Origin: Cyclobacteriaceae bacterium
Lineage (GTDB): Bacteria > Bacteroidota > Bacteroidia > Cytophagales > Cyclobacteriaceae
Direction of reading: 5' to 3'
NCBI GenBank assembly: GCA_016786495.1
Contig: JAEUUJ010000077.1
Location: 1 to 64,000 of the forward strand
DNA length: 64,000 nt
Made by a program: the position numbers and the translations under genes. Shown piece by piece: positions 1-64,000 of the stretch. How positions within the stretch are numbered: the first letter of the stretch is position 1; every line of letters starts with the position of its first letter. Below the pieces are notes generated by a model. It was not told the DNA's origin. It did not search any database and was given only the letters and a program-made list of their open reading frames with translations.

Positions 1-102
1 TAATCTGTTTACTGATCTTAAGCTGTCTCATTCAGTGGTTAAATTCGTTTGTGTAACAATATAGTGGTTAAAGTTAGTTCCTGTCAATTTCCTTGTTAAC
101 GG
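1..102. other. Short non-coding tail downstream of pnp
   Basis: No gene is visible here. It lies 3' of pnp on the minus strand and shows no clear hairpin terminator. The 10-mer AGTGGTTAAA occurs twice (34-43 and 63-72), 29 bases apart; its meaning is unknown. Confidence 0.5.
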
Positions 103-2250
103 CTATTGTTTCGGAGCGGTTTCCTCTTTTGCAGGCTTTGGGATCAAAACCTTGCGGGAAAGGCGGAATTTACCGGTTTTCTTGTCGACTTCGATCAATT
201 TTACCTTCACTTCCTCACCTACTTCAAGCACGCCTTCCATCGTTTCGAGGCGTTCCCACTTAATTTCCGAGATGTGCAGCAAACCGTCTTTGCCCGGCAT
301 GAATTCCACGAAGGCTCCAAACGGCATGATCGACTTCACCTTACCATCGTAAACCTGCCCTACTTCAGGCACGGCTACGATCGCGCGGATGCGTCTGAGC
401 GCTGCCTCCATCACATCTTTATTGTTTGCAAACACATTGATAATGCCCTTGCCATTCACTTCTTCGATCACTACGGTAGCACCGGTTGTGTTCTGAATAT
501 CCTGAACCACCTTACCGCCTGGTCCGATCACCGCTCCGATCATTTCTTTCTCGATCGTGAGGGTTTCAGCACGTGGTGTTTGAGGCTTCAGGTCAGGACG
601 CGGAGCCGAGATGGTCTTCTTCATTTCGTTAAGGATATGAAGACGGCCTTCTTTTGCCTGCAACAACGCTTCACGCAGAACTTCGTAGGTTAATCCATCA
701 ACCTTAAGGTCCATCTGACAAGCGGTGATACCTTTTTCCGTACCGGTAACTTTGAAGTCCATGTCGCCCAGGTGATCTTCATCACCGAGGATATCTGACA
801 GGATCACATACTTACCAGTCTTGCTGTCGGAGATCATACCCATTGCAATACCCGATACTGGTCCGGAAACCGGAACACCGGCATCCATCAGCGCAAGCGA
901 ACCCGCGCAAACGGTCGCCATGGATGATGAACCGTTTGATTCCAGAATATCCGATACTACTCGAATGGTGTATGGATTCTTTTCGTCAGGCGGAAGCACT
1001 TTCTTCAAGGCACGGAATGCGAGGTTTCCATGACCCACTTCGCGTCTGCCCGGACCGCGGTTTGGCTTCACCTCACCGGTAGAGAATCCCGGGAAGTTAT
1101 AATGCAGGATAAACTTGCTTGATCCTTCGATCATTGCACCGTCTATCATCTGCTCGTCAAGCTTGGTACCGAGTGTTACCGATGTCAATGACTGGGTTTC
1201 ACCACGGGTGAACAAGGCAGATCCGTGCGGCATCGGAAGATATCCGACTTCGCTCCATATCTGTCTGATTTCATTTGGCTTACGGCCATCCAGACGAACC
1301 CCTTTGTTAAGGGCCAGATCGCGTGATGCTTTCTTCTGGATATCGTGGTAATAGTGCTTTACCAAATCCTTGTTGACGGTAGAATCTTCCGGCAACGCCT
1401 CGAGGTAGTCGGTTACGATCTTCTTGAACGCATCGGAGCGCTCAGACTTATTCTTGGTTAACAACCCGGCAGTTTCATATGCCTTATCGTACAACAGCTT
1501 CCAAAGCTCTTCTTTCAGATTTTCATCGTGAACTTCGTGGCTGTAGGTTCTCTTCTGCGTTTTGTTGGTGGCTTTGGAAAGCTCGATCTGCATTTCGCAC
1601 TGAGCCTTGATGGCATCGTGCGCGATTTTAAGCGCCTCGAGCATATCATCTTCGCTTACTTCGCTCATCTCGCCTTCCACCATCAGAATGTTCTCGATTG
1701 AAGCACCTACCATCAGGTCGATGTCGGCACGGTTCTTCTGTTCCATGGTCGGGTTGATCACGAACTTGCCGTCTACGCGCGCTACGCGCACTTCTGAGAT
1801 TGGTCCCTGGAAAGGTATGTCGGAAACCGACAATGCAGCCGAAGCGGCAAAGGCAGCCAATGCATCCGGCAGGCCATCCTGATCTCCGGAAATGAGGTAG
1901 ATCATCACCTGAGTTTCAGCATGATAATCACTTGGGAATAAAGGTCTTATCGCACGGTCAACCAAGCGACTGATGAGGATCTCATAGTCCGACAGTTTGC
2001 TTTCGCGCTTTAAAAATCCACCGGGAATTTTACCGGTTGATGCAAATTTCTCCTGGTAGTCGACCGACAGGGGAAGGAAGTCGGCTCCTTCTTTACCTTC
2101 CTGTGCGGATACTACTGTGGCGAGCAACATGGTATTGCCCATTTTCAATACAACAGATCCATCGGCCTGACGGGCCAGTTTACCCGTTTCGATGGAGATT
2201 TCGCGGCCATCCGGCAGCTTGCAGCTTTTTGTTATTACGTTTAATGACAT
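103..2250 (-). CDS. pnp: Polyribonucleotide nucleotidyltransferase (PNPase)
   Basis: PNPase is the 3'-5' phosphorolytic exoribonuclease of mRNA decay; it releases nucleoside diphosphates and acts as a cytoplasmic trimer. The 715 residues show the full family layout: a first RNase PH domain (about 15-145), a helical linker, a second RNase PH domain (about 310-530), a KH domain with the GPGGK loop (about 565-625) and a C-terminal S1 domain (about 630-700). The length is normal for the family. The ATG at 2250 starts directly before the first PH domain. It lies 102 bases downstream of rpsO on the same strand, the widespread rpsO-pnp order, with an intrinsic terminator between the two, so part of its expression probably comes from read-through. 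Identification is secure. Confidence 0.98.
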
Positions 2251-2308
2251 ACAGATTGGTTGTTACAGGCACGCATTTAATCAGACGTACCTGTAGTGTT
2301 ATAAATGC

Positions 2309-2335
2309 AAAAAGGGAACCCTGATGAGGTTCCCT
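2309..2335 (-). terminator. Rho-independent terminator/attenuator after rpsO
   Basis: Read on the minus strand, an 8-bp perfect stem (AGGGAACC / GGTTCCCT) with a 7-base loop is followed by a T-run. It starts 17 bases after the rpsO stop codon and lies ahead of pnp, so it would partly uncouple the two genes. Confidence 0.8.
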
Positions 2336-2352
2336 GATTGGCTTGGTATTTT

Positions 2353-2628
2353 TTACTTTCTTAAATCCAGTTCGGCAAGAATGGCCCGGTATCTCTCGAT
2401 ATCGGTATTCTGAAGATAGTTCAGCAGTCTTTTACGCTTACCTACGAGGTTCAAAAGACCGGTTTGTGTTCCGAAGTCTTTCTTATTGCTTTTCAGGTGT
2501 TCGGTAAGGTGGTTGATACGGGTTGTGAACAGGGCAATCTGAGATTCCGGTGAACCGGTATCTTTCTCAGACTTCTTGGCACCGTGCTTCTTAAACAATG
2601 CCTTTTTTGATTCTACAGTTAATTGCAT
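2353..2628 (-). CDS. rpsO: 30S ribosomal protein S15
   Basis: S15 is a primary 16S rRNA-binding protein of the small subunit platform. The 91-residue product (usual length about 89) shows the family hallmarks: a DTGSPESQIALFTTRINHLT segment, the central H-x3-K-x4-R/T type region, and a C-terminal segment rich in Arg and Lys followed by Y-x-NTD-x-ERY. The ATG at 2628 is the only sensible start. It sits between an LptF/G-type permease gene upstream and pnp downstream, all on the minus strand. In many bacteria S15 represses its own mRNA; no such structure was worked out here. Confidence 0.98.
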   Translation of the reverse strand: MQLTVESKKALFKKHGAKKSEKDTGSPESQIALFTTRINHLTEHLKSNKKDFGTQTGLLNLVGKRKRLLNYLQNTDIERYRAILAELDLRK

Positions 2629-2711
2629 CTCTAAAAAATGTTATTCCTCTTATTTCAGCCCGCAAATAACGGCAAAACCGCGGGATTCTCCAAACATCAC
2701 CAGAATTTCTT

Positions 2712-4496
2712 CTATGCCGCCCGGCCCGGAATAAGCCCCTTGCCGGAAAGCCATTTTTTAGCCTTTTCAATCTGGATGAGGTAGTAGTCCGCCTCGAAGA
2801 AACGCGCATCCAGACGCGCCTGGCGGAGGAAATACAGGCCTATAAAGAACAAGATCACATCGGCAGCCCACACCCCTACCGGAACCGGGATAGCGTCTTT
2901 TTTTGCCAATTTCTCGCCCTGCATGGTTAACAGGTAATAGATGATGAAAAAGAGGATCGACACCAGGAACGGAACGCCCAGGCCGCCTTTTTTGATAATC
3001 GCGCCAAGCGGTGCCCCGATCAGGAACATCGCGATGCAGGCCAGTGAGCTGGCCAGAATTTTATGCCATTGAATCTGGAAAACCCTGCGGTCTTCGAGTT
3101 CGCCCTTAACTTCACCTGCCGTTGCCGTTATCTGACTTTTCGCGCCACGCGCCTTGTTGGCTGCATTCTCGAACATCTCTGGTTTCCCATCCAACGCGAA
3201 AATGCTGTCGATTTTACTGCCTAGCTGCGCAGCCGTGAGTGGAATTTTGCGGGCCTTTTGTGCACGCTCGGCCAGCACTTCGGCAGATTCAATTTTCCGG
3301 TTTAGTTTCTTCCCGGGTCGGGTTTCCTGATCCCTTCTGGCGGCACGTTCCTTTGTTACAGGCGGAGCGGATTGCACGTTCGAAGGGGTTGTTGATTTGG
3401 TGGTCGATGTAGCTGAGTCGCGCTTAACCAGCGCTTTTGGCTTGCTGCTGCTGTCGGGTACCTGTGCAACAGGAACAGGTGCCACGGTTACCGGATCGGG
3501 GCTCAGTATAGAAGGCTGCGCTTTTCGGATTGCTTTGTATTCACGCAAGTCCTGCGGAAGCGCCATGGTATCGGTCGTAGAAAAGTAGGTAAACAGGTTC
3601 CTTCTGTATTCATAATGCTTTAACCGGGTCTCTAAAATCTCCCGGTCCACCGAATCCATGTCGGACTGTAACTCACTGATGTTGCGCATCATTCGGTTAC
3701 CCTGAAAGAGCTTTGGGTCGGTGGTTTCCAATTGAAATGAGGAGAGGTCAAAAACCACCTGGGTTTTCGCGAACTGGCTCCTGCTGAAGGTTTCGCCACT
3801 GGTGGATCGCTTCTTCCCCGACAAGTCCTGCTGCGAACTTGCTCCTTCCGTATAATTATAACCTTTGAACAGCTCAAGCTTGAGGTAGCGCTCCTGCATG
3901 ATCGTGTACATGCGACCGGAGTCGGCTATGGTCACATCCCGGTTCCCGTCATGTTTGCGGTGGTCGTAGATCAACACATCTTTAATGGTGATACCGTCAG
4001 GAAACTTCTTGTTCACTTTGATGCTCATGTCGGGAATACCGCTGTAGAACGCACCTTCCCGGAGATCGAGCGCAGGTTTTTTCTGCTTGATATCATAAAG
4101 AAGACTGTATGCCTCCAGTGCGGCCTTCGGTACCAGGTTGTTATTGACAAAAAAAGCAACTACCGTAAGCATCACCACAAAGAAGAAAATGGGCAGCAAG
4201 GTTCGGTTCAACGAAATGCCTGCGCTTTTAACCGCTGTGAGTTCGAAGTGTTCGCCCAGGTTTCCGTAGGCGATCAGGGAAGAAAGCAATACTGCCAGTG
4301 GCATGGCCACGGGAGTCATGAAGATCGCAAAGTAAAAGAGCAGTCGCCCGATCACATCCATTCCCAGCCCCTTTCCGATGATGTCATCGAAGTACTTCAG
4401 CATGTGTTGGGTGAGCAGGATGAAGACCACCACCAGAAACGTAATGATGAACGGACCGATGAACGAAGAAAGAATGAGCTTGTCTAGTTTTTTCAT
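2712..4496 (-). CDS. LptF/LptG family permease (YjgP/YjgQ) with a long insertion
   Basis: This belongs to the family of inner-membrane subunits of the LPS export ABC transporter, which form the LptB2FG extraction complex. Six hydrophobic segments are visible: three at about 10-30, 50-75 and 100-118, and three at about 480-500, 508-525 and 540-557, flanking the periplasmic jelly-roll region. At 594 residues it is much longer than typical family members (about 360). The excess is a low-complexity, Pro/Ser/Thr- and Lys-rich stretch at about 320-460, just before the fourth membrane segment. Whether it is LptF or LptG cannot be told, because only one copy is in the window. ATG start at 4496. Confidence 0.88.
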   Translation of the reverse strand: MKKLDKLILSSFIGPFIITFLVVVFILLTQHMLKYFDDIIGKGLGMDVIGRLLFYFAIFMTPVAMPLAVLLSSLIAYGNLGEHFELTAVKSAGISLNRTLLPIFFFVVMLTVVAFFVNNNLVPKAALEAYSLLYDIKQKKPALDLREGAFYSGIPDMSIKVNKKFPDGITIKDVLIYDHRKHDGNRDVTIADSGRMYTIMQERYLKLELFKGYNYTEGASSQQDLSGKKRSTSGETFSRSQFAKTQVVFDLSSFQLETTDPKLFQGNRMMRNISELQSDMDSVDREILETRLKHYEYRRNLFTYFSTTDTMALPQDLREYKAIRKAQPSILSPDPVTVAPVPVAQVPDSSSKPKALVKRDSATSTTKSTTPSNVQSAPPVTKERAARRDQETRPGKKLNRKIESAEVLAERAQKARKIPLTAAQLGSKIDSIFALDGKPEMFENAANKARGAKSQITATAGEVKGELEDRRVFQIQWHKILASSLACIAMFLIGAPLGAIIKKGGLGVPFLVSILFFIIYYLLTMQGEKLAKKDAIPVPVGVWAADVILFFIGLYFLRQARLDARFFEADYYLIQIEKAKKWLSGKGLIPGRAA

Positions 4497-4574
4497 GGGG
4501 CCAAAAGCCGGAAAAAATCAAATATCACGCCAGAGCAGCGTGCAAGATTACCAATACGCATCAAAAATAAAAAA

Positions 4575-4976
4575 TCAGCCCCCAACGGTCTTGCGGAGGT
4601 TTTCAATGAGGCTGTCCCACAAATCCTTGAGCTCTTCCAGATCCTCGAAGTCGGAGTAGTCGATGACTTTCAGGTAAACTGATTGCGTCATGTCGTTTGA
4701 TTCGAGGCGGAGTTCGAAGTAAGAAGGATCTTCTTCATCGCCCGGATTTTCAGGAAGGTATTCGAACCGAACAAAGTGGTTGGTGCGATGCGTGGCAAGT
4801 CTGGCAACACGCTCTTCGTGGTCCCAGATAAACGTGAATGTTTTCTTGATGTTATTAATCTTAACATCATCGGCAAACCATTCCGAGAGACCGCCTGCCG
4901 TTTGAATGTATGGATACAACATCTTCACGGAAGCATGTATTTCGTAATCGGCAGTAAAAAGTTTTTTCTCAGGCAT
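4575..4976 (-). CDS. START-like domain protein
   Basis: This 133-residue protein resembles the small START/SRPBCC-fold proteins common in Bacteroidota, often annotated only as START-like domain-containing protein. It has no signal peptide and is probably cytoplasmic. Visible features are the N-terminal strand K-x3-ADYEIHASVKMLYPYI, the GGLSEWFAD segment typical of AHSA1-like folds, an acidic middle and a C-terminal amphipathic helix. The ligand is unknown. It starts with ATG at 4976, about 11 bases after the predicted start of transcription from a Bacteroidota-type promoter, and lies 78 bases upstream of the LptF/G gene on the same strand. Confidence 0.75.
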   Translation of the reverse strand: MPEKKLFTADYEIHASVKMLYPYIQTAGGLSEWFADDVKINNIKKTFTFIWDHEERVARLATHRTNHFVRFEYLPENPGDEEDPSYFELRLESNDMTQSVYLKVIDYSDFEDLEELKDLWDSLIENLRKTVGG

Positions 4977-4992
4977 CTGGCAAGTCGATGGT

Positions 4993-5023
4993 TTAATTTA
5001 TAAGATTTTCGGCCCTGAACAAA
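4993..5023 (-). promoter_or_regulatory. Putative promoter of the START-like gene
   Basis: On the minus strand a TTTG box (5020-5023) is separated by 19 bases from TAAATTAA (4993-5000). This approximates the Bacteroidota consensus TTTG-N19-21-TAnnTTTG, with two mismatches in the -7 box. Confidence 0.4.
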
Positions 5024-5090
5024 ATAGCGACACCATATTCACCACCTAATTTTTATCATGGCAATATTTCATATCTGATTCAATTCCCGG

Positions 5091-5123
5091 TTTGGAAGTA
5101 TTTGGTTAAACTTTGTAAGTTTG
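5091..5123 (+). promoter_or_regulatory. Promoter of tRNA-Met
   Basis: TTTG at 5091-5094, a 21-base spacer, then TAAGTTTG at 5116-5123: an exact match to the Bacteroidota primary sigma consensus. Transcription should start about 5 bases before the tRNA. Confidence 0.75.
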
Positions 5124-5132
5124 CAGCCTTTT

Positions 5133-5206
5133 GGCGCGGTAGCTCAGGTGGTTAGAGCGTTGGATTCATAACCCAAAGGTCGGGGGTTCAACTCCCCCCC
5201 GCGCTA
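5133..5206 (+). tRNA. tRNA-Met (anticodon CAT)
   Basis: The cloverleaf folds by eye: a 7-bp acceptor stem (5133-5139 with 5199-5205, with G-U at the first pair), a GCTC/GAGC D stem, an anticodon loop TTCATAA with CAT at 5167-5169, a 5-base variable loop, and a GGGGG/CCCCC T stem around TTCAACT. The 3' CCA is not encoded. The initiator hallmarks (three G-C pairs at the base of the anticodon stem, unpaired 1-72) are absent, so it is probably the elongator. A tRNA-Ile2 read with lysidine is the alternative. The last anticodon-stem pair (31-39) is A-C, a mismatch. Confidence 0.93.
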
Positions 5207-5216
5207 CAACACATTG

Positions 5217-5243
5217 AAAGGCAGCAAATTGACTGCCTTTTTT
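5217..5243 (+). terminator. Intrinsic terminator after tRNA-Met
   Basis: AAAGGCAG and CTGCCTTT form a stem around an 8-base loop, followed by further T residues. It begins 10 bases after the tRNA and ends before pgi. Confidence 0.8.
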
Positions 5244-5256
5244 CGTTATGGTACTC

Positions 5257-5264
5257 TAAATTTG
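5257..5264 (+). promoter_or_regulatory. Putative -7 element of pgi
   Basis: TAAATTTG matches the Bacteroidota -7 consensus exactly but lies only 4 bases before the pgi ATG. It would therefore give an almost leaderless message. No good TTTG box was found at the right distance. Confidence 0.3.
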
Positions 5265-5268
5265 AAGT

Positions 5269-6921
5269 ATGTTACCAACCATCAACCCAATCGAAACCCA
5301 AGCCTGGCAACGACTTGAAATCCACTTCCTGACCATGCAGGCTATGCACATGCGTGAGCTTTTTCAGGATGATCCGGATCGTTTTCAAAAGTTCAGTATT
5401 CCGTTTGAAGATATGCTGGTGGATTACTCCAAGAACATTATCACGGAGGAAACCCTGCGTCTCCTGAACGAACTTGCGCAGGAAACAGAATTGAAGCCTG
5501 CCATTGACTCAATGTTTGGTGGCGTAGCAATCAACAAAACAGAGAACCGGGCGGTATTGCATGTTGCGCTTCGTAACCGTACAAACTCCCCTATCCTCGT
5601 AGACGGCAAAGACGTCATGCCGGAAATCAACCGGGTACTTGATCAAATGAAACAATTCAGTAGCCGCCTGATCAGCGGAGAATGGAAAGGCTACTCCGGC
5701 AAACGCATTACCGATATTGTCAACATTGGCATTGGCGGATCGGACCTCGGTCCGTACATGGTAACCGAAGCCCTGAAGCCTTACTGGCAGGGTATCACTC
5801 CGCATTTCGTTTCGAATGTTGACGGAACGCATCTCGCGGAAACCGTGAAGCATCTCAATCCGGAAACCACCCTATTCATCATCGCGTCCAAAACGTTTAC
5901 CACCCAGGAAACGATGACCAATGCCACCAGCGCCCGCGACTGGTTCCTTTCTAAAACCAATCAAACCGGAGATGTAGCGAAACATTTTGTCGCGGTATCA
6001 ACCAATCAAAAAGCGGTAACTGAATTCGGCATTGCGGCCGAAAACATGTTTGTATTCTGGGATTGGGTTGGCGGACGTTACTCATTATGGTCGTCTATCG
6101 GACTTTCGATTGCTGCCACCATCGGGTACGACAACTTTGTTCAGCTACTGGACGGTGCCCACGCGATGGACAAACATTTCAAGAATGAACCGTTCGAGAA
6201 GAACATTCCGGTGATTCTGGCCTTGCTGGGAATCTGGTATAATAACTTTTTCGGTGCCGCATCAGAAGCAATCCTCCCCTACGATCAATACTTGCATCGG
6301 TTTGCTGCGTACTTCCAACAAGGAAACATGGAAAGCAACGGAAAGTCGGTTGATCGTGACGGACATCATGTGATGTATCAAACCGGTCCGGTGATCTGGG
6401 GCGAGCCGGGCACCAACGGTCAGCACGCTTTTTATCAGTTGATTCACCAGGGAACAAAAATGATTCCGTGCGATTTCCTTGCACCGGTGATTAGTCATAA
6501 TCCGGTCGGTGATCATCATACCAAATTACTTTCCAACTTCTTCGCGCAAACAGAGGCGTTGATGATGGGTAAAACCCGTGAGGAGGTAGAAGAAGAATTG
6601 AGCAAAAAAGGAATGGACAGCGATGCGATTGAGTTTCATGCTCCGTTCCGGGTGTTTGACGGCAACAAACCGAGCAACAGCATCATGTTCAAACAGCTTA
6701 CTCCCCGCACGCTGGGAAGTTTGATCGCGATGTACGAACATAAAATCTTCACGCAAGGTGTCATCTGGAACATTTTCAGCTTCGATCAATGGGGCGTTGA
6801 GCTCGGTAAGGTTTTGGCGAATAAAATTCTTCCCGAATTAGCCTCTGCGGATGAAATTGCGACACACGACTCATCCACCAACGGGTTAATTAACTATTTC
6901 AAACGATTGAAACGCGGTTAA
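5269..6921 (+). CDS. pgi: Glucose-6-phosphate isomerase
   Basis: Pgi interconverts glucose 6-phosphate and fructose 6-phosphate in the cytoplasm. The 550-residue length fits the long bacterial/eukaryotic-type enzyme. Clear motifs are [14 protein letters not shown] in the first SIS domain, the signature [13 protein letters not shown], and the C-terminal signature [11 protein letters not shown]. It starts with ATG at 5269, just after the tRNA terminator, and heads a glycolytic group with pfkA and a ROK glucokinase on the same strand. In the context of the starch genes downstream, it would take glucose 6-phosphate from glucokinase and from the maltose phosphorylase/beta-PGM route. Confidence 0.98.
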
Positions 6922-6931
6922 TTTAAACGGA

Positions 6932-6962
6932 GTTGGAAAGTGTTACCCAACCGTTAATTTTG
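6932..6962 (+). promoter_or_regulatory. Promoter of pfkA
   Basis: GTTG at 6932-6935, a 19-base spacer, then TAATTTTG at 6955-6962, an exact -7 box. It lies in the 61-base gap between pgi and pfkA, about 20 bases before the ATG, so pfkA can be transcribed separately from pgi. Confidence 0.55.
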
Positions 6963-6982
6963 ATGCCGTTCTATTCGTTGGA

Positions 6983-7966
6983 ATGAAAGACTCTATTCAA
7001 AAAATCGGGGTGTTTACGTCCGGTGGCGATGCCCCCGGAATGAATGCAGCCCTGCGTGCCGTGGTTCGTGCAGGCATCTATTACAAGAAAGAAGTGTTTG
7101 GCATCATGCGCGGCTATGAAGGCATGATTGACGGAGACATTGTGAAGCTTGGCGCGCGTTCAGTAGGCAATATCCTGCAGCGTGGCGGAACGATCCTCAA
7201 ATCGGCCCGCAGCATGGAGTTTAAAACTCCGGAAGGAAGAAAGAAAGCATACGATAATCTCCGCAAGGAAAAGATAGATGCGCTGATCGCCATTGGTGGT
7301 GACGGTACCTTTACCGGTCTTCATAAATTCTATGAAGAATTTCAGATTCCATCGATCTGCATTCCGGGTACCATTGATAACGACATTGCCGGAACAGATT
7401 ACACAATTGGTTACGACACAGCAACCAACACGTGCGTGGAGGCGATTGATCGCATCCGGGATACCGCACTTTCACACAGCCGCTTGTTTTTTATTGAAGT
7501 GATGGGCCGCAACTCAGGCTACATTGCGTTGCACAGCGGAATTGCCGGTGGTGCCGGCAGCATTATTATTCCGGAAGAAGATACAACCTTTGAACAGTTG
7601 TATGAGAAACTGGTTGCAGGCGAGGTCACATCCAAGAAATCAAACCTGGTTGTTGTGGCAGAAGGCTCCAAGATTGGCGGAGTAACCGAGCTTGCCCGGA
7701 AGGTAGCCGAACGTACCTCCTACTTTGATATCAAAGTCACCATCCTCGGACACCTGCAGCGTGGCGGAGCGCCTTCGTATTTCGACCGCGTGCTGGCCAG
7801 CAAGATGGGTGTCGCTGCCGTGGAAGGTGTACTGAACGGTAAGAACGATGCAATGGTTGGCATCCGCGATAATAAAATTGTCTTCAATTCATTTGATACG
7901 ATTATGACGCAGCATCATGAGATTGATGCTGAAGCCCTGCGTATCGCGAAGATTTTAACGATCTAG
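6983..7966 (+). CDS. pfkA: ATP-dependent 6-phosphofructokinase
   Basis: PfkA phosphorylates fructose 6-phosphate to fructose 1,6-bisphosphate, the committed step of glycolysis. The 327 residues match the short bacterial ATP-PFK. Motifs seen are SGGDAPGMN (13-21) for nucleotide binding, GGDGT (105-109; Gly after Asp fits ATP rather than pyrophosphate use), PGTIDND (128-134) with the catalytic Asp132, MGRNSGYIA, and the LGHLQRGG substrate segment. It has its own likely promoter and starts with ATG at 6983. Its neighbours, pgi and glucokinase, form a compact glucose-to-fructose-bisphosphate set. Confidence 0.98.
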   Translation: MKDSIQKIGVFTSGGDAPGMNAALRAVVRAGIYYKKEVFGIMRGYEGMIDGDIVKLGARSVGNILQRGGTILKSARSMEFKTPEGRKKAYDNLRKEKIDALIAIGGDGTFTGLHKFYEEFQIPSICIPGTIDNDIAGTDYTIGYDTATNTCVEAIDRIRDTALSHSRLFFIEVMGRNSGYIALHSGIAGGAGSIIIPEEDTTFEQLYEKLVAGEVTSKKSNLVVVAEGSKIGGVTELARKVAERTSYFDIKVTILGHLQRGGAPSYFDRVLASKMGVAAVEGVLNGKNDAMVGIRDNKIVFNSFDTIMTQHHEIDAEALRIAKILTI

Positions 7967-8023
7967 TTGTTATTTTATTTGTCTAATAATTAATCCTGGC
8001 CGTAATCAGGAATTTTACTGAAC

Positions 8024-9001
8024 ATGAAAGAAGTAACCGTTGGCGTAGATATTGGAGGGACCAATACCAAATTCGGAATTGTAGACCGCGAAGGAAACGT
8101 CCTGTTTCAGGATAGTATTTCAACTCAAGGATTCGAAGAATTCCGCGATTACCTCAGGGGGTTATCCGATGCCCTGCGCAAAGGCCTGCAGGCCCCGGGT
8201 GCAAACTATAAGCTGCTGGGAATTGGGGTGGGTGCCGCTAACGGTAATTACTATAAGGGAACCATCGAGCATGCCACGAACCTGAAATGGAAAGGCATCA
8301 TTCCCCTGGCAGAGATGCTTCGCGAAGAGTTTAATGTTCCTGCGCTCGTCACCAACGATGCCAATGCAGCGGCGGTGGGCGAAATGATTTACGGAGCAGC
8401 GAAAGGATTAAAAGACTTTATCGTGATCACACTGGGTACCGGTCTGGGCAGTGGCCTGGTGGCCAACGGACAATTGATTAACGGTAAACACGGCATTGCC
8501 GGAGAGTTGGGCCATACCACCGTGAATTATGCCGGTCGTTATTGCAACTGCGGAAAACGAGGTTGCCTCGAAACGTATGTTTCAGCAACCGGAATCAAGC
8601 GAAGCGTTTATAAACTGCTGGCTGATCACCTGGAGCCCAGTGAATTGCGCGGCATCAGTTTCGACAACCTGAATACCAAAATGATTACCGAAGCCGCCAG
8701 ACGCGGAGATATAGTCGCTCAGGAAGCTTTTGAATACACGGGACGAATTCTCGGAACCAAGCTGGCGGAAACGGTAGTTCACACCGATCCGGAAACGATC
8801 TTTTTATTTGGAGGTTTATCGTTGGCGGGTGACTTGATCTTTAAGCCAACCATCAAACACATGGAAGCTAACCTGATGCCGGTGTTCCGGGGTAAGGTTA
8901 AAGTGTTGCCCTCAGGACTTCAGAATCAGGCCGCACCGATTTTAGGTGCGAGCAGTTTGGTTTGGAATTACCTGGAAGAAAAGGGCAACGTGCTGGCGTA
9001 A
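8024..9001 (+). CDS. ROK-family glucokinase
   Basis: This is a cytoplasmic ROK-family sugar kinase, most likely glucokinase (glucose + ATP to glucose 6-phosphate). In its 325 residues are the phosphate loop DIGGTNTKFG (9-18), the TNDANAAAVGE segment with the catalytic Asp112, the zinc-site His164 in ELGH, and the CNCGKRGCLE cysteine cluster (174-183). There is no N-terminal helix-turn-helix, so it is a kinase and not a ROK repressor. Glucose specificity is inferred from ROK family conservation and the adjacent pgi and pfkA; N-acetylglucosamine or another hexose is possible. A weak TTTG-N21-TAATCAGG promoter precedes it (7978-8010). It ends 21 bases from the convergent GH57-like gene. Confidence 0.9.
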   Translation: MKEVTVGVDIGGTNTKFGIVDREGNVLFQDSISTQGFEEFRDYLRGLSDALRKGLQAPGANYKLLGIGVGAANGNYYKGTIEHATNLKWKGIIPLAEMLREEFNVPALVTNDANAAAVGEMIYGAAKGLKDFIVITLGTGLGSGLVANGQLINGKHGIAGELGHTTVNYAGRYCNCGKRGCLETYVSATGIKRSVYKLLADHLEPSELRGISFDNLNTKMITEAARRGDIVAQEAFEYTGRILGTKLAETVVHTDPETIFLFGGLSLAGDLIFKPTIKHMEANLMPVFRGKVKVLPSGLQNQAAPILGASSLVWNYLEEKGNVLA

Positions 9002-9022
9002 CACGCACTTAAAATCACGGTA

Positions 9023-11419
9023 CTAATTCACTTTCACCCCGAGGTTCTCACCCAACAGACGGAACTGTTTCACCCATTCCTTTTTTGTACTAAGCGCTTC
9101 AATGTCTTCTTCGCGGGAAATTTCGAAATAAAGATTCTGGCTCTTATATAAAATAGGCTCAAGCCTGAATTGTTTTAACAACGGGAAGACGCGGTTAAGC
9201 CGGTCGATGCGTTTGGTGTTACTGCGCTCCGCACTGATGCGCTTCAATTCCTTGAAGATGCTCTCCCCTGCCATGCGCGAGATTTTTCCCGGATCCTCGA
9301 TCTTCAAATCCCACTTCACGAGTTCGTGCATTACGCGCTCCATCTCCTTGATGTTGATCTTCTCTCCATTAAAACAGTTCTGCAGGTCGGCATTCAGGAT
9401 ATATTCGAACGAGGTAATGTATGCCTTGGGGGTTGGTATGTCGTTGTTTGCCAGCGCATTGACCAACGGGTAATCGTGGTTATAAACCCTTCGCAGCGAT
9501 TCCTCCAGCTCACGCATGCTTTGCTGTGTAATCATGTCGAGGACTTTACGCTTCTCATCTTTGAACAATTGCCAGAGCGTATAATTGACCGGACCAAAGT
9601 ACGTTTGCATCAACCCGATAACATCCCCTAACCGGCCTTCGTCAAAAGCCGTGAGAACGCGCATCTGCATGCTGGCAAACTTATCGGGCTCCATATCAAG
9701 CGAAATGTTACCCATGATATTGTGCTTGCCCATGTGCATCACTATAAAGGTGAACTGCTTTTCAGAACGGGTCACGTTCGATTTAACTTTCGTTATTCCC
9801 AACGCCAGCTTCTGTTCGCCCGCTTCTTTCCGCATGAAAAACTCATTCGTTGCGGTGTAATTGAATAAGGGAGAATTTTCAGGATCTTCTTCAAACAGCG
9901 AAGCCACAGCATAATGCATTCCCACACGCGCGAGGTTTGTTTTGGAAGGCACAACATACTTCTGGTAAATGTTGGCGCCATTTTCCAATACCGGAATATT
10001 ACTTGGAGCTGCCTCCAGTCGTCTGATAAACTCATCTTCGAGCTCTCCGCCTCCCGATTGACTGACTAACTGAATCGCACGACACGCATATTGCATGATT
10101 TGCGTGGTTTCGATTCCGGAAATCTCATCAAAGAACCAGCCACAGCTTGTGTACATGAGCAGCGCATTACGCTGCATTTCCATCAAGCGCAGTACGCGGT
10201 TCTGTTCCACATCTCTCGTGCAGTGATCCCGCAAGAATCTTCTCACGGTTTCATCGTCACGTCTTAAAATAATATTGATATAGTCGTTTCGCGCGGCCCA
10301 CGGATCGCGTAAAATCTGCGAAGCCTCGCGTTCATACACTTCGTTCAGCTTGTCACGCAACCAGTCGAGTGATTCGCGCAGCGGCTTACGCCATTTCTGG
10401 GTCCACCCTTCGCGGCCGCCACTGTTGCAACCACAGTCATTACGCCAGCGCTCCACACCGTGTACGCAGCTCCATGAACTATTTTCATGAATCTGAATCT
10501 CATACCCCACCGTTACTTTCGAAATAAACTCTGCGTAGTTGGTAATGTGAGCGTGTTGCTGCTGATCGATATAATCGAGGCAAAATGCCAGCGCCATATC
10601 GCCATGCTTGTGGTGATGACCATACGTTTCGCCATCGGTAGCAATATGAACAAGTTGTGTTTCCTGCGAATGCGGGTCGAACGAATTCAGTAGTGCGTGT
10701 GCAAATTTCTGACCGTCATTCAGCAGTCCGTTAAACGCAACACCCTGAGCGATATCGCCATTGTAAAAGAATAAAACGATCGACTTTCCTGAGGGAAGTT
10801 TGCACAAATATGGCCGGCGGGTATCCACGCCACTGTCGCGCAACTCATGCCAATGCTCATCGCCCACGCGGCGAAACGCTTTTGCCTGCCGGGGCGCGAG
10901 CACGGTAAACCGGATGTCGTGTTCGGCGAGCAGTTCAAGTGATTCGGTATCAACTGCACTTTCCGCAAGCCACATCCCTTCCGGCTTGCGCTTGAAACGA
11001 TGTTCGAAATCGCGAATTCCCCAAACGATCTGCGTAATCTTGTCGTTCCGGTTAGCCAGCGGCATGATGATGTGATTGTACACCTGCGCCATAGCCGAAC
11101 CATGGCCCGAGAAATGTGCAACGCTTTCCCGGTCAGCCTCTAAAATAGCTTCATACGTCTCGCGGTCATATGCCTCCATCCACGAAAGCAGGGTCGGGCC
11201 GAAATTGAAACTGATTCTTGAATAGTTGTTGATGATATCCTTGATCACGCCATTCTCCAGAATCCGGGAGGCCGAATTCGGCGCATAACACTCTGCCGAA
11301 ATGCGTTCATTCCAGTCGTGGTACGGATGTGCGGAATCCTGAACTTCGATCGCCTCAAGCCAGGCATTTTCACGGGGTGGCTGATAGAAATGCCCGTGTA
11401 TACAAATGTACTTTTCCAA
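9023..11419 (-). CDS. GH57-like protein with DUF3536 domain
   Basis: This 798-residue cytoplasmic protein (no signal peptide) combines an N-terminal glycoside hydrolase family 57 barrel with a C-terminal DUF3536 region. The GH57 start motif HGHFYQPPREN lies at residues 8-18, followed by GHGSAMAQ, the ATDGETYGHHHKHGD segment and a WRNDCGCNSGG segment. GH57 members cleave or transfer alpha-glucans; the exact activity of DUF3536 proteins is not known to me. It is the last gene of the six-gene GlgE operon, 21 bases after glgB, so a role in storage-glucan turnover or branching is inferred. The start codon is TTG: an in-frame TAG lies 12 bases upstream and no ATG intervenes before the conserved motif. 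Confidence 0.85.
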   Translation of the reverse strand: MEKYICIHGHFYQPPRENAWLEAIEVQDSAHPYHDWNERISAECYAPNSASRILENGVIKDIINNYSRISFNFGPTLLSWMEAYDRETYEAILEADRESVAHFSGHGSAMAQVYNHIIMPLANRNDKITQIVWGIRDFEHRFKRKPEGMWLAESAVDTESLELLAEHDIRFTVLAPRQAKAFRRVGDEHWHELRDSGVDTRRPYLCKLPSGKSIVLFFYNGDIAQGVAFNGLLNDGQKFAHALLNSFDPHSQETQLVHIATDGETYGHHHKHGDMALAFCLDYIDQQQHAHITNYAEFISKVTVGYEIQIHENSSWSCVHGVERWRNDCGCNSGGREGWTQKWRKPLRESLDWLRDKLNEVYEREASQILRDPWAARNDYINIILRRDDETVRRFLRDHCTRDVEQNRVLRLMEMQRNALLMYTSCGWFFDEISGIETTQIMQYACRAIQLVSQSGGGELEDEFIRRLEAAPSNIPVLENGANIYQKYVVPSKTNLARVGMHYAVASLFEEDPENSPLFNYTATNEFFMRKEAGEQKLALGITKVKSNVTRSEKQFTFIVMHMGKHNIMGNISLDMEPDKFASMQMRVLTAFDEGRLGDVIGLMQTYFGPVNYTLWQLFKDEKRKVLDMITQQSMRELEESLRRVYNHDYPLVNALANNDIPTPKAYITSFEYILNADLQNCFNGEKINIKEMERVMHELVKWDLKIEDPGKISRMAGESIFKELKRISAERSNTKRIDRLNRVFPLLKQFRLEPILYKSQNLYFEISREEDIEALSTKKEWVKQFRLLGENLGVKVN

Positions 11420-11440
11420 AATGCGTAAAAGCTAAATGTA

Positions 11441-13408
11441 TTAAGAACCCGCCTCTAATTCAAATTCGTTATCTTCTTTATGCAACTTAAGCACCGTCAT
11501 CCCTAACGGTGGTAAGGTTATCGACACCGAATAATCCTGATGGTGATACTTAACGGGTGAGGTGACCAAATCGCCAATATTCAGCACACCGCTTCCACCG
11601 TATTTGAGATTATCGGTATTAAAAACCTCGCGCCATTTTCCGCGAACCGGAACCCCGATGCGATAATGCTGGCGCGTTTCAGGAGTGAAATTGCAAACCA
11701 CAATCAATAAATCTTCTTTTTTGTCAGACTTACGCTGATAAGCAATTACGCTGTTCTCGCTGTCGGAGTAATCGATCCACTGAAACCCGCGCTGATCAAA
11801 CGCATAGTGATACAGCGCCGGCTCCGACCTGTAATGAACGTTCAGTTCAGACATGAAGGTTTTGATGCCGGCATGCGGTGCATACTGCAACAAATGCCAG
11901 TCGAGGCTTTTATCGTGACTCCACTCACCCGACTGCCCGATCTCACCGCCCATGAATACAAGTTTTGTTCCGGGATGGGTAAACATATACCCGAACAACA
12001 ATCGAAGATTGGCAAAACGTTGCCATTCATCGCCCGGCATCCGGCCGAGCAACGATCCTTTTCCATGCACAACTTCATCGTGCGACAGCGGCAACATGAA
12101 ATTCTCCGTAAATGCGTACATCACGCTGAACGTGATTTCGTTCTGATGGTACTTGCGGTGAATCGATTCTTTTTTGAAATACTGAAGCGTATCGTGCATC
12201 CAGCCCATCATCCATTTCTGGCCGAACCCTAATCCGCCCAGGTACGTTGGCTTGGAAACACCAGGCCACGCAGTCGACTCTTCTGCAATGGTAACAGCAT
12301 CCGGGAAGTTTGCATAAACGGTTTCATTAAACTCTTTCAGGAAGCTGATGGCTTCCAGGTTTTCATTACCACCAAACTGGTTCGGTATCCACTCGCCTGC
12401 TTTGCGCGAATAATCGAGATACAGCATACTCGCTACTGCATCCACGCGTAAGCCATCGATGTGATACAGGTCAAGCCAGAACAACGCGTTGCTGATCAGG
12501 AACGACCGCACTTCGTTACGACCGTAATTAAAAATGTAACTCTTCCAGTCGGGATGAAAGCCCTTTCGGGGATCGGCATGTTCATACAGATAAGTGCCGT
12601 CAAACTTATAAATGCCATGTTCATCGCCCGGGTAGTGTGAGGGAACCCAGTCGAGAATTACGCCAATGTTATTCTGATGAAGCGTATCGACCAACTGCAT
12701 AAATTCTTCCGGAGTACCGAAACGGCTTGTAGGCGCGTAATATCCTGTGATCTGATAACCCCATGAACCGAAAAAGGGATGCTCCATTACCGGAAGAAAC
12801 TCTACATGTGTGTAGTTCATTTCCTTCAGGTAGCTAACCAGTTCAACCGCAAGCTCGACATAACTTAGCGACCGGTTTCCGTCTTCCAGTTTTCTGCGCC
12901 ACGACCCAATGTGTACTTCATACACCGAATAAGGCTTTGCCAGGTCGGCCGTCTCCTTTCGGTTGGTCAGCCACTTTTTATCGTTCCACTTATAGTCGGT
13001 ATTCCAAACAACTGATGCCGTTTTCGGTGCCACTTCTGCGTAAGCGGCAAACGGATCTGCCTTTTCGAGATACTCACCGGTTGCGGAGTGGATTGCATAT
13101 TTGTACACCTCCCCTTTCTGCAGGCCGGGTACAAATACTTCCCAAATGCCGGATTCATCCCAGCGCGGATTCATTTTCGTTTGTGAATCATTCCATCCAT
13201 TGAAGTTCCCGATAACCGAAACGGATTTCGCGTTGGGTGCCCATACTGCGAAGTAAACTCCCTTTTTGCTTCCAAAGGACGTCACATGCGCACCAAGTTT
13301 CTCATACAACCTGAAGTGCTTTCCGGTTTTAAACAGATGAATGTCAAATTCCGTGAGCAGGGTTTGACTTTCGTCTGAACCACTTTTTATTGAAGTCTTT
13401 TTAGCCAT
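11441..13408 (-). CDS. glgB: 1,4-alpha-glucan branching enzyme
   Basis: GlgB moves an alpha-1,4 chain to a 6-position, making branches in glycogen-like glucan. The 655 residues contain a CBM48 domain (about 45-140, with NFNGW) and a GH13 barrel with the catalytic residues intact: nucleophile Asp323 in GLRVDAVASMLY, acid/base Glu376 in TIAEES, and the third Asp in LSHDEVVHGKGSL. A C-terminal all-beta domain follows. The YLDYSR motif is typical of branching enzymes. ATG at 13408, 23 bases after the TreS-maltokinase gene. In the GlgE pathway GlgB branches the linear chains that GlgE extends, so its place in this operon fits. Confidence 0.96.
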   Translation of the reverse strand: MAKKTSIKSGSDESQTLLTEFDIHLFKTGKHFRLYEKLGAHVTSFGSKKGVYFAVWAPNAKSVSVIGNFNGWNDSQTKMNPRWDESGIWEVFVPGLQKGEVYKYAIHSATGEYLEKADPFAAYAEVAPKTASVVWNTDYKWNDKKWLTNRKETADLAKPYSVYEVHIGSWRRKLEDGNRSLSYVELAVELVSYLKEMNYTHVEFLPVMEHPFFGSWGYQITGYYAPTSRFGTPEEFMQLVDTLHQNNIGVILDWVPSHYPGDEHGIYKFDGTYLYEHADPRKGFHPDWKSYIFNYGRNEVRSFLISNALFWLDLYHIDGLRVDAVASMLYLDYSRKAGEWIPNQFGGNENLEAISFLKEFNETVYANFPDAVTIAEESTAWPGVSKPTYLGGLGFGQKWMMGWMHDTLQYFKKESIHRKYHQNEITFSVMYAFTENFMLPLSHDEVVHGKGSLLGRMPGDEWQRFANLRLLFGYMFTHPGTKLVFMGGEIGQSGEWSHDKSLDWHLLQYAPHAGIKTFMSELNVHYRSEPALYHYAFDQRGFQWIDYSDSENSVIAYQRKSDKKEDLLIVVCNFTPETRQHYRIGVPVRGKWREVFNTDNLKYGGSGVLNIGDLVTSPVKYHHQDYSVSITLPPLGMTVLKLHKEDNEFELEAGS

Positions 13409-13431
13409 AGTTTTTTATCGGTTAGGCATTG

Positions 13432-16400
13432 TTATTTCTTCTTTCTCTTATCCGCCTGCTCCTTTTCCTGCAAATAGCGACCCATATGATAGAGTATACC
13501 CCGTAACGGAACTGCAGCCCAGTCAGGCCGGCCATTTAATTCGTATCCGAGTTCATAAATCGACTTCTCAATCAGGAAGATTCGAATGAGTAGATCATTC
13601 TCGGCCGACAAGCTTCTCCCCATTCCCATGCGTTCCATGTACGCACCGAGATAAAAGCGGCTTACATAATGCTGCCATTGCTCCGCCCAAGCCTCGAGGA
13701 ATTCCATGTCGCGTTCGCGGTAGTTCTCATTCAACAGTATTTTGCCGAACGCAGCATAATGGAATGATCGCATCATGCCCGCCACATCTTTGAACGGACT
13801 TTTCTTCAATCTCCTTTCGTTAAACGAGAAACCGGGTTCACCTTCAAAGTCGATGATCACGAAGTCCTTACCGGTAAACAACACCTGACCCAGGTGGTAA
13901 TCGCCATGGATGCGTGTTTTAACGGCATTAATTTTTATCTGGTAGATTTCACTGAAGCATTCCAGCACCTGCGGCTCCATTTCAAGAACGCGCTTGGCCA
14001 GTACTTTGCTGGACTCATCGAGTTTTGGTATCGATGTTTTCAACAGGTTAAACCGGTCGCGAACAAGCTTTCGGAAAGAAGAATACAGCGACCGTTGATA
14101 ATTCGGCGTGAACGTTTCGGGTGCAAACGCGGCACTTGAAGAATCGGATGCAAGCGCCAAGTGCATTTCGGCCGTGCGCTGACCGAGACGAACAACCCGT
14201 TCATAAAATCCACGGCCGATAAACTCCTGGATAATATCCGGAGCTTCTTCAAAGTGAATGGACGGTGTGTTCACCAGTTTCGGCAACTTCTCCTTCTTAG
14301 CCTTGAGGATGACACGCTCGAAGAACCGGCCAACGGAGTCGGTCGACATAACCCATGAGTCACCCTGGTTTTCGACTTTCTCCTGCAGCAACCCGAACAC
14401 AATGGTTTGCCCCTCGTTGTCTTTGTACTCCACACTTCCCGCATACCGCGGAGAGTTGCCAAAGTTTGTATGCTCTGAAAGGAATCTGACCAATTCAAGG
14501 TCCGGATTGATTTCCTTCTCAATCTTACGATAGAACTTGAAGAAATACAGATCATTGTAAATGATCGAAGTATTGCTTTGCTCGGCTTTCAGGATTTTAG
14601 ATTCAACCTTATTGTTTGGAATCTTGATCTTGTTGAAAACGCTGGAGTTGAATTGCAGCTCACCTCCCTCATCGTCTTCGATCGATACCTTCTTATCCAT
14701 ACTCTGAAGCAGAAAATCCCGGAATATCCGGTCATAACTGCTGTCGAAGATAAAGCCGCTTTTCCCCTGAATGTCCGCGCGACAAATCACGCTTTGCGCC
14801 ATGTACTCTGCGCGATCGAGGATGTGCTCCGATAAAATAAACGTCATCGGCAGAAAGTACAGCTCCGGCAACCGTTGCACGTAATGTACCTCTATTAGTG
14901 AAAGGTAATGCGTTCCGCCATCAATCTTGAGCGGGATAACCTTATGCAAGGCAATCTTATTGATCACTTTTGCCTTCCCGCCAAACCACCGGCACTTCTT
15001 CATGAACACCGGAAGGATTTTGCGTTCGAATGTTCGCTGCTCGTTGTAGTTATTAAACAATTTCTCCCACGATACATCGGTTTTTAAAACCGGAAGTTCC
15101 GTGTTTCCGTCTTTCTTATCCTTTTGCTCGGCCTTATCAATCTGGAACCAGAAATAACCATAAGGACCAACGGTAATGGAATATTGACCCTCGCCAATGT
15201 TGATAAACCGGTTCTGACTGAATACCTCGGTAACTTCGCAATTTTTAAAATCGGAGAGATTCAGGGTAGTCGCCTGTGAGAACTGTGAAAGATTGGCAAC
15301 CACAATAATTTGCTGCTTTTCGTCGGACCGCAAAAAACAAAGTACCTTGTTGTTATCGGTGTCGATGAATTTCATTTCTCCCCTGCCAAACACCTGAAGA
15401 CGTTTACGCATAGCAATCACGTTCCGCATCCAGTACATCAATGACGAGGGGCTTTCGTCCTGAGTAGCTACGTTCACCGATTCGAACCGGTACACCGGGT
15501 CGGTAATCACAGGGAGATAAAGCTTTTGTGGGTTAGCAGTTGAAAACCCTGCGTTGAGGTTCATGTTCCACTGCATGGGCGTACGCACTCCGTGCCGGTC
15601 TCCCAAATAAATGTTATCCCCCATTCCGATCTCATCGCCATAATAGATTACGGGTGTACCGGGCAACGAGAATAATAACGTATAAAGCAGTTCAATCTTT
15701 CTCCGGTCGTTGCCAAGCATGGGCGCCAAACGTTTTCGAATCCCGGTATTGAACTTGGTCATCGCATCATCGGCATATGCCTTGAAGAGGTAATCCTTTT
15801 CTTCTTCGGTAACCATCTCCAGGCCTAGCTCATCATGGTTCCGGAGAAACAAGGCCCATTGATTGCCTTCGGGTGTCTCCGGTGTTTGCTCAATGATATC
15901 GATGATCGGGTAACTGTCTTCCGTACGCAGCCCAAGAAACAAACGCGGCATCAACGGATAGTTGAAATTCATGTGGCATTCTTTACCATCACCGAAGTAT
16001 GCCGCGGCATCTTCCGGCCAGAGGTTCGCTTCTGCCAGCAACACCACGTTTTTATAATGCCGGTCAACGTGCGTTCTGATTTTCCGTAAGAAAGCGTGCG
16101 TTTGCGGAAGGTTTTCACAATTCGTTCCTTCTTCTTCAAAAAGAAACGGAACAGACGATAACCGGAATCCGTCTACCCCCAGCTTGCACCAGAAGTCGAT
16201 GATCTTGATTACTTCCATCTGCACTTCCGGATTCTCGTAATTCAGTTCCGGCTCGTGCCGATAGAAACGATGCCAGTAATACGACTTCGCTTCGGTATCC
16301 CAACTCCAGTTGCTCGACTCTTCACTCTGGATGATTACCCGCGCATCCTTATATTTATCCGGTGTGTCGCTCCATACATAGAATTCCCGAAAACGTGAAC

Positions 16401-16779
16401 CGGGCTTTGCCTTTCGCGCGCGCTGAAACCAGGCGTGCTGATCAGATGTATGGTTGAGCAGGAGTTCGGTGATCACTTTTATTCCCCGGCTGTGCGCGTC
16501 TTTAATGAACGCTTTGAAATCAGCCAGCGTGCCGAAATCAGGATGCACATCGCAGTGGTCGGTAACATCATAACCATCGTCTTTCAACGGTGACGGATAG
16601 AACGGTAACAACCAGATTGTGTTGACGCCCAGATCTTCGAGGTAATCAAGTTTCTGAATCAACCCCTGAAAATCGCCTGTACCATCGCCATTGCTGTCGT
16701 AGAATGCGCGCACGGATAGTTCGTAGATGATGGCATCTTTAAACCATAACGGGTCGGTATGTTTGGTTTGCTTGCTCAT
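13432..16779 (-). CDS. TreS-maltokinase fusion; TreS nucleophile replaced by Ser
   Basis: The N-terminal ~550 residues are a GH13 trehalose-synthase (TreS) domain; the C-terminal ~500 are a maltokinase (Pep2/Mak) domain. Together they normally turn trehalose into maltose and then into maltose 1-phosphate, the GlgE donor. Length (1115) and motifs such as EEEGTNCENLP, GVRTPMQW and YYGDEIGMGDNI confirm the TreS family. The region-II motif, however, reads GFRLSSVPFL where TreS enzymes have GFRLDAVPYL: Ser208 (TCG, 16156-16158) occupies the nucleophile position. Glu250 and Asp316 remain. The kinase motifs HGDYHLGQV (Asp960) and DFEGEP (Asp977) are intact. I infer a working maltokinase and a dead or altered TreS. 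It sits 2 bases after glgE in the operon. Confidence 0.93.
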   Translation of the reverse strand: MSKQTKHTDPLWFKDAIIYELSVRAFYDSNGDGTGDFQGLIQKLDYLEDLGVNTIWLLPFYPSPLKDDGYDVTDHCDVHPDFGTLADFKAFIKDAHSRGIKVITELLLNHTSDQHAWFQRARKAKPGSRFREFYVWSDTPDKYKDARVIIQSEESSNWSWDTEAKSYYWHRFYRHEPELNYENPEVQMEVIKIIDFWCKLGVDGFRLSSVPFLFEEEGTNCENLPQTHAFLRKIRTHVDRHYKNVVLLAEANLWPEDAAAYFGDGKECHMNFNYPLMPRLFLGLRTEDSYPIIDIIEQTPETPEGNQWALFLRNHDELGLEMVTEEEKDYLFKAYADDAMTKFNTGIRKRLAPMLGNDRRKIELLYTLLFSLPGTPVIYYGDEIGMGDNIYLGDRHGVRTPMQWNMNLNAGFSTANPQKLYLPVITDPVYRFESVNVATQDESPSSLMYWMRNVIAMRKRLQVFGRGEMKFIDTDNNKVLCFLRSDEKQQIIVVANLSQFSQATTLNLSDFKNCEVTEVFSQNRFINIGEGQYSITVGPYGYFWFQIDKAEQKDKKDGNTELPVLKTDVSWEKLFNNYNEQRTFERKILPVFMKKCRWFGGKAKVINKIALHKVIPLKIDGGTHYLSLIEVHYVQRLPELYFLPMTFILSEHILDRAEYMAQSVICRADIQGKSGFIFDSSYDRIFRDFLLQSMDKKVSIEDDEGGELQFNSSVFNKIKIPNNKVESKILKAEQSNTSIIYNDLYFFKFYRKIEKEINPDLELVRFLSEHTNFGNSPRYAGSVEYKDNEGQTIVFGLLQEKVENQGDSWVMSTDSVGRFFERVILKAKKEKLPKLVNTPSIHFEEAPDIIQEFIGRGFYERVVRLGQRTAEMHLALASDSSSAAFAPETFTPNYQRSLYSSFRKLVRDRFNLLKTSIPKLDESSKVLAKRVLEMEPQVLECFSEIYQIKINAVKTRIHGDYHLGQVLFTGKDFVIIDFEGEPGFSFNERRLKKSPFKDVAGMMRSFHYAAFGKILLNENYRERDMEFLEAWAEQWQHYVSRFYLGAYMERMGMGRSLSAENDLLIRIFLIEKSIYELGYELNGRPDWAAVPLRGILYHMGRYLQEKEQADKRKKK

Positions 16780-16781
16780 GC

Positions 16782-18737
16782 TTACATGTTTGATTCGTGT
16801 ATTGACACTGTAAACAAATGAAAGGGAAGTTTATAGGGATTTAACTCCACGTAGTTCCACTCCTGCGTCCAGGTATAGTATTCATCGGTCATGATGTCGT
16901 GAAGCTTCACATTGAGTTTATCGCCCAGCTTCAGCAGGGCCTTTGGAAGCTGCAGGTATCCTGCGTGTTTGTTATGCGGGTCAAGGTTCACAACCGTGAG
17001 AACAATATCGGAAAGATCATCGGTCGCTTTTACATATGCGATCAGGTTAGCATCACTCACTTCGCAGAAATGAATATTCCAGGTTGATTGCAGCGCAGGG
17101 TGGTTTTTACGCGCCTTGTTGATGATCGTCATGATGTCGGTCATCCGGTTGGTGCGTTTCCAGTCATGCTTCTTGATTTCGTACTTCTCGGAATCGTGAT
17201 ATTCTTCCTTGTTCTGAACGGGAATGTTGTCGTAAAACTCATACGCAGGACCGTACACTCCGTAGTTCGATGACAAGGTTGCAGCCAGCGCGAGGCGCAG
17301 AATGAAGATATTCTCGTTCTGATACTGAAGGTGGTACGGAAGAATATCGGGCGTATTCGGCCAGAAATTTGGCCGGAAATAGTTTCGCGAAGGCCCGTGC
17401 ACCAGTTCGTTCACATACGCGGTTAATTCTTCTTTGCTCACACGCCACGTGAAATAAGTATACGATTGTGTAAACCCTGACTTGCCCAGCGAGGCCATAA
17501 TTTTTGGTCGTGTAAAGGCTTCCGAAAGGAAAATAATATCCGGGTAAAGTTTATGTGTTTCCGCGATGGCCCACTCCCAGAAAGGAATTGGCTTCGTGTG
17601 CGGATTATCAACCCGGAAGATGGTTACACCTTGCTCAACCCAATACAGAATAACCGACAGCAGTTCATTCCAGAGCTCCTGCCAGTTAGCGGTTTCGAAA
17701 TTAAACGGATAGATGTCCTGATACTTCTTGGGCGGATTCTCTGCATATTGAATCGATCCGTCCGGACGCTGCTTAAACCACTCGGGATGTTCTTTTACAT
17801 AGGGATGATCGGGCGCACACTGGTACGCGAGGTCAAGCGCAATGTCGATATTCAATTTGCGCGCTTCCGCGATGAGTTTTTTATAATCTTCGAGGGTTCC
17901 GAGTTCCGGATGAACAGCTTTGTGTCCGCCTTCATCACTTCCAATAGCCCAGGGCGAACCTGGTTCACCTTGTTCCGCGCGGACGTTGTTATTCTTTCCC
18001 TTCCGGTGGATTTTCCCGATGGGGTGAATCGGTGGCATGTACAATACATCAAATCCCATGGAAGAGATTCGCGGCAACAGCCGGATGACATCTTTAAACG
18101 TTCCATGCTTGCCCTCCAGCGAAGCGGAGCGCGGGAATAACTCGTACCAGCTGCTGAACGCAGCCTTAGGAAATTCAACGATGATCTCGAACTCGCGGTC
18201 TGCGCTTGTTTCAAATTCGCGCAGCGGATGGCGGTGCACCAGCTTTTCAAATTCAGGCGACAAAACCCATTTTACACGATCGGCATACTCGTATTTGCTA
18301 CTGAGTTTGGCACCCGCCCTGGTTACCTCATGATCCTTATCTTCTGATATCTTCTTCAACAACAGCTCCCCTTCCTGCAATTCAACGGAAACATCTACGC
18401 GGGCATGCGCCTTCTTCTTGAACCCGTCATACCACGTGTCGAGATGATCAACCCATGCCTGCACCGTGAACACATACGGAACTTTTTCGGTAACATAAAA
18501 TGATGCGTTCCAACTATCGTTGCCGAGATGCTGCAGTTCAACGGTGTTCCATTGGCCGGAGCCCTTTTTCTTGTAAAGAACTTCTGCCCGGATATGGTCG
18601 TGCCCGTCACCAAAAATGTCGGCCGTAACATCTACGCGCTCGCCCACGGTTCGTTTGGCCGGGTACCGACCGCCATCTACCTGGGGTTGAATATTTTCAA
18701 TGATTACACGCGATTGGCCTTTGAGATTGATCTTCAT
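16782..18737 (-). CDS. glgE: Alpha-1,4-glucan:maltose-1-phosphate maltosyltransferase
   Basis: GlgE transfers maltosyl units from maltose 1-phosphate to the non-reducing end of alpha-1,4-glucan. The 651-residue product has the N-terminal all-beta domain (about 1-115), a helical insert, and a GH13_3 barrel. Family-specific motifs are MPPIHPIGKIHRKGKNN, CAPDHPYVKEHPEWF and FRVDNPHTKP with nucleophile Asp377; acid/base Glu406 is in FLSEAFTRP. No signal peptide, so cytoplasmic. It lies 12 bases after a lipoprotein amylase gene and 2 bases before the TreS-maltokinase fusion that supplies its substrate; glgB follows. This arrangement identifies the GlgE route of glucan synthesis with high confidence. 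Confidence 0.97.
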   Translation of the reverse strand: MKINLKGQSRVIIENIQPQVDGGRYPAKRTVGERVDVTADIFGDGHDHIRAEVLYKKKGSGQWNTVELQHLGNDSWNASFYVTEKVPYVFTVQAWVDHLDTWYDGFKKKAHARVDVSVELQEGELLLKKISEDKDHEVTRAGAKLSSKYEYADRVKWVLSPEFEKLVHRHPLREFETSADREFEIIVEFPKAAFSSWYELFPRSASLEGKHGTFKDVIRLLPRISSMGFDVLYMPPIHPIGKIHRKGKNNNVRAEQGEPGSPWAIGSDEGGHKAVHPELGTLEDYKKLIAEARKLNIDIALDLAYQCAPDHPYVKEHPEWFKQRPDGSIQYAENPPKKYQDIYPFNFETANWQELWNELLSVILYWVEQGVTIFRVDNPHTKPIPFWEWAIAETHKLYPDIIFLSEAFTRPKIMASLGKSGFTQSYTYFTWRVSKEELTAYVNELVHGPSRNYFRPNFWPNTPDILPYHLQYQNENIFILRLALAATLSSNYGVYGPAYEFYDNIPVQNKEEYHDSEKYEIKKHDWKRTNRMTDIMTIINKARKNHPALQSTWNIHFCEVSDANLIAYVKATDDLSDIVLTVVNLDPHNKHAGYLQLPKALLKLGDKLNVKLHDIMTDEYYTWTQEWNYVELNPYKLPFHLFTVSIHESNM

Positions 18738-18749
18738 GAATTAAAAAAA

Positions 18750-20297
18750 CTATTGAGTAAGTATAATGGTGGCATACGCGGACAGCGTAAGCTCGTTTTC
18801 GTTTAAGATTACTTCTTCACCGGACGCAAATCCGACCTTTCTAAAAGCGCTTACATCCGGACCGAGTTTTATGGTTACACGGTCCGCACTGATATTGTGA
18901 ATCACAAGCTCTGTCGCAGAATCAAAGGTGCGTTTAAATCCAACAATCGACGAGGGCAAGCCGGGTAAGGCTGCTATCGAACCAAAGGTTAGCGGCTTGC
19001 TGGAGTTCCGGTACTGAATCAGGTTGCGATAATGCTGGAGGAGCGATTTCGTGTTATCCGATTGCGTTTTAACATCCGCAACCGAATCTGCCAGATTAAA
19101 TTTCGGTGTCATCCAATGGGCTGTAATTTTTTCATCGCCCCATAGGAAAGGTTCGCGGATAAACTCATCGGGCTTCGTTCCGCGCATGCCCAGTTCTTCA
19201 CCGTAGTAGACGTAAGGCGCACCGGTGAGCGTGAGCAGAATAGAGGCTGCCACTCTTGCTTTGCCGGGATCGTTACCCAACTGACTCATGATCCGATTTT
19301 GATCGTGATTGGTCAGAATAGGCGCATCAATAAACTCCGGGTTGGAGGATTTAAAGAAGTCGATCTGCTCCACGTAATTCTCAATCAACTCCAGCGAGTC
19401 CTTTCCGGTATTAAGTGTTGCAATTATCCGACTTCCCAAATCGAAGTTAAAAAGTGCAGGCATCCCCTTGGCGAAAGGTGACACCTCGTTGCGATCTGTC
19501 GAATAAACCTCTCCTACCATGTAGATATCGGGCTTGATCTTAACAAGCTGCTCGCGATACCACGCCCAAAATTGATGACAGTCGTACGCGCGGTCGCTCG
19601 GATACAAATGCCGTGCAGCATCAAACCGGAAGCCGTCAACGTTCATTTCTTCGATCCAAAATCGGGCGACACCAACCATTTCATCGCGCACGCTATGATT
19701 ATCAAAATTCAGGTCGGGCATGTGACTGGAAAAGAAACCGTAGTAGTGCTCGGCAGTCGAATCGCCATTCACTTCATGCCATTGACGGATGTTATCCGAA
19801 TCAACCGTTACTTTCTTTTTTGAAATCTGATCGCGGATTGAGTCTTTCTTCGCCCACACAAAGTAATCCCGGTAGGGTGAATTTTTGTCGGCCATGGCCT
19901 GTTCAAACCAGGGATGATTGGTAGCGGTGTGGTTCAGCACCAAGTCGATGATCACATGAATGCCGCGCTTGTGTGCTTCAGTGGTAAACGTTTTAAAATC
20001 TTCCAGCGTGCCGTAATCCGGATGAATGTTCTTGTAATCCGAAACATCGTATTTATGATAGGACGGTGAAGGCATAACCGGCATGAGCCAGATACCGTTC
20101 ACGCCTAACGATTCAACATAATCCAGCTTTTGAGTGAGCCCTTTCAGATCGCCTTTTCCGTCACCATCGGCATCCGCAAATGACAGAACAAAAATCTCAT
20201 ACTTCACGCCATACGGCCACGCATCGCTCACAGTCGTTTTTGATCCGCACGACATGCAGACAAGAACAAGAAAAACTATGGCGAAAATACCTCTCAT
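18750..20297 (-). CDS. Lipoprotein GH13 alpha-amylase family enzyme (second)
   Basis: A GH13 enzyme of the alpha-amylase/oligo-glucosidase type, anchored as a lipoprotein: the signal peptide ends in VCMSC with Cys17. The barrel starts at about residue 28 (VKYEIFVLSFADADGDGKGD). Catalytic residues are intact: Asp226 in DGFRFDAARH, Glu263 in VGEVY, and the Asp of TNHDQNR. It has the TNHPWFEQA segment common to oligosaccharide-active members. An upstream extension in frame lacks the signal peptide; I chose ATG 20297 because it gives the lipobox and overlaps the previous gene's stop as ATGA, a sign of translational coupling. Likely role: periplasmic trimming of maltodextrin. The exact product is not predictable. 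Confidence 0.9.
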   Translation of the reverse strand: MRGIFAIVFLVLVCMSCGSKTTVSDAWPYGVKYEIFVLSFADADGDGKGDLKGLTQKLDYVESLGVNGIWLMPVMPSPSYHKYDVSDYKNIHPDYGTLEDFKTFTTEAHKRGIHVIIDLVLNHTATNHPWFEQAMADKNSPYRDYFVWAKKDSIRDQISKKKVTVDSDNIRQWHEVNGDSTAEHYYGFFSSHMPDLNFDNHSVRDEMVGVARFWIEEMNVDGFRFDAARHLYPSDRAYDCHQFWAWYREQLVKIKPDIYMVGEVYSTDRNEVSPFAKGMPALFNFDLGSRIIATLNTGKDSLELIENYVEQIDFFKSSNPEFIDAPILTNHDQNRIMSQLGNDPGKARVAASILLTLTGAPYVYYGEELGMRGTKPDEFIREPFLWGDEKITAHWMTPKFNLADSVADVKTQSDNTKSLLQHYRNLIQYRNSSKPLTFGSIAALPGLPSSIVGFKRTFDSATELVIHNISADRVTIKLGPDVSAFRKVGFASGEEVILNENELTLSAYATIILTQ

Positions 20298-22069
20298 TCT
20301 TCGATCGTAAAGACGTATGCGCTGTAGGCAGGAAGGTTCATGGAAAGCGTCAGTCCGGTTAATACCTGATCTGAATTTTTCCACAGCACATCGCGCAATT
20401 TATAGTTCTTGTCAGCTTTAAGCTGAAGTGCCGCGACTACGTTTTCAGGGATAACCAGTTTCACCGGCTTTACTTTTGAATCGAAGTTTGAAACGATCAG
20501 CAGCTTTTCCGATCCTGCATGGCGTACGAACGCATGAACATCATCGGAAACCGTCAGATCAAAATACCCACCGGACACAATTGCCGGATTCGTTTGGGAA
20601 AGGTTAAGCAGCGTGCTGTAGAATTTACGCAGGCTTTTCTGCTGTTCACTCAGTAAGGCGCCATCGAACGCACCGCCATTCATCCACTTTTGATGTTCGG
20701 GGACACCCCAGTAATCGAAAATGGTTGTCCGGCCGTCTTTTCCACCAAAGCCTTCTGCTCCGGCTCCCGGCTCGCCCACTTCCTGGCCGAAGTAAATCAT
20801 CACCGGACCCTGGTCAATCGTTGCACTGACTACCATGGCCGGAACAATTTTCCATGCGCTGCCGGCAAAGTCGGGCGATGCAATACGCTGTTCGTCATGG
20901 TTCTCAAGAAAGTGAAGCATGTTCGCGTTGATTCCGTCCAGGCTCTTCTGGATCACATCAATATCCTTTGCACTGCGTTTGTTGTTGATCAGGCCCCGAA
21001 GCGTATCGTATAACTGAACCTTGTCGTAGAGGTAATCGAACTTGCCGGTTTCAATGTAGTTTCGGTATTGCGCGGGATTATAAATCTCCGCCACGAAAAC
21101 GATCTCCGGGTTAACCGCTTTTACCTGCGGGATCGCCCAGTTCCAGAATTCAACCGGAACCATCTCGGCCATGTCGCACCGAAAACCATCTACCTTCTTG
21201 TTCGCCCAGAACACAAGAATGTCTTTCATCTTAATCCATGTGTCGGGAATCGGCTCGAAGTAAGCCTTGTTATTGTTCTGAATATCAACACCATAATTCA
21301 GTTTAACGGTTTCAAACCATTCATTCACACCCGGACTTGCCGTAAACTGATTGTTGCCGGTAACCTTGGCGGGAGTTTCGTTGAACTTGCCATCGGCAGC
21401 CGGATAAAGCGTATCCGCAGGAATGGATTTGAAGTCTTTGGGTACAACAAATGACTCACCCGGCAGGTAATAAAAGTTATTATTGGCCGAGAACTTAACC
21501 GTTTTATCATCCGTTTCCCCGAGGTCTTTAACCCCGGCAGGTTTCGCATCCGACTTGTATGCCCGGGCTATGTGATTCGGCACAAAATCGATCAGCACTT
21601 TCAGGCCGTTGCTATGAGTCCGCTCTACGAGTTGCTCGAACTCTTTCATCCGATCGGGTACGTTAACCGCCAGATCGGGATTCACATCGTAATAGTCTTT
21701 GATAGCATAAGGCGACCCAGCCCTGCCCTTAACAACGTCGGCATCGTCAAGCGCGATACCATATTTGCTGTAGTCGGTTAAAACCGCGTGTTCAATGACA
21801 CCGGTGTACCATACGTGGGTAACGCCCAGATCCTTAATCGATCGCAGCGCAACTCCGTTAATGTCGTTGAATTTCCCCACACCATTTTCGGCCAGCGTTC
21901 CATAAGGCTTGTTTAGGGCAGTCTTATTCCCGAAAAGCCGGGTCATCATCTGGTACACAACCATTTTTGTCGGCTTATTTTTCATAGGAGGTACGGGCGG
22001 AATTTTTTCAGCTTGCCGGGCACATCCAAACACGATAATGCACAGCAAAAAGGGGGCAATTTTGACCAT
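20294..22069 (-). CDS. Lipoprotein GH13 alpha-amylase family enzyme (first)
   Basis: The first gene of the six-gene GlgE operon encodes a 591-residue GH13 lipoprotein (lipobox IVFGC, Cys16). The barrel begins near residue 35 (MVVYQMMTRLFG) and carries Asp299 in DGFRCDMAEMVP, Glu328 in FVAEIY and Asp in LENHDEQR, so it should be active. A C-terminal beta domain follows (about 490-591). It probably cuts imported maltodextrin in the periplasm to maltose-sized products. Its protein differs clearly from the second amylase, so the pair is not a recent duplication. ATG at 22069. A LacI-type operator lies 55 bases upstream and a possible promoter ends 5 bases before the start codon. Confidence 0.9.
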   Translation of the reverse strand: MVKIAPFLLCIIVFGCARQAEKIPPVPPMKNKPTKMVVYQMMTRLFGNKTALNKPYGTLAENGVGKFNDINGVALRSIKDLGVTHVWYTGVIEHAVLTDYSKYGIALDDADVVKGRAGSPYAIKDYYDVNPDLAVNVPDRMKEFEQLVERTHSNGLKVLIDFVPNHIARAYKSDAKPAGVKDLGETDDKTVKFSANNNFYYLPGESFVVPKDFKSIPADTLYPAADGKFNETPAKVTGNNQFTASPGVNEWFETVKLNYGVDIQNNNKAYFEPIPDTWIKMKDILVFWANKKVDGFRCDMAEMVPVEFWNWAIPQVKAVNPEIVFVAEIYNPAQYRNYIETGKFDYLYDKVQLYDTLRGLINNKRSAKDIDVIQKSLDGINANMLHFLENHDEQRIASPDFAGSAWKIVPAMVVSATIDQGPVMIYFGQEVGEPGAGAEGFGGKDGRTTIFDYWGVPEHQKWMNGGAFDGALLSEQQKSLRKFYSTLLNLSQTNPAIVSGGYFDLTVSDDVHAFVRHAGSEKLLIVSNFDSKVKPVKLVIPENVVAALQLKADKNYKLRDVLWKNSDQVLTGLTLSMNLPAYSAYVFTIEE

Positions 22070-22074
22070 CGTTA

Positions 22075-22107
22075 AAGATATACCAATGGTTCAAAAGGGT
22101 CGGTAAA
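22075..22107 (-). promoter_or_regulatory. Putative promoter of the GlgE/amylase operon
   Basis: On the minus strand TTTA (22104-22107), a 21-base spacer and TATATCTT (22075-22082) approximate the Bacteroidota promoter. The -7 box is 5 bases from the ATG, so the transcript would be nearly leaderless. Confidence 0.35.
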
Positions 22108-22123
22108 ACGCGGGGATAAATTT

Positions 22124-22141
22124 TCCGCAAACGGTTGCGCT
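22124..22141. promoter_or_regulatory. LacI-family operator upstream of the GlgE operon
   Basis: TCCGCAAACGGTTGCGCT matches the perfect palindrome upstream of susC at 15 of 18 positions. It lies 55 bases before the first amylase start and overlaps the stop codon of the upstream small membrane protein gene. Confidence 0.65.
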
Positions 22142-22511
22142 AGGCAGCTTTCTTGCGAACTGATCTGAAAAAGCAGAGAACCAGAACCAACTGATTGATT
22201 AGCAAGCCCAGGAACTCGCGTGACTCTTCAATGTAGGGGAACTCCATTTTCAAAACATCATCGAACAGAACGCTTTTATCAGGCTGGCGAAGCCACTCCG
22301 CTACACCTGGGAAAAGAATAATCATGTACACCAGAAACAATACACCAAGGCCCGCCATGAGCCAGCGGTTGTAGTAGTCGAAGATGGCCATCACGCTGAC
22401 AACGGCCATTACACCATAAATCAAAATCCACAAAATCGGATCGGGATCGTTCACCTGAAGTGCGGCAAACGCCAGGAACATGATTGCGAAGAATATATTG
22501 AGATACTTCAT
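22140..22511 (-). CDS. Transmembrane-220-like small membrane protein
   Basis: This 123-residue protein has about four hydrophobic segments and resembles the transmembrane 220 family (TMEM220) of unknown function. The N-terminus shows the typical FAALQVNDPDPILWILIYG segment, followed by a second helix, an NRW turn, a third helix, and a C-terminal helix near LLINQLVLVLCFF. I chose ATG 22511, not the longer frame from 22568, because a GGAAGG ribosome-binding site lies 8 bases upstream and the first membrane helix begins right after. It is on the same strand as the GlgE operon and ends 70 bases before it. No functional link is evident. Confidence 0.7.
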   Translation of the reverse strand: MKYLNIFFAIMFLAFAALQVNDPDPILWILIYGVMAVVSVMAIFDYYNRWLMAGLGVLFLVYMIILFPGVAEWLRQPDKSVLFDDVLKMEFPYIEESREFLGLLINQLVLVLCFFRSVRKKAA

Positions 22512-22689
22512 GACTTTTCCTTCCGGTAGTAAAATAGCAAACTGCGTTACCTTTCGTGGCGATGACAAATCCGGTGAGATACTTCTCCGAATTCAATAAG
22601 CACCTACACGCTTAACTGGCTAAAAGTATTGTTTCTCGTTGAAATTTGAAAATCCCGGCTGGTTACTCAGATCTAAACTTACCGTATCA

Positions 22690-24225
22690 ATGAATCTTAA
22701 ACCAACCCCTGTTCTCATGGCCAGACTTTCCATGACGTTATGTATGACGTTTCTGTTTGGATCGCTCTTCTCGCAAATAATTTACGTCACCCAGTCCGGC
22801 AGCGGATCACTAACGGGATCAAGCTGGTCAAATGCCTACCCTGCCGCCATGCTGCAGCAGGCTATCGATGAAGCATCATCGGAAGTATGGGTAGCCGCGG
22901 GAACATATCGCACCACTTCAGGATCCGATCGCGCGATTTCATTCCATATGAGAAACGGGATAGCGATCTATGGGAGTTTTGCCGGGACGGAGACTCAACT
23001 ATCACAACGTGACCTGTCGGCGGGATTGACCAGCATACTCACGGCTGAAATCGGAAGCTCTGGAATTTCTGACAATAGTTATCATACGATTCATAATTCA
23101 GGATTAAATAACTCTGCAGTTATTGACGGATTTATCATAACCGGAGCCAATGATGATCGTGAAGCGACCGAGACGGAAGGGCTTGGAGGTGGGATTTACA
23201 ACAATGGAAATGCAGGTGTTTGCAGTCCAACCATTCGCAATTGCGTAATCTTCAACAACCGTGCGGTGTTCGGTGCCGGCATTTTCAATAGTGGCTACCT
23301 CGGAGGTAATGCAAGTCCGACAATTACAAACTGCGTAATTGCTTTTAACACGGCAACCAAGGGTGGTGGCGGAATCGATAATTTCGGACTAGCCGGTGTT
23401 GCGAGTCCGGTTATTACGAATACAATCTTCTATGAAAACACCGCTACCGAACGCGCTGGCGCGATGTATTGTTGGGGTGGTAACAACGGTAATGCGAGTC
23501 CGATAGTGCTGAATTCAGTCTTTGTTAACAACCGTGCTACGGATGGAGGAGCGATTGTATCGGATCGGCTTAACGCATCGACAGGAAGTTCCGGAAGTAG
23601 CGACCCGACTCTTAAGAATTGCATCTTTCTGAACAACACAGTAACCGGCACGGGGCCTCAATTCCTGCTGCTGGGTGAAGCCACGATTAACATCACGTAT
23701 TCCGATATCGATTTGGCAGGCCAAACAACTCCGAACGTTATTACAGGTTCGGGTACCGGAAATATCTCGGCCAATCCTGCGTTTGTCAATATTTCTGCAG
23801 CAGCAGGTGTTGACAACATTTGGTTAACAGCAGACGATGGATTGCGACTACAGTCGAATTCGCCTTGCGTGAATTCAGGTAACAATGTCGGAACACCCGA
23901 CACCGATATTCTTTCGAATCCTCGTGTTGCAGATATGACAGTAGATATGGGTGCTTACGAACAAGCGGGAGTGGTAACCGGTCTTGAGGAGCTTTCAACA
24001 AATCAGGCAAACTTCTTCCCCAACCCGGCATCCGAAAAAATTGTGTTTGAAGCAATGCAGTCCGTGCGGGAAGTTGAAGTATTAACAGCACTGGGAAAGC
24101 CAGTGACCCTCATAACTATAAATGAAAACGAAGTGAACGTGCGTCATTTGCCCGAAGGAATGTACTTACTCGTAATCCGATCAGGCAAGCAGACGATGGT
24201 ACGAAAGCTGCTGATCAAGCGATAG
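22690..24225 (+). CDS. Secreted parallel beta-helix protein with T9SS sorting domain
   Basis: A 511-residue extracellular protein. After a signal peptide (FLFGSLFSQ), the body is a right-handed parallel beta-helix: repeated rungs contain GGGI/GAGI and N-x-ASP-x-I-x-N motifs (for example NNGNAGVCSPTIRNC, NSGYLGGNASPTITNC). The C-terminal ~75 residues form a type IX secretion sorting domain, from NFFPNPASEKIVF to a Lys/Arg-rich end. MGAYEQ before it is common in this protein class. No catalytic motif of a polysaccharide lyase could be recognised. ATG 22690 was chosen because the longer frame begins with TTG and delays the signal peptide. It ends 3 bases from the convergent TonB receptor gene. 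Confidence 0.82.
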   Translation: MNLKPTPVLMARLSMTLCMTFLFGSLFSQIIYVTQSGSGSLTGSSWSNAYPAAMLQQAIDEASSEVWVAAGTYRTTSGSDRAISFHMRNGIAIYGSFAGTETQLSQRDLSAGLTSILTAEIGSSGISDNSYHTIHNSGLNNSAVIDGFIITGANDDREATETEGLGGGIYNNGNAGVCSPTIRNCVIFNNRAVFGAGIFNSGYLGGNASPTITNCVIAFNTATKGGGGIDNFGLAGVASPVITNTIFYENTATERAGAMYCWGGNNGNASPIVLNSVFVNNRATDGGAIVSDRLNASTGSSGSSDPTLKNCIFLNNTVTGTGPQFLLLGEATINITYSDIDLAGQTTPNVITGSGTGNISANPAFVNISAAAGVDNIWLTADDGLRLQSNSPCVNSGNNVGTPDTDILSNPRVADMTVDMGAYEQAGVVTGLEELSTNQANFFPNPASEKIVFEAMQSVREVEVLTALGKPVTLITINENEVNVRHLPEGMYLLVIRSGKQTMVRKLLIKR

Positions 24226-24228
24226 CAC

Positions 24229-26535
24229 TTAGAAATCAATCCGATATACCAGCACCGGAATCAGGCCCAACTGGTACTGTGTGTTAATCGCACGCTTTAC
24301 GTGATCGTAATAATGATACGCTTCGTTCTGCGTGTTCAGCAGATTCTGGATATCGATTGCGATTGTGCGGGTATAGTGCTTTTTGTTCTTCCGCCAGTTA
24401 AGCCTCACGTCAAGGCGGAAATAGTCGTTGAGCTTGTTTTCGAATACTGCCACATCGGAGCTATACACGGTGCCGGGCGAAAATTGATCGGGCACAATGC
24501 GCATCTCACGCAAGCCCCCCAGGAGAAGAACTCTTCCGCTTACACCAAATGAACGCTGCGATTCCTTTTTCATTTTCGTCCATTCACGCCCATACGTTGC
24601 GTTGAGGGTATAACTGCCATCGAACCGCGTGCTGCGCTCAACGGCATCGGAGCCTTCGTATAACGACTTATAATACGACCCACCCAGGATGAAATAACTT
24701 TTATCAAAAAATGATTTCTCCGCCAATACTTCGAGCCCGTAGTTGCTGCCGACTCCTTTGGACACAAGTCCCGCTGGCGGATAAACCTCGATTGAATTTA
24801 GTAGCGAGTATGGCGATGATGTTTCTTCTACCGGAACATCAAACAATTTCTGGTAATACGCATTTGATGAGACCCGGAAACCTTTTTCCGACACATAGGT
24901 GTACGCCAGGTCCAGGTGATGCGCTTTGGTTAACTCCAGATTTTTGTTGTCAGCAACATACGTTGTTGTTGCCTGCAACTGACTTACAAGATTGTAGGAT
25001 AATTTAAACGTACTGTTGGGGGTTGCAGCGAACTCAACCCCAACCCGCGGCTCTACCGCACCTGTTTCGTTGTAGGTGAAGTACACATACCGTACAGCGG
25101 TATATGCACTCCAACGATCATCAATCAATACCCGCCACTGGGCATACGGCTGAAGCAATGCACCTTCAACCTTACCGTTTCCGGAAACTTTCGGTGAAAG
25201 ACCCGTTTGATTGACCTGACGAACATCGTCAGCAATATAGTTTACTTGTACACCCGTCTCAATGATGTAATTGTTAAGCCGGGCGTTCATTCGTCCAAAG
25301 CCGGAAACCAATATCTTGTCGAAGCCAAACCGGTCATCATAAATCACATCAGGCTCACCCGCGGCAATTTGTGGAGAAGCAAACTGATCCCTGCTTTGCT
25401 GACTTCCGGACACCGAAACACCCGCGGATAAATTCGCGGAACGCAACGCCTGACTAAACACAAATCCGGTACCGAAATTCTTCGAACGATACTCAATATC
25501 GTACCGATCTTTTTCAACTTCCCAGTCGTCTTCCTCTTTATGTTCAAATGAATTTTTGCTGGCACCCGCAAATCCAAACCACGACAGCGTCCGTCCTTTC
25601 GACAGCGATGAGTTCAGTGAAAATGTCAAATCCTGGAAACTGATGTCTTCATCGCCAAACTTCGCCCCGAGCTGGGATAACAAACCCACCGTTGAGTATC
25701 GGTAATTGGCAACGAACGCGGTCTTCTTCTTTGAACCCAGCGGACCTTCTGCTGCTACATCAAATCCAATTAAACTGGCCTGCGCTGTGTAGTGGTAATC
25801 GGTGGTGTCGCCATTTCGCAGGTTCATATCAATTACCCCTGATAACGCGTTACCGTAGCGTGCCGGCAACGAGCCTGTATAGAAATCCGTTTGCTGCATC
25901 AACTGTGAACTGATGATGTTCACACCCCCTCCGTAGCCCGCAGGTTTATCCGAAAATGTCCCTGCATTGGCAAGGTGATTTGGATTGACCACATCAAGAC
26001 CGTTGATTTTCCAAAGCAATCCCGCAGGTGAATTACCACGGATGACAATCGTGTTATTTTGATCGTTGGCTGTGATCACGCCGGGATACGAGGTAATGAC
26101 ACGCACCGGATCGAAAAAGTTAGCCGGCAAACGCAGTGCCTTTTCGGTGGTAATCGGATGCTCGCCCGGGTCGTACGATTGTGCCCGGCTTGAAACTACT
26201 TCAACCTCATCGAGCACATTTTGAAATTCACGGAGCTGAAGGGTGAGCTCGGCCTTACGGGCCGAAATGACGAGCAATTCCTGCTGCACGCTTTCGTATC
26301 CGGTGAAGGAAACCTTTATGGTATACCTGCCGGGAAATACATCCTGAAAACCAAAAACTCCGGCTGCATCAGACGTGGTACCGATAGAAACGGTGTCATG
26401 CACAAGCAAAACGGTTGCCCCCTGAAGCGGTGCACGCGTAGTAAAGTCTTCTACCCTTCCGGTTATCTGCTGAGTCTGCTGTGCTGCAAGCAGGTGGCCA
26501 CACAACATGCAGGCAAGAAATATCGTCAGTCGCAC
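24229..26535 (-). CDS. TonB-dependent receptor with carboxypeptidase-like N-terminal domain
   Basis: An outer-membrane, TonB-energised receptor of 768 residues. In order: a signal peptide (to LLAAQQ), a carboxypeptidase regulatory-like beta domain (about 22-105, ITGRVEDFTTRAPLQGATV), a plug with VEVVSSRAQSYDPGE and NTIVIRGNSPAGLLWKINGLDV, and a 22-strand barrel ending in Phe. No SusD partner is adjacent, so it is not a SusC. It follows the TAT isomerase gene by 2 bases and is the last gene of the oxidative sugar module, suggesting uptake of that module's substrate. The start is GTG at 26535, chosen because the signal peptide begins there and the previous stop is immediately upstream. Confidence 0.85.
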   Translation of the reverse strand: MRLTIFLACMLCGHLLAAQQTQQITGRVEDFTTRAPLQGATVLLVHDTVSIGTTSDAAGVFGFQDVFPGRYTIKVSFTGYESVQQELLVISARKAELTLQLREFQNVLDEVEVVSSRAQSYDPGEHPITTEKALRLPANFFDPVRVITSYPGVITANDQNNTIVIRGNSPAGLLWKINGLDVVNPNHLANAGTFSDKPAGYGGGVNIISSQLMQQTDFYTGSLPARYGNALSGVIDMNLRNGDTTDYHYTAQASLIGFDVAAEGPLGSKKKTAFVANYRYSTVGLLSQLGAKFGDEDISFQDLTFSLNSSLSKGRTLSWFGFAGASKNSFEHKEEDDWEVEKDRYDIEYRSKNFGTGFVFSQALRSANLSAGVSVSGSQQSRDQFASPQIAAGEPDVIYDDRFGFDKILVSGFGRMNARLNNYIIETGVQVNYIADDVRQVNQTGLSPKVSGNGKVEGALLQPYAQWRVLIDDRWSAYTAVRYVYFTYNETGAVEPRVGVEFAATPNSTFKLSYNLVSQLQATTTYVADNKNLELTKAHHLDLAYTYVSEKGFRVSSNAYYQKLFDVPVEETSSPYSLLNSIEVYPPAGLVSKGVGSNYGLEVLAEKSFFDKSYFILGGSYYKSLYEGSDAVERSTRFDGSYTLNATYGREWTKMKKESQRSFGVSGRVLLLGGLREMRIVPDQFSPGTVYSSDVAVFENKLNDYFRLDVRLNWRKNKKHYTRTIAIDIQNLLNTQNEAYHYYDHVKRAINTQYQLGLIPVLVYRIDF

Positions 26536-26537
26536 AA

Positions 26538-27419
26538 CTACAAGATGCCTTTTAGGTAGCTATAACCGTTTGTAATACTGGTTGACTGGGGACCGGTGAA
26601 ATATTCTTGTTCGAGGAAGAAATGTTTCATACCGGCTTGTTCAGCTGCAGCAAAAATTGGCTTAAAGTCGATTGATCCACTGCCGACATCTGAATTTTTA
26701 GCGCGATCAGCTTTGTCCATGTCTTTCACATGCCACAATTCAAAACGGCCCGGATGATTTTTAAACATAGTTAACGGATCCTGCCCGCCAAATACTACCC
26801 AATAGAGGTCCATCTCCATCGCGACAAGTGATGGATCAAGTTCTTTCAGCATTACATCATACAATACTTCGCCTTCTACTTTTTCGAATTCAAAGGCATG
26901 ATTGTGATAAGCCATGCGCAAGCCATATTGCTTGGAAATTTCACCGGCTTTGTTCAGGATCTCGCACGTACGTTTAATTGCGTCAAGTGAATTGCGTTCG
27001 GTATCATCCAGCCATGCGATGGTAGTATACTCCTGCCCCGCTGCCTTTGCATCCGCTACTGTTTTTTCCCACTGGTTTACGGGGGTTCCGACACGATCCG
27101 GTGTTGACTGCCCGGTGCCATAGTGACCGCTGACCACCTTCATTCCCAAACGTTTTACCTCAGCAGCAAAGTCTGAATAGGCTACTCCAAAAATCTTTCC
27201 GTTGTCGTAGCCGTACGCTTCCACTTCGGTAAATCCCGTATCCGCAACAAGCTTCAGGGTGCCCATTACGTCTTTCTCGAATAGCTCGCGAAGCGTATAA
27301 AGTTGAATCCCGATAGATTTTTTTGCTGTGGTCATGGCGTTACCGCAAGCATACAAAGACGCGAGGCTTAACCCGCCCACAGCAAGCGCTGAACGCTCGA
27401 TAAAAGTTCTTCTGTTCAT
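26538..27419 (-). CDS. TAT-exported xylose-isomerase-like TIM barrel protein
   Basis: Annotated in the family as sugar phosphate isomerase/epimerase (xylose isomerase-like TIM barrel, AP endonuclease 2 superfamily). The 293-residue product begins with a twin-arginine signal (NRRTFIERSALAVGG) that ends in a lipobox-like SLYAC (Cys25), so it is probably a TAT-exported periplasmic lipoprotein. Metal-site residues are plausible in FTEVEAYGY, YHNHAFEF, MEMDLYWV and the final FLEQEYF. A periplasmic location argues against a phosphorylated substrate. Related proteins occur in 3-keto-glycoside pathways together with Gfo/Idh/MocA and DUF1080 proteins, which are all present here. It starts 2 bases after the large cytochrome fusion gene. 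Confidence 0.82.
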   Translation of the reverse strand: MNRRTFIERSALAVGGLSLASLYACGNAMTTAKKSIGIQLYTLRELFEKDVMGTLKLVADTGFTEVEAYGYDNGKIFGVAYSDFAAEVKRLGMKVVSGHYGTGQSTPDRVGTPVNQWEKTVADAKAAGQEYTTIAWLDDTERNSLDAIKRTCEILNKAGEISKQYGLRMAYHNHAFEFEKVEGEVLYDVMLKELDPSLVAMEMDLYWVVFGGQDPLTMFKNHPGRFELWHVKDMDKADRAKNSDVGSGSIDFKPIFAAAEQAGMKHFFLEQEYFTGPQSTSITNGYSYLKGIL

Positions 27420-27421
27420 AG

Positions 27422-30400
27422 TTATTTAATTTCACGGATGCGGATGTTTCTAAACCAAACGTTGTCGCCATGATCCTGTAAGCCGATGTGACCCTTGGTA
27501 GTCTTACCAAAATCAGGCATGTCTTTAAACTTGCTGTCGTTGATCATCTTCTTCCAGTCATCGCTTCCCACTTCAAACTCTACAATCTTGAATCCGTTCA
27601 GCCAGAACTCCATCTTGCCCTTGTTTGAAAGGATTCGAACATAATTCCACTGCATCGCAGGGTTAACGGCCACAAATGCCCGTGATCTCAGATCATACAA
27701 GTCTCCGGCACGGTGTTCCACATACTGACCATCCGGGTGACATGTGTCGTCCAGCACCTGCATCTCCGGACCGGTCTGCCACATGTAATCATGCTTATCA
27801 TCTTCAACGGAATTGAAAATAATTCCGCTGTTTCCGCAATTGGTAATCTTCCACTCCAGGTTGAGTTCATAGTTTTCGTATTCTTTATCAGACACGATAT
27901 CTCCGCCATCACCCGTCTGCCAGTCTTTCTTGTTAGAAGCATCGAGATGAATGGCACCATCCTTAACCTTCCAGGCTTTGCCAATCTTACCCGGCGATTT
28001 GAATGAATGCCAGCCGGTGATTGTCTTGCCATCAAACAACGATACCCAACCCGCGGCCTTTTCAGCGTCAGTAAGTGTATTAAGTGCCACTTCTTTTGCG
28101 GGAGCTTTAAAGCCCGGATCGTTAGCCGGAATGTTGTTCATTGTGTACCACGCTTCGGTAGACCAAATCTGATTGTTTTTATCCGTCAGGAATACACCGG
28201 CCAGGTGAACGTATACTACGTGATTCGGTTTGATTCCATCAAGCTCGAGGAAAACCTTTCTGCGGTCAGGAGAAATGTTAATCGATTTAACGTTCAGGTT
28301 TTCCAGCCCAAGTTTCGGTCCGCCATATTCTTTCGTAGGCTTGTAATACCATTGCTGGATATCGTAGTCGGCTGCTGCGTTTCCATAACGCTCACCCAGC
28401 GGTTCTGTGAATTCGATCTCCATTCCGTTCGACTTCGCTCGAACCGCCAGCATTTCAAACACCGACTTACCGTTGTACGTCAACCGCTGAATGCCATACC
28501 ACTTACCGCCCGGTGTACTCCAGTTACCCGGATTTCCAATCATGCCCACGTAGATAGAGCCATCCGGACCCCAGATTGTGCGGTTAACTCCGCCTTCCAG
28601 ACCCTGGGTGAAGCGGAACACGGCACCCTGGTATTCGCCGTTCACTTTTTCAACGAACACACGCTTCAAACCACCATGCGTTACTTCACCGTGAATCTGC
28701 TGCCCTTTGTAAGGACCAACGTTCAGGTATGCCGGCTGACTCGGTGAGTTACCGATTTCATCCTGCGGAAGCCAAACCACCGGAAGCGTTTCCTTCAGGT
28801 TTGCCGTTCCTTCAAAATCAACTGAGCGCGATCCGTACCACGCTCCTTCTTTTACGTGAAGGATCTTACTGCTTGGCAACCAGTCGCCCTGGTTATCCGC
28901 AACAAATATTTCACCATCAACACCAATTCCAATGCCGTTTGGTGTACGCAATCCGCTTGCGATAAACTCGGCCTTGCCTGTATTCTTTGAAATCTTAACC
29001 ACTTTACCACGGTCCTGAATTTGCTTGATCACACTTGCACCTCCCGGTTCAATAGCCGTGGCCAGTGTTGCATAGAAATATCCGTCTTTGTAAACAAGCC
29101 CGAATGCAAATTCATGGAAGTTTGCCGACACATCCCACGCATCGGAAACAGTTTGATAATCATCGATGATACCATCCTTGTCCGTATCAATTAAACGCGT
29201 AAGCTCCTGCTTTTGCAGAACGTAGATTGTGTCGTTAACGACTTTAATACCCAGCGGTTCCGCAAGGCCCGTGGCAATGCGTGTTACCTTGATCTTCTCA
29301 GGATTGTTACGCGTTACACCTTCAAGTTTGTAAACCGGTCCAACAGAATCCCACGTACAAACAATCAAACTGCTGTCGGACATGAAATCCATACCCCCTA
29401 CTTTCGGCAGGAAAGACTCAGGACGCGCCTGGTGTAAATCGAATGCAGGATGAACACTGGTTTCGCTGATGCGATCGCCCGGAACATTTTTAGTTACTTC
29501 TGAAATTGGAATGTATGGGGCTGTCTTCTTGAACTGCTTTTTAGTGTGACTCAGCACCGCATTCGGAATAATGGAGAACTTGTTGTCGCCATGCTTGGCC
29601 CATTGAAGCGACAGTGTATAGCCACCGCCACCTTCGAAATAGTTGATGCGGATCGGATGCTTTCCTTTCTTCAGAATCACTTCTCCATCGCGCGGGCGCG
29701 CTCCGTGATACCCGTCATTGTCGATAATTTGCTTGTTATCGATGTATAGAAAACCTCCATCATCGCTGATCAGCCGGAACACATAGTTACCTTCCTGTTC
29801 AATATTCAGGAATCCGTTAAACTGCAGATACACCATCTCCGTCAAACCGGCTTGGGTAAAAATTCCTTCGCGGAAATGTACGGCCGGTGCCACGCCTGTT
29901 AAGATGGGTTTGGATTTCTCCGGGGTATCGTGAATCGGCATGTTCGGATCAATCTTGAACAGCATCACCGACAAGCCCGGATAGTCTTTATTGTCTTCAA
30001 GCTTCTCAAACTCATTTTTATCGGTCAGCGGGAATGCGATGGTGGGCTTATCCAGATTTAATTCTGCCGTACCGTTTTCCACTGCAAGCTTTTGTCCATC
30101 CAGCGACATGATATAGTGTACCATCTTCTCGGCATCGGCTGGTTGCAGATCCGGATGAGGCGTCATCGCGTTTTGACCCCAGTTACCAGAACCACCTTTG
30201 ATTACTTTGTCAACGAGCGTGGCTACATTCTGTTTGGTGAAATCGTATTTCTTGGCAACATCAATATAGGCCGGACCAACGGTTGTTTTCCCTTCGTTAT
30301 GACACGTTTTGCAATCTGATTTTTCAATTAACGCTGCACCCTCTTCAAGAATTGTTTGCGCGGACTTGGCTTCCTCTTTCGGAATTTCAAATCCTTTGTG

Positions 30401-31090
30401 GTAGTAAACTTTCAGATCGGTTGCTCCGTCATTTTTAAGCTCAAGCGTTACAGGCACAGACAAGGTTGTTCCATTCGGATAGGTGTTGGTGATCGTTGCC
30501 TCTGCCGTAATCTTTCCATCCGTCTCGTAGTCGTTTTCGTTTTCAAGATTGGTAAGAGACGTTTTGAGTACCACGGTTGTGTTTGCGGAAGCATTCTTCA
30601 CTACGAAATGCCGGTGAAGTCCGTTCTTTCCCGATTTGCTGATGTACTCCGGGGTTTCTTCAACATCCGCCTGATGACCTGCGCCATCGTCTAAATGAAA
30701 CCGGAAGGTGACCTGACCATCTTTAAAATAATGCCCTTTGAATTGCGCTTTCGGAGTAACTTCCTGCCCATCGGCAATCAATCGCCACGCAGGCTCCTGT
30801 AACCGCTGCTCGAAGTACGCATAGCCGTCTGATGTAGGTTGCGGGCCATGGTTGGTTGTATAAACCGGACCGTCCAGAATAACCTTACCCTTCCACGCTT
30901 TATACAGGCCGCAGTAACGTGCATCGTACGCTACAAACATTTCATCGTTTAGGGTTGCCGTCACAATACGAGGCTGCTTGTCGAGCACCGAACGAAACAC
31001 CCATGGATCGCGCGGCCGTTTTATGTCTTTATTTGAATCGCAGGCTTGCAACAACGCAACGACTGCCAAAAAGAGAATCAGTTTCTTCAT
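27422..31090 (-). CDS. Lipoprotein fusion: cytochrome c, PA14, beta-propeller, DUF1080
   Basis: A 1222-residue lipoprotein (LLQAC, Cys17). Order: an N-terminal beta domain (about 25-235); a mono-heme cytochrome c domain with CKTCH at 260-264 and a likely axial Met near 317 in NAMTPHPDL; a PA14-like carbohydrate-binding domain (about 405-525); a glucose/sorbosone-dehydrogenase-like beta-propeller (about 560-930); and a C-terminal DUF1080 domain (about 1005-1222), a family also named 3-keto-disaccharide hydrolase. I infer a periplasmic or surface enzyme acting on oxidised glycosides with electron transfer through the heme. ATG 31090 was preferred over a longer frame because it begins the signal peptide. 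The small cytochrome gene lies 19 bases upstream. Confidence 0.85.
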   Translation of the reverse strand: MKKLILFLAVVALLQACDSNKDIKRPRDPWVFRSVLDKQPRIVTATLNDEMFVAYDARYCGLYKAWKGKVILDGPVYTTNHGPQPTSDGYAYFEQRLQEPAWRLIADGQEVTPKAQFKGHYFKDGQVTFRFHLDDGAGHQADVEETPEYISKSGKNGLHRHFVVKNASANTTVVLKTSLTNLENENDYETDGKITAEATITNTYPNGTTLSVPVTLELKNDGATDLKVYYHKGFEIPKEEAKSAQTILEEGAALIEKSDCKTCHNEGKTTVGPAYIDVAKKYDFTKQNVATLVDKVIKGGSGNWGQNAMTPHPDLQPADAEKMVHYIMSLDGQKLAVENGTAELNLDKPTIAFPLTDKNEFEKLEDNKDYPGLSVMLFKIDPNMPIHDTPEKSKPILTGVAPAVHFREGIFTQAGLTEMVYLQFNGFLNIEQEGNYVFRLISDDGGFLYIDNKQIIDNDGYHGARPRDGEVILKKGKHPIRINYFEGGGGYTLSLQWAKHGDNKFSIIPNAVLSHTKKQFKKTAPYIPISEVTKNVPGDRISETSVHPAFDLHQARPESFLPKVGGMDFMSDSSLIVCTWDSVGPVYKLEGVTRNNPEKIKVTRIATGLAEPLGIKVVNDTIYVLQKQELTRLIDTDKDGIIDDYQTVSDAWDVSANFHEFAFGLVYKDGYFYATLATAIEPGGASVIKQIQDRGKVVKISKNTGKAEFIASGLRTPNGIGIGVDGEIFVADNQGDWLPSSKILHVKEGAWYGSRSVDFEGTANLKETLPVVWLPQDEIGNSPSQPAYLNVGPYKGQQIHGEVTHGGLKRVFVEKVNGEYQGAVFRFTQGLEGGVNRTIWGPDGSIYVGMIGNPGNWSTPGGKWYGIQRLTYNGKSVFEMLAVRAKSNGMEIEFTEPLGERYGNAAADYDIQQWYYKPTKEYGGPKLGLENLNVKSINISPDRRKVFLELDGIKPNHVVYVHLAGVFLTDKNNQIWSTEAWYTMNNIPANDPGFKAPAKEVALNTLTDAEKAAGWVSLFDGKTITGWHSFKSPGKIGKAWKVKDGAIHLDASNKKDWQTGDGGDIVSDKEYENYELNLEWKITNCGNSGIIFNSVEDDKHDYMWQTGPEMQVLDDTCHPDGQYVEHRAGDLYDLRSRAFVAVNPAMQWNYVRILSNKGKMEFWLNGFKIVEFEVGSDDWKKMINDSKFKDMPDFGKTTKGHIGLQDHGDNVWFRNIRIREIK

Positions 31091-31109
31091 TGTAGAAATG
31101 TATAGGTAA

Positions 31110-31457
31110 TTACTTCGGTTGTTCTCCATCGAGTGATAAAACATAGCGGGCCATTTTCTCAGCATCTTCCTTCGATAAATCCGGATGAGGATTCATCGCC
31201 ATCTCTCCCCAGTTTCCGCTTCCGCCTTTTACGATTTTTTCCGCCAGCATCGACACGTTAGCGTCGGTATATGCATATTTTTCAGCAACGGCCTTATGGG
31301 CCGGGCCGATGTTTTTATTGGTTGGATGATGACAGGTTTTACAATCGCTTGCTTCTACGAGCACTCGGCCTTCTTCAACCAGTTTAGCGTTATCGGGTTT
31401 TCCACACGATGCACAAGCCAATAAAGTGACAATGAAAATGATCAGTCGTGTTCGCAT
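31110..31457 (-). CDS. Small lipoprotein cytochrome c
   Basis: A 115-residue mono-heme cytochrome c, exported and lipid-anchored (ACASC, Cys18). The heme motif is CKTCH at 39-43 and the likely axial Met lies in EMAMNPHPDL. It is clearly similar to the internal heme domain of the next gene product: both share CKTCH, VAEKY/VAKKY, KGGSGNWG, NPHPDL/TPHPDL, DAEKM and SLDG in the same order. It probably carries electrons from that enzyme or its partners. Its ATG overlaps the preceding stop codon by one base (TAATG), which suggests translational coupling with the isomerase gene upstream. Confidence 0.9.
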   Translation of the reverse strand: MRTRLIIFIVTLLACASCGKPDNAKLVEEGRVLVEASDCKTCHHPTNKNIGPAHKAVAEKYAYTDANVSMLAEKIVKGGSGNWGEMAMNPHPDLSKEDAEKMARYVLSLDGEQPK

Positions 31458-32509
31458 TACAGTCCTAAAAGTTTACGGTTTCGTTTTGTATCAATTCCTG
31501 ACGCAGCAAAGTCGTCAAAGGCCTTGTCGGTTACCCGGATAATATGATCAGCAATAAACGCGGCACCTTCTCTCGCGCCCTGTTCAGGATGCTTGATGCA
31601 GCATTCCCACTCCAGCACAGCCCAGCCATCGTAATTATATTGAGCAAGTTTCGAGAAGATGGCTTTAAAATTAACTTGTCCGTCACCCAGTGAACGGAAT
31701 CTTCCGGGCCGGTCGATCCATTCCTGATAGCCTCCGTACACCCCGCTCCTTCCATTCGGATTGTATTCCGCATCCTTCACATGGAACATTTTAATGAACT
31801 CATGATAGTTGTCGATAAGTTGCAGGTAATCCAATTGTTGCAGTACAAAGTGGCTTGGATCAAACAACATCTTCAACCGGTTGTGTTTTCCGCATGCTTC
31901 AAAAAAGCGGTCGAACGTGACACCATCGTGAACATCTTCCCCTGCGTGGATTTCATAACATAAATCCACTCCGGCTTTGTCGTATGCGTTCAAGATCGGA
32001 ACCCAGCGCTTGGCCAGTTCTTTAAAACCTTCCTGCACCAAACCGGCTGGCCGCTGCGGCCACGGATATACAAGGTGCCACATCAGCGCTCCGGAGAACG
32101 TGACACTGGCTTTCAAGCCGAGATTTTTACTTGCCTTTGCGGCAAGCTTCACCTGGTCTACCGCCCACGCGGTACGGGCCTTTGGATTTCCGCGAACACT
32201 TTTGGGCGCGAAGCCATCGAATAACGAATCGTATGCCGGATGACATGCGACCAACTGACCTTGCAAATGCGTACTCAACTCACTTATCTCCAACCCAAAT
32301 GAATTGATCTTACCCTTGAGCTCTTGTGCGTAGTCCTTGCTTTCTGCTGCCAGCTTTAAATCGATGAGTCTGGTTTCTACTGTTGGTATCTGAACTCCTT
32401 TAAAACCGAGATCGGCTGCCCACTTGCAAATGGATTCAAGCTTATTGAACGGAGCCTTGTCGCCCATAAACTGGGCCAGGAAAACTGCAGGACCTTTGAT
32501 CGTTTTCAT
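31457..32509 (-). CDS. Cytoplasmic xylose-isomerase-like TIM barrel protein
   Basis: A 350-residue member of the sugar phosphate isomerase/epimerase (xylose isomerase-like TIM barrel) family, without a signal peptide and therefore probably cytoplasmic. Likely metal-binding segments are CYEIHAGEDVHDG, FDPSHFVLQ, FHVKDAEY and AVLEWECC. The YGGYQEWIDRPGRFRSLGDG segment is characteristic of a subgroup that travels with Gfo/Idh/MocA oxidoreductases. Substrate unknown; a keto-sugar epimerase or isomerase is the best guess from context. The gene lies between the repeat-flanked four-helix-bundle gene and the small cytochrome, and overlaps the latter by one base. ATG start at 32509. Confidence 0.82.
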   Translation of the reverse strand: MKTIKGPAVFLAQFMGDKAPFNKLESICKWAADLGFKGVQIPTVETRLIDLKLAAESKDYAQELKGKINSFGLEISELSTHLQGQLVACHPAYDSLFDGFAPKSVRGNPKARTAWAVDQVKLAAKASKNLGLKASVTFSGALMWHLVYPWPQRPAGLVQEGFKELAKRWVPILNAYDKAGVDLCYEIHAGEDVHDGVTFDRFFEACGKHNRLKMLFDPSHFVLQQLDYLQLIDNYHEFIKMFHVKDAEYNPNGRSGVYGGYQEWIDRPGRFRSLGDGQVNFKAIFSKLAQYNYDGWAVLEWECCIKHPEQGAREGAAFIADHIIRVTDKAFDDFAASGIDTKRNRKLLGL

Positions 32510-32512
32510 CGA

Positions 32513-32554
32513 ATTAGGTATTAGGTATTAGGCATTAGACATTAGACATTAGAG
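32513..32554. repeat. Heptamer array (ATTAGGC type), left flank of four-helix-bundle gene
   Basis: Six tandem 7-bp units in register: ATTAGGT, ATTAGGT, ATTAGGC, ATTAGAC, ATTAGAC, ATTAGAG. The array overlaps the 3' end of the four-helix-bundle gene, whose last codons and stop lie inside it. An inverted array flanks the other side of the gene. Confidence 0.85.
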
Positions 32555-32970
32555 GCATTTGAGGCCGTCGATTGAGTAAAATGTTCACTACCATAAAACT
32601 CTTCTGGCTCATTCACATTTCCAATAGATTTAATATAGCCGTTTATCATTTTGCCGATCTGATCGAGCAAACTCGTATAATCATCAAAATTCTCTTGTGT
32701 AATTAGCCCCCTGTTCATCGACTTGGTTAGCCATGTCCTGGTTTCAAAAAGCGAACCGCGCGAATAATAACTGAAGTTCCTGGTCTCCTTATAGTGATAT
32801 CTTCCCAGTCCTTCCGACAGATTTGCAGCAATTGAATCACACGACCGTACGAGTTGCTTTCCAATGGTCTCCTTTTCGAAAGCATCCCACCTCATCACAT
32901 CTTTCCAAACACTCTCAGCGAGTTTCATCGCCAGATTGTATGCTTTAAATTCATCGAGAGAAGTTATCAT
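32542..32970 (-). CDS. Four-helix-bundle protein (23S rRNA intervening-sequence protein family)
   Basis: A 142-residue, all-helical cytoplasmic protein of the four-helix-bundle/S23 family, first seen as ORFs in 23S rRNA intervening sequences but also widespread as stand-alone genes in Bacteroidota. Hallmarks are the N-terminal FKAYNLAMKLAESVWKDV helix, GKQLVRSCDSIAANLSEGLG with the conserved SI-x-N-x-EG core, and the RNFSYYSRGSLFETRTWL helix. There is no rRNA gene nearby. It interrupts an operon of metabolic genes and is bracketed by inverted arrays of a 7-bp repeat. The last residues are encoded by the array and look degenerate. Its function is unknown. ATG start at 32970. Confidence 0.88.
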   Translation of the reverse strand: MITSLDEFKAYNLAMKLAESVWKDVMRWDAFEKETIGKQLVRSCDSIAANLSEGLGRYHYKETRNFSYYSRGSLFETRTWLTKSMNRGLITQENFDDYTSLLDQIGKMINGYIKSIGNVNEPEEFYGSEHFTQSTASNASNV

Positions 32971-32980
32971 AAACGTATCT

Positions 32981-33008
32981 GCCTAATGCCAAATGCCCAA
33001 TGCCTAAA
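32981..33008. repeat. Inverted heptamer array (GCCTAAT type), right flank
   Basis: Four 7-bp units: GCCTAAT, GCCAAAT, GCCCAAT, GCCTAAA. The unit is the reverse complement of ATTAGGC, so this array is inverted relative to the one at 32513-32554. The array starts 10 bases before the four-helix-bundle start codon. Confidence 0.8.
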
Positions 33009-33028
33009 CCTGATTATCTAACAATACA

Positions 33029-34183
33029 CTAAACATTTATAGCCGTCCATTTTTGATTTGATTTCGATGACTTCACCATCGCCTCAACAAAAGCCATTCC
33101 GCGTACGCCATCTTCCACATCGGGAAAATCATACTTAGCCGCATTAACTTTTTTACCTGGCCGATAGTCGCGAATAGCGTTCGCAAATGCGATATAAACG
33201 TTCGCAAACGCTTCGAGGTATCCTTCCGGGTGACCGGATGGAACACGTGCTGCCTTCTTTGCTGCATCGCTTAAGTATCCCATACCGGACCGGTAAACTT
33301 CTTTCGGTTTATCGAGCGACCGGACAACCAGCGTATTCGGTTCCTCCTGTCGCCACTCAAGGCCTCCCTTATCACCATAAACTTTGATGCAGAGATTGTT
33401 CTCCTGACCGGAAGCAACTTGTGTAGCGATTAAGATTCCGGTAGCATCATTGTCAAACTTCAGGAAGGCTGCTGCATCGTCATCCAGCAATCTGCCCTTC
33501 ACCACACTGTTTAGGGAAGAGCAAAGCTCTACAATGTTACTGCCCGTAATATACTCGGCAAGATTGGCAGCATGTGTACCGATATCACCCGTGGCACCGC
33601 CGAGCCCGGCACGCTTAGGGTCAACCCGCCATGCAGCCTGTTTATTGTTTGTTTTTTCTTCCGGTTGCGACAACCACCCCTGCGGATACTCTACGTAGAC
33701 CTTTCTAACCTTTCCGATTTTTCCCGAAGCAACAAGTTGGCGTGCTTCTTTCACCATCGGATAACCCGTGTACGCGTGTGTTACCGCCAGCACGAGTCCG
33801 GTTTTATCAACAACCTTCTTTAATTGTTTTGCTTCCGCCAGCGTAAGCGTTAACGGTTTATCGATAATGACATGAAACCCACTCTCCAGGGCAAGCTTCG
33901 CGGGATCAAAATGAATGTGATTGGGCGTAACGATCGACACAAAATCCATGCGCTCACTTTCCGGTAATCGCTTTTCACGTTCGATCATCTCCGTGTAGCT
34001 GCTGTAGCTTCTGCTGCGCTCGAGAAACAAGCTCTTACCCATGGCTTTAGACTTTTCGGCCTGGCTGCTGAAGGCTCCGCACACAAGTTCTATTTGTCCA
34101 TCGAGGTTAGCGGCTATCCTGTGCACTGCCCCGATAAATGCATCCGGGCCGCCACCGATCATACCCATTCTTAGTTTACGCAT
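33029..34183 (-). CDS. Gfo/Idh/MocA family oxidoreductase
   Basis: An NAD(P)-dependent sugar oxidoreductase of 384 residues. The N-terminal Rossmann fold carries MGMIGGGPDAFIG; the family motif usually written EKP is VIIDKPLTL here; the C-terminal alpha/beta domain holds GATGDIGTHAANLAEY, with a likely catalytic His. No signal peptide, so cytoplasmic. Members oxidise or reduce positions such as C3 of glycosides. Next to two xylose-isomerase-like proteins and a DUF1080 protein, a 3-keto-sugar role is reasonable inference. ATG 34183 was chosen because the longer frame begins with TTG and adds a non-conserved leader. It heads the minus-strand module and is divergent from an MFS gene. Confidence 0.88.
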   Translation of the reverse strand: MRKLRMGMIGGGPDAFIGAVHRIAANLDGQIELVCGAFSSQAEKSKAMGKSLFLERSRSYSSYTEMIEREKRLPESERMDFVSIVTPNHIHFDPAKLALESGFHVIIDKPLTLTLAEAKQLKKVVDKTGLVLAVTHAYTGYPMVKEARQLVASGKIGKVRKVYVEYPQGWLSQPEEKTNNKQAAWRVDPKRAGLGGATGDIGTHAANLAEYITGSNIVELCSSLNSVVKGRLLDDDAAAFLKFDNDATGILIATQVASGQENNLCIKVYGDKGGLEWRQEEPNTLVVRSLDKPKEVYRSGMGYLSDAAKKAARVPSGHPEGYLEAFANVYIAFANAIRDYRPGKKVNAAKYDFPDVEDGVRGMAFVEAMVKSSKSNQKWTAINV

Positions 34184-34223
34184 TGACTTTGTCAGGTTTT
34201 CAGGTGACCGGCAATATATCCAA

Positions 34224-34256
34224 AAGATGTAAACAGTAGAATATAATTCTGACAAA
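34224..34256 (-). promoter_or_regulatory. Putative promoter of the oxidative sugar module
   Basis: On the minus strand TTTG (34253-34256), a 21-base spacer and TACATCTT (34224-34231) approximate the Bacteroidota consensus. It would give a leader of roughly 35 bases before the oxidoreductase start. Confidence 0.4.
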
Positions 34257-34288
34257 CGTTATATTGACACACTTTTATCTAAACCGCT

Positions 34289-35506
34289 ATGAGTACAACG
34301 AACAACCCCGGCCTGTTTATCCGTCTGAGTGTGATGATGTTCCTCCAGTTTTTTATTTGGGGAGCATGGTTTGTAACAATGGGAACCTACCTGAGTCGCA
34401 CCATCGGAGCGTCAGACGTTCAAAACGGAATGGCATACGGAACACAATCCCTTGGAGCAATCATCGCTCCGTTTGTGATCGGCTTAATTGCCGACCGGTT
34501 TTTCTCTGCGCAAAAAATACTGGGTGTGATTCACCTGGCCGGAGCGGGTCTGTTGTACTGGGTGGCGCAACAAACCGACTTCACGGGATTTTATCCCTTG
34601 ATCTTGAGCTACATGATTCTCTACATGCCAACCCTGGCGCTGGTTAACACGGTAGCGTTCCGCCAGTTAACCGATCCTGAAAAGCAATTCTCCTTGTTGC
34701 GGGTATGGGGCACCGTAGGCTGGATTATAGCGGGCTTAACGATCGGCTGGTTCGCCTGGGAATCCAGTAATTCATTAGCCAACACCTTTATGATGGCGGC
34801 CGTAGCTTCCGCGATCCTCGGACTTTTCAGCTTCACGTTACCGAGCACCCCTCCTGTTTCATCCATTAAAAAAATAACCTTTGCCGATATTGTCGGATGG
34901 GACGCGTTGAAACTTCTGAAGGATCGAAGTTTCCTCGTGTTTTTTATTTCTTCCATGCTCATTTGTATTCCGCTGGCGTTCTATTACCAGGAAGCGAATA
35001 AATTCCTCAACGAAGTCGGCTTGGCTAATGCAGCCAGCAAGATGACGATCGGTCAGATTTCCGAAACCGCGTTCATGTTGGCGATACCGCTTTTCTTCAG
35101 AAGGTTTGGTATTAAAACGATGTTGCTGATCGGCATGGGTGCATGGGTAGCACGTTACCTGTTCTTTAGCTTCGGCAATGCCGATGATTTGGTAACGTTC
35201 CTGTACCTCGGTATTGCGCTGCATGGTATCTGTTATGACTTCTTCTTCGTTACCGGACAGATTTACACCGAAAAGCGCGCTGGCGAAGGCGCTAAGTCAG
35301 CTGCGCAAGGAATGATTACACTGGCGACTTACGGAGCCGGTATGTTTATCGGTTTCTGGGTAGCGGGTCAGATTACAGAATACTACAAAACTGCAGAAGG
35401 GCACAACTGGCCACAAATCTGGCTTGTGCCGGCAGGTTTTGCATTCCTGGTAATGATAATCTTCGGAGTTTTCTTTAAAGACTCTGCGCAGGTTGAGAAG
35501 AAGTAG
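34289..35506 (+). CDS. MFS transporter, nucleoside:H+ symporter (NupG-like) family
   Basis: A 12-helix inner-membrane permease of 405 residues resembling the NupG-like nucleoside:proton symporter branch of the MFS. The start MFLQFFIWGAWFVTMGTYL is typical, as are the FVIGLIADRFF loop (motif A position), PTLALVNTVAFRQL and FRRFGIKTMLLIGMGAWVARY. In Bacteroidota such carriers often neighbour Gfo/Idh/MocA and isomerase genes, so the real substrate here may be a sugar or glycoside and not a nucleoside. It is divergent from the oxidoreductase gene (105-base gap) and ends 2 bases from the convergent PfkB gene. ATG at 34289. Confidence 0.85.
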   Translation: MSTTNNPGLFIRLSVMMFLQFFIWGAWFVTMGTYLSRTIGASDVQNGMAYGTQSLGAIIAPFVIGLIADRFFSAQKILGVIHLAGAGLLYWVAQQTDFTGFYPLILSYMILYMPTLALVNTVAFRQLTDPEKQFSLLRVWGTVGWIIAGLTIGWFAWESSNSLANTFMMAAVASAILGLFSFTLPSTPPVSSIKKITFADIVGWDALKLLKDRSFLVFFISSMLICIPLAFYYQEANKFLNEVGLANAASKMTIGQISETAFMLAIPLFFRRFGIKTMLLIGMGAWVARYLFFSFGNADDLVTFLYLGIALHGICYDFFFVTGQIYTEKRAGEGAKSAAQGMITLATYGAGMFIGFWVAGQITEYYKTAEGHNWPQIWLVPAGFAFLVMIIFGVFFKDSAQVEKK

Positions 35507-35508
35507 CG

Positions 35509-36486
35509 TTATACAGTACCCTGCTTCATAATCACCTGCGTTTCGCTTAAGGAGCGGAACACATCGAAGGTCTTGCCTTGGGTACGCAAAGCACCCAGCG
35601 CGTTGCCATATTGGGCAGCACCGATGTAGTCTTTAGGCTTTTGCAACAACCCAAAGCCGAGTCCGCCTGCAAAAGAGTCCCCGCAACCGGTAGTGTCTAC
35701 AACCTGTTTTACTTTCACCGCAGGCACAAGCTCCTCTACAAGCTTACCCTTCTTTTTAAAATACACGAGACATCCGCGCGAGTCGACCGTAATGTAGACG
35801 CACTTTACGCCTTTCGCGAGGCAGTGCAGCGCGAATTTCCGAAGGTCATCCCGATCAACATCTTCGTTCTGCGCTTCGGTAAAGTCCCGGCTTTCGTATT
35901 CTTTCTTAAACCATGAGGCATGCGCTTCCTCCAGGTTCATTTTCAGCACATCGATATATGGAAGCCAAACATCGCGATCGAGCCAGAATTTGCGCATCCG
36001 CTCACCGTTGATTAAGCATGCTGTAGTTGAACCGTGCGCATCGTAAATGATTGTCCCTTTGCTTTTGGCTTTCAGGTACTTCAGCGTTTCCAGTGAAATC
36101 TGGTAATCGCTGATCGGAATAAACACGAAAACGTTGCATGAAATAAGCTTCTTAACATCCTGAGGCACAATAGGATCCATATACCCCGTCTGCCGTTCGA
36201 GCCTGTTGTTTACGTCTGTAAACCGAAGGCTGATAATATCACCCTGGTCATTTTCAGACGTAATGTACTTAAGGTTGATTCCGCGGTATCCCTGAAAGAC
36301 CTCAACAACATTGTCCATATCCACGCTTCGCACATGCGAAACGGGTATGATTTCTATCTTATCACCCGCCAGCACCGACAACGCAATAGTCGGATGTGTT
36401 ACGCATCCCCACTTTTGAATAAGTTCGCGGTTGTGGGTAACGATGTGGTCTCGCGGAATCGGTCCAAGGATGGCAATCTTCTTCAT
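35509..36486 (-). CDS. PfkB-family carbohydrate kinase
   Basis: A 325-residue cytoplasmic kinase of the ribokinase/PfkB family. The ATP-site signature DTTGCGDSFAGG, with the catalytic Asp of GCGDSF, lies near residue 270; the N-terminal beta-clasp region is present but lacks a recognisable sugar signature. The substrate cannot be assigned. It is the seventh and last gene of the sus-type operon, 2 bases after the GH65 gene, so it probably acts on a product of glucan breakdown, or in sensing it. ATG at 36486. Confidence 0.82.
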   Translation of the reverse strand: MKKIAILGPIPRDHIVTHNRELIQKWGCVTHPTIALSVLAGDKIEIIPVSHVRSVDMDNVVEVFQGYRGINLKYITSENDQGDIISLRFTDVNNRLERQTGYMDPIVPQDVKKLISCNVFVFIPISDYQISLETLKYLKAKSKGTIIYDAHGSTTACLINGERMRKFWLDRDVWLPYIDVLKMNLEEAHASWFKKEYESRDFTEAQNEDVDRDDLRKFALHCLAKGVKCVYITVDSRGCLVYFKKKGKLVEELVPAVKVKQVVDTTGCGDSFAGGLGFGLLQKPKDYIGAAQYGNALGALRTQGKTFDVFRSLSETQVIMKQGTV

Positions 36487-36488
36487 GA

Positions 36489-38798
36489 TCAGGCAAGAAC
36501 TTTTTCGAACGTTTTGTTATGACTGAGTGAAACGGGTTCGTTATTGATTTTGATGTTGAAGGGATCGCCCGACACCAGCGTGGTTTCAATCCGCTGATTG
36601 CTCACTTTTACTTTAATCACACGCCCACGGAACTCAATGCGGAACGAATACGATTTCCATTTTTTCGGAATGAAAGGCGTAAAATGCAGTGTATCTTCTT
36701 TCACGCGCATGCCGCCAAATCCCTTGATGACCGAGAGCCACGTACCGGCCATACTGGTGATGTGACAGCCATCTTCCGTATCGTTGTTATAGTCATCCAG
36801 ATCAAGACGGGAGGTACGCAGGTACATCTCATATGCCTTTTCTTCATAGCCCAGCTTCGACGCAAGGATCACGTGAACGCAAGGCGACAACGATGACTCG
36901 TGAACGGTCATCGGTTCATAGAAATCAAAGTTGCGTTTAATGGTGTCGGTATCGAAATCATCTTCAAAGAAATACAAGCCTTGCAATACGTCAGCCTGCT
37001 TAATGAAGCATGAGCGAAGAATTCGGTCCCACGACCACTTCTGATTCAGCGGACGATCTTCTTTTGCCAATTGTGAAACCGGCATAATGTCTTTATCCAG
37101 GAATCCGTCTTGCTGCAGGATCACACCTCTTGTTTTATCTTCGGGAAGATACATGTTGTCGGCAATCTTTTTCCAGAGAGCAGTCTCATCATCCTTGAGC
37201 GATAAATTACCAACAATGCGACTGTAATCTTTCACGTTGCCGGCCTTCACGTTTGCCAGTGATTCGAGCGTGTAGTTCAACGTCCAGCGCGCAATGTAGT
37301 TGGTGTACCAGTTATTGTTAACGTTGTTCTCGTATTCATTGGGTCCGGTTACACCCAACATCACATACTTGTTCTTGTCTTTTGAGAAGTTGACACGTTG
37401 CGCCCAAAATCTTGAAATGCCTACGAGCACATCCAACCCATGACTGGAAAGATAACTTTCATCTCCGGTATACCGGATGTAATCATAGATGGCGTACGCG
37501 ATGGCTCCATTACGGTGAATTTCTTCGAAGGTGATTTCCCATTCGTTGTGACACTCCTCCCCGTTCATCGTTACCATCGGATACAACGCTGCGCCATTTT
37601 TGAAGCCGAGCTTGCCAGCATTCTCGATTGCCCGTTGCAAATGCTTATGACGATAAATCAGAAGATTCTTCGCCACCTGTTGTTCAGCCGTTCCGAGATA
37701 GAACGGAAGGCAGTACGCCTCGGTATCCCAGTAAGTACTGCCACCATATTTTTCCCCGGTAAATCCTTTCGGGCCAATGTTCAGGCGTTCGTCTTCACCC
37801 GTATAGGTTTGCGTCAACTGAAAAATGTTGAATCGGATGCCCTGTTGCGCAGCGATGTCACCTTCGATGGTAATGTCACATTCATCCCATTTGTGTTTCC
37901 AAACAGCAGCGTGATCTTCAAACAGTCGTTCGAAGCCCTTTTCTACGGCTTTATTCAGAACATCCTGACAATTTGCGACCAGCTTATCTTTCGCGTGATT
38001 TTCAGACGACAAAATAGCTCCGTACTTATAGACAACGATCTCTTTTCCCTGGTTGAGGTCTATCTGCACAATGTTACCGGCATACTTATCGCGTTCTTCA
38101 TAGTTAATCCGCTTGGAGGCTTCTTTACCGTCCTGTAGAATTGCGTAGCGCATTCCCGTAGCAACGTGAAATTTCGTTTTCTTGGTCTGTGCTACAACAA
38201 TCGCCTGGTGATCTTCGGCTTTCCTGTAAACTTCTTCCCAAAACTTCTCATCGTAGTTGGAGTCCTTATTTACCACGTCCGCGTCCACCGCAATAGAGAT
38301 TACGGCCTTTGCGGAGAAATTGACCGGTGTGAGCGCATAGCGGATAGCACCCACTTCACCATTAGCCATACTGCAGAAACGCTTCGCTTCCACATTAACC
38401 TGCTTTCCATCGGGCAGCACAGCCGAAAACTTGCGCGTTAGTAACCCGGTTTTCATATCCAGCGTCCGCACAAAGTTCACCACGTTGCACTTTGCGAGGT
38501 CAAGCTTATGGCTATCGATTGAAATGTGAATTCCAATCCAGCTTGGAGCGTTTAGCACTTTGGCAAAGTATTCCGGGTAACCGTTTTTCCACCAGCCTAC
38601 ACGGGTTTTGTCGGGATAATAAACCCCGGCAACATAACTACCCTGAAGCGTGTCACCGCTATATTCTTCTTCGAAGTTTGCACGCTGGCCCATGCGTCCG
38701 TTTCCGATGCTGAAAATACTTTCAGAGATCTTGTTGTAGTGCGCATCGAACCCTTCTTCAATTATCTGCCATTCATGATGTTTTAGGTACTCCTTCAT
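36489..38798 (-). CDS. GH65 family disaccharide phosphorylase, probably maltose phosphorylase
   Basis: A 769-residue cytoplasmic glycoside hydrolase family 65 enzyme. The (alpha/alpha)6 barrel contains KYGGSTYWDTEAYCLPFY, HNEWEITFEEIHRNGAIA, and VTGPNEYENNVNNNWYTN with the likely general-acid Glu488; the phosphate-binding region lies around ESSLSPCVHVILASKLG. Phosphorylases of this family split maltose, trehalose, kojibiose or nigerose, giving beta-glucose 1-phosphate. The adjacent beta-phosphoglucomutase confirms the phosphorylase mode, and the sus operon favours maltose. Trehalose or kojibiose phosphorylase is the alternative. ATG at 38798, 22 bases after pgmB. Confidence 0.92.
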   Translation of the reverse strand: MKEYLKHHEWQIIEEGFDAHYNKISESIFSIGNGRMGQRANFEEEYSGDTLQGSYVAGVYYPDKTRVGWWKNGYPEYFAKVLNAPSWIGIHISIDSHKLDLAKCNVVNFVRTLDMKTGLLTRKFSAVLPDGKQVNVEAKRFCSMANGEVGAIRYALTPVNFSAKAVISIAVDADVVNKDSNYDEKFWEEVYRKAEDHQAIVVAQTKKTKFHVATGMRYAILQDGKEASKRINYEERDKYAGNIVQIDLNQGKEIVVYKYGAILSSENHAKDKLVANCQDVLNKAVEKGFERLFEDHAAVWKHKWDECDITIEGDIAAQQGIRFNIFQLTQTYTGEDERLNIGPKGFTGEKYGGSTYWDTEAYCLPFYLGTAEQQVAKNLLIYRHKHLQRAIENAGKLGFKNGAALYPMVTMNGEECHNEWEITFEEIHRNGAIAYAIYDYIRYTGDESYLSSHGLDVLVGISRFWAQRVNFSKDKNKYVMLGVTGPNEYENNVNNNWYTNYIARWTLNYTLESLANVKAGNVKDYSRIVGNLSLKDDETALWKKIADNMYLPEDKTRGVILQQDGFLDKDIMPVSQLAKEDRPLNQKWSWDRILRSCFIKQADVLQGLYFFEDDFDTDTIKRNFDFYEPMTVHESSLSPCVHVILASKLGYEEKAYEMYLRTSRLDLDDYNNDTEDGCHITSMAGTWLSVIKGFGGMRVKEDTLHFTPFIPKKWKSYSFRIEFRGRVIKVKVSNQRIETTLVSGDPFNIKINNEPVSLSHNKTFEKVLA

Positions 38799-38820
38799 AC
38801 AAGTGAGGTATAATCAAGGT

Positions 38821-39465
38821 TTATATTTTTTGTAAGTCACTGTAGTTAAAATTCTGAATTGCGTTAACCACACGGTTAGCTTCCTTAAGTTTCATCGGAT
38901 TTCCTATACCCACACATTTCATCCCGGCCGCAAGGGCTGCCTCTACCCCGGCTTCCGCATCTTCGAATACCACGCAATCCGCAGGCGACAGGTTCAGCTT
39001 GCTTGCCGCCAATAAAAAAATCTCCGGATCAGGTTTACTATGAACGATCATTGTGCCATCAACAACAGCTTCAAATTCGTTTTGTATCCCAAGTATTTCA
39101 ATAATCGTCTGAGCGTTCTTGCTGCTGGATGCAAGGGCAATCTTAATATTGTCGCGTCTCAGCCTGGAAAACAACTCACGAACACCCGGGTATAGTTCAT
39201 TCGGATTCATGTTATGCACGAATTCCGTAAACCATCCATTCTTGCGGTCCGCCAACAACTCCTTCTTTTGATTCTCAAGCGATACGTTGGCGTGTTTCAG
39301 TACAATTTCCAGCGACTTCATCCGGCTTACTCCCTTGAGTTCCTCATTAATTTCCTCGGTCAGTTCGTAGTCGAACTCTTTCGCCAACCGCTTCCACGCC
39401 AGGAAGTGATAATGGGCCGTATCGACAAGAACTCCATCCAGGTCGAAAATACATGCTTTGATCAA
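38821..39465 (-). CDS. pgmB: Beta-phosphoglucomutase
   Basis: A HAD-superfamily mutase that converts beta-glucose 1-phosphate to glucose 6-phosphate. Its 214 residues carry the nucleophile loop FDLDGVLVDT (Asp8, Asp10), the cap with LKGVSRMKSLEIVL typical of beta-PGM, the ASSSKNA motif, the Lys of HSKPDPEIF, and VFEDAEAGVEAA. It works directly after GH65 and feeds Pgi and PfkA. The start is TTG at 39465: no in-frame ATG exists upstream within reach, and the nucleophile loop begins 6 residues in. It lies 11 bases after the secreted amylase gene in the sus-type operon. Confidence 0.94.
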   Translation of the reverse strand: MIKACIFDLDGVLVDTAHYHFLAWKRLAKEFDYELTEEINEELKGVSRMKSLEIVLKHANVSLENQKKELLADRKNGWFTEFVHNMNPNELYPGVRELFSRLRRDNIKIALASSSKNAQTIIEILGIQNEFEAVVDGTMIVHSKPDPEIFLLAASKLNLSPADCVVFEDAEAGVEAALAAGMKCVGIGNPMKLKEANRVVNAIQNFNYSDLQKI

Positions 39466-39476
39466 TGCAAAAATCG

Positions 39477-42353
39477 TTAATCGTTTTGTTTAATAATTTT
39501 AACCTTCACCCGGCCGCTTTGCGTTTCCACATCCGCAATATAAAGTCCCGGAGCGATCTGGCTGATATCCCAACTGTCTTCCGAAATGCGTCCCGGCTTG
39601 ATGCGAACGCCCTGCATGGTTGTGAGGCTGAGTGATCGAACCGGAACTTCTGAAACAATATTCAGGGTCCGGGCAGCGGGATTTGGATAAAGCGAAACCG
39701 AAACCTGATTCTCCGCTACCCCGGTGATGATCTGAGGTCCTCCGATCGGTACATCCGTATATATCTTGTATTCTCCCGGCTGAAGCGCTATCCCAAATGT
39801 GGTGGATGTTACAGCCAACTCGGCACCTTTCGCATAGTAGTCATACCAAGTACCCGTGTGCGGGAAATTTACATTCGTTGTTCTTCCGGTAAGTTCAAAA
39901 TTCACTACAACAACTGCATTCATTTCATCGGCCGAAGCAGGTGTTTCGGTGTACGGCTTATTCTTTAACATCACTTGCTTTTCAAGCGATGCAGAACCGA
40001 CTGAAAGTGTTACGGATCCTGAGGTAAAAATATCGTATGTGTTTCTCAGTCGAAGCAAGTCCGACACATGAGATTTCAATCCCTTGCGTTTATCGCTAAG
40101 AAGATAATCATCCCAAACTATCGGCTTTGGTGCAACACGACAATCTCCATCTCCGCCCTCTGGTCCAGGTGGATTAATTGAGCCGTCGGGGCAAGTATTG
40201 ATACTCAAATCAAATCCTAACTCACCGAATTGCCACAGCATCTTAGGGCCGGGAATGGTATAGAATATTGTCGCAGCCGCACGCGTTCGCGTTAGTGCAG
40301 TGGCCAAATCTTTTACAGAATATGTACCCGACACATTCCCGAACGTCAGGTTTTTATACATCATCCGTTCTTCATCATGACTTTCCATATAGCTGATCAA
40401 ATGAGGAACTGTCCAACTGCGGTTGCCAAAGTAAACGCCACCGAAATCTGAGTCAGATGCATAACCCATGGAACTCTGGAGGTACGCATTGTTCAGGTTG
40501 CCCCAGAGCATCATGCCCTTCCCCTCGCCCGACTTGTATTCCGCCAACTCCTTCTCTTCCGAGTTAACGGCAAGGTGTTCAAGAATTACGTAGGCATCCG
40601 GAAAGCTAGCCCAGATTTTATCGGCCATGCGTTTAAGAATGGCAATTCGCGAAGCATCATAGGCCGACCATGCCCCCACGTTATTGGGGTTATTTACCTG
40701 CGTAAAGCCTTTGGAAAGATCGAACCGATAGCCGTCAATTTTATATTCGTGCAGCCAGTAATAGTTAATAGTGTCGAGGTACTTTTTTGTATATGCACTT
40801 TCGTGGTTCATATCGTAGAACACACTGAACGGATGCGTAGCATCGACATTGAAAAACTTATTCGTGGGATTTGGTTTAAAGGTATTGTAGTTAAAGTCGA
40901 GCAGCAAATACGGATTCGGCGCGTCCTGATGGTTCATCGCAATATCGAAAATCACCGCAATTCCGTTTTGGTGGCACACGTCTATAAATTCCTTTAGCTT
41001 ATTTTTCGGTCCGTACGCTTTGTCCGGCGCAAACATGAACTGCGGATTATAACCCCAGCTGTTATTACCTCCAAACTCCATGACAGGCATCAGTTCGATG
41101 GCGTTAATTCCAAGATTTTTAAAGTAGCTGATGGTGTCGATAAGCGACTGATAATTATTAGAACCCTCTTCGAAGAAATCACGAACGAGCAGTTCGTATA
41201 CAACGAGTTTCTCTTTTGAAGGCTTGGTGAAGTTTGTCACCTGCCAATTGTAAGGCGTCTGACCGGTTTGAAAAACAGACACGCGGTTAAAATACCATTC
41301 CGGGCGAAGCGCTTTGTCAGGGTACGGTTTCAATGATGGATAGGTGGTCGCAGAAATGTACTGATCGTCGGGATCCAATATCTTATCTGCAAAAGGGTCC
41401 GCTATTCGGACTGCTTCATCCACGAGATAGTGAAAACCATATTCCACATTAGGCGTCAGGCCATCAATTTCAAGCCAGAAGTGTTCCCCATCCTTTTTCA
41501 TTTTGTAGTCAGCACTAATTGCCCAGTCATTGAAATCACCCAAAACATAAACGGACGATTTACCTGGAGCCAAGAGGCCCAAGGTAACTTTGGTTTGATC
41601 GGAATGATAGTTTATACCATCAATAATACCCGAAGGCCGAGGTTGGCTTACGGTGGCCGACCGAATGGTATACCTAAAAGAACTGGTTTTGGTTTCGGAC
41701 CCATTGTTGGCTTCAGCTACTACCTCCACCGAACCCTCAGTCTCTGTTACCTGGTGTACATACGTGAAGGTATTTACACCAGCTGTTGACGTTGCAATCG
41801 GCGTTCCGTTTATCTTGAAAGCGATTGTTGACGCTGCGTTGGTGTTAGCTGTTATTGATATGTTATCATTCTGATTTACAAGAAACGAAGATTGTGAAGG
41901 CTGACTAAATGAAACTGAAAAGTTCAGCGCCAGGTCGAAAAAGCGATCGTTATCCGTCTGTTTGTTATCATTCCAATCCCGGCTTTTTAGCTTTAAGCCT
42001 ATTCTAGTTATTTCAGCCGCCGGCTTACCAAAAAAAACCGTTGGCGTAAATGTGATTTGGTAAACATCAGGACTAACGCTAATGCGCGTACACTTGGCTG
42101 CATCTTGACCGGGAGATGTGGCAGGGTTAACATTTGTCGGGGCGTTTACATCAGCCGCACCTTTCTCTAACCAAGCCCAAATCCAAACAGGATTTGTCGC
42201 GTTGTTCCAAGGAAAACCTTGAAGTGAAGTGCCTGTCACATCAACCGTGATAGTAACGGGTTGAGATGGATTAGGCACTGCCGGACTCACGGTCACCGTC
42301 TGGGTGAACCCAACAAACGGAAGAAAAAAAATCAAAAGTAAAAATCTCCTCAT
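39477..42353 (-). CDS. Secreted multidomain GH13 amylase with T9SS sorting domain
   Basis: A 958-residue extracellular alpha-glucanase. Order: a signal peptide (to FVGFTQ), an N-terminal beta domain resembling glucan-binding modules (about 20-155), an Ig-like domain (about 160-235), a CBM48/E-set domain with LGDFNDW (about 245-340), a GH13 barrel (about 380-840) and a type IX sorting domain (last ~75 residues, SLYPNPAARTLNI). Catalytic residues are intact: Asp545 in DGYRFDLSKGF, Glu592 in VILEH and Asp in ESHDEER. It occupies the SusG place in the operon but is attached by T9SS, not as a lipoprotein. ATG 42353 was chosen because it begins the signal peptide. Confidence 0.92.
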   Translation of the reverse strand: MRRFLLLIFFLPFVGFTQTVTVSPAVPNPSQPVTITVDVTGTSLQGFPWNNATNPVWIWAWLEKGAADVNAPTNVNPATSPGQDAAKCTRISVSPDVYQITFTPTVFFGKPAAEITRIGLKLKSRDWNDNKQTDNDRFFDLALNFSVSFSQPSQSSFLVNQNDNISITANTNAASTIAFKINGTPIATSTAGVNTFTYVHQVTETEGSVEVVAEANNGSETKTSSFRYTIRSATVSQPRPSGIIDGINYHSDQTKVTLGLLAPGKSSVYVLGDFNDWAISADYKMKKDGEHFWLEIDGLTPNVEYGFHYLVDEAVRIADPFADKILDPDDQYISATTYPSLKPYPDKALRPEWYFNRVSVFQTGQTPYNWQVTNFTKPSKEKLVVYELLVRDFFEEGSNNYQSLIDTISYFKNLGINAIELMPVMEFGGNNSWGYNPQFMFAPDKAYGPKNKLKEFIDVCHQNGIAVIFDIAMNHQDAPNPYLLLDFNYNTFKPNPTNKFFNVDATHPFSVFYDMNHESAYTKKYLDTINYYWLHEYKIDGYRFDLSKGFTQVNNPNNVGAWSAYDASRIAILKRMADKIWASFPDAYVILEHLAVNSEEKELAEYKSGEGKGMMLWGNLNNAYLQSSMGYASDSDFGGVYFGNRSWTVPHLISYMESHDEERMMYKNLTFGNVSGTYSVKDLATALTRTRAAATIFYTIPGPKMLWQFGELGFDLSINTCPDGSINPPGPEGGDGDCRVAPKPIVWDDYLLSDKRKGLKSHVSDLLRLRNTYDIFTSGSVTLSVGSASLEKQVMLKNKPYTETPASADEMNAVVVVNFELTGRTTNVNFPHTGTWYDYYAKGAELAVTSTTFGIALQPGEYKIYTDVPIGGPQIITGVAENQVSVSLYPNPAARTLNIVSEVPVRSLSLTTMQGVRIKPGRISEDSWDISQIAPGLYIADVETQSGRVKVKIIKQND

Positions 42354-42381
42354 CACAAATCGTTTATTTATTAAAGTGAAA

Positions 42382-42402
42382 CAGGAGCCAATATGGCTCC
42401 TG
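42382..42402 (-). terminator. Intercistronic hairpin between susE and the amylase gene
   Basis: A perfect 8-bp stem (CAGGAGCC / GGCTCCTG) with a 5-base loop in the 76-base gap between susE and the amylase gene. On the minus strand it is followed by a short T-run only. It may be a partial attenuator or an mRNA 3'-end stabiliser that gives susCDE higher message levels. Confidence 0.5.
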
Positions 42403-42429
42403 TTCAAATATCAAACTACAAAGAAATCA

Positions 42430-43800
42430 TCAATCGTTGTGTCGCGTAACTACGATTGTTGGGCTGGCTGGATTTGTAAAGTCCAACGTAATTGAATGAA
42501 GTCCGCCGGTAACGTTGATATCAGATCCACCCTCTTCGAGAGATCCATTAGCTCCGTTGTCGCCATAGTTAGTTGACCAATTGTTGGCATCTCGGATCTT
42601 AAACGCACCTGTTTCCAGTACGATGTTCTTCAACGTCCAAATATTCTCGTTTCTCCAATCTTTTACGAACTGAGCATCCAGCTTATCCTGAATTCCGTTA
42701 GCCGGATCAACATCCTGACCCCAGTTATTCCACGCACTTCCTACGAGTCCCCACGCACGATCTGCCGGTTCGATGGTCAATGTGAGATTCTTTTCATCAA
42801 AAATGAAAAGATACTTTCCAGCGGTAATTGAGATATCGGTACCTCCTGCTTCAAGCGAGCCATTCGCGCCATTGTCACCATAGTTGGTACCCCAGTCATT
42901 GTTCTTGCGAATTTTGAACTGTCCTGTTTTTACCTGACCGATCGCCTTCCAGGTATCGGAAGAGTCATCGTAGTAAAAATCAAGGTCCGGAGTAACAGTA
43001 GCGTTCGCTGCACCTTCTGGTTCAGGATTGCCCCAGTTGTTCCAGGCCGAACCAACAATACCCCATGAGTAGTTTTCAATCGTATAGGTATTGTTAGTGG
43101 TATTAAAGGTAATCTTCTTCGGTCCTGCGGTAACTGTAATATCAGAACCACCAGCCTCGAGTGTACCATCGGCTCCGTTGTCACCTACGTTAACATCCCA
43201 ACTATTATTCTGTCTGAATTTAATTTGTCCGGCCCGTACTTTAACATAGGCTACAATCACGCCCGCGGTAGACGTAGTGAAGAACGGTGCATCAGGACCG
43301 TTACCCCAGTTATTGTATGCGCCTCCTACAACTCCCCAAGGTGTTGAAAGGTTCAGGAATGCAGAATACGGAGTTACGGTAATGGTGAAAGCCTCCGAAG
43401 AAACAACTTCATTGGTGGTCAGTCTGCCATCTACACGTACGTTCAGTGTTGCGGACTCTTCGGCTTCAAAATCAAGATTCAACAAAATTCCATTCAGTTC
43501 TTCCGCCATGAATGTTTTTGTTGTGCTTGCGCCAACATTGACTGTCTTAGGATCGCTAAAGTCTCCAGCTTTATCCATGTAAATTGTATACGAAGGAGAA
43601 GCTGTGAATCCAAAGTCAGGAGTGTCCCATGAAATCGTTAAGACTTCATCTCCCGCCATTTCTTCTGTCAACACGATATCATTATCCGATGCCGTTGTTG
43701 TCAGTGTGGCGTTGGGGTTCAACGAGGCTGTGGGAAGATCGCTTTCACACGCCACGAGCGCAATTCCGAGAATTGCAGAAAAAAGATATTTCGTTTTCAT
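42430..43800 (-). CDS. susE: SusE-like outer-membrane starch-binding lipoprotein
   Basis: A 456-residue surface lipoprotein (LVAC, Cys18). An N-terminal SusE-type Ig-like domain (about 35-145) is followed by three tandem starch-binding modules (about 155-242, 246-345 and 350-452). Each module begins WG-x-VG-A-NNWG and contains FR/KIR-NN-W---GDNGA-G-LE-GG-DI, with aromatic residues suited to stacking on glucan. It binds glucan outside the cell and helps SusC/SusD uptake. Two possible ATG starts exist (43809 and 43800); I chose 43800, with a GAAAG stretch just upstream and the signal peptide following at once. It lies 40 bases after susD in the operon. Confidence 0.88.
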   Translation of the reverse strand: MKTKYLFSAILGIALVACESDLPTASLNPNATLTTTASDNDIVLTEEMAGDEVLTISWDTPDFGFTASPSYTIYMDKAGDFSDPKTVNVGASTTKTFMAEELNGILLNLDFEAEESATLNVRVDGRLTTNEVVSSEAFTITVTPYSAFLNLSTPWGVVGGAYNNWGNGPDAPFFTTSTAGVIVAYVKVRAGQIKFRQNNSWDVNVGDNGADGTLEAGGSDITVTAGPKKITFNTTNNTYTIENYSWGIVGSAWNNWGNPEPEGAANATVTPDLDFYYDDSSDTWKAIGQVKTGQFKIRKNNDWGTNYGDNGANGSLEAGGTDISITAGKYLFIFDEKNLTLTIEPADRAWGLVGSAWNNWGQDVDPANGIQDKLDAQFVKDWRNENIWTLKNIVLETGAFKIRDANNWSTNYGDNGANGSLEEGGSDINVTGGLHSITLDFTNPASPTIVVTRHND

Positions 43801-43840
43801 TTCTTTCATTGTTATAGTAATGTTCTTCACCATAAACTTA

Positions 43841-45403
43841 TTATTCCGCACCCGCGTAACCCTCATTTTGACCAAGTTTTGGATTCAAAACTCTGTCGGA
43901 TGCCGGTACAGGGAATAAATTTCTGAAAGCCGGTGTAGAAGTTCCGTCTTTCACACCACCTTTCCACGGCCAGAGGTATGAACCACCCGTAAATTTATTA
44001 AACCGGATCAAGTCAGTTCTGCGGTGGCCTTCCCAATACAGTTCGCGCGCGCGTTCGTCCAGAATAAAATCAAGGGTTAATTGCGCGCCTGTGATGTTAC
44101 CGATCGCAGGATCTCCTGAACGGTTACGCAACTGATTTACGTATCCAAGTGCAGTTGTAGCATCTCCACCCGAACCTCCGCGAAGTACCGCTTCAGCATA
44201 CATCAGGTAAGCGTCTGCCAAACGGAACATCGGGAAATCGGTGTTAACAAAGCCAGTATTGGTTGGATCGCCACTAGCTCCTGTTGATGTAGTATTTCTG
44301 AATTTATAAACACCATAACCATCGGTAGCAGTGTTCTGCGCCTCAATTTCCAGATTTTGCCCATCAGTCACGAAATAATCACGATTGTCGGTGCCACCGA
44401 ACTTGTTAACTAGTTCCTTGGTGGTTCTAAGACCATCCCAACCAAGATTGGTTCCATCCAAGTTACCTGCAGCTCCCTTAATCATCGTCCAGACTGCACT
44501 GTATGATTTAGAATACTGTGCATCACTGGTGAATGCCAAAATGATTTCAGGGCTGGTATTGTTATCAGCTAAAAAGTTGTTCTGATATTTAGGAGAAAGA
44601 GTATAGCCTGAGCTAATAACTTCATTGAGCTGCGTTATTGCGTCTGTATAACGTCCATTTCCTGTTCCCAGGAATACCTCAGCATTCAGGTACAACTTGG
44701 CGAGCAACATGGCACACGCAGTCTTATCGGCCCGACCGTACTCAAATTTTGGAGTACCCATTTCATCTTTAATTGCCAATAGTTCTGACTCGATGTAGTC
44801 AAAAAGTTCGGGACGCTGGATCTCCTCAGGCAAAAATGCACCCGGAAGATCTGCCTCTGTCACAAATGGAACTCGTCCGAAAAGATTCATCCCATAGTAA
44901 TACGCCAGAGCTCTCAGAAATCTTGCTTCACGATTATATTGAACCAACGCAGTTTCAGATTTTCCTGCGGTAGCACGGATGAACTCATTTGCAAGAACCA
45001 CAGTGTTCATTACTCTGGCAAACGCGAATTCACCAACACCGTCGGTTGGCAACCAGGTATGATTGTGCAAGTTGAAGATCGTGCTGCTAAAGTCGTTTGG
45101 ATAGGTCCAAACGGCCTCATCGGTAGTAAGTTCTTCCATGTTCCACATCATACGCAAAAAACTGCTGTTTCCTTCGTCTGACGTGTTGATATCAGAATTT
45201 CCAGCAGGACCTTGCTGACCCGTCAACACAAATGACGCATACAACTTAGCCAGACCTGCCTTATAAGATTCCGGTGTGGTGTACACATCCGCAGATGTTG
45301 TCACATCGTTATCGAGCGGCTTAACATCCAGATCGCCAAAGCACGAAGTCAGTAGTGCAGCGCACGTTAACGATCCCAGTTGAATTATCTTAGTTATTTT
45401 CAT
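43841..45403 (-). CDS. susD: SusD/RagB-family nutrient-binding lipoprotein
   Basis: A 520-residue surface lipoprotein (LLTSC, Cys21) of the SusD/RagB family, the lid of the SusCD transporter. Family marks are the N-terminal TPL/KPLDNDVTTSADVYTTPESYKAGL segment, tetratricopeptide-like helices with REARFLRALAYYYGMNLFG, the DADAYLMYAEA-type segment (FRLADAYLMYAEAV), LDERARELYWEGHRRTDLIRF and the C-terminal FPVPASDRVLNPKLGQN. It partners the SusC encoded 19 bases upstream and SusE downstream. Specificity for alpha-glucan is inferred from the operon. ATG at 45403. Confidence 0.95.
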   Translation of the reverse strand: MKITKIIQLGSLTCAALLTSCFGDLDVKPLDNDVTTSADVYTTPESYKAGLAKLYASFVLTGQQGPAGNSDINTSDEGNSSFLRMMWNMEELTTDEAVWTYPNDFSSTIFNLHNHTWLPTDGVGEFAFARVMNTVVLANEFIRATAGKSETALVQYNREARFLRALAYYYGMNLFGRVPFVTEADLPGAFLPEEIQRPELFDYIESELLAIKDEMGTPKFEYGRADKTACAMLLAKLYLNAEVFLGTGNGRYTDAITQLNEVISSGYTLSPKYQNNFLADNNTSPEIILAFTSDAQYSKSYSAVWTMIKGAAGNLDGTNLGWDGLRTTKELVNKFGGTDNRDYFVTDGQNLEIEAQNTATDGYGVYKFRNTTSTGASGDPTNTGFVNTDFPMFRLADAYLMYAEAVLRGGSGGDATTALGYVNQLRNRSGDPAIGNITGAQLTLDFILDERARELYWEGHRRTDLIRFNKFTGGSYLWPWKGGVKDGTSTPAFRNLFPVPASDRVLNPKLGQNEGYAGAE

Positions 45404-45422
45404 AATGCTTTATTATCGCAGA

Positions 45423-48374
45423 TTAAAAGTCAATACTAACACCAATCAAGAATACCCGCGGACGAGGATAGATATTGTTGTCAATACCTCCGTCAACTTC
45501 CGGGTCAATACCGTCATACTTCGTAATCATGAATGCATTTTGAACTGTTGCACTCACACGCGCCTTAACCTTTGACGACAAAAGTTCCTTAAACGAGTAC
45601 CCTACGCTGATGTTATCCATTTTAAAGAATGAACCGTTCTGAACGTAGTAGTCTGACAACTGCTGCTGGTTAACGAAATTCGTGTCATTAATCGCAGACG
45701 GCAGGTTGCTCAGGAAGCCGAGCTGATAAACGTTGTTATAGAATGCACGGCTTGCAATGTTATTGTTGTACACGTAGTTACCGATGCTGATACGTCCGGA
45801 GAAGGAGAAATCCCAGGCCTTATAGTTAACCCGTGAGTTAATACCCATCAGATAGTCGAAAGTAGGTTTTGCCGGTCTGTAACGGTTAAGCGTGTTACCT
45901 ACCACCGGAACCGCATCGCCTGAGCGATTTACGTAAAGACCTTCCACCGGCTTGCCATTGTTGTCATATACCTGCTGATAGGTAAAGAATGAGAATGGTG
46001 CATAGCCAACCTGATGATTCTGAATATTCTGTGCAACACCAATGTTTCCGCGTTCCAGACCGGTAAAGTTAGGGTCTTTCACGAGCAACAGGTTCGTAAT
46101 CTCGTTGGTTGCATAGGTGAAGTTAAAGCCTAAGTTCCAGGTTAGGTTCTCGGTCGCGACTGGCACTGCCTGAAGAGCAAGTTCAATACCTTTTGCCTCC
46201 ATGGATCCAATGTTCGTATCAATGAAGTTCGAGAAGTTCGAACCGGCCGGAACCTTAATGTTACTTAACAGGTCAGTTGTCTTTTTAACATAAACATCCA
46301 ACGATCCTGTAATGCGGTTGTTTACAAATCCGAAGTCAACACCCGCGCTGTACTGATCGGTTGTTTCCCAGTGAATATTGGCATCATACTCTTCCGGGCG
46401 AACCGTCTGAACAATTCCTCCTCCAAACTGATAGAAAGCAGCACTGTCTGACTTGGTATAAAGTGCCAAAGCAGGATAATCGTTCGAGATGTCTTGCTGA
46501 CCGGTTTTACCATAACCTACTCTCAGCTTCAAATCAGACACCGCATCTACGTTAGCCAGGAACGGTTCATCCTTCATTCTCCACGCTAAACCAATAGCCG
46601 GGAAGATGCCTTGTCTGTTGTCTTTTGAGAAACGTGAAGACATATCGTCACGCAAGGTCGCAGTAAGGAGATAACGATCGTTAAATGAATAGTTCAAGCG
46701 AGCGAACAATGAAAGGAGATAATTCTCGGAAGGATTGTCTCCAATACTCACATTCTCGTTCAGTCCGTTGGCATTTCTAGATTTTCTTTCACGGAGAAAG
46801 TGCTGCCAACCGTAGCCTCCTGTAAAGTCAAACTTATGAAGACCTACAGTTTTGTTGTAACTAAAATATAAATCCAATAATTCAGACTTATTTTCTCCGG
46901 AATATGTGTTATTCCTACCAACAGTAGTGTTATCAACGCGAACGAATTCAGCGTAAAGTGGAGCTTTATTATGACCGTCGCTTGATGAATAGTCAAGGCC
47001 TGCATTTACATGCAATTTTACATCCGGGAACATGTGCAACTTGTATTCAATCTCACCATTTGTAATAATTCGGTTGACCTTGGCAGTATTGTCTGTCAAG
47101 TTTACCTGAGCAACAGGATTAGAAGTTCCAGATGGGGCATTTTTACTCAGCCATGATGTATATCCGCCAAAATCATCAGACCCACTGCGAACAGGTTGTG
47201 TTGGATCATAGCTGATCGCACTTCCTACCGCACCAGCTTCCCCGAAGTTATTGTTAACGTGGCTACCTTTTACATTCACAGAAACCTTCAGGTGGTCGTC
47301 AAGGAAAGAAGGAGTCAAACTCAAATTGAAAGAATGTCTTTGCAAATCTGTGTTTTCAACAATACCCTGCTGCGTGGTGTATCCGTATGAAGCGCGGAAC
47401 GGAATACCTTTAATGGATCCCGAAGCGCTCAGGTTATTGTCGCTCGAAACAGCGGTCCTGAAAATCTCCTTCTGCCAGTCGGTATTCGCATCGCCCAACA
47501 ATGTCAGAGCAGAAGCGTTAATCACACCCGCATCCACTTGCTCATTAACCATCTTTCTGTATTCTTTCGCAGTAAGAACATCAAAATACTTGATTGGTGT
47601 ACTGATCGAAAGCGTGCTGCTAAAGTTATACGTAGGCTTACCCTCTTTTCCTCTCTTCGTAGTAATGATGATTACACCATTTGACGCACGAACGCCGTAG
47701 ATCGCAGTTGCCGAAGCATCCTTGAGTACGGTATAAGTTTCGATATCACTTGGGTTGATCGATGCCAGCGGGTTGGCCACTCCGGAAAGAACCGCCCGGT
47801 CAACCGGAAAACCATCAATGATAATGAGCGGGTCATTGCTTGCATTAAGAGAAGCTCCGCTTCTGATACGGATAGTTGCATTACTACCCGGAGCACCTGT
47901 TCCAGGAGTTACTGCAACCCCGGGAATTTTACCCACGATCAAGTCTTGCGGTGAACTCATCACACCGCGGTTGAAATCGCGTGCAGAAACAGTTGCCAAC
48001 GATCCGGTCGCATCCTTTTTTTCAATTTGACCGTATCCGACAACCACAACTTCACCGAGCTGGGTTACATCAGACACCAATTGAATAGAAAGCGTGGTTT
48101 GATCGCCCACGGCCACCTCTTGAGTCGCCATTCCAACAAACGAAAAAACCAGGGTTGCTCCTGGTCCTACCGAAATTGAAAAGTTTCCATTTGCATCAGA
48201 GATCACGCCATTGCTGGTGCCCTTTTCAGCAACGCTAACTCCCGGCATAATAGATCCATCGTCTGCCGAAGTTACTTTTCCACTAACAGTTCTGCTCTGG
48301 GCCGAGGCTACTGCGGCCGTGAAGATGAGTAGAACCGTGAGATACCTGCTTAGTAACAGATAAAATTTTGTCAT
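45423..48374 (-). CDS. susC: SusC/RagA-family TonB-linked outer-membrane transporter
   Basis: The TonB-dependent barrel of the SusCD maltodextrin importer, 983 residues. Order: a signal peptide (to AVASAQ), a carboxypeptidase-like domain (about 28-105, SGKVTSADDGSIMPGVSV), the family plug signature GEVVVVGYGQIEKKDATGSL, the plug segment VYGVRASNGVIIITTKRG-like (IYGVRASNGVIIITT), then the barrel ending in Phe. It is the first gene of a seven-gene operon. The nearby LacI operator and two candidate promoters (48415-48443, and a -7 box at 48514-48521 touching the operator) suggest control by the divergent regulator. ATG at 48374. Confidence 0.96.
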   Translation of the reverse strand: MTKFYLLLSRYLTVLLIFTAAVASAQSRTVSGKVTSADDGSIMPGVSVAEKGTSNGVISDANGNFSISVGPGATLVFSFVGMATQEVAVGDQTTLSIQLVSDVTQLGEVVVVGYGQIEKKDATGSLATVSARDFNRGVMSSPQDLIVGKIPGVAVTPGTGAPGSNATIRIRSGASLNASNDPLIIIDGFPVDRAVLSGVANPLASINPSDIETYTVLKDASATAIYGVRASNGVIIITTKRGKEGKPTYNFSSTLSISTPIKYFDVLTAKEYRKMVNEQVDAGVINASALTLLGDANTDWQKEIFRTAVSSDNNLSASGSIKGIPFRASYGYTTQQGIVENTDLQRHSFNLSLTPSFLDDHLKVSVNVKGSHVNNNFGEAGAVGSAISYDPTQPVRSGSDDFGGYTSWLSKNAPSGTSNPVAQVNLTDNTAKVNRIITNGEIEYKLHMFPDVKLHVNAGLDYSSSDGHNKAPLYAEFVRVDNTTVGRNNTYSGENKSELLDLYFSYNKTVGLHKFDFTGGYGWQHFLRERKSRNANGLNENVSIGDNPSENYLLSLFARLNYSFNDRYLLTATLRDDMSSRFSKDNRQGIFPAIGLAWRMKDEPFLANVDAVSDLKLRVGYGKTGQQDISNDYPALALYTKSDSAAFYQFGGGIVQTVRPEEYDANIHWETTDQYSAGVDFGFVNNRITGSLDVYVKKTTDLLSNIKVPAGSNFSNFIDTNIGSMEAKGIELALQAVPVATENLTWNLGFNFTYATNEITNLLLVKDPNFTGLERGNIGVAQNIQNHQVGYAPFSFFTYQQVYDNNGKPVEGLYVNRSGDAVPVVGNTLNRYRPAKPTFDYLMGINSRVNYKAWDFSFSGRISIGNYVYNNNIASRAFYNNVYQLGFLSNLPSAINDTNFVNQQQLSDYYVQNGSFFKMDNISVGYSFKELLSSKVKARVSATVQNAFMITKYDGIDPEVDGGIDNNIYPRPRVFLIGVSIDF

Positions 48375-48414
48375 ACGGTTTTAGGTTAGAGTGTAGAGTT
48401 ATGTTTAAAGCCAA

Positions 48415-48443
48415 AAAATGTATTGAACCGGTTAGAGAGCAAG
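48415..48443 (-). promoter_or_regulatory. Candidate promoter of the sus-type operon
   Basis: On the minus strand CTTG (48440-48443), a 17-base spacer and TACATTTT (48415-48422) weakly resemble the Bacteroidota consensus. A rival -7 box TACGTTTC (48514-48521) directly adjoins the operator; that choice would give a leader of about 130 bases and place the operator inside the core promoter. Confidence 0.3.
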
Positions 48444-48521
48444 GCATTTTTTACGGCATTCAATTTTGCTCGTTAATCAATCATTCACAACAAAAAACGC
48501 GGAATAAATGCAGGAAACGTA

Positions 48522-48539
48522 TCCGCAAACGTTTGCGGA
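48522..48539. promoter_or_regulatory. LacI-family operator upstream of susC
   Basis: TCCGCAAACGTTTGCGGA is a perfect 18-bp palindrome with the central CG typical of LacI/GalR-family operators. It lies 148 bases upstream of susC and 237 bases upstream of the divergent LacI-family gene. Related sites precede GH31 and the GlgE operon. Confidence 0.8.
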
Positions 48540-48763
48540 AATTTAACGTTAAACATTCTATTCCAACCCTCGCAACGAACTTCGTGTCATCGCTTTTGTA
48601 ACGTCATGCTGCATCGCCCGCGCGAGCCGGCAAGCAACACGCATTACGATATGGTCTGCTTCATACATCTTCGTGCTGCCAAAACCTTCAGTTTCAACAT
48701 CGCTTCCTGAAAACTGCCCACCTTTTTCAATCGGTTGTGCAACAAGTTGCGGTGCAATTGCAG

Positions 48764-48771
48764 TATATTTG
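48764..48771 (+). promoter_or_regulatory. Putative -7 element of the LacI-family gene
   Basis: TATATTTG fits the Bacteroidota -7 consensus exactly, but it is only 4 bases before the ATG and has no clear TTTG box upstream. Confidence 0.3.
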
Positions 48772-48775
48772 TTTT

Positions 48776-49813
48776 ATGAGATACATTCAGGTAACGATCA
48801 AGGATATTGCCCGTGAGCTCGGCATCTCCCCCTCAACCGTTTCAAGAGCTCTTAAAGACCATCCGGACATCAGCCCGGAAACCAAAAAAGCAGTCAACGC
48901 GCTTGCGGAAAAACTTAATTATCAGCCGAATATCGTTGCCCTAAGTCTCCGACAGAGTAAAACCAACACCATTGGCGTAATCATACCGGAAATCGTTCAC
49001 TTCTTCTTCTCAACCGTGATTAGCGGAATCGAAGACGTGGCCTACAGTGCCGGCTATAACGTAATCCTGGCTCAGTCAAACGAGTCGCTGCAGCGCGAAA
49101 AAACCGACATTAAAGCGCTCTTTAACAGCCGGGTAGACGGAATGCTCATGTCAATTTCCCGTGAAACAACGAATTTTGACCATATCGAGGCTATTTTATC
49201 GAAAGGTGTGCCGATCGTCTTTTTTGACCGGGTTCACAATAGTCCTCAGTCCAGCAAGGTTATCGTAGACGACTTTGAAGGTGCCAAGGAGGCAACACTG
49301 CACCTGATCGAACAAGGCTGCAAACGCATTGCCCACCTGGAAGGGCCGCCCAACCTGGTGATCAGCAAGCAACGCCTGGAAGGCTATAAAACAGCCTTGA
49401 ATCAGCATAAAATGCCAATCCATCCTGAATTAATCGTGTCCTGCCCGTCAGGAACGATCGAAGAAGGAAAGGAAGCCACCGAAAAGCTGATGGCGCTTAA
49501 AAACCCTCCGGATGGTATTTTCTCAACCAACGACCCTGCTGCTATGGGCGCAATGCAGGCGATCAAGGAAAAAGGCCTGAAGATCCCTAAAGACATCGCT
49601 GTAGCCGGTTTCAGCAACTGGTTTTTCAGCTCGCTAATGGATCCGCCACTGACTACGGTTGACCAGCCCGGATTCGAAATGGGTCAGGAAGCAGCGCGTT
49701 TGCTTATCCGTCACATTGAGATGAAGGATAAGGACAATGCAGAGCTCACTTCGGAAACGAAAATTCTGAAGACACGCCTTATCGTGAGAGCCTCCTCGCT
49801 CAAGAAGAAATAA
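48776..49813 (+). CDS. LacI-family transcriptional regulator of alpha-glucan genes
   Basis: A 345-residue DNA-binding regulator. The N-terminal helix-turn-helix (VTIKDIARELGISPSTVSRA, about 6-25) is followed by the hinge helix (NYQPNIVALSLRQ) and a periplasmic-binding-protein-like sensor domain (about 62-335, IGVIIPEIVHFFFS, DGMLMSISRE, FFDRVH, GFSNWFFSS). It is divergent from the sus-type operon and upstream of GH31. Perfect or near-perfect LacI-type palindromes sit before both operons and before the GlgE operon, so it most likely controls all three, with a maltodextrin-derived effector. Whether it represses or activates is not clear. ATG 48776 was preferred to an upstream in-frame GTG because it lies directly before the HTH. 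Confidence 0.93.
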   Translation: MRYIQVTIKDIARELGISPSTVSRALKDHPDISPETKKAVNALAEKLNYQPNIVALSLRQSKTNTIGVIIPEIVHFFFSTVISGIEDVAYSAGYNVILAQSNESLQREKTDIKALFNSRVDGMLMSISRETTNFDHIEAILSKGVPIVFFDRVHNSPQSSKVIVDDFEGAKEATLHLIEQGCKRIAHLEGPPNLVISKQRLEGYKTALNQHKMPIHPELIVSCPSGTIEEGKEATEKLMALKNPPDGIFSTNDPAAMGAMQAIKEKGLKIPKDIAVAGFSNWFFSSLMDPPLTTVDQPGFEMGQEAARLLIRHIEMKDKDNAELTSETKILKTRLIVRASSLKKK

Positions 49814-49814
49814 A

Positions 49815-49842
49815 AATAGGGATTAGGGATTGGGCATCAGCG
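49815..49842. repeat. Orphan heptamer array downstream of the LacI-family gene
   Basis: Two to four 7-bp units related to ATTAGGC: AATAGGG, ATTAGGG, ATTGGGC, ATCAGCG. About 10 bases later TGCCCAGT is nearly the inverse of ATTGGGCA, so the region can fold. It looks like a short, gene-less relative of the element at 32513-33008. Confidence 0.55.
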
Positions 49843-49878
49843 AAAGATGCAATCACTGCCCAGTAATTCCCGCAAGAA

Positions 49879-49896
49879 CCCGCAATCGTTTTCGGA
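49879..49896. promoter_or_regulatory. LacI-family operator upstream of GH31
   Basis: CCCGCAATCGTTTTCGGA matches the susC operator at 15 of 18 positions and keeps the central CG. It ends 68 bases before the GH31 start codon. Confidence 0.65.
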
Positions 49897-49964
49897 ATTT
49901 CATATAATCCGGAGTATGGTGAACCGGCTTAATTGCGCTTACTTTAGGTGAAATTAAGTTCTTC

Positions 49965-52367
49965 ATGCCATCAAACTCCCTAAGCCTTGCCGCTGGCGCT
50001 ATTACTGAGTGGAAAAAATCTCCGACCGGAATCGCGGGTAAAACTACCAGCGGACTTTTCAAACTTGAATTTTATTCGGAATCAACGGTACGGATTGTCA
50101 ATACCCGTAACGATTCGTTCAATGACTTTTCTTATTCGGTTGTTGCTGCACCACGTGCCGTATCGTTCGAAGTGAACGAAAACGACAACCACATTGAAGT
50201 CCACACCCCTTCCCTTAAGATTCTAATTAACAAGTCGTTTTTCACCGTTTCGTTCAAAACCACCACAGACGACCTTATCAATGAAGACGATCCAATAGGG
50301 ACACGCTGGAACAATGGCCAGGTTTCTACCTTCAAAAAGTTACAGGAAGGTGAACGCTTCATCGGACTTGGTGAAAAAAATGGTCCGCTCGACCGCAAGG
50401 GTCGCGGCTATGTAAACTGGAACACCGACAACTTCGGATACAGTCCCGATGCCGACCCGTTGTACAGTTCAATACCTTTTTACATCGGTGTTCATCACAA
50501 GGTTGTATACGGTATTTACCTCGACAACAGTTCGCGCACCCAATTCAACTTCGGTGCATCCAACGACCGCTTCGCGAGTTTCTCCGCGGATGCCGGCGAC
50601 ATGAATTACTATTTCATGAGCGGTAATTCGGTGAGCGAGATCATCACATCGTACACCGAACTTACGGGCAGGATGCCGTTACCTCCGCTGTGGAGCATCG
50701 GGTATCAGCAATGTCGTTACAGTTACTACCCGGATCGTGAAGTGATCAGTATTGCCGAAAATTTCCGCGAACGCGACTTTCCGGGCGATGCCGTTGTGCT
50801 CGATATTCACTACATGGATGCCTATAAGATATTCACATGGGATCCCAAGACTTTTCCCGATCCGAAGTCGATGATCAAGAAACTGAAGGAACACGGATTT
50901 GAGGTGGTGGTGATGTGTGATCCCGGAATCAAAATCGAAGAGGGCTATGAACCCTATGAATCAGGAAAGAAGGAAGGAATCTTTATCAAATACCCTGACG
51001 GAAAAGAGTATTCAGGCCAGGTTTGGCCAGGCTGGTGTCACTTTCCTGACTTCACGAACGCTAAAACACGCGAATGGTGGGGCAATCATTTCAAAGACTA
51101 TGTAGCGCTTGGCGTGGAAGGTTTCTGGAACGACATGAACGAGATTGCTACCTGGGGCAACATGCTGCCAGACGTAATTGAATTTGAAATGGATGGTCGG
51201 AAAGGAACCGCACTTGAAGGCCGGAACCTGTTTGGATTCATGATGTCACGAAGTACGTATGAAGGCACCAAGAAATTATTAAAGAACAAGCGGCCGTTTA
51301 ACCTGACGCGTTCTGCATTTGCAGGAGCTCAGCGATATACTGCAGTATGGACGGGTGATAACGTTGCGTACGATGCACACATGCTGGCCGGTGTACGGTT
51401 GGTGAACAGCATGGGCTTATCGGGACTGGCATTTACGGGTTACGACATTGGTGGATTTGTCGGCAATGCCGATGAGAAGTTGTTTGCACGCTGGATGGCA
51501 ATCGGAGCCTTCTCCCCTTTCTTCCGCGGTCACTCCATGATCAACAGCCGTGACTCTGAACCGTGGTCGTACGGAGAAAAGGTTGAAGAAATCTCCCGCA
51601 ACTTCATGAAACTCCGGTACCGCCTTATGCCCTACTTGTACTCGCTGTTTTATGAAGCAACTCAAAATGGCTTACCGATCAATCGCAGTTTGGCCATTGA
51701 CTTTACGTTTGACGATCTGGTGTACGATCATCGGTACCATAACCAATATTTATTCGGACCGTCGATCCTCGTTGCACCGGTTGAAAGCTCTAAAGACCTG
51801 GTAAAAGTTTACTTGCCGGAAGGGGAATGGTATGATTTATTCACCGATCAGCATCATGCCGGCAGCCGGGAAATCGTGGCCGACTGTCCGATCGAACAAC
51901 TTCCGGTTTTTGTGAGAGGATCAGCGATTATTCCGATGCGCGAACGAGCCGGTGTAAACACGCGCGATTATGGCGATGTCCTTGAAGTGCATCTGTATAA
52001 AGGAATGCACGTGAATACGTTCAACCTTTATGACGATGACGGATCCTCGTTCGATCACGAACAAGGCAACTTTGCGAAGCGAAACATTTCGTATAACCCG
52101 ATTCAAAGTTCCCTGACGCTATCGGCAACAGAGGGTAACTATACATCTCCCTATAAGAAACTGAAATTATACTTCCATGGATTCACCGACCTGAACTCTG
52201 TGAAAGTGAATTATCAGGAGACCAACATTCAATTCGGTGAATACCGCTTCGTTCAACCGATATCGAATTACGATCCTGTCGGCTCCATGCCGGAAGGTTT
52301 GAAAATCAATTCATTGAAGTATATTGTTACTGACTATTCCTCCCATCAGCTTGAAATCAGCTGGTAG
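49965..52367 (+). CDS. GH31 family alpha-glucosidase
   Basis: An 800-residue glycoside hydrolase family 31 enzyme that should release alpha-glucose from non-reducing ends of maltodextrin. It has an N-terminal beta-sandwich (about 1-230), a (beta/alpha)8 barrel with GFWNDMNEIATWG (catalytic nucleophile Asp), the acid/base region FFRGHSMINSRDSEPW, SAFAGAQRYTAVWTGDN and GYDIGGFVG, followed by C-terminal beta domains. No signal peptide is evident, so it is probably cytoplasmic; the neighbouring MFS sugar carrier fits that. ATG at 49965. It begins a three-gene operon (GH31, MFS, esterase) with a LacI-type operator upstream. Confidence 0.94.
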   Translation: MPSNSLSLAAGAITEWKKSPTGIAGKTTSGLFKLEFYSESTVRIVNTRNDSFNDFSYSVVAAPRAVSFEVNENDNHIEVHTPSLKILINKSFFTVSFKTTTDDLINEDDPIGTRWNNGQVSTFKKLQEGERFIGLGEKNGPLDRKGRGYVNWNTDNFGYSPDADPLYSSIPFYIGVHHKVVYGIYLDNSSRTQFNFGASNDRFASFSADAGDMNYYFMSGNSVSEIITSYTELTGRMPLPPLWSIGYQQCRYSYYPDREVISIAENFRERDFPGDAVVLDIHYMDAYKIFTWDPKTFPDPKSMIKKLKEHGFEVVVMCDPGIKIEEGYEPYESGKKEGIFIKYPDGKEYSGQVWPGWCHFPDFTNAKTREWWGNHFKDYVALGVEGFWNDMNEIATWGNMLPDVIEFEMDGRKGTALEGRNLFGFMMSRSTYEGTKKLLKNKRPFNLTRSAFAGAQRYTAVWTGDNVAYDAHMLAGVRLVNSMGLSGLAFTGYDIGGFVGNADEKLFARWMAIGAFSPFFRGHSMINSRDSEPWSYGEKVEEISRNFMKLRYRLMPYLYSLFYEATQNGLPINRSLAIDFTFDDLVYDHRYHNQYLFGPSILVAPVESSKDLVKVYLPEGEWYDLFTDQHHAGSREIVADCPIEQLPVFVRGSAIIPMRERAGVNTRDYGDVLEVHLYKGMHVNTFNLYDDDGSSFDHEQGNFAKRNISYNPIQSSLTLSATEGNYTSPYKKLKLYFHGFTDLNSVKVNYQETNIQFGEYRFVQPISNYDPVGSMPEGLKINSLKYIVTDYSSHQLEISW

Positions 52368-52386
52368 GTCCTTAACCTAAAACAGT

Positions 52387-54135
52387 ATGTCATCTATCTC
52401 CAGCACAAATAAACCCCGTTTAAGCTTCTGGCAAATCTGGAACATGAGCTTTGGATTTCTGGGAATTCAATTTGGATTCGCGTTGCAGAATGCAAACACC
52501 AGCCGGATTTTTGAAACGCTGGGGGCGGATACCGATAACCTCGCAGTCTATTGGCTTGCCGCTCCGATTACAGGGCTCATTGTTCAACCAATTATCGGTT
52601 TTTATAGCGACAGAACCTGGCACAAAACATGGGGTCGCAGAAGACCCTACTTTACTATCGGAGCGATTCTGGCATCCTTAGCACTTTGTCTGATGCCTAA
52701 TTCTTCCTTGCTGTGGATGGCGGTTGGCGTGCTTTGGATTATGGACGCATCCATTAACATCAGCATGGAACCGTTTCGTGCGTTTGTTGGCGATATGCTT
52801 CCACCCTCACAACGCACCAGAGGCTTTGCCATGCAGAGTTTCTTTATTGGCCTTGGTGCTGTTGTAGCGTCAGCATTGCCGTGGATGTTTTCAAACTGGT
52901 TTGGCATAAAAGATAACTCAACAGGAATTACAACCGCTGTTAAGTATGCTTTCTACATTGGAGGATTTATGTTGCTGAGCTGTGTGCTGTGGACAGTTTT
53001 TACAACCAAAGAATATCCACCATCGAAAGAATCGGAAGCAAATCTGACAAAGCGTGAGAAACGCAAGATTGATAACGAGCCGAAGTACCGTAAAAAGTTC
53101 TTCGACATCGGCTTGATCCTGTTGATAGTCAGTGTCGTGTTGGCAGTTCTGATTTATCTCACGAAGCTTGAAAAAGAACTTTATGTATTGGCGTTCGGCT
53201 TTGCACTTTTTGGAATTGTGCACCTGCTTTCAGCGGCATACATCAGTCAAGGTCGCTCCTACCTGGGTATTGTCAGCATCGTCAAAGATTTCAATACGAT
53301 GCCAAAAACAATGGTGCAATTGGCTGCTGTACAATTCTTTTCCTGGTTCGCACTGTTTGCCATGTGGATTTACACAACTTCAGCAACTACCAGCCACATG
53401 TACGACATGAAACTAAACAATGAACATGTCAGCTACTTATATGATCAGACGGAAATAGTACCCAAAGTGGTCTACGACAGCCTCAAGACATCGAAAGAAG
53501 CAATGCAGGCAGAATTCAAAAAGCTCGAAAATTTCAAAACCGAAAAAGAAACTCAGCTTAACATTAAAGTAGCGGGATTCTTTCTCGACGAAAAAATTGC
53601 TCCAACTCTTGATACTCCGGTTGTCGATCGTTTAAAATACATTAAAGCACAGTATGACAGAGGTGGTGACTGGGTAGGATTTCTCTTTGCTATCTATAAC
53701 GGTATCGCTGCACTGGCTGCCCTGTGTCTCCCCTTTCTGGCAAGGGTTACAAGCAGAAGAATAACTCACCTCATTGCCTTAACCTGTGGCGCTGCAGGGC
53801 TAATATCCTTTTACTTTATTTCCAATCCCGACAATCTTTGGATGTCAATGATTGGTATTGGTATCGCATGGGCGAGTATTCTTTCCATTCCATACGCCAT
53901 GCTTTCGGGTTCGCTCCCGGCAGAAAAAATGGGCTATTACATGGGTGTTTTCAACTTCTTCATTGTAATTCCACAGATTGTAGCTGGCACGTTGCTGGGC
54001 TTTATGTTAAATAACCTGTTTGGATACCATTCAATTTTTATCTTAGTGGCAGGCGGTATCTCGATGCTGATTGCAGGCCTGTTATGCTTGCGTGTTCGTG
54101 ATGAAGATGAAGTTGTGATAAAACAAAAGGTATGA
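52387..54135 (+). CDS. MFS sugar transporter (SLC45/GPH-like) with a soluble insertion
   Basis: A 582-residue inner-membrane permease of the kind annotated as SLC45-like or GPH-type MFS transporter, probably for maltose or maltodextrin. The N-terminus WQIWNMSFGFLGIQFGFALQ and the loop GFYSDRTWHKTWGRRRPYF (motif A position) are typical of sugar:cation symporters of this group. About 12 membrane segments are visible. A hydrophilic stretch of roughly 95 residues (about 335-428), rich in Lys and Glu, interrupts the second half. It lies 19 bases after GH31, and its stop overlaps the next start codon (ATGA). Confidence 0.88.
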   Translation: MSSISSTNKPRLSFWQIWNMSFGFLGIQFGFALQNANTSRIFETLGADTDNLAVYWLAAPITGLIVQPIIGFYSDRTWHKTWGRRRPYFTIGAILASLALCLMPNSSLLWMAVGVLWIMDASINISMEPFRAFVGDMLPPSQRTRGFAMQSFFIGLGAVVASALPWMFSNWFGIKDNSTGITTAVKYAFYIGGFMLLSCVLWTVFTTKEYPPSKESEANLTKREKRKIDNEPKYRKKFFDIGLILLIVSVVLAVLIYLTKLEKELYVLAFGFALFGIVHLLSAAYISQGRSYLGIVSIVKDFNTMPKTMVQLAAVQFFSWFALFAMWIYTTSATTSHMYDMKLNNEHVSYLYDQTEIVPKVVYDSLKTSKEAMQAEFKKLENFKTEKETQLNIKVAGFFLDEKIAPTLDTPVVDRLKYIKAQYDRGGDWVGFLFAIYNGIAALAALCLPFLARVTSRRITHLIALTCGAAGLISFYFISNPDNLWMSMIGIGIAWASILSIPYAMLSGSLPAEKMGYYMGVFNFFIVIPQIVAGTLLGFMLNNLFGYHSIFILVAGGISMLIAGLLCLRVRDEDEVVIKQKV

Positions 54136-55304
54136 AGTATATAATCCCGGTTTTGCTCGTTTCGGCTTGCATTACAGTTGCACAGTCGCAGTCGTTCACC
54201 GCCACGATTCAAAAGCTCTACTCCTCTCCCGAGCAAACCTGGAGCGAACTAAAAGCCGCAGGCTCTATTCCATACGCAGTCGAGGATTCTGTTGCCTTTC
54301 TCTACAAAGGAAATGCAAACTCGGTAACCTGGATGGGTGATTTCAACGGTTGGGGTTACGACAAGAAATTTAAAAACGCAGGAACGCGGATTCCGAACAG
54401 TGACATCTGGATATTGCGGGCTTCGCTTCCAAAAGATGCCCGCCTCGATTACAAAATCATGCTCAACGGCAACGACTGGATTCTTGATCCAGGTAATCCT
54501 CACCAACAATGGTCTGGCGTAGGTGGCGGAAGTCCAAACTCTGAATTACGAATGCCGGCCTGGAAAATTGACCCGAATACAAGTGAGCGGGATGGAATCG
54601 CAAAAGGAAAAGTACAACGCGACATTCTTTACAATAGTCCTGCCCTCGGCTATCAGGTGATGTACAGCGTTTATCTACCCTCGGGTTACACGCCAACGCA
54701 AAAGTATCCAGTGATATACGTGACGGATGGCTACGAATATCTTCACGAGCGCATGGGCAATATGGCTGTAGTGCTCGACAATCTTATCGCCGATAAAAAA
54801 ATTACTCCGGTTGTAGCCGTGTTTGTGGATCACCGCGAGCCGGTAAACCGGGCAAACAACAGGCGCATGAATGAACTCGCCATGAATCCCAAGTACCTGA
54901 GTTTCTTTTCAGACGAATTCGTTCCGTTTATCGAATCGGCATATGCCGTGTCGGCCGATCCAAAACACCGCGCGGTTCTCGGAACATCGATGGGTGGATT
55001 AACCTCTGCCTACTTCGCCTTCACCAAACCTGGCGTGTTCGGAATGGCGGGTATTCAGTCGCCCGCATTCTGGTACAAAACCGAGATTTACCAGGTGTGC
55101 GACAATCCGGAAAATCCACCCGTAAAAATCTACCTGACTACCGGGGTGGTGAACGATGCGCAGGACGGTGCCCGGAAAATGCGCGACATTCTCGAAAAAA
55201 ATACCTGTGCCTATCAATATTCCGAAACCAATCAGGGCCACTCGTGGGGCAACTGGCGCGATACGGTGGATGATATTCTGATTTACTTCTTTGCGGCCCA
55301 GTAG
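54132..55304 (+). CDS. Secreted esterase-like alpha/beta hydrolase with CBM48-like domain
   Basis: A 390-residue exported protein (signal peptide ending near CITVAQSQ). An N-terminal CBM48/E-set-like domain (about 40-145, with WMGDFNGWG) is followed by an esterase D/enterochelin-esterase-type alpha/beta hydrolase domain. The nucleophile is Ser286 in LGTSMGGL and the catalytic His is in NQGHSWGNWRD. Family members hydrolyse esters such as acyl sugars or ferric enterobactin; no siderophore genes are present. With the glucan-binding-like module and its place after GH31 and an MFS sugar carrier, deacylation of a modified glucan is a reasonable guess. The ATG overlaps the MFS stop (ATGA), so the two are translationally coupled. 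Confidence 0.85.
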   Translation: MKYIIPVLLVSACITVAQSQSFTATIQKLYSSPEQTWSELKAAGSIPYAVEDSVAFLYKGNANSVTWMGDFNGWGYDKKFKNAGTRIPNSDIWILRASLPKDARLDYKIMLNGNDWILDPGNPHQQWSGVGGGSPNSELRMPAWKIDPNTSERDGIAKGKVQRDILYNSPALGYQVMYSVYLPSGYTPTQKYPVIYVTDGYEYLHERMGNMAVVLDNLIADKKITPVVAVFVDHREPVNRANNRRMNELAMNPKYLSFFSDEFVPFIESAYAVSADPKHRAVLGTSMGGLTSAYFAFTKPGVFGMAGIQSPAFWYKTEIYQVCDNPENPPVKIYLTTGVVNDAQDGARKMRDILEKNTCAYQYSETNQGHSWGNWRDTVDDILIYFFAAQ

Positions 55305-55340
55305 CTATCTTTACCCAAACTTTTAAGCCATACCCGACCT

Positions 55341-56486
55341 ATGATCAAGAATTACGGACGACTGCTCTTGTTGCTCGTTGTTGTCATCCTTTCTGCCTGT
55401 GCCTCCGGAAAGAAACTATACGAACGCGGTGCCTATTACGAAGCCGTAATGACTTCCGTTCAAAAACTTCGTCAAAATCCCGATCACAAAAAATCAATCG
55501 AAGCGTTAAAGAATGCCTATCCGATGGCATTGGAGTTTTTGCAGACCGATGCCCAAAATCAAATTGCTTCCAATTCGGCAAACAAGTGGCGCAACGCAAT
55601 CGCATCGTACGATAAGATCAACCAGATGTATGAGTCGATCCGCCAATCGCCAAAAGCGCTAAAAATCATCCGGGATCCGAAAAACTTTTACAGCGAGATC
55701 GGCCCGTTGAAAGAAAAGGCTGCAGAAGAAAGCTACAATGCCGGCATCGATGCGCTCATGAAAGGCAATCGCGATGACGCGAAGCGCGCATACTACAATT
55801 TTGCCGATGCCCAGAACTTCTCACCCGGCTACAAAGACGTGGTGGAATATCTTGATAAAGCCAAAGATGAAGCAACCCTAAAAGTTGTGGTGCAGCAGGT
55901 AGCTGTTCCCGCCCGGTATAGTTTGTCGGGCGACTTCTTCCAGGATAAAGTGGAAGAATTCCTTCATCAGAATTATCCCGACCGTGGGTTCATCAAGTTC
56001 TTTACACCGGAAGAAGCCGAGCGGATCAAACTCGCCCGCATCGACCAATACCTCAAAATTCAGTTTGATGACTTCAGCGTTGGTAACACGAACGTGACCG
56101 AGCGGATCGAAACCATGAAGAAAGACAGTGTTAAAGTGGGTGAAGCCAAGATCAATGGCAAAATGGTTCCGGTGTACAATACCGTTACGGCCAAAGTTAC
56201 CACGGTTCGCAAAGAAGTGATTTCGCGAGGCCTCCTGAGCATGATCGTGCTGGACGGGAAGTCGAACGGAGTGCTTACGCATAAAAAGTTCTCAGGCGAA
56301 TATACCTGGTTCAGCACCTGGGCGAGATTCAATGGTGATGAGCGCGCGTTAACCGACCAGCAGATAGCCCTGACAAAAAAGCGGGAGCTGCAGCCGCCAC
56401 CGGCACAGGACCTGTTTCTGGCATTTGCCGATCCGATCTACAGCCAGCTGACAAGCGGCCTCCAGAGCTTTTACAGAAGTTATTAA
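55341..56486 (+). CDS. Lipoprotein of unknown function, helical repeat N-terminus
   Basis: A 381-residue lipoprotein (ILSAC, Cys20). The N-terminal half is helical and resembles tetratricopeptide repeats (GKKLYERGAYYEAVMTSVQKL, YNAGIDALMKGNRDDAKRAYYNF). The C-terminal half is mixed beta and includes VQQVAVPARYSLSGDFF, IKFFTPEEAERIKL and SGEYTWFSTWARFNGDERAL. I know similar hypothetical lipoproteins in Cytophagales but no function. It lies 36 bases after the esterase gene on the same strand, with no strong sign of shared regulation. ATG at 55341. Confidence 0.75.
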   Translation: MIKNYGRLLLLLVVVILSACASGKKLYERGAYYEAVMTSVQKLRQNPDHKKSIEALKNAYPMALEFLQTDAQNQIASNSANKWRNAIASYDKINQMYESIRQSPKALKIIRDPKNFYSEIGPLKEKAAEESYNAGIDALMKGNRDDAKRAYYNFADAQNFSPGYKDVVEYLDKAKDEATLKVVVQQVAVPARYSLSGDFFQDKVEEFLHQNYPDRGFIKFFTPEEAERIKLARIDQYLKIQFDDFSVGNTNVTERIETMKKDSVKVGEAKINGKMVPVYNTVTAKVTTVRKEVISRGLLSMIVLDGKSNGVLTHKKFSGEYTWFSTWARFNGDERALTDQQIALTKKRELQPPPAQDLFLAFADPIYSQLTSGLQSFYRSY

Positions 56487-56567
56487 TCCTGTCGGCCAGC
56501 CGACATAAAATCGCACTCTGTGGAAAACCATTTGGGTGCGTTTTTGCGTTAGTACAATAAACTAAAC

Positions 56568-57212
56568 ATGAGATCAGGAATCTTCATTTCAGCTTTGCTG
56601 TTGCTGGCAGGTGTATCATGCGGGCAACGTCCAACGGCTGATGCAAACAAAACTATGACGACAGAAAACAAATCAGGGTTAGCAGTAGCAACTTTTGGAA
56701 ACGGCTGCTTTTGGTGTACCGAAGCCATCTTTCAACGCCTGAACGGGGTTGAAAAAGTTGTTTCCGGGTACTCGGGCGGAAAAGTTAAAAATCCAACCTA
56801 CAAGGAGGTGTGCAGCGGTTTGACCGGGCACGCTGAGGTTATTCAGATTACGTATGATCCGAAGAAAATCACCTTTGACGAGCTGCTGGAAGTGTTCTGG
56901 AAAACCCACGACCCTACCACGCTGAACCGTCAGGGAGCGGACGAAGGTACGCAGTATCGCTCGGCCGTATTCTACCATAACGATGAGCAAAAGCGTCTGG
57001 CGGAAGAGTACAAAAAGAAATTAGATGCGTCCGGTGCATTTGACAATCCGATTGTTACGGAAATCACTGCTTTTACAGAATTTTATCCTGCAGAAGATTA
57101 CCATCAGAATTATTTTAACCTGAACGGAACGCAACCGTATTGTTCGTTCGTCATTCAACCGAAGGTTGAAAAGTTTCAGAAAGTGTTCAAAAGTAAACTC
57201 AAAGTTCAATAA
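56568..57212 (+). CDS. msrA: Peptide-methionine (S)-S-oxide reductase, lipoprotein form
   Basis: MsrA reduces the S-epimer of methionine sulfoxide in oxidised proteins. The 214-residue product has a lipoprotein signal (GVSC, Cys18), so it acts in the periplasm or at the outer membrane. Family motifs: GNGCFWCTEAIF with catalytic Cys47, SGYSGGKVKNPTY, GHAEVIQITYDP, HDPTTLNRQGADEGTQYRS and PAEDYHQNYF. The C-terminal resolving cysteines of some MsrA forms are not obvious. It is flanked by gaps and appears monocistronic, with a hairpin 117 bases downstream. ATG at 56568. Confidence 0.95.
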   Translation: MRSGIFISALLLLAGVSCGQRPTADANKTMTTENKSGLAVATFGNGCFWCTEAIFQRLNGVEKVVSGYSGGKVKNPTYKEVCSGLTGHAEVIQITYDPKKITFDELLEVFWKTHDPTTLNRQGADEGTQYRSAVFYHNDEQKRLAEEYKKKLDASGAFDNPIVTEITAFTEFYPAEDYHQNYFNLNGTQPYCSFVIQPKVEKFQKVFKSKLKVQ

Positions 57213-57625
57213 TACCTTTAAAAGGAAAATTTTCACCTTTTATCCGTATTCGTGCAACCTGGACCAATGTTTGTCGTTAATCCATTCGAGTAGAGTAAAT
57301 CTTCTCATAGGTTTAGGTTTAGGTAAAACAAGAAGGCTCCGGGACGCGGGGCCTTCTTGCTTTTGTACCCTTCCGGAATCTGCAGCATTTTACTCATTTT
57401 CAGGAAGTTATCGCCACCCGTTCAATAGCCGTAAAAGTGCTTTCGCGGCACGCATAAACTCACCCGCTTACTCCATCAGTCATCCGACACGGAAACGTCG
57501 TGGAAAAATCCCCCGCCCGCGGTGACGCGTTTCTACGAACATTAACCTTGTTTAACTTTTCGATCTGTATCGAGGCGCGTTAGCGATTCTTATTTTAAGT
57601 CGTAGTTTCGCATAAAATTCCGACC
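57213..57625. other. 413-base gap between msrA and lhgO
   Basis: No conventional gene. It contains a strong hairpin (57329-57359), direct TTTAGG repeats (about 57310-57324) and, on the minus strand, two short ORFs overlapping as ATGA (57305-57397, 30 aa; 57240-57308, 22 aa). The part nearest lhgO (57540-57625) is AT-richer and may hold its promoter, but no box was convincing. Confidence 0.5.
57329..57359 (+). terminator. Hairpin terminator downstream of msrA
   Basis: CAAGAAGGC pairs with GCCTTCTTG, extended inward by a T-G and two C-G pairs around a 7-base loop. It is followed by C and four T residues on the plus strand and by TTTTA on the minus strand, so it may act in both directions. Confidence 0.65.
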
Positions 57626-58822
57626 GTGCAACAAGATGTTATCATCATCGGAGGTGGTATCGTTGGCCTCGCCTCTGCCCTGCAGCTCAAGCAGAAAAAT
57701 CCTTCTCTCAAGGTTACGCTGATCGAAAAAGAAAAGACGCTGGCCCGGCATCAAACGGGAAACAACAGCGGTGTTATCCATTCGGGAATTTATTACAAAC
57801 CGGGCAGCTTGAAAGCCACTAATTGCATCCGCGGCTACAACATGCTGATCGACTTTTGCCGCGCGAATGACGTGCCGTTCGACCTGTGTGGAAAAATCAT
57901 CGTTGCCACAGACGAAAAAGAAATTCCGTTACTTCAAAACCTCTTCACCCGGGGTCAGCAAAACGGCTTGCAGAATCTGAAAATGCTGAATGCCGGCGAA
58001 CTCCGGGAGTATGAGCCGCATGTTGCCGGGATTGCCGGAATTGCTGTACCCCAAACAGGAATTGTCGACTATACCCAGGTAGCATTAAAGTATGCCGAGC
58101 GTGTACAAGCACTGGGCGGGGAAATTATTCTCGGTGAGCAGGTGATCGACATTCAGGGCGATGGCGATCGTTCCGTTATCGCCACACAAAAAACAAATTA
58201 CTACGCGAAACTGGTGATCAATTGTGCGGGGTTGTACTCCGACAAGATTGCCCGCCTGACAAGCAACCATGTTAACGTGAAGATTATTCCCTTCCGGGGC
58301 GAATACTATAAACTCAAAAAAGAGAAAGAATATCTCGTCAAGAATCTCATCTATCCCGTGCCCGATCCAAACTTCCCGTTCCTGGGCGTGCATTTCACCC
58401 GCATGATGAAGGGCGGTGTCGAAGCCGGACCAAATGCGGTGCTGGCATTCAGTCGCGAAGGCTATAAAAAATCGAATATCAATTTCTCCGAGCTTGCCGA
58501 GTCACTGGCCTGGCCGGGATTTCAGAAAGTTGCCATGAAGTATTGGAAAACGGGAGTGGGCGAAATGTATCGGTCGTTCTCGAAGGCTGCGTTTACCAAA
58601 GCACTTCAGAAATTGATTCCCGAAGTCCAGCAGGGTGATCTGGAAGATGGAGGCGCAGGTGTTCGCGCACAGGCATGCGACCGGACGGGTGGTTTACTCG
58701 ATGACTTTATGATCCTGGAAGAGAAGCATGTTATTAACGTGTGTAATGCCCCTTCTCCTGCCGCGACTTCTTCCCTGTCGATTGGTGAAACGGTTTCGGG
58801 ACTTGCGTTAAAACGGTTCTAA
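57626..58822 (+). CDS. lhgO: L-2-hydroxyglutarate oxidase
   Basis: A 398-residue FAD-dependent oxidoreductase of the DAO family that oxidises L-2-hydroxyglutarate to 2-oxoglutarate. The N-terminal dinucleotide fold DVIIIGGGIVGLASALQL and the glutamate-type follow-on LIEKE are clear. Further marks are TGNNSGVIHSGIYYKPGSLKA, IPFRGEYYKLK and the C-terminal GAGVRAQACDRTGGLLDDF and PSPAATSSLSIG, all typical of LhgO. The start is GTG at 57626, the only start that keeps the FAD fold intact. It overlaps the convergent downstream gene by 4 bases. Confidence 0.93.
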   Translation: MQQDVIIIGGGIVGLASALQLKQKNPSLKVTLIEKEKTLARHQTGNNSGVIHSGIYYKPGSLKATNCIRGYNMLIDFCRANDVPFDLCGKIIVATDEKEIPLLQNLFTRGQQNGLQNLKMLNAGELREYEPHVAGIAGIAVPQTGIVDYTQVALKYAERVQALGGEIILGEQVIDIQGDGDRSVIATQKTNYYAKLVINCAGLYSDKIARLTSNHVNVKIIPFRGEYYKLKKEKEYLVKNLIYPVPDPNFPFLGVHFTRMMKGGVEAGPNAVLAFSREGYKKSNINFSELAESLAWPGFQKVAMKYWKTGVGEMYRSFSKAAFTKALQKLIPEVQQGDLEDGGAGVRAQACDRTGGLLDDFMILEEKHVINVCNAPSPAATSSLSIGETVSGLALKRF

Positions 58823-59559
58823 AAGAAGCGGAAAACAAGCCCGCCCTGTACACCCCAAACATCAATGCTGTTATAGTAGCGTTGGTATAAGCCACCCGCG
58901 CTCACATATCCATGCAGTGCAGAAGCCCGAAAGATCTGGTGCTGATAGTTCACACTCAACTCGCGCCTTGGGTTTAATCCCGAATCCCAGTCTTTCGCAA
59001 AACGGAACTCAAAACCCAGTACCTTGCTCTGATCGGGAGCATGAATGTTGAGGCCTACAGACGACTCACTGAAATACCGGTGATCACCAAACACCTCCTG
59101 CATAAATCCGGTACCCACCCGGAACGTAAAAAACCGGTTGGTGATCAGGTTTAACTCCAGTATCTGCCAGTCGTTGGTTCGGATGTGTTTGAAACCCTCA
59201 ATATCATCTTCAATCAGATAGCTCATGCGGAAGTCGGTCGAAAACAGACCCCAGGTTCCGCGGATGCGGGGTTGCAACACATAGTAACTCGATGGCTTCA
59301 CGGCGGCCTGAAAGCTGATATCAAGCGAAACGGCCGACGGATAGTTTTCGCGGTTCTGAAGCTTGCTGATATGAAGCGATCCAAGACCGTCAAACAAAAA
59401 GAAAAAAACGTCCAGCCCAACACCATCTCCGTCATCCGAATCTTTGCTGTGACCAGACTTTTTGGAGTTGTCTTTGGAGGCGCTTTTAATTTCGTCTACC
59501 TGGGCATACGAAATGCTCAGGCCGAAAAGCATAAGGGAAGCAAGCAAAAACGGTTTCAC
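58819..59559 (-). CDS. Putative outer-membrane beta-barrel protein
   Basis: A 246-residue protein of unknown function. It has a signal peptide (to SISYAQ), a charged Ser/Lys/Asp-rich linker (about 25-47), then alternating amphipathic strands with many aromatic residues, ending in VFRFF. A C-terminal Phe is usual for outer-membrane barrels, so that is the inferred location. The start codon is GTG at 59559. It converges on lhgO with a 4-base overlap and is divergent from the rhodanese gene. Confidence 0.65.
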   Translation of the reverse strand: MKPFLLASLMLFGLSISYAQVDEIKSASKDNSKKSGHSKDSDDGDGVGLDVFFFLFDGLGSLHISKLQNRENYPSAVSLDISFQAAVKPSSYYVLQPRIRGTWGLFSTDFRMSYLIEDDIEGFKHIRTNDWQILELNLITNRFFTFRVGTGFMQEVFGDHRYFSESSVGLNIHAPDQSKVLGFEFRFAKDWDSGLNPRRELSVNYQHQIFRASALHGYVSAGGLYQRYYNSIDVWGVQGGLVFRFF

Positions 59560-59671
59560 GGGGGCGAAATTTTACTCGTAGTTGCAATTTTGAAGCCAAG
59601 GTAGCAAAGTTTAAAATGTCGTGTATTATTACCATTTTTAAGCCGCTAACTAACCACTAATTTTTACCCCC

Positions 59672-59989
59672 ATGAAAGAAGTAACCGTTCAGGAGCTAAA
59701 GTCAATGATCGACTCAAAGGCTGATTTTCAGTTGATTGACGTTCGCGAACCACACGAGTACGACATCTGTAATCTGAATGGCGAACTGATCCCGATGGCC
59801 GAAATCCCGCACAACGTTGACAAAATCGACAAGCATAAGCAGGTGGTCATTCATTGCCGGAGCGGCAAACGTAGCGGTAACATGATCGCCTGGCTGGAGC
59901 AGAACCATGGCTTCGAAAATCTCTATAATCTAAAAGGTGGAATACTGGAGTGGGCTAAGGAAATTGATCCCACGATGCCCAGCTACTAG
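59672..59989 (+). CDS. Single-domain rhodanese-like sulfurtransferase
   Basis: A 105-residue cytoplasmic rhodanese domain that would move sulfane sulfur to a nucleophile. The active loop is HCRSGKRSGN with Cys62; the CH2A motif LIDVREPHEYDICNL is complete. The length fits a single-domain form such as GlpE/PspE relatives without a signal peptide. ATG at 59672. The next gene begins 53 bases downstream on the same strand, with no evident functional link. Confidence 0.92.
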   Translation: MKEVTVQELKSMIDSKADFQLIDVREPHEYDICNLNGELIPMAEIPHNVDKIDKHKQVVIHCRSGKRSGNMIAWLEQNHGFENLYNLKGGILEWAKEIDPTMPSY

Positions 59990-60042
59990 CCTTGCAATTT
60001 CAGGTTGTCTATACGCTCTCCATTTCTTAACAGCTTTAACTC

Positions 60043-62433
60043 ATGTTTGAATTTCTGGCAATCGTTCTGCTGATTGTTCTGCTGATCATTCTGCTTGTAT
60101 TAAAAAGCGATGTGCAGACGCGGCTATCCATTCTTCAGACGCGGATTGATCAGCTTACCGCGGAACTGAAACGTCAGCGTGAATTGCCGGCAAAACCAGC
60201 CGAAGAGAAAAAGGTTGCCACGGAACCGAACGTTGAAAAGAAAATCGTTCACCAGGAAAGCAAGCCGAACGTTACCGAAGAACCCACGATTAAAATTCCT
60301 GTTAAACCGGAAGAGAAACCACCGGTGATTGTACAACCGATAAACCGGCCGCCCGTCCCTCAAAAACCTGCCGCACCGAAAAAGCCCGGGTTTTTCGAAC
60401 GAAACCCTGACCTCGAAAAATTCATTGGCGAAAACCTAGCAAACAAAATCGGGATCGCAGTACTGGTTTTGGGTATCGGATTCTTCGTCAAGTATGCGAT
60501 CGATCAAAACTGGATTGGCATTTATGGCCGCGTAGCGATTGGCGTATTATGCGGAGGACTTCTGCTCGGACTGGCACATTGGCTTCGTAAATCATTTGTC
60601 GCATTCAGTTCGGTACTGGTGGGTGGCGGGATTGCCGTATTGTACTTAACCATCGCCATTGCCTTTCACGAGTATCAGATATTCAGTCAAACCGTTGCAT
60701 TTCTGTTGATGGTGATCATTACCGGATTTACCATCCTGTTGTCTGTAACCTACAACCGTATTGAATTGGCGGTGCTCGCCATTCTGGGCGGTTTCGCCTC
60801 ACCGTTTATGGTTAGCACTGGTGAGGGCAACTATGTTGTGTTGTTCACCTACGTGTTGATTTTAGACGCCGGGATGCTGGTGTTGGCGTACTATAAAAAA
60901 TGGAACCTCGTAAATATCGTTTCCTACGCGTTCACGCTTCTCTTGTTTAGTTCATGGCTGAGTGTCAGGTTCGATAACGCGGATCCGTCTATGGTTCGCG
61001 GAGCGCTGATATTTGCCACGCTTTTCTATGTAGTGTTCTTCGCGATGAATATTGTGCACAACATTCGTGAAAACGTAAAATTTAAAGCACTCGAAATTAC
61101 GCTGTTGCTGAGCAATACCTTCTTCTACTTTGCCGCAGGAATGATTATCCTTTCGGGAGAATCCGGAGAAGGATTTAAAGGGTTGTTTACCGCAGCGCTT
61201 GCCGTATTCAATTTCGTATTTGCCTACCTGCTGTACAAAAATCAACGTGTCGATCGAAACCTGATCTATATGCTGATCGGTTTTGTATTAACGTTCATTA
61301 GTCTGGCTGCTCCGATTCAGCTCGAAGGTAACTACATCACATTGTTCTGGGCGGCCGAAGCAGTATTACTCCTCTGGCTTTCACAGAAATCGGGTATTAC
61401 GCTTATGAAAATCGCGTCAGCGATTGTTACCGGCCTCATGTTGATCAGTTTGATCATGGACTGGAACTCGCTGTATTTCGCCTATGACGCCGATCCTTCG
61501 CTGGTGATTATCCTGAACAAAGGTTATATCACCGGAATTGTTTCATTGATATCACTCGTACTCAGTACGTACCTGCTTCGCTTCGAAAAAACATTCCAAG
61601 AGTACATTCAACCATACAAAATTCTGCTCACAATTTCCGCGCTGGGTGTACTATACGCAACAAACTATTTCGAGCTTCAGCACCAGCTTAACATCTACTT
61701 CAGCGATGATGCCACAATCACCATCATCATTGGCACGTACAACATGCTGTATATCATGGGATTACTATTGAGTTTACGGAAACTCATACCGGCCGGTCAA
61801 AAAGCGGAAGTGGCCGGATTTCTGGGTGTGATCAGTATTTTCTCCTTCTTTGTTTTTTATCATCATCAGTTCGTGAGTGCGCGCGACAGCTTTGCGATCT
61901 TCAAAACCACTCCGGCCACCGGCTTCATTTTCCACTACCTCTACCTTGCACTGTTGCTGGTGATTGCAGTAGTTTCCCTGCGGAACATTCAGAAACTGGA
62001 AGACTTTAATTCAAAATCGTACAACATCTACTCTTGGTTTTACGTGTTTTTCTTCGTCTTTGCCGCCACCGCTGAACTGGATCACACCGTGGTGCTGCTG
62101 GCTTCACCGGACGAAATCTCGCTGTCGCATATCATAAGCCAGAATAGCAAAATCGGATACCCGATCCTTTGGGGAATCGCTTCATTCATTTTGATTGCGG
62201 TGGGTCTCAAAACCAAAAAGAAACACCTGCGGATCATCTCGCTTACACTCTTGCTGGTTACGCTTATCAAACTATTCTTTGTCGACATCCGCGGCATCTC
62301 TGAAGGCGGAAAGATTGCAGCATTTATCTCACTCGGTATTTTACTGCTGGTGGTGTCGTTTATGTACCAGCGACTGAAGAAGATTCTGCTGGCAGACGAT
62401 CAGGAAAACATCAAAACGAACGACTCGCAATGA
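60043..62433 (+). CDS. DUF2339 multi-spanning membrane protein
   Basis: A 796-residue integral membrane protein of the DUF2339 family, function unknown. It has an N-terminal membrane helix (about 4-20), a short coiled coil (TRLSILQTRIDQLTAELKRQ), a Lys/Glu/Pro-rich linker (about 45-115), then the conserved entry ENLANKIGIAVLVLGIGFFVKYA and about 20 further hydrophobic segments. The IDQNWIGIYGRVAIGVL segment is typical of the family. Its stop overlaps the start of the DUF3999 gene (ATGA), and this pairing recurs in other bacteria, suggesting a joint envelope function. ATG at 60043. Confidence 0.9.
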   Translation: MFEFLAIVLLIVLLIILLVLKSDVQTRLSILQTRIDQLTAELKRQRELPAKPAEEKKVATEPNVEKKIVHQESKPNVTEEPTIKIPVKPEEKPPVIVQPINRPPVPQKPAAPKKPGFFERNPDLEKFIGENLANKIGIAVLVLGIGFFVKYAIDQNWIGIYGRVAIGVLCGGLLLGLAHWLRKSFVAFSSVLVGGGIAVLYLTIAIAFHEYQIFSQTVAFLLMVIITGFTILLSVTYNRIELAVLAILGGFASPFMVSTGEGNYVVLFTYVLILDAGMLVLAYYKKWNLVNIVSYAFTLLLFSSWLSVRFDNADPSMVRGALIFATLFYVVFFAMNIVHNIRENVKFKALEITLLLSNTFFYFAAGMIILSGESGEGFKGLFTAALAVFNFVFAYLLYKNQRVDRNLIYMLIGFVLTFISLAAPIQLEGNYITLFWAAEAVLLLWLSQKSGITLMKIASAIVTGLMLISLIMDWNSLYFAYDADPSLVIILNKGYITGIVSLISLVLSTYLLRFEKTFQEYIQPYKILLTISALGVLYATNYFELQHQLNIYFSDDATITIIIGTYNMLYIMGLLLSLRKLIPAGQKAEVAGFLGVISIFSFFVFYHHQFVSARDSFAIFKTTPATGFIFHYLYLALLLVIAVVSLRNIQKLEDFNSKSYNIYSWFYVFFFVFAATAELDHTVVLLASPDEISLSHIISQNSKIGYPILWGIASFILIAVGLKTKKKHLRIISLTLLLVTLIKLFFVDIRGISEGGKIAAFISLGILLLVVSFMYQRLKKILLADDQENIKTNDSQ

Positions 62434-63665
62434 AAAAGCTTTTGAGCGTGGCCTTATTGGTTATTTCTGCGTGTGTGTATGCCCAGGACTTCAAAGCAAC
62501 TGGAACGCTGGAAGTACCCGCAAAAGACGGTTTCTATAAAATCCTGCTTTCACCACAGCAAGCCCCGTTTATCAACCCCGGCTTTACGAACATCCGGGTG
62601 ATTGATTCAAAGAAAACGGAGGTTCCGTACATTCTGAAGGAAGAACAACCCGAGTATGTGCAGCAACAATTCAAGGAGTATGCCATACTGGAAAAAAAAC
62701 AGGTTAAGAATGCCTTAACATCCATTAAGCTGCACAATCCCAACCAGGCATCCATCAATAACATCAGTCTGTTAATCAAAAATGCCGAGGTGTCGAAGAT
62801 TGGCCGGCTTTCCGGAAGTGATGACGGGAAATCATGGTTTGCCGTCAAGGAGAACTTTCCGCTGAGCTATATCAGTAATCCTGACGCGGTACATGAGTTG
62901 CGGGCCATTGAATTTCCACTCACGAACTACCAATACTATCTGCTCGAAATTTCCGATTCCACCTCATCACCCATCAACATTCTACGGGCGGGTTACTACG
63001 ATGCCGCAACAACCCAGGGTCTACATACAGAAATTGCAGAGCCGTTCACCCTTACCACGCAAACCCAAAACAAACAAACCTTTTTAACGCTCACGTTCCG
63101 CTCGCCACAGATCATAGACAAGCTCGAGTTAAGTATGAAAGGCTCACCCTTCTTTCAACGCAGCGGAGTTATAACAACGACCGAACACAGGAACGTAAAA
63201 AAGCGCGTTGAACAGTACGAACGAACATTGGACGATTTTGTAGTTCGCTCGGGGCAAACCACGGTCATCAACCTCGGTGGAATAAAGGCAACAAATTTCA
63301 CGCTGCGGATTGAAAATGGAGACAGCCCTGCCCTGTCGGTCAACGCGTTGCACGCCTACCAGTTAAACCGGTATCTGATCGCGTGGTTGAGCAAAAACGA
63401 TTCGTATACGATTGGTTTTGGCGATGAGAACCTCAGTAGTCCTGACTATGACCTGGCGCACTTCAGCGACAGCATTCCGGCGAACCCGCAGATTCTAAAC
63501 GTGTTGGATGTGAAACCGGTTCAGGCACCGGCTGCCGCGGACGAAACGCAATTCTTCAACAATAAAACCATTACCTGGATTGCGATCGGCACGGTGATCC
63601 TCCTGCTTGGAGTCATGTCTCTCCGATTAGTTCGCGAGACGAGTGCAAAAAATCGTCAGGACTAA
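62430..63665 (+). CDS. DUF3999-family envelope protein
   Basis: A 411-residue protein with a signal peptide (to CVYAQ), a long beta-rich periplasmic region and a single C-terminal membrane helix (about 380-400, TWIAIGTVILLLGVMSL). It matches the DUF3999 type that pairs with DUF2339 membrane proteins. Discoidin-like features such as LSGSDDGKSWFAVKE and RIENGDSPALSV suggest a carbohydrate- or ligand-binding fold, but no function is established. It is translationally coupled to the DUF2339 gene (ATGA at 62430) and overlaps the convergent gene at its end by 4 bases. Confidence 0.8.
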   Translation: MKKLLSVALLVISACVYAQDFKATGTLEVPAKDGFYKILLSPQQAPFINPGFTNIRVIDSKKTEVPYILKEEQPEYVQQQFKEYAILEKKQVKNALTSIKLHNPNQASINNISLLIKNAEVSKIGRLSGSDDGKSWFAVKENFPLSYISNPDAVHELRAIEFPLTNYQYYLLEISDSTSSPINILRAGYYDAATTQGLHTEIAEPFTLTTQTQNKQTFLTLTFRSPQIIDKLELSMKGSPFFQRSGVITTTEHRNVKKRVEQYERTLDDFVVRSGQTTVINLGGIKATNFTLRIENGDSPALSVNALHAYQLNRYLIAWLSKNDSYTIGFGDENLSSPDYDLAHFSDSIPANPQILNVLDVKPVQAPAAADETQFFNNKTITWIAIGTVILLLGVMSLRLVRETSAKNRQD

Positions 63666-64000
63666 TCTTTGGATGCAACCATCGCCTGATCGATGTCCTT
63701 GATAATATCCGTAACTTCCTCCAGTCCTGCCGAAATCCGGATTAATCCAGGAGTAATTCCAACGGCAGCACGTTCAGCATCGGTAAGTTTGGAATGTGTA
63801 GTAGACGCAGAGTGTGTAGCGATACTCCGGGTATCGCCCAGGTTGGCCGTATGAGAGATCATCTTTAATGCGTTCAAAAACTTCCGGCCACCTTCAATTC
63901 CGCCTGCGTGTTCGAACGTGACGATACCACCACCATGCCGCATCTGCTTTTTCGCCAGCGCTTGCTGCGGATGGGATGCGAGGAACGGGTATTTAACTTT
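63662..64000 (-). CDS. Cys/Met metabolism PLP-dependent enzyme (C-terminal part; gene runs off window)
   Basis: The last ~112 residues of a trans-sulfuration-family enzyme (O-succinyl/O-acetylhomoserine sulfhydrylase or cystathionine gamma-synthase/lyase). Reading frame continues to the window edge as YPFLASHPQQALAKKQM. Recognisable parts are MRHGGGIVTFEHAGG, the SHTANLGDTRSIATHSAS segment that binds the substrate carboxylate, and GLIRISAGLE. The PLP-lysine lies upstream, outside the window, so the exact activity cannot be told. It converges on the DUF3999 gene with a 4-base overlap. Confidence 0.9.
   Translation of the reverse strand, partial: KVKYPFLASHPQQALAKKQMRHGGGIVTFEHAGGIEGGRKFLNALKMISHTANLGDTRSIATHSASTTHSKLTDAERAAVGITPGLIRISAGLEEVTDIIKDIDQAMVASKD

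Follow-up and report, generated by a model that had tools for sequence, protein, structure and literature searches.

TreS-Mak proteins, in which a trehalose synthase (TreS) is fused to a maltokinase (Mak), are usually taken as the point where trehalose enters the GlgE pathway. The closest described systems are those of Estrella lausannensis and Pseudomonas aeruginosa PAO1, whose TreS-Mak proteins have the same two-domain architecture as the fusion studied here; PAO1 also carries the set of genes, glgE, treS/pep2 and glgB, that we find in the operon described below. In both bacteria the TreS half of the fusion is active and trehalose is converted to maltose 1-phosphate (PMC7935935, PMC11046441), whereas the proteins of the clade we describe lack the catalytic nucleophile of TreS. 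The activity of PAO1 TreS has been called surprisingly low (PMC8084333). Here and below, statements on cited articles refer to the available portions of their text. In the literature searched, with subscription journals and preprints mostly outside coverage, we found no description of a natural TreS without this Asp.

We analyzed a 64,000-nucleotide stretch of DNA, hereafter the window, from a Cyclobacteriaceae bacterium (assembly GCA_016786495.1, contig JAEUUJ010000077.1), together with related genomes.

Results

A TreS-Mak fusion lacking the GH13 nucleophile

The treS-mak gene lies on the reverse strand of the window (13432..16779) and encodes a protein of 1115 amino acids with an Asp-less TreS domain followed by a maltokinase. 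The TreS half, a GH13 barrel with its C-domain (residues 1-552; 15124..16779), matches the TreS profile TIGR02456 (NCBIfam) over residues 12-547 with 830.5 bits, against a curated cut-off of 678.35; since this score is far above the cut-off, annotation would infer trehalose-fed glycogen synthesis. The best structural match is the solved TreS 5x7u, which aligns with residues 8-552 of the fusion. Around the nucleophile position the translated open reading frame reads GVDGFRLSSVPFLF, and the codon at the GH13 nucleophile site (16156..16158, reverse strand) is TCG, encoding Ser208. The three alignments shown with solved TreS proteins (5x7u, 5h2t and 4lxf) place an Asp in this column. The sequence-only reading of the window, which had proposed a Ser in place of the nucleophile Asp, is therefore borne out by both the translation and the comparison with characterized enzymes.

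The general acid/base Glu250 (16030..16032) and the third catalytic Asp316 (15832..15834) are present, as had been claimed together with the kinase residues Asp960 and Asp977. By profile match and by these two catalytic residues the domain is a TreS, and only the nucleophile Asp is missing from the triad. The further claim, that the TreS motifs around the site are all retained, needs correcting at three positions: Ala209, the residue of canonical TreS, is Ser (16153..16155), Tyr212 is Phe (16144..16146) and Thr319 is Gly, whereas A, Y and T occupy these positions in 72/72 Asp-bearing sequences. By alignment, Phe212 corresponds to the +1-subsite Tyr213 of the Deinococcus radiodurans enzyme (DrTS), so that the DrTS +1 trio Tyr213/Glu320/Glu324 is represented in the window by Phe212 with Glu317 and Glu321 retained. 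A whole-protein AlphaFold model built from 16 aligned rows was poor (mean pLDDT 62.6), and an Rfam scan of positions 8500-24500 returned no matches.

The Asp is absent from one clade, which fits a single loss

We searched overlapping sets of genomes, comprising 99 relatives, 390 genomes each at the level of family and order, and 395 at the level of class, and added a scan of named genomes. The 253 matches above 600 bits were reduced to 164 distinct aligned rows, window included, by dropping those that spanned under about 700 query residues or had an identical core. Residue 208 is Asp in 72 rows and another residue in 92 (P in 36, A in 28, S in 18, G in 8 and T in 2). Because the Asp is missing in 92 distinct rows, a sequencing or assembly error at this codon, or chance, is ruled out. 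Ninety of the Asp-less rows, all with S, A, P or G at 208, were placed in the family of the window on the basis of identity and search group; most named records in this group bear the title Cyclobacteriaceae or Flammeovirgaceae. The isolates among them belong to Chryseolinea, Ohtaekwangia, Chryseosolibacter, Dawidia, Parachryseolinea and Pseudochryseolinea, and include Chryseolinea serpens DSM 24574 and Ohtaekwangia koreensis DSM 25262, both of which correspond to genomes with two TreS-Mak copies. The other two rows, both with Thr at 208, come from Saprospiraceae at 54-55% identity, one of them from Phaeodactylibacter luteus. A phylum-wide search gave TreS-Mak matches in 100/395 genomes. Outside the clade no Asp-less TreS was seen among 116 further sequences read from the family, order and phylum searches, a sample that covers part of the phylum matches: all of them keep the Asp (41/41 and 75/75, one of the 76 in the second set ending short of the column).

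We built three trees by quick or FastTree methods, with SH-type support: one of all 164 rows (FastTree), one of 103 rows (47 Asp-less), and one of 43 rows (18 Asp-less) with an outgroup and a mixture model. The 92 Asp-less rows form one clade, in which the Saprospiraceae pair is sister to the other 90. On all three trees a single change between Asp and non-Asp suffices, with a clade support of 100 each, and repeated independent losses are unneeded. On the 103-row tree the six residue states at 208 require 22 changes in total, a pattern that fits a single loss of the Asp and later drift from one small residue to another. The codons found at 208 in the clade are CCN, GCN, TCN, GGN or ACN, so mutational closeness may contribute to the small residues seen there. 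Concerning the earlier question whether Ser is fixed in a clade, it is the loss of Asp that is fixed, while the residue itself varies among P, A, S, G and T. A compensating carboxylate was sought and rejected, as none occurs at 208 and none was gained in region II across the clade; acidic residues were gained at positions 77, 81, 185, 442, 473 and 515.

The maltokinase half appears intact

The maltokinase domain (residues 566-1096; 13492..15084, reverse strand) scores 441.9 bits against the maltokinase profile TIGR02457 (NCBIfam; curated cut-off 375.05) and matches the maltokinase structures 4o7o, 5jy7 and 4u94. Together with this profile, the HGD and DFE motifs (Asp960, Gln965 and Asp977) identify it as a member of the Mak/Pep2 group. 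The roles of the two motifs have been described for mycobacterial maltokinase (PMC4306142). The catalytic Asp960 of HGD (13900..13902) is D in 87/90 clade rows, with N in one and a gap in two, and the Mg-binding Asp977 of DFE (13849..13851) is D in 88/90, with a gap in the other two. Lys1072, Tyr1075 and Tyr1079 are retained in 85, 84 and 85 of the 90 rows, with five gaps; they were equated by spacing, without direct alignment, with Lys413, Tyr416 and Tyr420 of M. vanbaalenii Mak, and their counterparts are needed in mycobacterial maltokinase (PMC4306142). These comparisons support a kinase half that appears intact and fixed across the clade.

The −1 subsite is kept while the isomerization side is altered

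Pocket residues were numbered from DrTS (PMC4257617) and mapped onto the window by motif and alignment. Window residues D67, H110, E250, H315, D316 and R395 correspond to DrTS D63, H106, E251, H318, D319 and R398; the last pair, as well as the DrTS counterpart of the region-II Arg, R206, are our own mapping. D67, H110, R206, H315, D316 and R395 are invariant in 90/90 clade rows, and position 250 holds E in 88 rows and D in the other two. The two Saprospiraceae proteins retain all seven residues.

The surroundings of the missing nucleophile have changed. Position 209 is S in 76, N in 13 and A in one of the 90 clade rows, and S in both Saprospiraceae. Position 212 is F in 83 and Y in seven, compared with Y in 72/72 canonical rows; the equivalent Tyr213 of DrTS is a +1-subsite residue that has been called essential (PMC4257617). 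Also on the +1 side, Ile149 is replaced by M, L or V in 57/90 rows, and the nearby Thr319 by G or A in 90/90. Glu321 is D in 16/90 and Glu317 is S in 3/90, and the two Saprospiraceae proteins show further changes at positions 147, 317 and 321. Judged from these alignments, nearly all of the −1 glucose subsite is preserved, and the nucleophile and part of the isomerization side are altered. The invariance of the −1 residues, combined with the changes at 208 and at the +1 residues, thus indicates that the grip on one glucose was kept and the isomerization side partly lost.

The codon comparison indicates that purifying selection acts on the TreS barrel, which is not decaying. Median dN/dS is 0.012 for the barrel in 17 clade pairs versus 0.018 in 16 canonical pairs, and 0.020 for the kinase in 16 clade pairs versus 0.055 in 16 canonical pairs, all of them rough values because dS is high (near saturation) and the pairs are related. 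The low dN/dS and the mostly open reading frames rule out pseudogene decay. Among rows with at least 60% identity, stops fall inside the match in G137, G406, G287 and G317. Among canonical rows 230 barrel positions are fixed to 97% or more; the clade keeps 151 of these at that level, switches nine, and is relaxed or mixed at 70.

The fusion gene sits in a conserved GlgE operon

In the window, GlgE and GlgB flank treS-mak, a GH57 gene lies downstream and two GH13 genes upstream, all on the reverse strand; with GlgE, maltokinase and GlgB adjacent, the locus has the makeup of a GlgE pathway operon. The GlgE maltosyltransferase (16782..18737) has the GlgE_dom_N_S and GLGE_C domains, and its translation holds VDNPHTKP, which we take to be the GlgE nucleophile motif, so that its nucleophile Asp appears to be present. 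The branching enzyme GlgB (11441..13408) scores 976.5 bits against NF003811 (cut-off 741). The GH57-DUF3536 protein (9023..11419; PF12055 and PF03065), a possible 4-alpha-glucanotransferase, contains HGHFY and ETYGHH, two motifs that have been reported for PoGH57. Upstream are two GH13 amylase-like proteins. The first, GH13a (18750..20384; PF00128 and SusG_C), overlaps the next open reading frame, and its true start is probably downstream of the listed GTG; the second, GH13b (20294..22069), has a lipobox-like start and the triad motifs. By simple patterns, 65/65 distinct GH13b copies have the triad motifs and 53 of them begin with a lipobox-like sequence, as do 20/37 of GH13a. A Sus-like cluster (36489..48374, reverse strand) encodes a GH65 protein, a beta-phosphoglucomutase, a secreted GH13-like protein, SusE, SusD and SusC.

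This arrangement characterizes the Asp-less loci. Loci were merged if they had the same state and the same identity rounded to 0.1, and stretches shorter than 12 kb were omitted. GlgE is immediately upstream in 63/66 Asp-less versus 13/32 Asp-bearing loci and GlgB immediately downstream in 64/66 versus 13/32; a same-strand GH57 is found in 61/66 versus 1/32. A same-strand GH13b, present in 58/66 Asp-less and 0/32 Asp-bearing loci, marks most clade operons.

Most sampled clade genomes have no second TreS-Mak

The window's genome encodes a second TreS-Mak, 50% identical to the first, with the normal DGFRLDAVPYL motif, and this Asp-bearing copy lies beside TreY and MalQ. We therefore rejected, for this genome, the earlier proposal of a trehalose-independent GlgE pathway, and the proposal rests on single-copy relatives. 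We examined 53 clade genomes, a non-random sample hand-picked among genomes with an Asp-less copy and mostly of high completeness. The Asp-less copy is the only TreS-Mak match (E 1e-150 or better) in 36 of them; the other 17, including the window's, have a second TreS-Mak, in which the Asp was read in all 17 cases. The named isolates that could be paired with these genomes are all two-copy, and the single-copy genomes that could be paired with named records are all metagenome assemblies.

TreY was over the cut-off in 17/17 two-copy and 0/36 single-copy genomes (controls 3/14; Fisher P 3e-14, genome kinship ignored), MalQ in 16/17 and 0/36 (controls 8/14), and OtsA (PF00982) in 14/17 and 5/36 (controls 5/14). 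It follows that OtsA, TreY and MalQ, the three enzymes that this count covers, are all below the cut-off in 31/36 single-copy genomes. As the listed completeness of the 36 genomes is at least 95%, values of 0/36 are unlikely to come from missing data alone. GlgA (TIGR02095) was over the cut-off in 0/53 clade genomes, which gave just short matches to its N-terminal half, and in 7/14 controls; GH65 was found in 52/53 (controls 4/14). Therefore, the idea of a GlgE pathway fed independently of trehalose finds its footing in the single-copy genomes, and the gene counts support that, at the level of the clade, the pathway need not use trehalose.

Discussion

The findings above are best explained by a natural TreS pseudoenzyme, present across the clade and fused to a maltokinase, whose pocket would bind a sugar without cleaving it; we give this reading a probability of about 0.6. 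In this scenario an ancestor would have lost the nucleophile Asp once. Without the Asp, the TreS half could no longer form the glucosyl-enzyme intermediate, and with it the interconversion of trehalose and maltose would no longer be possible, so the fusion would act as a maltokinase that converts maltose of non-trehalose origin to maltose 1-phosphate. This product would be polymerized by the adjoining GlgE and then branched by GlgB. The TreS half would keep its −1 subsite, most likely binding an alpha-glucoside such as maltose or the end of a glucan, and might act as a module for binding or regulation by which the kinase is positioned or gated. That isomerase activity was lost is inferred from the established requirement for the Asp, and we likewise infer that the kinase works, that the pocket binds a sugar and where the maltose comes from. 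At the level of the clade, sequence comparison thus favors the original claim that isomerization was lost with the kinase intact.

In contrast, the accompanying idea that the TreS half is a mere scaffold leaves the conservation of the −1 pocket across the clade unexplained. According to this explanation, which we regard as unlikely although it deserves to be weighed, the TreS half does no more than keep the oligomer and the fold of the kinase together, the pocket has no role, and its conservation reflects structural inertia. TreS does act as a docking platform for Pep2 in M. smegmatis, where the ATP site of Pep2 is near the interface (PMC6509496), and both barrel and C-domain of the fusion are conserved. 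Yet a roleless pocket would be expected to lose its −1 residues, whereas the polar ones are fixed in 90/90 clade rows (Glu250 in 88/90) and in both Saprospiraceae, and this in a barrel where just 151/230 positions stay at least 97% fixed. "Scaffold" is too weak a word because the kept pocket suggests sugar binding or, with less likelihood, chemistry that needs no nucleophile. A binding module is preferred over a bare scaffold since the M. tuberculosis variant TreS-D238A, which is described as catalytically inactive, still binds a trehalose analogue and changes conformation as it does so (PMC11019547). Against a regulatory role, M. smegmatis TreS did not raise the activity of Pep2, although M. 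tuberculosis TreS did (PMC6509496).

Chemistry of this kind appears improbable. The emptied site would take inorganic phosphate or, in reverse, beta-glucose 1-phosphate, and the TreS half would work as a GH13 phosphorylase of the inverting kind or as a natural glycosynthase, with maltose (or trehalose) on one side of the reaction and beta-glucose 1-phosphate plus glucose on the other, its maltose passing to its own kinase; there is little chance that this is so. Residue 208 is always small, Ser or Asn stands at 209 in 89/90 clade rows and in both Saprospiraceae, and the acid Glu250, Arg206 and Arg395 are retained. GH65, found in 52/53 genomes, and the beta-phosphoglucomutase of the window would also suit it, and GH130 offers a precedent for phosphorylases without a second carboxylate (PMC8950772). 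However, the GH13 phosphorylases covered in the available part of the same article are retaining GH13_18 enzymes, its list of inverting families does not include GH13, and several variable +1 residues fit poorly with a specific enzyme. If true, the phosphorylase would represent a change from a retaining to an inverting mechanism inside GH13. Finally, an ordinary pathway in which the TreS half still isomerizes usefully by an unusual mechanism is very hard to credit, for although the acid/base, the third Asp and the pocket are conserved, removal of the same Asp is described as inactivating M. tuberculosis TreS (PMC11019547), region II gained no acidic residue, and Tyr212, whose equivalent is essential in DrTS (PMC4257617), is Phe in 83/90 clade rows.

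Several points weigh against the preferred reading of a sugar-binding pseudoenzyme. Folding constraints could account for the conservation of the pocket; GH65, present in 52/53 genomes, is in principle able to form trehalose or maltose; and routes other than those scored, such as TreT, a GT4-type trehalose phosphorylase or the GlgC-GlgM path to maltose 1-phosphate, may exist in the clade. A second TreS-Mak coexists with the Asp-less one in 17/53 genomes, the window's among them, and the single-copy genomes paired with named records are metagenome assemblies throughout.

If the fusion is a maltokinase, its maltose could come from several sources. By the known mechanism, the Asp-less TreS would not be expected to derive it from trehalose. 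It is possible that maltose is imported by the Sus-like cluster at 36489-48374, as the sequence-only reading had proposed, or that GH65 makes it in reverse. Another possibility is that the GH57 neighbor disproportionates maltodextrin, by analogy with a Pontibacter GH57 homologue suggested to be a 4-alpha-glucanotransferase (PMC11206854).

The significance of these proteins lies in what they separate. Neither the 90 family sequences nor the Saprospiraceae pair can run the trehalose step by the known mechanism, and the clade offers a case in which the two activities of TreS-Mak are separated in nature, and with it a direct test of whether the TreS pocket regulates the maltokinase.

Several known systems come close to this arrangement. 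The MalQ bypass of P. aeruginosa likewise feeds the TreS/Pep2 kinase with maltose independent of trehalose (PMC8084333), and maltose supply by the GH57 protein, if it takes place, might parallel that bypass; P. aeruginosa, however, keeps TreS as a second route, whereas the 36 single-copy genomes have neither MalQ over the cut-off nor a second TreS-Mak. In mycobacteria, too, the GlgE pathway is fed without TreS, although by GlgC and a glycosyltransferase rather than by the maltokinase that we propose for the clade (PMC4981310). The Pontibacter sp. SGAir0037 locus has GlgE, TreS, GlgB, a GH57 of the same type and Sus genes, a likeness of gene content, and differs in having TreY, TreZ and a GH77 (MalQ-type) enzyme as well (PMC11206854). 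The nearest counterpart of the altered active site is M. tuberculosis TreS-D238A, in which the same Asp is replaced by a small residue and the pocket still binds ligand (PMC11019547); that protein is a laboratory mutant unfused to a kinase, while the clade described here carries the replacement naturally and as a fixed state.

Variant residues in TreS-Mak fusions

The clade of TreS-Mak fusions that lack the TreS nucleophile has a sister lineage in the Saprospiraceae, where the Asp-less sequences L243 and L244 carry Thr208 followed by Ser209. Positions 147, 317 and 321 are changed in these proteins as well, and the -1 pocket is nevertheless retained.

We also observed the mirror image of the Asp-less clade, namely fusions that keep the TreS nucleophile and have lost kinase residue Asp960 or Asp977. 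Such a loss was found in 9 of the 72 main-alignment rows that bear the nucleophile Asp and in 1 of 41 sequences in a first additional set, while in a second additional set, scored for Asp960 only, that residue was lost in 11 of 76. The sequences concerned are L137, L142-L145, L147, L148, L258, L259, L303, L336-L339, L343, L350, L351, L354, L355, L357 and L364; the nucleophile column is not readable in L364 and is kept in all the others.

Associated genes

The Asp-bearing TreS-Mak of the window's own genome, located outside the window in the stretch G000:C80:11747-19483, adjoins a single 1457-aa open frame that holds both TreY and MalQ, and comparable joint frames of about 1400-1470 aa were found in several two-copy genomes. 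Additionally, each of the 53 clade genomes examined contains a short frame of about 270-340 aa (for example, G000:C10:3570-4241) whose match to GlgA is confined to the N-terminal half of that protein and scores below the cut-off.

Within the window, the listed GTG start of the amylase-like ORF GH13a (18750-20384) overlaps the upstream ORF (20294-22069), and the true start probably lies further in. Near the TreS-Mak operon, a cluster at 26538-35506 encodes two TIM barrels resembling xylose isomerase, a GFO/IDH/MocA oxidoreductase, a nucleoside/sugar symporter and a large protein that combines 3-keto-disaccharide hydrolase, PA14 and cytochrome c domains; this cluster perhaps represents a 3-keto-glycoside pathway.

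Follow-up and report, generated by a model that had tools for sequence, protein, structure and literature searches.

Retaining GH13 enzymes form a covalent intermediate through a nucleophile Asp. Such an intermediate has been reported for trehalose synthase (TreS) in a review (PMC11046441), according to which maltose 1-phosphate arises by either of two routes, TreS-Mak or GlgC-GlgM, each with a close link to trehalose. The TreS-Mak of Estrella lausannensis is, like the protein described here, a fusion feeding GlgE; both of its activities have been measured and its feed is trehalose (PMC7935935), whereas our protein lacks the TreS nucleophile and is known by sequence.

The TreS:Pep2 complex of M. 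smegmatis (PMC6509496; structure 5jy7) has in common with it the TreS fold, a Mak partner and the possible use of TreS as a docking platform, although TreS is there separate from the kinase, while the protein of the window is fused and without nucleophile. In that complex the Mak docking domain is the TreS C-terminal beta-sandwich, and mycobacterial TreS, besides docking the kinase, may steady its ATP lobe; with it the kinase rate rises modestly in M. tuberculosis and hardly at all in M. smegmatis (PMC6509496). The locus PUL18 of Pontibacter sp. SGAir0037 includes, like the window, amylases, GlgE, a predicted TreS, GlgB and a GH57 gene, but unlike the operon described here it also holds TreZ and TreY (PMC11206854), the comparison being one of gene sets and not of TreS sequences. 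Moreover, a glgE mutant of S. venezuelae that had no TreS activity because of a polar effect accumulated maltose 1-phosphate on maltose (PMC5042117). Pep2 phosphorylating maltose without TreS activity resembles the route proposed below; in S. venezuelae this is the condition of a mutant, whereas in the Bacteroidota clade a lineage would have become fixed in it.

The TreS-Mak gene of the window

The window, i.e. the whole stretch of 64,000 nucleotides from a Cyclobacteriaceae contig that was analyzed, carries the features collected in Table 1. The initial annotation had claimed that Ser (TCG) stands in place of the nucleophile Asp and that E250, D316, D960 and D977 are kept. The codons read agree with both statements, the translated frame being VDGFRL(S)SVPFLF around residue 208 (in brackets), with GAA at 16030-16032 for E250, GAT at 15832-15834 for D316, GAT at 13900-13902 for D960 and GAC at 13849-13851 for D977, all on the (-) strand.

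By sequence the protein belongs to both families, scoring 830 bits with NCBIfam treS_nterm (TIGR02456, cut-off 678) and 442 bits with TreS_Cterm (TIGR02457, cut-off 375), the latter standing for Mak/Pep2. What is missing is the catalytic Asp nucleophile of TreS, replaced by Ser208, with the acid/base E250 and the third Asp D316 present; in the alignment, column 208 is Asp in the three solved TreS 5x7u, 5h2t and 4lxf. The best solved match of the Mak domain was maltokinase 4o7o (E 9e-41, compared with 1.5e-8 for a glucosamine kinase), and residues K748, D960, Q965, D977 and E979, which we take to be the ATP, metal and base residues of Mak/Pep2, are all present in the alignment. Automatic annotation calls this nucleophile-less protein a trehalose synthase, a reason for caution in gene naming.

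Ser208 recurs in L039 and L089, the closest two relatives (97% identical and from separate assemblies), which makes a base-call error unlikely; together with the rest of the clade they rule out sequencing error, while decay in a single strain is ruled out by the absence of Asp in 100 of 176 full-length frames (see below).

A model of the fold was built with AlphaFold2 from 44 window and locus sequences (mean pLDDT 83, pTM 0.59; residues 337-349 and 385-442 unreliable). Its top Foldseek matches were solved TreS, 5x7u having a TM score by target of 0.91, and they include 5jy7, M. smegmatis TreS in complex with maltokinase, in which the TreS chain presumably has the nucleophile Asp. Sugar complexes of the inactive MutB D200A-D415N (4ha1, 4h7v) are also in the list; if D200 is the MutB nucleophile, as we assume, then a GH13 isomerase deprived of its nucleophile can still bind sugar.

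Table 1. Features of the window, with positions, strand and the basis of each assignment.
Feature	Positions	Strand	Basis
pgi, pfkA, ROK-family glucokinase-like kinase	5269..9001	(+)	NCBIfam; ROK model below cut-off
GH57-type protein	9023..11419	(-)	Conserved synteny; weak NCBIfam match; named after DUF3536/GH57 of Pontibacter PUL18 (PMC11206854) by parallel gene set, not by sequence comparison
GlgB branching enzyme	11441..13408	(-)	NCBIfam
TreS-Mak fusion gene (nucleophile-less TreS + maltokinase)	13432..16779	(-)	ORF, 1115 aa; NCBIfam
Maltokinase domain, residues 566-1096; K748, D960, D977, E979 kept	13492..15084	(-)	NCBIfam, alignment
TreS C-terminal beta-sandwich region, residues 441-552	15124..15459	(-)	Boundary chosen by the authors
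TreS (beta/alpha)8 barrel region, residues 12-440, pocket residues kept	15460..16746	(-)	Alignment; fold as in solved TreS
Codon 208, TCG (Ser) replacing GH13 nucleophile Asp	16156..16158	(-)	Codon read and alignment
GlgE-type maltosyltransferase, upstream gene	16782..18737	(-)	Motif FRVDNPHTKP (taken to be that of GlgE), homology, synteny; no NCBIfam GlgE model among matches
Two GH13 amylase-type genes, upstream in operon	18750..22069	(-)	ORFs, NCBIfam
GH65 and HAD hydrolase, the latter possibly a beta-phosphoglucomutase	36489..39465	(-)	Closest solved protein to GH65: maltose phosphorylase 1h54
Secreted GH13 amylase, SusE, SusD, SusC	39477..48374	(-)	
LacI regulator, GH31 glycosidase, MFS transporter (possible maltose importer)	48737..54135	(+)	

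Operon and starch/maltose neighbourhood

Genes for GlgE, maltokinase and GlgB lie together in the window, as in a GlgE pathway operon. TreS-Mak is preceded by the two GH13 genes and GlgE and followed by GlgB and the GH57-type gene, and the set from GlgE to GH57 is a conserved one. The Sus system named in the initial annotation is there as well: a starch/maltose locus with SusCDE, amylases and a GH65 maltose phosphorylase-like gene is found beside the operon, the GH65 protein matching solved maltose phosphorylase at 2e-241 and, next, kojibiose phosphorylase at 4e-120. A 1247-residue multidomain protein (27422-31165) interrupts the starch/maltose genes and adjoins genes for a xylose isomerase-like TIM-barrel (31457-32509) and a GFO/IDH protein (33029-34255).

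Among 78 nucleophile-less loci (from the 80 of 312 taken), GlgE is directly upstream in 73; the other five are L062, L097, L110, L054, in which GlgE is present in the locus beyond the spacing limit, and L091, at a contig end. GlgB is directly downstream in 67 and a GH57-type gene is found in 63 of the same 78; contig ends truncate several of these loci. At the genome level GlgE was found in 34 of the 35 nucleophile-less carriers searched, the exception being G382. The protein of this genome (L097:7516-10872) combines absence of the nucleophile with E250D, Ala209 and Arg at kinase position 965; GlgB and the GH57-type gene adjoin it, and GlgE was found neither in the locus nor in the genome. As for the Sus genes in relatives, G136 has a SusC-like (39%) and SusD-like (27%) pair about 30 kb off, across conserved genes, together with a GH65 piece (71%) cut by the end of the G136 sequence compared. 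In G017, 55 kb surrounding the operon gave no match to the Sus/maltose genes.

Spread of the nucleophile loss

Relatives were all sampled within GTDB Bacteroidota, from genome contigs (80 loci of 312 taken), from 60 genomes of the family, from 291 of the order, of which 49 matched at E 1e-150, and from 395 of the phylum, of which 118 matched at E 1e-80, up to 30 loci being taken in each of the last two surveys; residues were read in the loci returned by or later fetched from these surveys, a subset of the matches. Full-length TreS-Mak frames among the loci read numbered 176 (150 distinct sequences), with Asp208 in 76 and another residue in 100: Pro in 40, Ala in 28, Ser in 21, Gly in 7 and Thr in 4. 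Asp208 is absent from 78 of the 80 loci mentioned above, a sample biased towards the clade of the Ser protein since this protein was the query.

Thinning at 92% identity left 121 representatives, 57 without and 64 with Asp208. All 64 of the latter have Asp-Ala at residues 208-209, while the 57 have Pro (24), Ala (16), Ser (12), Gly (3) or Thr (2) at 208 and Ser (49), Asn (7) or Ala (1) at 209. When the full-length tree is rooted on L207, the 57 non-Asp representatives group together as a single clade (support 1.0). In a tree of the TreS part with six stand-alone TreS (all Asp) as outgroup, 55 of them form a clade (0.995), and the Saprospiraceae-type L166 and L167, both with Thr208, group with the Asp clade (0.845), so that the nucleophile was lost once or twice. 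Alignment and tree, the check that the initial annotation had proposed, thus place the loss across a clade, with residue 208 varied (P/A/S/G/T). What appears to be new here is a predicted TreS-Mak of the GlgE pathway without the TreS nucleophile, across one Bacteroidota clade; no report of a nucleophile-less TreS, or of a Bacteroidota stand-alone Mak with GlgE, was found in the literature searched, which for the most part did not extend to subscription papers.

Constraint on the barrel, the pocket and the kinase

Residues D67, D71, H110, R206, N252, W254, H315, D316 and R399, which with E250 and position 70 we take from GH13 structures to be the glucose site, are present in 57 of 57 non-Asp representatives. 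E250 is kept in 55, being Asp in L093 and L097, and position 70 is Tyr in 32 and Phe in 25. Fitch parsimony inside the clade gave no change at the nine pocket residues, two at E250 and seven at position 70, compared with a barrel median of two; position 208 changed 19 times, more than 94% of barrel positions, and only among P/A/S/G/T. At least 19 changes occur at 41 positions of residues 12-552, and it is only at 208 that they are confined to small residues. In the kinase half, K748, D960, D977 and E979 are kept in 57 of 57.

We also compared divergence at matched GlgE distance, for which those representatives that have GlgE, 95 out of 121 (51 of 57 non-Asp, 44 of 64 Asp), were placed in four bins with unequal numbers of pairs, the pairs being non-independent. 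Pairwise distances were used, since maximum-likelihood tree lengths were inconsistent, that of the barrel varying with the taxa (11.1 with 57, 6.0 with 51). In the non-Asp versus the Asp clade the barrel diverged 1.4-2.1 times as much (0.178/0.084, 0.209/0.130, 0.269/0.173, 0.346/0.252), Mak 0.66-0.90 times (0.246/0.338, 0.288/0.439, 0.376/0.493, 0.539/0.599) and the TreS C-domain 0.95-1.26 times (0.271/0.215, 0.317/0.312, 0.426/0.400, 0.470/0.493); in every bin the barrel is less divergent than GlgE. Free drift of the barrel was ruled out, as the Asp clade has 221 invariant barrel positions and 154 of them are at least 95% conserved in the non-Asp clade. Our reading is that constraint would have shifted from TreS to Mak, with a barrel that does not appear to decay and a pocket that seems guarded.

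Function of the nucleophile-less TreS domain

Without the nucleophile the TreS double-displacement is not expected to run, and the TreS of the operon would therefore not isomerise. We favor, at a probability of about 0.7, a barrel that would be a non-catalytic, sugar-binding pseudoenzyme domain in an operon fed by maltose through Mak, GlgE and GlgB. Amylases would make maltose from starch, and the maltose, once imported, would be phosphorylated by the Mak domain, whose activity is predicted; GlgE would add the maltose 1-phosphate to glucan, and GlgB would branch it. Where trehalose is converted into maltose at all, this would be the work of a separate Asp-bearing TreS-Mak, here the one located beside TreZ/TreY. 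Such a GlgE route is well supported by the sequence, and that maltose feeds it is what we infer. The nine pocket residues with no change point to a retained sugar site, and the pocket suggests binding of maltose or glucan ends that goes beyond docking. More tentatively, the barrel may still bind sugar and may hold or regulate the kinase by docking it, stabilising its ATP lobe or sensing maltose or glucan. A GH13-like barrel in non-enzyme use is that of rBAT, an amino-acid transporter heavy chain; rBAT is eukaryotic and has an unrelated role, the likeness lying in the use of the barrel.

Several facts count against this explanation. E250 and D316 are also kept, needlessly for a domain without chemistry; an intact TreS-Mak with TreY/TreZ is also present in the genome of the window; G382 is a carrier without GlgE; and Sus/maltose genes do not always adjoin the operon. 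As a counterpoint on lost catalytic residues, a GH13 enzyme with His in place of the third Asp is active (PMC5347038).

An inert scaffold, in which a barrel free of ligand is merely the platform for kinase assembly, in the way that mycobacterial TreS serves Pep2, is the next reading, and we regard it as unlikely though worth weighing. The interface by which the TreS C-terminal beta-sandwich docks Pep2 shares elements with the ATP site (PMC6509496), and in our clade the rate of the C-domain is about kept with the barrel relaxed 1.4-2.1 times. However, an empty pocket would not be expected to show nine unchanged residues around a position 208 that changes fast and only among small residues, and other Bacteroidota have a stand-alone Mak at the corresponding place in the operon, so that a TreS scaffold is not always needed. 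The word scaffold, as used in the initial annotation, undersells the barrel, given the nine pocket residues that have remained unchanged throughout the clade.

A pseudoenzyme domain is also far more probable to us than a barrel that still catalyses without a carboxylate nucleophile, for instance as an inverting GH13 that works on maltose beside the kinase, with E250 as the acid and with phosphate, a sugar hydroxyl or some other small nucleophile taking the place left empty. The frozen pocket, with E250 in 55 and Asp in two of 57, D316 in 57 of 57 and a residue 208 that is always small, speaks for it, and engineered glycosynthases have a small residue at the nucleophile position, as is the case for 208 here. 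Nevertheless, Pro, Ala, Ser, Gly and Thr are interchangeable at 208, E250 is Asp in L093 and L097, the only basic residues that the barrel gains among the clade-specific changes listed come from Lys to Arg (24), Arg to Lys (328) and Asn to His (79), and a GH65 maltose phosphorylase-like protein is already encoded in the window; we know of no natural nucleophile-free GH13 chemistry. Normal trehalose synthase activity with another nucleophile such as Ser/Asn209 is the least credible reading of all, for although Ser or Asn occupies 209 in 56 of 57 proteins without Asp208 and Ala in 64 of 64 with it, L097 has Ala at both positions, neither Ser nor Asn is a carboxylate, and a separate copy with Asp is present in all 15 genomes that have TreY.

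If the maltose-fed reading is true, imported maltose would be the real feed in part of the Bacteroidota, and starch uptake would be tied directly to glycogen storage. Disarmed and intact paralogues in one cell would also offer a natural pair for the role of the TreS domain on the kinase.

Trehalose genes in the carrier genomes

The trehalose side was surveyed for TreY, OtsA and a second TreS-Mak. The carriers correspond to 61 genome handles, five of which (G340, G342, G369, G378 and G383) are repeats by coordinates, leaving 56 genomes. The genome of the window gave no OtsA match. Its contig C80 encodes GlgX, TreZ and TreY fused to MalQ, along with another TreS-Mak, in which Asp is present. As regards a trehalose-fed form of the pathway, the TreS of the operon is without nucleophile and the Asp-bearing copy is elsewhere in the genome. 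Contamination was considered, as the composition of C80 differs somewhat; this TreS-Mak is also found in the close relatives G337 and G338 (93% and 92%), as is TreY, and we take the contig as genuine, short of proof. The Asp-bearing TreS-Mak by TreZ/TreY makes it probable that trehalose and maltose are still interconverted in this organism, by a separate protein. Trehalose independence, another of the early claims, may therefore describe the operon, which looks so, but not the organism. On C80 (L146:11738-16108) TreY is fused to a MalQ-type 4-alpha-glucanotransferase, and the GlgX-TreZ-TreY/MalQ cluster faces the intact TreS-Mak.

TreY was found in 15 of the 56 carriers, all of them with a second, Asp-bearing TreS-Mak (L151-L164, and L165/L183, which is partial); in Chryseolinea serpens the two copies are L054 and L164. 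Just one of the 41 TreY-less carriers has such a second copy (G361, L181). OtsA was above the cut-off in eight of the 41 TreY-less genomes (G033, G044, G339, G357, G358, G360, G361 and G380), so some of these probably make trehalose; matches in G374 and G384 were weak and below the cut-off. In 33 of the 56 carriers none of the three was found: TreY, OtsA (above the cut-off) or a second TreS (at E 1e-100). Six of those 33 are listed as 100% complete (G078, G136, G017, G201, G230 and G284), and G356, with L102, is a MAG chromosome record; the named carriers with the nucleophile-less copy alone are all MAGs, and absent genes can thus be gaps. For comparison, eight genomes of the same family have only an Asp-bearing TreS-Mak, with TreY in six; it is absent from G003 and G004, and GlgE was not found in these two genomes either. 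A Fisher test on the first 33 carriers gave 2e-8, related genomes being non-independent.

Mirror cases and kinases without TreS

The second copy of Phaeodactylibacter luteus (L181:1097-4372, G361:C112) has an intact TreS motif and an altered kinase, with 735 Asn, 962 Gln, 965 Lys and 977 Asn, and the other copy (L110/L167) has Thr208 and the usual kinase residues, the damage being complementary. In G004, one of the two genomes without GlgE, L185:7065-10391 (C89) keeps the TreS Asp, and its kinase has 960 His, 965 Arg, 977 Gly and 981 Asp. From L181 and L185 the two halves of TreS-Mak seem to have been lost separately.

Among the phylum matches listed, 13 genomes match in the kinase half only, the frame being either separate, with some 540-590 residues, or next to GlgE. 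We fetched ten loci with a stand-alone Mak, from several Bacteroidota families, and nine of them show the order GlgE / stand-alone Mak / GlgB without TreS (L218, L219, L220, L221, L222, L223, L224, L226 and L227), GlgB lying about 1.1 kb further on in L222. The tenth, L225, has neither GlgE nor GlgB beside it; G615, G664 and G713, whose loci are not among the ten, belong to the same genus and may resemble it. Elsewhere in one of these nine genomes, G501, an Asp-bearing TreS-Mak is also encoded (L231). A tree of the Mak domains places L225 among the Asp-bearing proteins, and the other nine stand-alone kinases attach to the branch that separates the fusion clade with Asp from the one without.
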